The notes below the pieces were generated by a model that made no database searches, had not been told where the DNA came from, and saw only the letters and a list, made by a program, of their open reading frames with translations. DNA of 22,048 nt from a virus. The stretch covers positions 1 to 22,048 of the IMG/VR virus record IMGVR_UViG_3300028548_006611. One strand, written 5' to 3'. Below are positions 1-22,048 of the stretch, piece after piece (position 1 is the first letter of the stretch; each line of letters starts with the position of its first letter). A program made the position numbers and the translations under genes.

Positions 1-59
1 GCAATCTCTCGCTCGTACTTGTCGCCTTTTGCTTTTGCTCCGCGTCCACTAACTGACAT
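1..59 (-). CDS. Possible Holliday-junction resolvase, N-terminus only (runs off the left edge)
   Basis: Only the first 19 codons are in the window, so the call is tentative. The peptide begins MSVSGRGAKAKGDKYEREI, a basic, glycine-containing start ending in a K-x-E-R-E helix. Short Hjc-type and other PD-(D/E)XK resolvases often begin this way, with the conserved glutamate in that first helix. The start ATG at 57-59 has a good Shine-Dalgarno (GAGGA about 5 bases upstream) inside the preceding 46-aa ORF, and it overlaps the end of that ORF by 11 bases, so translation is probably coupled. The catalytic core lies outside the window and cannot be tested here. It could be another small DNA-binding phage protein. 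Confidence 0.5.
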   Translation of the reverse strand, partial: MSVSGRGAKAKGDKYEREI

Positions 60-189
60 GTTGTTCCTCGCAAATCTCGATGATGTCTAATATTTTTTCG
101 GCAATGTCTGAAACCTGATCAGGTGTAGCATGAGGTAATATCTTAGTTAAGATCAGTCTCTCAATCTCTTCTCGTGTAATGTTTTTCAT
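49..189 (-). CDS. Small hypothetical phage protein, 46 aa
   Basis: An ATG-started ORF of 46 codons begins MKNITREEIERLILTKIL and ends EEQHVS. It is acidic, almost entirely helix-forming, and has no membrane segment or cysteine motif. It sits 20 bases after the stop of the SleB-type hydrolase and overlaps the start of the possible resolvase by 11 bases, which fits the tight operon. No convincing Shine-Dalgarno precedes it, which lowers confidence. The codons read as ordinary coding sequence without rare clusters. I do not recognise the family. A role as a partner of the downstream nuclease would be a guess from position alone. Confidence 0.55.
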   Translation of the reverse strand: MKNITREEIERLILTKILPHATPDQVSDIAEKILDIIEICEEQHVS

Positions 190-209
190 TATCTATTTCA
201 TCATTATAG

Positions 210-605
210 TTATCGGTAAAAAATGTGTCGTCCAATCTGCGCTATTTTAATTTGAGTCGCTGACCAGTAAGGCGTGACGTAATCTGCGTGATAGTGTGTC
301 GCTCCAGAAACTAAGTCAGGAAGTGTTGGGCTGAGTACGAGGCTTGCGATTTGGTTAGCGTTAATCCAAGCGGCGGTGTCAGGGTAGGTTTCTGCGATGC
401 CATCGCACATGAAACTGAATTGACATCTGTGTAACTGGTTCGGGAAGTGATTCTCTCGCACGACAGCACACACTGAGTCAGGGTAGTGAGGTGAGTTCAC
501 TCGGTTTAGAACGACCTGCGCGACAGCGACTTGCTCGACCACGGGTTGTGACCGCGCTTCGTAGTAGACAGTTAGAGCCAGACAGAATAAAGCTTCAGTT
601 ATCAT
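210..605 (-). CDS. SleB-type cell wall hydrolase (phage endolysin)
   Basis: This 131-aa protein matches the Hydrolase_2/SleB family along its whole length. It is inferred to cut host peptidoglycan at lysis. Visible signatures are YYEARS (residues 14-19, E16 the likely catalytic acid), VAVAQVVLNRV (26-36), YPDSVC (41-46), QFS with CDG (62-69), AW (79-80), GATHYHADYV (101-110), W114 and IGRHIFY (124-130). The length equals one bare catalytic domain with no cell-wall-binding domain, as is usual for phages of Gram-negative hosts. The hydrophobic N-terminus contains the catalytic region, so I do not read it as a cleavable signal peptide, and a holin-like partner is expected. The start overlaps by one base (TAATG) the stop of a 24-aa membrane peptide. 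The fold is sure, the lysis role very likely. Confidence 0.9.
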   Translation of the reverse strand: MITEALFCLALTVYYEARSQPVVEQVAVAQVVLNRVNSPHYPDSVCAVVRENHFPNQLHRCQFSFMCDGIAETYPDTAAWINANQIASLVLSPTLPDLVSGATHYHADYVTPYWSATQIKIAQIGRHIFYR

Positions 606-679
606 TAGGAATCCATCAGGTAGATTGTGAATGCAATTAATAATAATGCGAGAACAAAATGGTTATAGTAATCAGTCAT
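605..679 (-). CDS. 24-aa single-pass membrane peptide, candidate mini-holin or lysis accessory
   Basis: A 24-codon ORF lies exactly between its neighbours. Its ATG overlaps the stop of the upstream gene (ATGACTGA) and its TAA overlaps the hydrolase start (TAATG). The peptide has a short polar head (MTDYYNH), a membrane span (FVLALLLIAFTIYLM, residues 8-22) and a two-residue polar tail (DS). With no other lysis membrane protein beside the hydrolase, this is a candidate pinholin-like or lysis-helper peptide. That is inference from size, topology and position. It is much shorter than known class II and III holins, so it could instead be a leader peptide coupling translation of the hydrolase. The base-exact packing argues that it is translated. 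Confidence 0.6.
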   Translation of the reverse strand: MTDYYNHFVLALLLIAFTIYLMDS

Positions 680-935
680 TGCGTTCCCACTTTTCAGATT
701 TGACAGTCATGTTTAGGAGGTGATTCCATCTCGGCGCATCAGCTCCACTAATTTTATTGCGAGACATAGCTCGATTAATCTCAGCTTGTATTGACGATTG
801 CGTCTCGCTGGAAAGTTGGCTCCACATCATCACGAGTTTTCGTATAACGAAATGTGAAATATTTCCCTGAACAATGAGCGCATATCTAAATGCACACAGC
901 ATCAGCATGTGATCCTCAGTGTTTGTTAATTTCAT
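672..935 (-). CDS. Hypothetical phage protein, 87 aa
   Basis: The start chosen is the ATG at 933-935, which has a strong AAGGAG four bases upstream. A longer reading from a GTG at 995 has no ribosome site and would enter the hairpin at 990-1020. The protein begins MKLTNTEDHMLMLCAFRYAL and is helical, ending in a basic stretch. The A-F-R-Y-A-L core, followed by a pattern of hydrophobic residues and W near residue 38, resembles a group of short uncharacterised phage proteins with an AFRYALGR-type motif. I know of no established function for them. It overlaps the 24-aa membrane peptide by eight bases and heads the lysis end of the operon. It could assist lysis or be unrelated. Confidence 0.75.
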   Translation of the reverse strand: MKLTNTEDHMLMLCAFRYALIVQGNISHFVIRKLVMMWSQLSSETQSSIQAEINRAMSRNKISGADAPRWNHLLNMTVKSEKWERND

Positions 936-989
936 TAGACTCCTTAAAACTTTAGCAGAATGACGCGACAGCGTTAGACTAGCGGAACT

Positions 990-1020
990 GCACACCGCCG
1001 CGTAGCGGAGAGGGGTGCGC
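990..1020 (-). other. RNA hairpin directly after the nuclease gene
   Basis: On the minus-strand RNA, GCGCACC pairs with GGTGTGC (7 pairs, one G-U). Inside it CCGC pairs with GCGG around a UAC loop, with a CCTCT bulge on one side. The hairpin starts at the base after the nuclease stop codon. It has no following T-tract, so it is not a classical intrinsic terminator. It may be an RNA processing or mRNA-end stabilising element, or a weak terminator, setting the nuclease apart from the strongly ribosome-bound 87-aa gene downstream. Confidence 0.5.
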
Positions 1021-1437
1021 TTAAAAAACTTTAAATTTATTACTGGGTATCTCGATCACAAGATCAATATCACTTGCTAGGTTTCGCTGTCTTCCACCAC
1101 CAATACGAAGAGGAAACGGATCATTGCTCAAGTCAACGTGCTTCAAGCAATCGTCAAACTGAACTGCAAAAATAAATGGCACGTTAAATTCTTTCGCGTA
1201 TCTCTTTCCTTCTGCGAACTTAGTGCCAGATAAAATAATCGTTGGGTATTCTTTTGAGTTCACGAACCTGCGTTTACATTCAACGAATGCGTATAGGTCA
1301 TGTCCTTTGTATATCGCGTAGTCAACTCGCCATGTCATGGATAATTTGACGAACATCGTGTTGGGTATACGGCTGGCCAGAGTAGTGATGATCTCCTGCT
1401 CGTGTCGCCTGTCGGACGCACTCTCATACAGTGTCAT
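1021..1437 (-). CDS. PD-(D/E)XK-fold nuclease
   Basis: This 138-aa protein shows a PD-(D/E)XK nuclease core: VDYAIY with D39, then AFVECKRR with E53 and K55 (E-C-K), preceded by a helix carrying E13 and E15. After the core come YPTIILS (64-70), a VPFIFAVQF strand (86-94) and GGGRQRN (113-119). Together these resemble a family of small phage nucleases that usually carry a GGR motif near the end. It should cut DNA with bound metal. Whether it targets branched phage DNA or host DNA is unknown. The start overlaps the stop of the HTH/zinc-finger gene by four bases (ATGA), so the two are likely co-translated. The catalytic residues appear intact. Confidence 0.75.
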   Translation of the reverse strand: MTLYESASDRRHEQEIITTLASRIPNTMFVKLSMTWRVDYAIYKGHDLYAFVECKRRFVNSKEYPTIILSGTKFAEGKRYAKEFNVPFIFAVQFDDCLKHVDLSNDPFPLRIGGGRQRNLASDIDLVIEIPSNKFKVF

Positions 1438-1727
1438 AAATACTCGTAATCCGTTTGCTTGCAGCGTGAACAGATGAATTGATTCTTTGGTCGGCGGTCA
1501 GTGCCTTTGCATCTCATGCAAGGTCGTCGCCAGTAGGCAGCATTGAAATCTCTAGGCGGTACAAACTTAGCTCCGTCAAAATCTTTTAGGCCAAGCTTCA
1601 CAAGCTTTCGTTTAAATGTGTCGACGCAAACGTCTAGCTCTTTCGCCATATCTGATAGAGTCATCGAGTCTAGGTTAGATTCGATCCACTCAATTTGGTT
1701 AGCATTAAAGATGATATGCTTGGGCAA
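1434..1727 (-). CDS. HTH plus zinc-finger protein, TTG start
   Basis: The protein is 97 aa. Residues 23-45 (TLSDMAKELDVCVDTFKRKL) form a helix-turn-helix. Residues 70-89 carry C-x2-C-x12-C-x2-C (C70, C73, C86, C89), a small zinc ribbon. The combination suggests sequence-specific DNA binding. The start is a TTG at 1725-1727 with GAAGG eight bases upstream. There is no ATG before residue 22, and starting there would cut the HTH, so the TTG start is preferred. It is the first gene of the leftward lysis/nuclease operon and lies beside an operator-rich region, so it may regulate its own transcription or guide the nuclease it is coupled to. The last point is inference. Confidence 0.75.
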   Translation of the reverse strand: MPKHIIFNANQIEWIESNLDSMTLSDMAKELDVCVDTFKRKLVKLGLKDFDGAKFVPPRDFNAAYWRRPCMRCKGTDRRPKNQFICSRCKQTDYEYL

Positions 1728-1901
1728 CGCTTAAACCTTCAAACTAAAATAGTTAAAGTAATTTAAGCATAACTTATAACACACTACAAGGGTTACAAGT
1801 AAAACTAAAAGGACACTTAAAGTTTTACGTTTGTAAAAGTTAACGAAACGTGCTACCCTATAATCTAATTATTTAGAATCTTTAAAACATTCTTTTAAGT
1901 T
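1728..1901. promoter_or_regulatory. Divergent regulatory region with operator-like repeats and a TATAAT box
   Basis: This AT-rich gap separates the leftward HTH/zinc-finger operon from the rightward 83-aa ORF. A perfect TATAAT lies at 1859-1864 on the plus strand, without a good -35 box. Related elements are GTAAAACT (1799-1806), its exact reverse complement AGTTTTAC (1821-1828) and GTAAAAGT (1833-1840). The last two form the palindrome TTTTAC-GTTT-GTAAAA at 1823-1838. TTAAGCATAACT (1763-1774) and GGACACTTAAAG (1811-1822) also resemble motifs in the other divergent region at 5733-5846. TACAAG is directly repeated at 1786-1798. A minus-strand TATAAG (1773-1778) may be the leftward -10, but its -35 is poor. 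Confidence 0.6.
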
Positions 1902-2153
1902 GTGTTTTTTGCTGCGGTAGACCTTCGCAAAAACACGATTCAATTAACAAAGCTTTATCAAGCTCTCTTAGATTTTAAGGCGATACCTATGCCTACTCCA
2001 CTGCAAGAGTTTCTATCTGCATCTACAGCAGAGAGGGATATGCTATCCCTTAAAGAAGCCTTCGGGCCTTTCGTGATTGAAGAATTACATTTAGATCGGC
2101 AAGATGGGGAAGGGATAGTTCAGATTTATCCCGACCCTAACATCACTCGTTAA
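1902..2153 (+). CDS. Hypothetical protein, 83 aa, lone plus-strand gene
   Basis: The ORF begins with GTG at 1902, six bases after an in-frame TAA, and no Shine-Dalgarno is visible. The next ATG (residue 30) also lacks one. A perfect TATAAT at 1859-1864 would give an RNA with roughly 30 bases of leader. The protein begins MFFAAVDLRKNTIQLTKLYQ, is mixed in charge, helical in the first half and acidic near the end (LDRQDGEGIVQIYPDP). It looks coding, and its stop overlaps the convergent membrane-protein stop by four bases, as expected in a gapless genome. I do not recognise it. As an early, separately transcribed small protein it could be a host-takeover or regulatory factor, which is speculation. 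Confidence 0.55.
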   Translation: MFFAAVDLRKNTIQLTKLYQALLDFKAIPMPTPLQEFLSASTAERDMLSLKEAFGPFVIEELHLDRQDGEGIVQIYPDPNITR

Positions 2154-2374
2154 TAGTGAATGTCTTCCTCATCAACCAGATCACTTATGTCACCGACATT
2201 TATCTGCATCTTGTTTAGCACTTCTTCTTTATCGTCTTGCGTGAATATAATAATTTGTTTAGTCACCATGACAGGAACAACTCCAATCAGAGCCAGAACT
2301 ATTCCAGCAATACCACCGATTGTTAGAGCCATAATCAAAAAACTTGCTGCGTCTATGAGGGGTTGATAGTCCAT
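2150..2374 (-). CDS. Small membrane protein, 74 aa
   Basis: The start chosen is the ATG at 2372-2374, with GAAGGA seven bases upstream and one base after the PhoH stop. A longer reading to 2443 would lie inside phoH and has no ribosome site. Residues about 10-37 (FLIMALTIGGIAGIVLALIG onward) are strongly hydrophobic and glycine-containing, giving one long or two short membrane spans. The remaining half is acidic (DDKEEVL, DLVDEEDIHY) and probably cytoplasmic. Size and topology would allow a holin, but it sits with PhoH and not with the hydrolase, so that role is uncertain. It ends convergently with the 83-aa plus-strand gene. Family not recognised. Confidence 0.75.
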   Translation of the reverse strand: MDYQPLIDAASFLIMALTIGGIAGIVLALIGVVPVMVTKQIIIFTQDDKEEVLNKMQINVGDISDLVDEEDIHY

Positions 2375-2375
2375 T

Positions 2376-3104
2376 TTAAATTCCTTCTTTGTAAAACAAC
2401 TCGACAAACATTCGGCAAGTAGCTGAACGACAAATGTCGTCAAGCTCGTAGTCGATCACTTGAATGGGCAGCTCGTACTTATCTATCAAACTTATAAGCA
2501 GACCGAGGCCGCTTGTAGATTTGATGTCTGACTGTGCTAGATCGCCCATTAATATTAACTTACAGTTCTCGCCAACTCTCGTCGTCACCGCCTTGATCTC
2601 GTCTATCGTTAGCTGTTGTGCTTCGTCGATGAGAACATAAGCACCACTGTCAGTCCCACCAAAGCTACGCCCTCTGATTGTTTCTAGCGGCTGGTATTCA
2701 ATGTCACCTCTGGCTAATGCAATCTCAAATCTGGCTGTCCCTAATCTGCCCTTCAGTACGTCAATCATTGGAGCAACCCAATGGGACATCTTCTCGTCCT
2801 TGTCGCCTTTCATCGCACCTAGCGAGCGTCCTGTGGGGATGTTGGCTCTACATAGTATGATGCTATCAACCTTGCCGTTAAGGTACGCATCAGCAGCGTG
2901 ACACGCAGACAGGTATGTCTTGCCTGTACCAGCACAACCAGTGGCGATGATCACTGGAACGTGAGGATTATTCAGTGCTTTAAGGTGCAGCTTTTGATTG
3001 TTTGATTGAGCAACAATCGCTGGTCGTGTTCGCTCTATTTGAAATTTGTTTAGCGATTTTACTTTGGTGTCTTCAGTAAATTCCTTACTCTTTCTTTTTG
3101 TCAT
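2376..3104 (-). CDS. phoH: PhoH-like P-loop ATPase
   Basis: This 242-aa protein is a PhoH-family ATPase. Walker A is GCAGTGKT (residues 56-63). CRANIPTGRSLGAMKGD (85-101) follows, as is typical of the family. Walker B is VLIDEAQ (157-163), and MGDLAQSD (186-193) is the sensor region, related to superfamily 1 helicase motifs. The basic N-terminal 40 residues are variable. PhoH proteins bind and hydrolyse ATP and are linked to RNA metabolism and phosphate stress, but their role in phages is unsettled. The start is three bases after the upstream stop (TAA-GAT-ATG), so it is probably translationally coupled. It shares an operon with the primase-polymerase/helicase and the XRE regulator. All key motifs look intact. 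Confidence 0.9.
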   Translation of the reverse strand: MTKRKSKEFTEDTKVKSLNKFQIERTRPAIVAQSNNQKLHLKALNNPHVPVIIATGCAGTGKTYLSACHAADAYLNGKVDSIILCRANIPTGRSLGAMKGDKDEKMSHWVAPMIDVLKGRLGTARFEIALARGDIEYQPLETIRGRSFGGTDSGAYVLIDEAQQLTIDEIKAVTTRVGENCKLILMGDLAQSDIKSTSGLGLLISLIDKYELPIQVIDYELDDICRSATCRMFVELFYKEGI

Positions 3105-3107
3105 ATC

Positions 3108-3359
3108 TTAAATCTCTGTGGTTTCTATTTCATCAATGAGGTCAATCGCTTTCGCTAAGAAAGTTTTAACGAGAGGGTCGTGAGTTATTCGATGAACGTC
3201 TGATAGTTTGTCGCACACATTGTTGAGATCACATGTTCGTGATTTCATCAGAAGATAGATGTCTTTAATTTTGACTTTGATGTCTTTGGACATGCACTCG
3301 TCGGCAGCTACGCCAACTTGCATTCTCGCAAGGGCGAGGAGATTATTGGGAGAGTTCAT
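3108..3359 (-). CDS. Hypothetical helical protein, at least 83 aa, true start probably upstream
   Basis: From the first ATG the protein is 83 aa, helical, with alternating charged and hydrophobic residues (KIKDIYLLMKS, KTFLAKAIDLIDEI). No ribosome site precedes that ATG. The same frame stays open and protein-like for 27 codons upstream (FFGADDPSLEAIDNKSLTIL), up to an in-frame TAA at 3441-3443. Beyond that stop the frame continues as the 48-aa ORF. An ATG at 3433-3435 would start a product beginning MPLF and then join this frame if one T were missing from, or skipped in, the six-T run. So the N-terminus is annotated only provisionally. Family not recognised. It is three bases upstream of phoH and co-transcribed with it. 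Confidence 0.65.
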   Translation of the reverse strand: MNSPNNLLALARMQVGVAADECMSKDIKVKIKDIYLLMKSRTCDLNNVCDKLSDVHRITHDPLVKTFLAKAIDLIDEIETTEI

Positions 3360-3416
3360 AACGCGCTTGAGGATAGTTAAAGATTTATTATCTATTGCCT
3401 CAAGCGATGGGTCGTC

Positions 3417-3434
3417 TGCCCCAAAAAAGGGGCA
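3417..3434. other. Hairpin TGCCCC-A6-GGGGCA around a homopolymer run
   Basis: A perfect 6-bp stem with a six-base loop (TGCCCC, AAAAAA, GGGGCA on the plus strand) lies between the 48-aa and 83-aa ORFs. Read leftward it is GCCCC-TTTTTT-GGGGC with no T-tract after it, so it is a poor terminator for the leftward operon. The T-run could be a slippery site or a place where a base was lost or gained. Confidence 0.5.
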
Positions 3435-3440
3435 TTGTAT

Positions 3441-3587
3441 TTACGAGGGTTTATTGATTACATTAAGTGTGGCAAGGATTACTTTTACATCACGCGAGCT
3501 AAGTTGAGTGCTGTTAGCGATAGACTTTACCGACCACTTGCCTTTGAACTTTTTTATTAATTCTATTTTGTTGGGGGTGATATTCAT
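3441..3587 (-). CDS. Small HTH-like protein, 48 aa, possibly the front part of a longer interrupted gene
   Basis: The ATG at 3585-3587 overlaps the primase-polymerase stop by four bases (ATGA). The product begins MNITPNKIELIKKFKGKWSV and contains a likely helix-turn-helix at about residues 19-40 (IANSTQ, then LSSRDVKVIL). It ends with TAA at 3441-3443. The same frame continues past this stop into the 83-aa ORF with sequence that still looks coding. The ORF may therefore be a complete small DNA-binding protein, or the first part of a fusion of about 160 codons interrupted by a stop. Length alone does not decide this. It is basic in the first half, fitting nucleic-acid binding. Family not recognised. 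Confidence 0.6.
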   Translation of the reverse strand: MNITPNKIELIKKFKGKWSVKSIANSTQLSSRDVKVILATLNVINKPS

Positions 3588-5500
3588 TTCATTTCCTCTA
3601 GCCATTTATATATTGTTTTAACAGGCACATGCAGCACTCGTGATAGATACAATTCATCGTGCCCTCTGGCTGGTGAGTACATTGATTGCACACGTTGCTT
3701 AGGTGAGCGTGAGGTTATGACATGCCTCTTCTCATCTGTGTTTGATGTACCGAATGCGATGTACTGGCAACGCTGGTGGTTGTCTGTCCACTCCCTGACC
3801 TTTCCGAACCTAACTTCCATGACGACATCTATGCTCGCGCCTCGTGAAGTCATCTGAGATTCCAGAGTTGAATAGGGATTGGATTCAATGTCGCCAGCGA
3901 ACAAGCCGCTGTTCATTTCAGCAGTTGCTTTATCGCTAAACACTTGGGTCACTTTTATTTGAGTCTCAAGAACTGTGAGCTGGTTGGTACTACCTGCCTC
4001 CTTACCTGCGCCACTTTCAGAAGGCTTGTTAGCATGATGCACCATTACAATAGCCATGCCCTTGTTGCGGATAGCAAGAGCAATCTTGTTGATGTGCGCC
4101 CACTCGTCTGCTTTGTTTTCCGACAGCCCTGCGAATGCAGTCCGTATAGTGTCGATCACGACAACATCAGGCTTCACACTAATCAGCCACTTTGTAAACT
4201 CATGCACCCCTTCGGGAGAGCGCATATCAATGTTCTCTTTCTTGCCAACAAATGGAGTCCAGAGATTGTAGTTGCCGTGGCTTGAGCCAAATGAATCTTT
4301 GAATGTTGCAAGCATGGAACCCAAGGTGGCCTTGCCGTTCTCGAAGTCGAGATACAGAACCTTTGACGGCTTACTAACCTCAAAGCACCCCATGCTTTTG
4401 CCACACGCGAGGTGATACATCATATGTGTGAGGAACATAGACTTGCCGTGACCAGAGTAGCCATAGACTTGCGTGATAGATTCTTTCCTTAGCCAAGGGT
4501 CAACTAAATACTCGTAGCCCTGAGCCTCCTTTATTAAACTCTCTGCGTCTTCTTCCGTCAGAGGTATATAGTTCTCAGCTTCATCCTCATCAAGCGGTGC
4601 GGCTAAAGATATTGGCTCAATAGACGAGGATAAATGTGCGATGTAATTACCATTACGATCAAAACGCTCAGGGTGATTGGCTCGTTCTAGCTCTCGAACA
4701 GATTGAAGGTTTGTTCTCACACGAGATTCATCAAGCGGCTCGACAAAATACTTATCCATCATGTCTCGTATTGCAACTTCAAGTTCATCACCTATCCCGT
4801 ATTTTAAGCAAGCCTCGGATGCGTAATTGAAAACGAGGTCATGCCGTCCAGTGCCACCAGTAGGGATTAAGTTGTTCGGGTATGAGTCAGCCTTTTGTTG
4901 GATGCGAGACAGAGCAGGGGTATTCGTGCCAGCGTATGTAAGATCAAGCAGACCGAAATCAAAATCATTTTCAACGGCTGGTTCTGTGGTGCTGAAATCT
5001 GGATCAATCCATAGCGGCATATCATCATCAAAGTCCAAGCCAGTTGGAATATGAAACTCATAATTCTTAGAAGGGGGGATAATGACGTAGCCACCATCAC
5101 CACGAAAATCGAGTCCGTCACAGTGATACCAATTTTTACCTGCATTGCTACCTACTCTTGGAGGTCTACGCCCCCCATCCAAGGGGTCACGGAAGTAGTA
5201 GTGAACACCACGCTTGGTCTCCACTCGGATGGGTGAGGTGAGGTCATGCTCTAATGCAAAGCGTTTAGATTCTTCATTGTCGCAATCGACTACGACTATT
5301 CCTGAGATAGCACCTGTGACTAATGCGAGGTGTGCATCAGGTCTAAGTCGTAGCCATTTCTCCACCTCCTCAGTCGTAGGCTGACGGGTCTGGAATTCTT
5401 TCCAAGAGTCAATGCAAGGACGCTTGGTTGTAGGGGAGCAAGGAATAATAGACCAGCCTCGATCTAAATATTCCATTGCCAGCGTTAAGGTATCTTCCAT
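3584..5500 (-). CDS. Bifunctional primase-polymerase fused to RepA/DnaB-like helicase ATPase
   Basis: The 638-aa protein joins two replication domains. Residues 1-200 form a Prim-Pol domain: RGWSIIPCSPTTKRP (14-28), the metal-binding DCD (D72, D74), HYYF (100-103) and DFRGDGGYVIIPPS (131-144). It should prime DNA synthesis. Residues about 330-540 form a RecA-fold ATPase of the RepA/AAA_25 type: Walker A GYSGHGKS (347-354), LDFENG (384-389), Walker B VVVIDT (446-451) and VHHANK (487-492). A C-terminal HTH (about 615-635) may bind origin DNA. The start at 5498-5500 is preferred over an earlier ATG at 5545: it follows the XRE stop by one base, with GAGGGAAG upstream, and puts the Prim-Pol motif at its usual distance. 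It is the probable replicative primase/helicase. No separate DNA polymerase gene is in the window. Confidence 0.9.
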   Translation of the reverse strand: MEDTLTLAMEYLDRGWSIIPCSPTTKRPCIDSWKEFQTRQPTTEEVEKWLRLRPDAHLALVTGAISGIVVVDCDNEESKRFALEHDLTSPIRVETKRGVHYYFRDPLDGGRRPPRVGSNAGKNWYHCDGLDFRGDGGYVIIPPSKNYEFHIPTGLDFDDDMPLWIDPDFSTTEPAVENDFDFGLLDLTYAGTNTPALSRIQQKADSYPNNLIPTGGTGRHDLVFNYASEACLKYGIGDELEVAIRDMMDKYFVEPLDESRVRTNLQSVRELERANHPERFDRNGNYIAHLSSSIEPISLAAPLDEDEAENYIPLTEEDAESLIKEAQGYEYLVDPWLRKESITQVYGYSGHGKSMFLTHMMYHLACGKSMGCFEVSKPSKVLYLDFENGKATLGSMLATFKDSFGSSHGNYNLWTPFVGKKENIDMRSPEGVHEFTKWLISVKPDVVVIDTIRTAFAGLSENKADEWAHINKIALAIRNKGMAIVMVHHANKPSESGAGKEAGSTNQLTVLETQIKVTQVFSDKATAEMNSGLFAGDIESNPYSTLESQMTSRGASIDVVMEVRFGKVREWTDNHQRCQYIAFGTSNTDEKRHVITSRSPKQRVQSMYSPARGHDELYLSRVLHVPVKTIYKWLEEMK

Positions 5501-5501
5501 C

Positions 5502-5732
5502 TTAGCTTCCCTCAAAATCAGGGGCATACTCAATATAGTAAGCAATGTCTAAGTTGTATTTTTTAATAAGCTTCTCTAACACTGTAGCGTTTATCTTTCT
5601 CTCAGACCTGAAGCGATAGAAAGAAGATCGGCTTATCCCTGTCTTGTCACATAGAGATTGAATACTTGGCTCTCTGGCTAGGCAGTCATCTAAAATCCTT
5701 GCGTAGTTAATCGACTGTGTTGCTTCTGTCAT
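5502..5732 (-). CDS. XRE/Cro-type HTH regulator
   Basis: This 76-aa protein is a single Cro/CI-like helix-turn-helix domain. The recognition unit spans about residues 23-42 (SIQSLCDKTGISRSSFYRFR), followed by ATVLEKLIKKYNLDIAYYI, which fits helices 4 and 5. It has no dimerisation or protease domain, as in Cro-like repressors. It is transcribed leftward, first in its operon, beside a divergent promoter region full of inverted repeats, so it probably controls both directions. AAGG lies nine bases before the ATG. No integrase accompanies it, so an early/late timing switch is likelier than lysogeny, but the window cannot exclude a temperate phage. Confidence 0.8.
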   Translation of the reverse strand: MTEATQSINYARILDDCLAREPSIQSLCDKTGISRSSFYRFRSERKINATVLEKLIKKYNLDIAYYIEYAPDFEGS

Positions 5733-5846
5733 CTTGTTTTACCTTATAGTTATGTTTAAGTTAATCTTTTTAGTGTCCCAATGTTGACACATGATAAATA
5801 TTAATGCAATATGAACAACACTAAAACATAACAAGAAGGACATTTT
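5733..5846. promoter_or_regulatory. Divergent promoter region with operator-like inverted repeats
   Basis: This gap separates the leftward XRE operon from the rightward recombination operon. On the plus strand a perfect -35 TTGACA (5784-5789) precedes a weak -10 CAATAT (5807-5812) at 17-base spacing. GTGTC (5773-5777) and GACAC (5786-5790) form an inverted repeat covering the -35. Larger inverted pairs are TTTTAGTGT (5768-5776) with ACACTAAAA (5818-5826), and GTTATGTTT (5749-5757) with AAACATAAC (5824-5832). The right-hand copies overlap into one block just before AAGGA, the ribosome site of the next gene. The arrangement suggests binding of the neighbouring XRE protein or another phage regulator. 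Confidence 0.65.
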
Positions 5847-6281
5847 ATGGAATGGGAAGAATTAGTTGGCAGTAAAATAGTAGCACCACCTACTGCTGTT
5901 GAGTTGGATGCCGAACTTCAACTTTCGGTTGAAGAGTATTTAAGTATTGAGGTGCAAAGCAAAAATCTCAGTGCAAGAGCTAAGTTGTTGCGTGAGAAAA
6001 TTACAGACGCATTACCTTTAAGAGATGGTGATGAACAGATTGTTAAGACTGCGCTAGGTGATGTGCATATAGAAGGTAAGTCCTCCTTCACTTGCTCTTC
6101 GGTAAAGATGCGAGACATTGTGCTTCGTGAGTATAACGATGCTGATGTGCCAGACTTTGTGAAAACAAAATACTCTGTCACTCGAATTGCTTTCGAGCTT
6201 TTAGATACCGAGACTCAGCACAAGTTTTATGAAGCGGTCACATACAAGCAGGGCCAGCACAAAATAACTGGGAGCTATTAA
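5847..6281 (+). CDS. Hypothetical protein, first gene of the recombination operon, 144 aa
   Basis: The ATG has AAGGA seven bases upstream. The 144-aa product is acidic at the start, with a helical, possibly coiled-coil stretch at about residues 27-55 (LSVEEYLSIEVQSKNLSARA onward), then a mixed strand/helix part ending TYKQGQHKITGSY. No membrane span, cysteine cluster or nucleotide-binding motif is visible. Its stop overlaps the start of the Sak4-like gene by one base (TAATG), so the two are translationally coupled and probably made in similar amounts. Position suggests a recombination accessory or an inhibitor of host nucleases. That is inference only, and I do not recognise the family. Confidence 0.85.
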   Translation: MEWEELVGSKIVAPPTAVELDAELQLSVEEYLSIEVQSKNLSARAKLLREKITDALPLRDGDEQIVKTALGDVHIEGKSSFTCSSVKMRDIVLREYNDADVPDFVKTKYSVTRIAFELLDTETQHKFYEAVTYKQGQHKITGSY

Positions 6282-7063
6282 TGTTTTCACCTAAACGAAC
6301 AAACAATCTTTCGGCTGTACGCCACAACCTTTTGGTTGGTGCGTTTCACGGCTTTGGCAAAACTACTCAGGCAAAATATATGCAAGAGTATTTTGGCAAA
6401 ACGCTAGTGATCGACATGGAGAGCGGTGTTCAATCGCTCACTGATACTGAGTTAGATGTTGTCACAGTCACAAGTTGGGACGGCCCAAACGATCCAGCCA
6501 ATGCCAACTTTTCTTTTAAGGGTTTAATGGAAGAGATAAATAAGCCTGAGTTTGAAAAACTTGGATACAAGTGTCTGTTCATTGATTCGCTTACTGAACT
6601 GAGTGATCTGCTTATGCTTCACATGGAGAAGGAGCATCAAGGAAACAAGAACGGCTTTCAAATTTGGGGAGACTACGCGCGAGTTATGGTCGCTGCAATG
6701 AAGTGGCTCCGAAACTTAAACTATCACGTCACTGTAACTTGTCTTCTCGCTGAAGAGACGGATGATAATGGTGGCGTAACGTATCAACCGCTAGTAAAAG
6801 GAAGCAAAGTAGGTAAACACATTCCAGCTATCTTCGACCATGTATGGTGCGGCAACCGCACAACAAGTACAGGGCCAGATGGCGAGTTAGTTGTTCGTAG
6901 ATTTTTAATTACGGATAACGTCAGGGGATATTTCGGTAAGAGTCGTGATCCATTGCGTTCATTATCTCCGATTGAAGAAACGGGCAACGTCACTGATCTA
7001 TTCAAAAAGATGAATGATGCGGCAGTAGCTCACAATATTAATACTAAAAAACAAGGTAAGTAA
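6281..7063 (+). CDS. Sak4-like RecA-fold ATPase (phage recombination, AAA_24 type)
   Basis: The 260-aa protein has a RecA-type ATPase core. Walker A is GAFHGFGKTT (20-29, K27), followed by VIDMESGVQSL (43-53), typical of Sak4/AAA_24 proteins, and Walker B CLFIDSLTEL (98-107, D102). A conserved-looking WGDY (about 129-132) and VRRFLITDN (about 206-214) follow. Sak4 proteins are small relatives of RecA/RadB that promote single-strand annealing or strand exchange, usually with a partner SSB. Here an SSB-like gene follows two bases later and a Cas4-like exonuclease follows that, which supports the call. It could instead be described only as a P-loop AAA_24 protein. Confidence 0.8.
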   Translation: MFSPKRTNNLSAVRHNLLVGAFHGFGKTTQAKYMQEYFGKTLVIDMESGVQSLTDTELDVVTVTSWDGPNDPANANFSFKGLMEEINKPEFEKLGYKCLFIDSLTELSDLLMLHMEKEHQGNKNGFQIWGDYARVMVAAMKWLRNLNYHVTVTCLLAEETDDNGGVTYQPLVKGSKVGKHIPAIFDHVWCGNRTTSTGPDGELVVRRFLITDNVRGYFGKSRDPLRSLSPIEETGNVTDLFKKMNDAAVAHNINTKKQGK

Positions 7064-7065
7064 TT

Positions 7066-7545
7066 ATGTCATTTAATTTTTCAAGTTTAGACTTAACTGA
7101 AGTCAATCAAGAATCTGGTCGCCGCACACTTGCTGCTGGTGATCACTCTTGCCGTATTAGCGATGTAGAAATCAAGGACACTCGCTCTGGCGGTAAAATG
7201 TTAATCATCGAAATGACAGGTGATGGCGGTCAGAAAGTAAATGATCGTATCAACATCGTGAACAACTCCAAAGAGGCTGTTGAGATAGGCCGCGCTCGAT
7301 TAAAGCACTTGCTAGAAATGGCAGGACATCCTAATCCTAATAAGCCAAGTGATGTGAATTCCATTAAGGGTTTATCAGTTGGCGTTCATGTGGTCGATGG
7401 GGCAGATTGGGCAGATCAAGAGGGCATGATCCGCAAGGGTGGCGGTGAGCCTCGTCGTTCTGCTCCGTATTTTAAAGCGACTGCTAGTGCAATGGCTGCG
7501 ACAGCGAAAGATGATGATGGGTTCGGTGATGGTATTCCATTTTAA
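7066..7545 (+). CDS. SSB-like single-stranded DNA-binding protein (DUF669-type) with SSB tail
   Basis: The 159-aa protein begins MSFNFSSLDLTEV and has a strand-rich middle (HSCRISDVEIKDTRSGGKML, about 27-46) resembling DUF669-type phage proteins, thought to be OB-fold-like and found with annealases. The clearest evidence is the end: a glycine- and lysine-containing linker and then DDDGFGDGIPF, matching the acidic IPF tip by which bacterial SSB recruits partner enzymes. It should coat single-stranded DNA made during replication or by the Cas4-like nuclease and load the Sak4-like ATPase. That role follows from family and neighbours. An intrinsic terminator lies 20 bases after its stop, so it may be made more than the next gene. 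Confidence 0.8.
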   Translation: MSFNFSSLDLTEVNQESGRRTLAAGDHSCRISDVEIKDTRSGGKMLIIEMTGDGGQKVNDRINIVNNSKEAVEIGRARLKHLLEMAGHPNPNKPSDVNSIKGLSVGVHVVDGADWADQEGMIRKGGGEPRRSAPYFKATASAMAATAKDDDGFGDGIPF

Positions 7546-7564
7546 ATATTAGTTAGCTAATAAT

Positions 7565-7587
7565 AAGGGGCGATAAGCCCCTTTTTT
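7565..7587 (+). terminator. Intrinsic terminator after the SSB-like gene
   Basis: The stem AAGGGGC pairs with GCCCCTT (7 bp) around the loop GATAA, followed by a T-run of six. It lies between the SSB-like and Cas4-like genes and only three bases before the ribosome site of the latter. It would lower, but perhaps not abolish, transcription of the exonuclease. Confidence 0.85.
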
Positions 7588-7601
7588 GTAGGAGTTTTTT
7601 G

Positions 7602-8432
7602 ATGAATAGAGTAGTCGATGCAATTGATAATGCTTACGCACAAGAGCCAGAAGAGAAGCCTCGTCAGTATATTGGAGCGAGTTCACTGGGCAATGAATGT
7701 CTAGCGTATCAGAGTTTTAACATGCGAGGATTTCCCAACACGCCAGCCAGACCTAACTTGAAACGAATCTTCCAGTTTGGCCACGCGCTTGAAGATGTTG
7801 TTGTCGCTGACTTGAAGAAGGCAGGGTTTGAAGTGTTAGAGATTGACCCTGATACGGGCAAGCAATTCAAATTTTCCCATTGTGGAGGGCATGTCTCTGG
7901 CCACACTGACGGCAAAATCAAGGTAGATGGCGAATGGTTGATGCTGGAAATAAAAAGTATGAACAAGACAAGCTTCGCAAAGTTCGTTAATCACGGCATT
8001 GCCAAGAGCCACCCAAGTTACAACGTACAGATGCACACTTATATGGCAGTGTTCGATATGGACAAGGCTCTGATGGTGGCGATATGCAAAGACAATTCAC
8101 AGTATCATGCTGAAGTTGTTGAGTTCACGGATGATGTTTGGAATCCAGTTGAAGAAAGGGTTAACAAGGTACTGTCTGGCTCGTGCGAGAGGATCAGTAC
8201 AAGGCCAGAAGATTTTAGATGTAAGATGTGCTTTAAGAAAGATGTCTGCTGGGAAACACCAGATGCTCCTACCATTCCCAAGACTTCGGCTACCTGTAGA
8301 TTCGGTGAGCCTGATCAAGAGAAGGGAGGATTCTTTTGTGATCGCTGCTCGACTCGCGGTGAGTGTTGCAGCGAAAAAGAGTGGAGGAGATTCAACTCCA
8401 TCCACATCGACATCGGTGGTTTAATTGATTAG
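7602..8432 (+). CDS. Cas4-like PD-(D/E)XK exonuclease with cysteine clusters
   Basis: The ATG at 7602 has AGGAG seven bases upstream; the TTG at 7599 is not needed. The 276-aa protein has the Cas4/RecB nuclease order: SSLGNEC (28-33), GHALED (60-65), HTDGKI with D103, MLEIKS with E116 and K118, and YNVQMHTY (140-147) with Q143. C33 plus C207-x2-C210-x5-C216 matches the four-cysteine iron-sulphur pattern of Cas4 and AddB nucleases. A further cluster (C232, C246, C249, C255, C256) follows and is unusual, suggesting an added metal-binding module. It would resect DNA ends to give single strands for the Sak4-like/SSB-like pair. Its stop overlaps that of the giant gene on the other strand. Confidence 0.85.
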   Translation: MNRVVDAIDNAYAQEPEEKPRQYIGASSLGNECLAYQSFNMRGFPNTPARPNLKRIFQFGHALEDVVVADLKKAGFEVLEIDPDTGKQFKFSHCGGHVSGHTDGKIKVDGEWLMLEIKSMNKTSFAKFVNHGIAKSHPSYNVQMHTYMAVFDMDKALMVAICKDNSQYHAEVVEFTDDVWNPVEERVNKVLSGSCERISTRPEDFRCKMCFKKDVCWETPDAPTIPKTSATCRFGEPDQEKGGFFCDRCSTRGECCSEKEWRRFNSIHIDIGGLID

Positions 8433-11400
8433 CGACTTGCTTCGCCAGCCAAATAATCCACTGCGTCTTCTTTGATTTGACGATTCTGACCGATTAGCGG
8501 TATGCGGCCAATAACTTCTCGCCACGCTTGTCGCTCTTTCGAGTTTGAATCATCATTTTTATCTACAGCTCCAGCTCCTATGTTAACGAGAGTTCCAAAG
8601 ACTGATCCGTAAGTTGGGCCAAGGAACGTAGATGCGATACGATTATTTCCGTATGCACCATTATCAATCTGCTCGGCTGACTGATGGAACAAATCCGCGA
8701 GAAGACCGAAGCCACCTGCGTACATGAATCCTTCAACGTATCGTCCAGCGAGAGCGTCCATCTCTGCACTTTCAAATACTGGATCATCCTCGTCAGCACC
8801 AAAGGTCTCTAAGAACTTATTAGCAGATCGTTCTCTACGCTTATACTCGCCACCTTCCTCGCCACCTTTCGCAGTTGCAGCCTCACGAACACTTAACACC
8901 TGCTCTCCGAAGATTGGGGCTAAGGTTAATAACATTGCTGCTGGGGCTAAGTTAACTGGCTCACCTTTGGTTAGCATTGGCTTGCCCACTTCATCCCATA
9001 TTGCTCGACGAGCAAGACGGCCCATCATAAGAGGGAATGATTTGAACTGGAACAAGACTGATCCTAATGGAGACTGCCAGATTAGAGGAATGTCGTTTCC
9101 GTTAGGAGCGAACACTGCCTCGTTAGTCATGCGGTGAATTGCTTCGCGTACTTGATCATTCTCTAGCAACTTCATGTTGTCGAGAGATTCAGAACCACGC
9201 TCTGCAAAGTGACCTAAGCCTACGCGAGCAAGGAAGCGTTTAGCCCTACGGAAGTCTGCACTTTGCATTGCAAGGTTAGTTCCATCTCCCTTCATATCTC
9301 GTATAGCAATGCGCTGCTCTGCCTTGATTGCTTCGTATGCGGTTGAAGCTGCGTAATCACGCATGTACTCCGTCCACTGGTTCAGTCCGATGCCTGAGAA
9401 GAAAGCGTTTGACAGCTTATCTCCTTCACCACCTGACATGTGAACCAGCTTATTGTGTGCAATGGAAGCCATGCCAGCACCCACATTGCGAATTGCTTCA
9501 CGATAGTCGGGGTCTAAGTTAACCTTTTTCAATCCTTTCATGGCTGAAGGTAGACTGCCAGAACGAATTACAGGGAGAACCAAGTCCGTCATGGATGTGA
9601 TGACAGTGTACGAGAGTAGCGAGACACTGTTAAACATACGAGCACCCTTTGATGCTGATCTCGCAGTCTCGTTATACGTTCCTCCACGAGAAGGAGAGCG
9701 TCCTCTGAGAGTATCGAACATACCAAAGGCATGTTTGTAATCTGTCGTTGTGCTGGAGGTTTTACCACCCGTTTCCGAAAGGGCAGTCAGTATTGCATCT
9801 ATTCGACGCTCAAGAGCTGGTTGCCTTTTCATAGCCTGAGAAAGAAGGAACTCTTTCGCGGCTGGCTGGCCGTCAGACTCCATGATAGACATGGCTTGAT
9901 TCAACAACTGGGTTCCATGAGCATCACTTCGAGCGATAGGCATCATTAAGCTGCGCTCAAACTCGGTCACTGTCTCGCCGTCAATAGACTCTACTGCTCG
10001 CCGATAAACCTTGCCAGACTTTAAGAGTTTAGCTGCGCCTTTAATGCCGTTCTCATGCGCTTCCATATAGTCATAGAATGCGTGAGACTCAATACCAAAG
10101 TCCTCTGTTATAAGAACTCTGCGCGATGATTCATTGAAATACTTAGTTGCTAAACCTCCTAAGTCGTTAACCAAGTAGCCTTCAAGATCGTCAAGGTGAT
10201 CTGGAAATTCATCAAGACGAATCACACGACTAAAATCAAAATGATCTGACTGTGATTCTGTCTGATTGTTTGGGCGAGAGGGGATGTAAACACCATCATC
10301 GTTAGTTAAGCGAGTCATCATCTTTGTTGCTCGCTCTGTTGCTAGATCATCGGCTAAATCCTCGCCTCTGTTCCTCGCCTCTGATTTAAAATACGATGCC
10401 ATTGACTTAGTAAATGCTGCGCGTGTTTCAGCATTTCGGTTGATCACATTAATGTCCCACACCTGCGGTATGTAGTTTTTAATGTTGCCAATAAATAAGC
10501 CTTGGCTACGCATTTCTTCTAGCTCTGACTTGAACTGCTTGCGAAGCATATCGTAAAGCTTTCGCTCATCACCACGAAGAAGCTGTTCTTGTTTGCTTCC
10601 AGCAGGTCGCCGCATTGCCTTCAATACTCTGGCTTCGCTGACGCTAGGCTTGTAGCCCCACTGATTAACACGATCCAAATAGCGACGACCTGCACCTTTT
10701 TCTGTTCCACTGATGTCTTGGATCAACTTTAAGATAGGCATCACTTTCTTGCCCACTCGTGATCCATGCTTCTCGTAGTGGCCCACGCCCTCTTCTGGCT
10801 TAATAAGATTGCCGAGCCATCTCATGCCGCTAGTCCTGATCTGGACAGAGTTTTCAGCAAGCAGAGCGTCGAACATTCCTTTTACATTGCCAGCTAACTT
10901 CTTGCCTTGCTCGCCATTACCAATAAATCCTCTGGTCATTTGAGAGATAACATCTGCGCTTGATCCGTTGCTGCCATTCTTCTCAATCATAGAGCCAATG
11001 TGCTTGGCGACAATGGATGGGTCAAGAGACACTGGGGCTTGTTCTTCAGCAGCATTAATTACCATTTCTCCTACAATCGTACTAAGAGTTTGGGTTTCTT
11101 CTAGCCTTGGAACGCTTTCAGGATTAACGAAGTCAGGGTCATTAATGCGCTTAACCTTTTCAGGTACGAGCAATGCCATAAATTCTTCGCCACTATCGCT
11201 AGTAAGCTTAACTCCTTTAAAGTTTAAATCTTTTAAGGCTCTGGGGATTGAGGTGCTAGAGCCTGCAACAGATTGTAAAACCTCAAAGGCATTAGCTGCT
11301 GAGTCAGCGTCATCTATCTTTTGCGAGAGAGTGCGATAAGCAGATTCTTTTATTGAAGGAGTAATGAGGGTAAGAATATCTTTAAACAGTCCTCGATTAT

Positions 11401-14400
11401 TCTCGTCAAGTGGCGTGGTTGACGAGAAGCTAATAACTTCTTCTCGCGTAACACTAGATACAACTACTGAGCTGTGTTCTACAGGGGCAACGCCAAGTCT
11501 TGTTTGAAACATATCTACAATCTCACCGATTGCGTCATTGCTGTTTTCAATCTGATCAATGCTTTGCTCATAGGCCATGCTATTTCTTTCAGCTTTGTCA
11601 GATAATGAGGGATCATCAACTGCATTTTTGAAGCGAATAGCTTGGTCGATATACGCATGGCGTTGGGAGATAAAGGCTTCTAACTTGCGAAGCTCTCCAA
11701 GAGCATAATCTGACATTGATTTTGGGTCTTGGTCATTACGAACAGCCACACGACTTGCTGCATCAGCAATATCTTTTTTGTTATAAGAATCTGCTTTGAA
11801 GTCTTGGTTGGTAAATACCTTATTGGCAGTTCCATGAGACTCAGCAACGTAGATTGCCCCGTCAAGCTTCTGGCTTCCCGTAAAGTTATTAGGTAATAGC
11901 TTGCCAGATGAGCCACCAGTATTCGAGTAATAGAAAGGCTTGATACGGCCTCTAGCACCTGAGATTGATCCAGACACAAAGCCACTGAGCCTTCTAACAC
12001 CTTCCTCTGGCATGTCATTGATTGCTTGTTGTGCAAAGTCATTGAGGTATTGAGAAGGAACATGATGATTGGAAATATTACCTAAGATGTTTTCCCTCTT
12101 GATTAGATTGCCAGAGAAGGTGAGCCTCCTAAACATTTGCTTCACGTCATTACGGCCAATTAAGCCGTTCAATCCGTAGGCTACATACTCAGAGAGGAGG
12201 TCTGCATATTGACCTAGCTTTCCTTTCATTTCTAGCATGTCGGCTTCTAAACCACCACCACCTTCTTGGCTGTAGTCCATCTTAGATGAAGTAATGTCCG
12301 CTTTAGAGACACGATTAGCAAGGTAGTTGGCCCACGATTCAACAAACCATTCTTCAGCACGATCCTCCATAGAGGAGTTCGTGTATCGTCCTGCAAAATC
12401 AACAGCAACAGGGTCTTCTGCTTTAACGGCTAACTTAAACGCATCCCTGATAACCAAAAGATTTTCTTCTGGAAGGGCGCGTTTGAATATATGACCAATC
12501 TCGTGCATCAAAGCCTTTGGGTCAGAATCCTCACGATTAAGCCCAACGACAATCCTACGAAAATCTGAGCGAAGCCCACCAAATTTAGCGGTAGATAAGT
12601 CTTTTACCACACCATCGACTTCTGAATAGTTCTCGCCAGTTATCTTGCCTAGCGTGTGAGTATCAAGAAGAGGAATGTCATCAACAATGCCACGAGTAGA
12701 AGCGTTGATTAGACCATACATACGCTGGAACATAAGACGCATGTTTGCTTGAACTTCAGGATCACGATGAGTCATCATCTTCGCAGAGTCTCGTATAGAC
12801 AAGGGTGCATCAATCCAGATTCCCTCACCATCCACCTTTCCAATGCTCTCCATTTCAATTGCAGAAGATACTTGTGATGAATTGATAGAGTCTTTGCCAG
12901 ATAGAGAATGGATTGATTCTGTTTCGGAGCGGCGATGAGCCTCGTAATACAAGCCTTCTAAAGTTTCCTTATCTCCAGAATCGAGTGCTTCTTGGTGCTT
13001 GTTAGCAAGCTCCTTTTTGTTTAGCGAGATAAAATTAACATTACTAGCATTGCTAGATGCTGGTGAGGTGTTGCTATTTTTGTTACGACTGCTATAAGCA
13101 TTTTTTACAAGCCTTCCAAGCGGAGTCACAGGCTTTCTGCCTGTGAAATGCTCCTGCTTCAAGGCTTTGTCAGAAGGTAATGCTATTGCATAATTCTCTT
13201 TTGAAAGCCTGTAATACTTATCCGTAAGCAGCTCGGCAACCTGATCAATCATGTCCCTGTTGTCTTGGATCAGTGCAGTAATCTCTTTGGCAGCAGAACT
13301 CACGTCCGTAGGCTCTGCGTGAATCTTATAAAATCCTAACTCTGTCTCAAAGTCGTCAACCTCTAGCGTGTTGCCTTCCATAAAGATGTAGACTTCGTTT
13401 ATTTTTTCTACTAAATCCATGCCTTGTGATGAATCTACACCAGCACTTTCAGCAGCAGTATCTATAAACTCAATCTGCTTATCGGTCAGCTCCCTACCTG
13501 CATCATAATCTTCTATGATTTTCTGGAACTCATCATAATCAAACTTCTCGTCTGGCTGGGCTGCTTGATTCGATTCTCCAGCGAGATACTTAGAGTAGAT
13601 AGCGTTAATGTCTTTGGCTAAAACTCTTAACTTCTTCGAGTATCCTGCCTTAGATACAACAGTAAATGCTCCCGTCTTATTTGTATCAGCAGGGCCAATA
13701 ATGGGATCGCTATTCTGTCCTAACGCACTAAGAACGCGAGACTCGCCACGAGTTATAGAGAGAGAATTTAGAAAGCGAGATAAGTTACGAGCATCAAAGA
13801 TTACATCGAAGGGCTTCTCGCCTGCTGGGGTTCCATTCTCGCTGATATGTGGCGAGAAAGTCTTCCATACTTTAGTAAGCTCGGAGGTTCTTATTCTAAG
13901 GTAGCTTTGAATTGTGCTTTCTGCATCCAGAACACGCTGCGGTGGAGCATCGGGATCAAATACCTCAACGACCTTTCTCGCTTGGCGAGTAGCGGCAGTA
14001 TCTTCTGGGTACAGGCGAGCAAAGATAGCGTCCAACTTAGGATTGCCAGACTCTTTGCCTTGCATCTTCTTGAATACGCCCTCTATAAATTTAGCCATCC
14101 TGCGCCACATGGTATTTACTTCTACATCTCCGTGGCGAGCGTTCAAGGCCCACTTCTCGAAGGCGTTAGCGAAAAATTCCGCTTGCGTAACTCCTGTTGA
14201 AGTTGACATCTTATTATCAGTTAAGAACTTTGCACCTAAATCTTCTTCCGCATATCCAGTAGCCTTGGCTAGTTTATCAGCATCAAGTTTTCCATCAGTG
14301 TAAAGGGAAGTTTTTAGTTCGTTCCAAAACTCCATTCTCATTTTTGGAGTCATGGCATTGTTATACGACCAGTGGCCTACTTCATGCACTAAAGAAGTGA

Positions 14401-17400
14401 ATGAAGGAAAATGATTAACTTGTGCTTCTGGCTTTAGCAATATGTCACTTGTCCCACTAGCTCCGTACCTATGCGCCCCACCACGATTACCGCGTTCCAT
14501 CAACATTGTTGGCGCACCATCCTTGGGATTGAACTGGTCTACTGCGCCAGTGACCCGAAGGAAAAGTTTTTCAACTGCATCGTAATTTTCTTTACCTATC
14601 GCATCCAATAATACTTCAGCTTGTATTTTAGCGTCAGGCTCAAATCCAGCCATGATGTTACGAGCTTCCCTTATTGTCTCTCGTCTTGTCTGTGTCTCGA
14701 ATCCAACGCCATTAGGAAAATATTTATCCTGAATTCTTAAAAGTTCCATCGCCTCCTGTACTGAATCATCAAAACCTGTCCCATTTGGAAGGAACTTTAC
14801 TTGGGTATCCAGTTTAGTTAACGCCATATTAACGTCTGCCATATCGTGTACTAACTTCTTTTTGTTTGGCTTCTTACCCTGAGATTTAAACAATGAATCC
14901 CTTAAAAACTTAATATCTTCAGGCTCCATAACGTCTTCTGGCATGATTTTTTGTAAGTCCTTCATGTTGGGAGCTACATCAGTAAATAATCGCTTGATCG
15001 GTTGCTCAGACACCTCTTGAAATAAATCAATAACCAAGTTCTTGTTCAAGGCACTAACCCTTGGCGAACCTTCAGGAACCATACCAACTAGCCATTGCTC
15101 ATCAGAAGCTTTTCCTAGTAATTGGTTAACTCCTCCACCATTCTCCAACTGCTTGTCGGTGATAACTCGAATCTCAGTGCCAGCCCCATTAAGGGCAGCG
15201 AGGCGATAGCCTTTAGGTAAGACAACCTCGTCTAAATTTTGAGTAAACTTTGGAGCTGACTTTGGAGCTGTCGCAGATGTAGTGGTTTGGGGAGAGTCAT
15301 CAATGGGATTGATAGTGTATCTTGATCCACCTTTTTTGCCGTTCAGTTCTTGCTGAAGAAGGAATCGAGAAACGATAAAGTTGCGAAGCTTAAAGCGTTT
15401 TGGCTCATCTGTAGTCTTTCCTTGCTTACCCCTTGGACGAGAGACACCTTTCGAGTCGTAGTATTCTTTAACGAGTCGATCAAATCCCTGACCTAAAAGT
15501 TTTTTAGGGTCGCGGAAATCATCTACGTTAATATGCTGGCCTATGTCGTAAGTGTCTCTCTGGTCTGTCCTTAGTAAGCCTTCATTTTGAAGAAGCTCAA
15601 TAGGACTTTGATAAACTTTTCCGTTGGTATGAGACATATAAACAATCTGGCCAGCAGGAATAGAGTTGTATATTCTGCCATCCTTACCTGTACGAGAATT
15701 GCTTGGGTATCCTTCGGTTAGAACAAATTTAGCGCGAATGCTATTAGCGGCTATAAAAGCTACGGGTTTCTTTAACTTTAGTGCCAGAGCGTTTGCATTG
15801 TCGCGGCTCATTACATCTTCTATCTGTAATACCTTAGCCCTGTTCTCTAGTAATTCTCCCGATAAGGCTTTTTTAATGTAAGCTTCTGATGCTTTCTTAC
15901 TTGGCCCAATGTTAGTGAACATCTCCCAGTGATCTAGTGATGCACCACGAATCTGATATTGCTCACGAAGCATTTGTCGTGCATCTTTCTTCCAGCCTGC
16001 AACTCTGGCTTTTAGAAGGTCATCAAAGAATGACACTTTGTTGGCCTGACTATCCCAGTAGGTTGAGAATTTTTTGTCAGTCTTTAATTTTGCTGCAACG
16101 CGACTCTTGCGCTCGGCAACATAGTTAGCGATAAATTCTTTTTCAAAGTTAGAATCTATGGTGCTAGCGTCAGTCTGAGAGCCAAGCCTATTGACCTCAA
16201 AGTCCTCTGTCTCTAAACCTTCTTTTATTTTTTTGTATTCTTGGAATAGTTTTTTAGAGTCAGCACTGCCCTTACCGAAGACATCACCAATGATCTGCTT
16301 CATTAACTTTTGGTCAGAAAGCACAAACTCTGCGCCCGATTCAACGATAGAGGTGAACAGTGTCGCTAAAGTTTTTGACGTTTCTGGATCACCCTGAGAT
16401 TCAACCATGTCTACCAGAGTTTTAGGAAGCTCAAACGTCTTGTCAGACTCGATTTCTATTGCCTCTTTGATCTCTTGAAGCACCTGATCTTCATTCGCTT
16501 TTTCGGCTTTTACTTCTGGCGTGACCTCTGGAGCTTCCATCTCCTCTTTGATTAGTCTTCCTACTTCTGGATTAGCAGCAGACTTTGGCACTTCCTTCGC
16601 AACTTTATCCGCTTTAGGGACTGATACTTCGGTCTCTATCTCTTGTAATCTTTCTTCTATTCTGGCGAGTTTTTGTGGAAGAGGTAGCTTTGAGCTTTCT
16701 TTAAAGTTTGGGTCTATACGCTTTAATATTTCTTTAGCGATTTTGTTTTTTTCTTTTGCATCAAGATTTTTTGTATTAAGGTTCTCATCTTGCATTACTG
16801 CTTTAGCGACCTTCTCGCCTTTAGCACCAAACGCTTTTTTAGAACTAGCGACTTCCTCTCCTTTCTTTTTACCTTGTGTTGCAATTTCTATTGTTCTTTC
16901 TAGCTCGTCAAAGGACTCTCTTATCGCCTTGATAATTGGAGCAGTGTCTTCGCCTTCGATCTCTAAAACAGATTTTTTGATTGCGTCATCAGGGGCTTGA
17001 TCAACCACGACTTGTTCTGCTGGCTTCTCTGGAGTGGCTAAAACTTCTTCGTTAACTTCAGGGTCAGTTCTAGCAATCTTTACTTCTTCGTTTACAATCT
17101 TTACTTCTTCGGCTTCTTGTTCGGGAGACTTAACTTGAGTGTCAGCTTGTACTGGTTTTGTGTCAGGTGTAGCTTCTACCTTTGGAACAATTGATGGGAC
17201 ATCAAATACTGGCTCTTGAGCTTCTGCTTCGTTTTTCTTAGCGTCAGCTTTGGCTTCTGCCGCAGCTTGTCGCTGGGCTTTCTTAAAGGCTAACAATCCA
17301 TCGGCGTAACTGTCGCCTTCTTTTAAATTTTGATATATGCCAAAGCCAATCTTATAGGCTCTTTTCGCCTGATTAGACTCTGCCGCAAGGCGAGCAATCC

Positions 17401-18571
17401 TAGCCCGAATTTGTACTGAATCTTTAGGATCAACCCCTACAATCTGAGCTTCCAGTTCTGCAATCTCTGCGTTTCGTTTATTCAGGTCTGTCGCGCTAGA
17501 CTCAAGTTCTTGAAGAAAGTCGCTATCTTCAATAAGGTCTGCTTTCTCGGAAGCTGTTGGTGGGTTTTCTGTATCAGTTAATCTACGTTCAGCGTCTTTA
17601 CGCTGCAAAGCAATCTGCTCAAGGTCTATGTCAATATTTTCTCTGTCTGCAAAAGTAGGCACAGCCTCTTCTACTAATTCTTCTGTTTCTAACTTAGGTT
17701 CTGATCCAGCCAATTCTGCATCAAGTTCAGCTTTTGATTCATACTTGAGAAGCTGTGTGAGACCATCGCCCCCAAAGTTTTTTGTAGACTCATCAATTTC
17801 TGATTGCGAGAATCCGCGAGAGAGTAGGGTGCTATTATCCTTTCGCAGCTTTGCTCTAGCCAGAGGTGTTGTTGCAGCACCTAGTAGGAATGCTATGCCG
17901 TAGTTAGCAGCAGCTCCAGCAATGGCAGACGTACCTAACTTAGCATACGAGAACTCGTCGCTGTTGCCTAAGTTAATATCTCGACTCTGGCCAAAACCAC
18001 TGATCGCCATTTCCGATCCAGCACCAGCGAGAGCTTGCTTCTTTGCTCCAGCTTTACCAGCTTGAAAAGCCGCACTACCTACAGACTTTCCAGCCGCCAA
18101 CGCACCATAAGCTGTGGCCTTCGCTGCACCACCGCCTATTACGTTGGTTGGGTTTAGGATGTTAGCCCCTCCCAAAGTTTTTGTAATTTCTGCGCCAGAT
18201 AGTTCATCTGATATAGAGCCACCACCAGCACCAGTAGTTAATACGTTGGGCATGACTTCGTAGGCGGCGGTTAATCTCGCCATACGATCACGAGACTCAC
18301 CTTGCAAGGTCGATGTTTGAAAGTAACCTGCATCACCAAATGCTGCGCCAAGTTCATTCATGGCTGCATAGGATTGCTCGTTATACCATTCAGCCAAAGC
18401 TTCCTCGAATGTGAAATCCTTCATGTCGTTGGCTTTGGCGTTCTCGACAATATCACGTCTAAAGAACGGGTCTTTTAAAAGGTCTTGTGGGCTAGTGCTT
18501 GAATAGTCTGAGCTTGTTGATGCGTTAGAAGGGTCTACTAAGGCTTGGATGTCTTTCCAATTTGAGGGCAT
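8429..18571 (-). CDS. Giant polyvalent virion (ejection) protein, 3380 aa, with two HExGH metallopeptidase motifs
   Basis: The start has GGAG seven bases upstream. Residues about 1-110 are soluble. About 108-235 are rich in Gly and Ala and could insert in a membrane (TSAIAGAAANYGIAFLLGAA). About 240-820 are highly charged with coiled coils and a Lys/Glu/Pro-rich linker. About 820-1340 are mixed. A first zinc-metallopeptidase motif LVHEVGHW lies near 1395 with a possible third ligand E near 1465. A second, LMHEIGHIF, lies near 2023 with E residues near 2072-2078. From about 2590 the protein becomes a helical conserved tail including SPLGSVLFQFKSFP (near 3170), as in the LPD38 domain of large polyvalent phage proteins. 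It lacks the SLT lysozyme of T7 gp16. As third of three virion-type genes it is inferred to be packaged and injected. No frameshift is visible. Confidence 0.85.
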   Translation of the reverse strand: MPSNWKDIQALVDPSNASTSSDYSSTSPQDLLKDPFFRRDIVENAKANDMKDFTFEEALAEWYNEQSYAAMNELGAAFGDAGYFQTSTLQGESRDRMARLTAAYEVMPNVLTTGAGGGSISDELSGAEITKTLGGANILNPTNVIGGGAAKATAYGALAAGKSVGSAAFQAGKAGAKKQALAGAGSEMAISGFGQSRDINLGNSDEFSYAKLGTSAIAGAAANYGIAFLLGAATTPLARAKLRKDNSTLLSRGFSQSEIDESTKNFGGDGLTQLLKYESKAELDAELAGSEPKLETEELVEEAVPTFADRENIDIDLEQIALQRKDAERRLTDTENPPTASEKADLIEDSDFLQELESSATDLNKRNAEIAELEAQIVGVDPKDSVQIRARIARLAAESNQAKRAYKIGFGIYQNLKEGDSYADGLLAFKKAQRQAAAEAKADAKKNEAEAQEPVFDVPSIVPKVEATPDTKPVQADTQVKSPEQEAEEVKIVNEEVKIARTDPEVNEEVLATPEKPAEQVVVDQAPDDAIKKSVLEIEGEDTAPIIKAIRESFDELERTIEIATQGKKKGEEVASSKKAFGAKGEKVAKAVMQDENLNTKNLDAKEKNKIAKEILKRIDPNFKESSKLPLPQKLARIEERLQEIETEVSVPKADKVAKEVPKSAANPEVGRLIKEEMEAPEVTPEVKAEKANEDQVLQEIKEAIEIESDKTFELPKTLVDMVESQGDPETSKTLATLFTSIVESGAEFVLSDQKLMKQIIGDVFGKGSADSKKLFQEYKKIKEGLETEDFEVNRLGSQTDASTIDSNFEKEFIANYVAERKSRVAAKLKTDKKFSTYWDSQANKVSFFDDLLKARVAGWKKDARQMLREQYQIRGASLDHWEMFTNIGPSKKASEAYIKKALSGELLENRAKVLQIEDVMSRDNANALALKLKKPVAFIAANSIRAKFVLTEGYPSNSRTGKDGRIYNSIPAGQIVYMSHTNGKVYQSPIELLQNEGLLRTDQRDTYDIGQHINVDDFRDPKKLLGQGFDRLVKEYYDSKGVSRPRGKQGKTTDEPKRFKLRNFIVSRFLLQQELNGKKGGSRYTINPIDDSPQTTTSATAPKSAPKFTQNLDEVVLPKGYRLAALNGAGTEIRVITDKQLENGGGVNQLLGKASDEQWLVGMVPEGSPRVSALNKNLVIDLFQEVSEQPIKRLFTDVAPNMKDLQKIMPEDVMEPEDIKFLRDSLFKSQGKKPNKKKLVHDMADVNMALTKLDTQVKFLPNGTGFDDSVQEAMELLRIQDKYFPNGVGFETQTRRETIREARNIMAGFEPDAKIQAEVLLDAIGKENYDAVEKLFLRVTGAVDQFNPKDGAPTMLMERGNRGGAHRYGASGTSDILLKPEAQVNHFPSFTSLVHEVGHWSYNNAMTPKMRMEFWNELKTSLYTDGKLDADKLAKATGYAEEDLGAKFLTDNKMSTSTGVTQAEFFANAFEKWALNARHGDVEVNTMWRRMAKFIEGVFKKMQGKESGNPKLDAIFARLYPEDTAATRQARKVVEVFDPDAPPQRVLDAESTIQSYLRIRTSELTKVWKTFSPHISENGTPAGEKPFDVIFDARNLSRFLNSLSITRGESRVLSALGQNSDPIIGPADTNKTGAFTVVSKAGYSKKLRVLAKDINAIYSKYLAGESNQAAQPDEKFDYDEFQKIIEDYDAGRELTDKQIEFIDTAAESAGVDSSQGMDLVEKINEVYIFMEGNTLEVDDFETELGFYKIHAEPTDVSSAAKEITALIQDNRDMIDQVAELLTDKYYRLSKENYAIALPSDKALKQEHFTGRKPVTPLGRLVKNAYSSRNKNSNTSPASSNASNVNFISLNKKELANKHQEALDSGDKETLEGLYYEAHRRSETESIHSLSGKDSINSSQVSSAIEMESIGKVDGEGIWIDAPLSIRDSAKMMTHRDPEVQANMRLMFQRMYGLINASTRGIVDDIPLLDTHTLGKITGENYSEVDGVVKDLSTAKFGGLRSDFRRIVVGLNREDSDPKALMHEIGHIFKRALPEENLLVIRDAFKLAVKAEDPVAVDFAGRYTNSSMEDRAEEWFVESWANYLANRVSKADITSSKMDYSQEGGGGLEADMLEMKGKLGQYADLLSEYVAYGLNGLIGRNDVKQMFRRLTFSGNLIKRENILGNISNHHVPSQYLNDFAQQAINDMPEEGVRRLSGFVSGSISGARGRIKPFYYSNTGGSSGKLLPNNFTGSQKLDGAIYVAESHGTANKVFTNQDFKADSYNKKDIADAASRVAVRNDQDPKSMSDYALGELRKLEAFISQRHAYIDQAIRFKNAVDDPSLSDKAERNSMAYEQSIDQIENSNDAIGEIVDMFQTRLGVAPVEHSSVVVSSVTREEVISFSSTTPLDENNRGLFKDILTLITPSIKESAYRTLSQKIDDADSAANAFEVLQSVAGSSTSIPRALKDLNFKGVKLTSDSGEEFMALLVPEKVKRINDPDFVNPESVPRLEETQTLSTIVGEMVINAAEEQAPVSLDPSIVAKHIGSMIEKNGSNGSSADVISQMTRGFIGNGEQGKKLAGNVKGMFDALLAENSVQIRTSGMRWLGNLIKPEEGVGHYEKHGSRVGKKVMPILKLIQDISGTEKGAGRRYLDRVNQWGYKPSVSEARVLKAMRRPAGSKQEQLLRGDERKLYDMLRKQFKSELEEMRSQGLFIGNIKNYIPQVWDINVINRNAETRAAFTKSMASYFKSEARNRGEDLADDLATERATKMMTRLTNDDGVYIPSRPNNQTESQSDHFDFSRVIRLDEFPDHLDDLEGYLVNDLGGLATKYFNESSRRVLITEDFGIESHAFYDYMEAHENGIKGAAKLLKSGKVYRRAVESIDGETVTEFERSLMMPIARSDAHGTQLLNQAMSIMESDGQPAAKEFLLSQAMKRQPALERRIDAILTALSETGGKTSSTTTDYKHAFGMFDTLRGRSPSRGGTYNETARSASKGARMFNSVSLLSYTVITSMTDLVLPVIRSGSLPSAMKGLKKVNLDPDYREAIRNVGAGMASIAHNKLVHMSGGEGDKLSNAFFSGIGLNQWTEYMRDYAASTAYEAIKAEQRIAIRDMKGDGTNLAMQSADFRRAKRFLARVGLGHFAERGSESLDNMKLLENDQVREAIHRMTNEAVFAPNGNDIPLIWQSPLGSVLFQFKSFPLMMGRLARRAIWDEVGKPMLTKGEPVNLAPAAMLLTLAPIFGEQVLSVREAATAKGGEEGGEYKRRERSANKFLETFGADEDDPVFESAEMDALAGRYVEGFMYAGGFGLLADLFHQSAEQIDNGAYGNNRIASTFLGPTYGSVFGTLVNIGAGAVDKNDDSNSKERQAWREVIGRIPLIGQNRQIKEDAVDYLAGEASR
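17074..17111. repeat. 17-bp direct repeat inside the giant gene
   Basis: CAATCTTTACTTCTTCG occurs at 17074-17090 and again at 17095-17111, with a period of 21 bases, or seven codons. It encodes a repeated EEVKI motif in the charged linker. It looks like a simple in-frame duplication. Confidence 0.9.
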
Positions 18572-18641
18572 GTCGGTACTCCAGTTAACCGATTAAAAGT
18601 TGATTTAGGGTAACTGGATAAAGGGGTAGGGTCGTCCTCGC
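18572..18641 (-). promoter_or_regulatory. Leader of the giant gene with a hairpin that can cover its ribosome site
   Basis: In the leftward RNA, CCAGTTACCC (+ strand 18608-18617) can pair with GGTTAACTGG (18581-18590), nine of ten positions, around a 17-base loop. The right arm contains the GG of the GGAG ribosome site of the giant gene. Translation could therefore be limited until the hairpin opens. I see no convincing promoter here. A TTATCC / TTTTAA pair at 17-base spacing is weak. Confidence 0.5.
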
Positions 18642-18668
18642 AAAAAAAAGCCCTCGGATCAGGAGGGC
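18642..18668 (-). terminator. Intrinsic terminator between the 676-aa and giant virion genes
   Basis: On the minus strand GCCCTC pairs with GAGGGC around a seven-base loop and is followed by eight T. It is a strong rho-independent terminator lying 15 bases after the stop of the 676-aa gene. Transcripts from the right would largely stop here, so the giant gene probably needs readthrough or its own promoter. Confidence 0.9.
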
Positions 18669-18682
18669 AAGGGGAGGAGAAA

Positions 18683-20713
18683 TTATGGTTGTTGGTATAG
18701 AGGAGAGTTTGCCCAACTTTGAATCGAACCCTGACCCGAACTGATGGGAGCCTTTTGCTGCATGTGGACAAGAACAGCGTCTCGAACTGCTGGAATTTTT
18801 GTAGCTTCTCTCAGTTGATTCTCTTTAGCCAGTAGCTTATTTAAAAGGTTCTCTGCTTGTTGCTGAATATTTTTTAGCGTTTGCAAGTAACTATCAATGT
18901 CACCTTGGTGTTCTTTAATCTTATAGGAGTTATAAAATAATCCAGTTTTCTTATGGTCTGTATTCAGCTCATTGTAATCATCATTGGCGGCTTGAATATG
19001 ACTCCTAAGAGCAGCTATTGCCTGTGGTATTGCGCTCATTGCGTCTAAGTAATTGTCAGTAATTACATTGTTTGCATCAAGCAAGGCTCCAGAGGTCGTA
19101 TCTATTCTGATAGCATCATCTGCCAAACTCTTAACCATAACGTCAGTGGTGCTAGCTTGAGACAATGCCTTACCCCATAAGGACATAAAGTTACTAACAG
19201 GCATTGGCGATCCAGCGGTTAACTGAGCTTCCCGTTCGATTGCAGACTTATTTGAACTATCGAGTGTCATGTATGCGCTGGCAGCTTGGACTATCTGATC
19301 TACGCCAAGACCGTTATCAATGCCGTTTTGAATCACAAGCTTAATATTTTGAATTCCTCGTGCGTTTTTCTTACCAATGTAATACGGCTCAAGAGCAGCA
19401 GCCACTTGATTGATAATGCCTGATTGGGTGCTATTGGTTTTATTTGCAAGTAGAGAGGCAGCAATTTTATCAACTTCTTGATCACCCTCGCTTTGGGCAG
19501 TAGCAGAATTTGTGGAGGCTGTCGCGGAAGCAGCAACTTGTGCTTGCTGGTGGACTTGCTGGAACGAAAGCTCTTGTCTGCTATGAGCCATATCCACCCA
19601 ATTTTTAATTCTTTGTAGAGTAACGTCATCCTTGGTTGGGTCATTGCCTGCCAATTCGACAATTGCCGCAATCCTTTCATCAGGCGATAAGGTAGTGTCG
19701 GACATGACAGCTTCGGTGTCTTTATTATTCATCGTAAGAACAGCATCGACTTTATCCGCTACTTTCTGGTCGGCAGTATTCTGGACAGTTTTGTTATGGC
19801 TATTTACCAGTTGTCGAAGATTAGCCGTTACAGTTTCACTTGCACCTTTGGTTTGTGCGTTAAATGTTGCCTCGTCAATTGTGGTGATATTGGAAAGAAG
19901 GGCTGTAATAAGTGACGTGGCTGTCTTGTCATTTACTGTATTGTTATGCCCGTTCATTTGTAAAATGATAGTGTCTTGGAAGTCTTTTGGTATATTGGCA
20001 TCTTCCATCTGAGACCTAAGTGTGGCCTCATCGACTACACCACCAGCAGCGACAGCGTTGGTATATATTGATGTACCAGTAGCTCGGAAGCGTTCATTAC
20101 CTTTACGTTCAAGTATCTCATTAAATTTTGAAGCAATATCAGGCGCAGCGTTAGGGTTAAATTTACTGTAGTCGGTAATGCCTTGATCAACTAAACTGGT
20201 GATTGTCGATTGAACTTCAGAAGTGTTCATGTATTCAGACAACCAAGATTTTCTGTTGTTACCCACATCAATAGAGGAAACGTAATCATCGTATGCAGAA
20301 ACCAACTCAGGGTTATTGCCAAGCGATTTTCTGCCTGCCTCAACCGCTTGAATAGAATCATCATTTGTTAAGAAGCTATTAGTAAGTGCGCTCTGAAATA
20401 TATCGTCCCTATTTTTCATTACCTCAAATCGAGAAACTTCAGCGTTCCTTCTCGTATCTCTGGCTGCGGTATTGTTGGCTGATAATTGTGCGCCCATCTC
20501 CATCTTGGTTGGTGCGCCTGTCATAATGTTGTAATCGTTGTCAGCGATATTAGCGAACTGGTTTGTCGCCATCTCGGAAGTAACATCAATTCCAGCATCT
20601 CGCTGCGAGGTTAACCAATCGTTGTAATCCTTTCTCGCACCTGCACGATTTTTGCGGTGTTCCTGCTGACGATTTTTAAACGAGTCGTAGGCTCCTGAAG
20701 TGAACATTCCCAT
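18683..20713 (-). CDS. Internal virion protein, 676 aa (position of T7 gp15)
   Basis: The 676-aa protein begins MGMFTSGAYDSFKNRQQEHR and is largely helical, rich in Gln, Asn, Ala and Ser, with long amphipathic stretches (GIQNIKLVIQNGIDNG, LQTLKNIQQQAENLLNKLLA). No enzymatic motif, membrane span or cysteine cluster is visible. Its start overlaps the preceding stop by one base (TAATG), so it is translationally coupled to the 432-aa gene. A middle-sized helical protein second in a three-gene series ending with a giant protein matches the order of T7 gp14-gp15-gp16, which build the internal core and the DNA-ejection conduit. The assignment rests on size, composition and order, not on sequence I recognise. 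It ends just before a strong terminator. Confidence 0.75.
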   Translation of the reverse strand: MGMFTSGAYDSFKNRQQEHRKNRAGARKDYNDWLTSQRDAGIDVTSEMATNQFANIADNDYNIMTGAPTKMEMGAQLSANNTAARDTRRNAEVSRFEVMKNRDDIFQSALTNSFLTNDDSIQAVEAGRKSLGNNPELVSAYDDYVSSIDVGNNRKSWLSEYMNTSEVQSTITSLVDQGITDYSKFNPNAAPDIASKFNEILERKGNERFRATGTSIYTNAVAAGGVVDEATLRSQMEDANIPKDFQDTIILQMNGHNNTVNDKTATSLITALLSNITTIDEATFNAQTKGASETVTANLRQLVNSHNKTVQNTADQKVADKVDAVLTMNNKDTEAVMSDTTLSPDERIAAIVELAGNDPTKDDVTLQRIKNWVDMAHSRQELSFQQVHQQAQVAASATASTNSATAQSEGDQEVDKIAASLLANKTNSTQSGIINQVAAALEPYYIGKKNARGIQNIKLVIQNGIDNGLGVDQIVQAASAYMTLDSSNKSAIEREAQLTAGSPMPVSNFMSLWGKALSQASTTDVMVKSLADDAIRIDTTSGALLDANNVITDNYLDAMSAIPQAIAALRSHIQAANDDYNELNTDHKKTGLFYNSYKIKEHQGDIDSYLQTLKNIQQQAENLLNKLLAKENQLREATKIPAVRDAVLVHMQQKAPISSGQGSIQSWANSPLYQQP

Positions 20714-22011
20714 TATGTTTTACTCTTATTTTTCATTGAATTTATAAACAAGTCAAAAGCATCGGAACCAGCAGCACCTTGAGCCGTGGCATTGGTAGAG
20801 GCTAAACCTGCGTATGTTTGAGTCATAGACTTTGCGCCATCAGCCGCTTGGTTCAATAAGCTGCTTGCACCACTGTTGTATGTGCTTCCTGTTGGAGCTG
20901 CTGAAGTGACTCCTGTTGGACTGCCTGCTCCAGCATTAATCATCTGGCCATTTTTAAGTTGGTTCAGAGAATCAGCGAAGTCATAGTCTGCGCGTCTAAC
21001 TGTTTCAGCGTTAGTCATAAGGTTGTTGCCAGTAGCAAAGGCTTTTGTTTGAGCGTCCATAATTGAGGAGTTGCCTGCTTCGCTTAAAATTCCTGATCTG
21101 TTTGTATTGAACAAATTATCCTTCGAGGTGTTGCGAGCAATGGCTTGGTCGTAAGAAGCATTCTTAGTCTTCATTACTTCATCGTAATACTTCTTCGTAA
21201 GGTCACGAGATCGGTCTTCTTCAATAGTAGATCGGCTCATTCCATTGTTGTAGTTTTCGGCATAACCTCTCGTATTCACTCGATCAATAAGATTGTTTAA
21301 CTCACCCATGTTTTCTTCGTAGAGCATTCCGTAGTCACGCATAATATCTTCATTAGATATTTGCTCACGATCACCAATCCTGTCGATAGCACCAAGAACA
21401 CGAGTCTCGTAGTCTTCTAGCGAGGTACGTTGGTCTGTGTATATTTGAGACTGATCTTGATAAACATCATCTAGCTCATCGCCAGCGTTTAGGAGGACTT
21501 CTTGTACATGGGCAGTTTGTGCTTCGAGAACATCGAGGTTGTTAGTTCTTAGTGCTTCATCATATCTCTCTTTATCAAGAGCAAAAGGCTGTAGCTTTTT
21601 GTACCAAGAGAACTTTGTATCAGCGATTGTTTTGTTTAGCGTTTGGGCTTCTTCCCAGTAGCCCATCTTCTTGGCTTCAATAGCCAGAGAAGCAGTGAAG
21701 GCGTCTTGCTGGAGTTTGAATCCAGCTAAAGCTAGGTCTTTGTTTGTGATGGCAAGCATCTTTTCCAGAGCTAATGATTCAGCCGCAGCATCACCAGCAT
21801 TTTTTGCATTACCATACGCAGTGATTGCTGTATATGCAGACCCAAGAAAGCTGCCAGCTTTTCCAATACCATCCCAATTTATAGATTGTGTTCCAGATGA
21901 GGCATCGTAACCTTCAGTGGTGGTAATAAACATACCTTTGGCTTCTTCAAGGAATGCGTCACCAGCACTCTGGAACGACCAAGTTGATGGGTCAAATAAA
22001 TTAAAGCTCAT
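20713..22011 (-). CDS. Internal virion protein, 432 aa (position of T7 gp14)
   Basis: An AGGAGGGG ribosome site lies six bases before the ATG, one of the strongest in the window and fitting a highly expressed structural gene. The 432-aa protein begins MSFNLFDPSTWSF. It has a Gly/Ala-rich, mildly hydrophobic part (about 48-75, GIGKAGSFLGSAYTAITAYG), then long coiled-coil-like helices (about 80-330), and a low-complexity Gly/Ser/Thr/Ala tail. This resembles small internal-core proteins of T7-like phages that enter the outer membrane. The order and coupling with the 676-aa and giant genes support an ejection-protein role. This is inference, as I cannot match the family directly. Confidence 0.75.
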   Translation of the reverse strand: MSFNLFDPSTWSFQSAGDAFLEEAKGMFITTTEGYDASSGTQSINWDGIGKAGSFLGSAYTAITAYGNAKNAGDAAAESLALEKMLAITNKDLALAGFKLQQDAFTASLAIEAKKMGYWEEAQTLNKTIADTKFSWYKKLQPFALDKERYDEALRTNNLDVLEAQTAHVQEVLLNAGDELDDVYQDQSQIYTDQRTSLEDYETRVLGAIDRIGDREQISNEDIMRDYGMLYEENMGELNNLIDRVNTRGYAENYNNGMSRSTIEEDRSRDLTKKYYDEVMKTKNASYDQAIARNTSKDNLFNTNRSGILSEAGNSSIMDAQTKAFATGNNLMTNAETVRRADYDFADSLNQLKNGQMINAGAGSPTGVTSAAPTGSTYNSGASSLLNQAADGAKSMTQTYAGLASTNATAQGAAGSDAFDLFINSMKNKSKT

Positions 22012-22012
22012 A

Positions 22013-22048
22013 CTACGCCCCTCCTAAGAAGTTCGTAGTTGCTGCGGC
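22013..22048 (-). CDS. C-terminal end of an upstream virion gene (partial)
   Basis: The frame reads AAATTNFLGGA and stops with TAG at 22013-22015, one base before the ATG of the 432-aa gene. The small, Ala/Thr/Gly-rich end is typical of phage structural proteins. Other frames also end in this short stretch (one at a TAG after about eight codons), so the frame choice is provisional. Its ribosome-site overlap with the next gene favours this reading. Confidence 0.4.
   Translation of the reverse strand, partial: AAATTNFLGGA

Follow-up and report, generated by a model that had tools for sequence, protein, structure and literature searches.

The window analyzed here is a 22,048-nucleotide stretch of viral DNA (IMG/VR record IMGVR_UViG_3300028548_006611). 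A single unbroken open reading frame (ORF) of 3380 codons, with an ATG start, runs on its minus strand from 18571 to 8429. It spans 10,143 b, or 46% of the window, as an earlier note made from the letters of the DNA had stated. The parts of this giant gene and its two upstream neighbors are listed below, with domain assignments predicted from sequence and structural models.

8429..18571, minus: giant gene, 3380 aa, putative gp16-type polyvalent ejection protein; homologous single ORFs of ~3000-4000 aa are found in dozens of IMG/VR contigs
17792..18571, minus: residues 1-260, conserved N-terminal domain with a Gly/Ala-rich hydrophobic segment (~135-235); counterpart of gp36 in Roseobacter phage CRP-810
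14540..17791, minus: residues 261-1344, long, charged and poorly conserved (conservation profile, sequence)
13967..14524, minus: residues 1350-1535, zincin-like domain 1, with HEVGH at 1396-1400 and Glu1465 in QAEFFAN
12077..12784, minus: residues 1930-2165, zincin-like domain 2, with His1935, HEIGH at 2023-2027, and Glu2074 and Glu2078 in AEEWFVES
11072..12004, minus: residues 2190-2500, ADP-ribosyltransferase (ART)-like region (ART-PolyVal in relatives)
8432..10894, minus: residues 2560-3380, predicted all-helical gp16-type C-terminal domain, the best conserved portion
18683..20713, minus: upstream gene, 676 aa, in the same operon as the giant gene; a gene of ~590-900 aa lies at the same place in most relatives with enough flank
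20713..22011, minus: next upstream gene, 432 aa; a gene of ~400-600 aa often lies at the same place in relatives

The two genes preceding the giant gene are similar in size to gp14/gp15-type genes. For the 676-aa product, no relation to T7 gp15 was detected. At the other end, the stop codons of the giant gene and of a convergent Cas4-like exonuclease gene overlap by four bases (TTAG, window 8429-8432), leaving no space for a terminator between the two operons. The exonuclease belongs to a plus-strand recombination cassette at 5847-8432, which also encodes a Sak4-like annealing ATPase and an SSB-like protein. Further genes on the minus strand encode a primase-polymerase/AAA protein (3584-5545), PhoH (2376-3104), and a cell wall hydrolase (210-605; Hydrolase_2, E 9e-25). 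In CRP-810, lysis genes adjoin the giant gene; none is found at that place in the window.

Among 50,697 phage records searched, the sole match to the giant protein is CRP-810 (OR671924.1). This phage and 251 related uncultured genomes constitute a new family (PMC11288001). CRP-810 and the window share a neighboring replication cassette of bifunctional primase, AAA ATPase, small genes, and PD-(D/E)XK nuclease, which in both converges on the late genes, the giant protein being first among them. Identity between the two proteins is 28% at the N-terminus, 23% in the site-1 region, 27% in the site-2 region, and 37% at the C-terminus. Whereas the window protein is one ORF, its CRP-810 counterpart is divided over three overlapping adjacent ORFs, gp36, gp35, and gp34; it is gp35 that holds the two HExxH motifs. 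Only ORF36 in this region was named, as internal virion protein D (PMC11288001), and the other two ORFs are annotated as hypothetical.

Scans of IMG/VR recover many loci, in which single ORFs of ~3000-4000 aa are the rule; one scan with a C-terminal profile gives 449 candidate stretches encoding a relative. Five further loci sit in bacterial genome records, including Poseidonocella, which is reported as a prophage host (PMC11288001). By computation these proteins form one family that shares the domain order listed above. One locus (L014) encodes the protein as two ORFs. The gp35/gp34 split of CRP-810 coincides with a 31-nt tandem duplication (24030-24160 in locus L001, OR671924.1). A close relative (L018) carries a single copy of this segment and an unbroken frame, so the split may be an accident or an artefact.

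Searched by itself, the window protein has no Pfam hit at E<=1 and a single, marginal PHROG hit. The Gly/Ala-rich segment near the N-terminus described in the earlier note is present, with its best hydrophobic stretch at about residues 212-235, where Gly positions are conserved. The N-terminus gives no convincing match in a PDB sequence-profile search, and a comparison with T7 gp16 yields no match to this end of the protein.

The two HExGH motifs that the earlier note placed near residues 1395 and 2023 lie at window positions 14386-14372 and 12505-12491 on the minus strand, and are conserved in distant relatives. From the composition of the protein, 0.0025 such motifs would be expected by chance. 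The earlier note had also pointed to acidic residues after each motif. Across sequences that are only ~20% identical overall, the two HExxH motifs are kept, and so is a Glu downstream of each (E1465 and E2074). In an alignment of 35 non-redundant members, the site-1 consensus is HExxHW followed by Glu in PQEFFANQF, and the site-2 consensus is HExxH followed by AEEWFxES. The downstream Glu is invariant at both sites where HExxH is intact, among members chosen for an intact HExxH, and in members retaining the sites the H, E, H, and downstream Glu are invariant or nearly so. The two regions are homologous to each other (hhalign probability 94.4, E 9.3e-8), with HExxH aligned on HExxH and E1465 on E2074. 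His1935, which is invariant, precedes HEIGH by 88 residues and is part of a THRDPEVQ motif (window 12769-12767, minus).

Profile searches relate these domains to known zinc peptidases at low significance. Site-1 members match M91 (best, E 0.0034), ATLF (six members), M78, M90, M48, MPTase-PolyVal, and SprT-like families weakly but repeatedly, and site 2 matches only ATLF and M9, with E ~0.08-0.09. The matches of site 1 recur, but no zincin profile match at either site exceeds the curated Pfam cut-off, which is a database criterion and not a biochemical one. AlphaFold2 modeling of the two-zincin core predicts confident helices at both HExxH motifs and at both downstream Glu residues (pLDDT ~83 at site 1 and 86-91 at site 2). 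The model is modest overall (pLDDT 68.7, pTM 0.37); at this pTM, strands precede site 1 and none precede site 2. A Foldseek search of this low-pTM model against the PDB returns no match at E<=0.001. In PDB sequence-profile searches, the whole core gives nothing convincing, zincin 2 alone gives no match, and zincin 1 has Pro-Pro endopeptidase/Zmp1 as its best match (E 0.58). Both sites are likely members of the zincins, of gluzincin type with a putative H-H-E site; this membership is likely and not proven, given the weak Pfam matches, the modest model, and the lack of a PDB fold match.

A third module, absent from the earlier note, is the ADP-ribosyltransferase-like region between site 2 and the C-terminus. 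The pattern YHGTP...GPGIYLT...LGYDGI...VxFDPxxVKH is common to relatives here, and Pfam ART-PolyVal matches this region in 34 of 43 relatives (best E 1e-11). Tankyrase catalytic domains come up as a weak match in a profile search of the PDB (E 0.018). The window protein itself has no Pfam ART-PolyVal match. Its catalytic His is replaced by Tyr (FYYSN versus FYHGT) and its Tyr is kept, whereas CRP-810 has both residues intact; the His is also replaced in the nearest relatives of the window (LYYAT, MYFST). The region changes fast in the window lineage, with an identity ratio to the C-terminus of 0.43 (three pairs) against 0.66. The ART is intact in most relatives and degenerate in the window lineage, and the window's own copy is probably dead.

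The final ~820 residues are the most conserved part of the protein in the conservation profile. The model of this domain is all-helical save for one hairpin (pLDDT 76, pTM 0.78). Against the PDB, neither Foldseek (no match at E<=0.001) nor a sequence-profile search (nothing convincing) identifies a relative, but Foldseek against BFVD returns 53 matches at E<=0.001. These begin with three close polyvalent proteins, followed by many unnamed proteins and structural or internal virion proteins of T7-like and other phages, including Vibrio VP2, Pseudomonas LKA1, Bordetella BB8, Burkholderia JG068, and Pantoea LIMElight (TMq ~0.37-0.52). The C-terminus also aligns over 65 columns with a profile of nine T7 gp16 relatives (hhalign probability 82, E 1e-5). 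These fold and profile matches agree, for the C-terminus, with the ejection-type placement in the earlier note. With a relative's C-terminus as query, tblastn recovers distant relatives in two Pseudomonas phages, KPP25 and phiR18, which are 27% identical and annotated as 'structural protein'. An apparent extra HExxH in this domain (HERMVHM) falls inside the gp16-type fold and was left uncounted.

Each zincin site has been lost naturally in parts of the family. Of the 65 rows of a tree, eight, which form one clade, have a dead site 1; site 2 is dead in 23 rows, requiring ~8 changes, at least six of which are forced by well-supported branches. A smaller bootstrapped tree is concordant, with one change at site 1 and at least three at site 2. 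Since either one can disappear, neither site is essential by itself. No row of the 65-row tree lacks both sites. This absence is not significant, because the site-1-dead clade makes up only 5% of the tree length and no double loss is expected by chance with p 0.64-0.72; it was accordingly rejected as proof of redundancy. The identity ratio of the site-2 domain to the C-terminus is 1.00-1.08 where the site is intact and 0.62 where its residues are lost, a slow rate giving way to a much faster one that fits conservation of this domain for catalysis. The contrast at site 1 is small (0.78 intact versus 0.70 dead). One locus with a dead site 2 (L147) has an extra, site-1-like HEVGHWA at ORF residue 2312, between site 2 and the ART.

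Polyvalent proteins are very large phage proteins that carry between one and five zincin-like peptidases, and in ~8% a chain holds two or more copies; the zincins are often fused to ART and other enzymes, and injection has been proposed (PMC5512222, Iyer 2017). They are defined by two or more unrelated enzymatic domains within a single large protein of a phage or plasmid, which the present family has in its zincins and ART-PolyVal. The window protein itself differs, as it lies below the Pfam cut-off for both MPTase-PolyVal and ART-PolyVal and its ART is degenerate. It resembles T7 gp16 (internal virion protein D) in the C-terminal fold and a conserved ...Y[IV]P.V[WY]D segment, but is 2.5 times larger, has no transglycosylase that could be found, and lies next to an upstream gene not recognizable as gp15. 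Another comparison is the N4 virion RNA polymerase (vRNAP, gp50), an ejected protein of ~3500 aa with an N-terminal membrane-type domain, one HExxH domain, and a large helical C-terminus (PMC12633501). A weak alignment (E 0.0028, probability 11) links its HExxH segment to site 1. The N4 protein has an RNA polymerase domain, for which the window protein has no Pfam match, and it was rejected as a homologue of the window termini since hhalign finds both the N- and C-termini unrelated. Literature searches for zincin or ART domains in ejection proteins turned up nothing relevant beyond the N4 vRNAP preprint and the papers by Iyer. The family is a new, so far unannotated branch of phage polyvalent proteins with a gp16-type scaffold, of a kind already described by Iyer 2017.

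The anatomy of sequence and models suggests that the giant protein is probably a gp16-type ejection protein with peptidase cargo. The N-terminal Gly/Ala-rich segment and the ~820-residue helical C-terminus would serve as a delivery scaffold, and the transglycosylase of gp16 would be replaced by enzyme cargo, consisting of two homologous gluzincin-like domains and, in most relatives, the ART. The earlier note had proposed that peptidases take the place of the lysozyme domain. With Pfam, neither the window protein nor any of 14 relatives shows a transglycosylase or lysozyme domain, and the two H-H-E sites are conserved, in keeping with this proposal; it is incomplete in that a further enzyme domain, ART-PolyVal, is present in relatives and some lineages have lost one or the other peptidase site. 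We infer packaging, injection, and proteolysis, along with its target, by analogy with gp16, N4 vRNAP, and the polyvalent-protein proposal. The protein would be made as the last structural gene product and packaged in the head, its chain of loosely linked domains would be threaded out together with the DNA and refold in the host, and at least one zincin site would cut proteins there. This host-directed action of the zincins is a tentative reading, with a likelihood slightly short of even.

The zincins may instead process the giant chain itself, before packaging, in the head, or after ejection, and so free the ART or the gp16-type scaffold. Such self-processing has been proposed for polyvalent proteins generally, with P1 DdrB given as an instance of processing (PMC5512222), and would suit the division of the protein near domain borders into three adjacent ORFs in CRP-810 and into two in L014. 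One of the CRP-810 splits is the duplication missing from its close relative, which lessens its weight, and N4 vRNAP, with its one zincin, is packaged uncut (PMC5512222). Moreover, the window lineage retains both zincins beside a degenerate ART, which speaks for a role beyond release of the ART. Self-processing is a credible but minority reading, and action in trans on host or other proteins is favored over release of the ART cargo alone. A narrower version of host attack holds that the zincins, as copies of a single essential protease working after ejection, can replace one another, that each lineage must keep at least one of them, and that their target is a host protein and not their own chain. 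This version is rather doubtful; if true, the phage family would hold natural single knock-outs of each copy.

The H-H-E sites could also be structural or relic domains without peptidase activity, a view consistent with the loss of site 1 in one clade and of site 2 in at least six lineages, and with the lack of a strong match to any characterized peptidase. The near-invariance of H, E, H, and the downstream Glu at retained sites makes this improbable, as does the faster change of the site-2 domain that accompanies loss of its residues. Finally, the peptidases might open the envelope at DNA entry by cutting peptidoglycan cross-links or envelope proteins, in place of the gp16 transglycosylase that Pfam fails to detect in this protein family. 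The matches of the domains are to general zincin families, no similarity to peptidoglycan peptidase families was found, and a cell wall hydrolase is encoded separately at 210-605, though possibly for lysis. Envelope opening is decidedly improbable.

These results supply functional hypotheses for the largest gene in a family of marine phages with a global distribution. CRP-810, an isolate of the giant-protein family, exists in culture, and most of the gene is annotated there as hypothetical. Given the natural losses of zincin 1, zincin 2, and the ART, comparison of relatives can test self-processing against host attack by injected peptidases.
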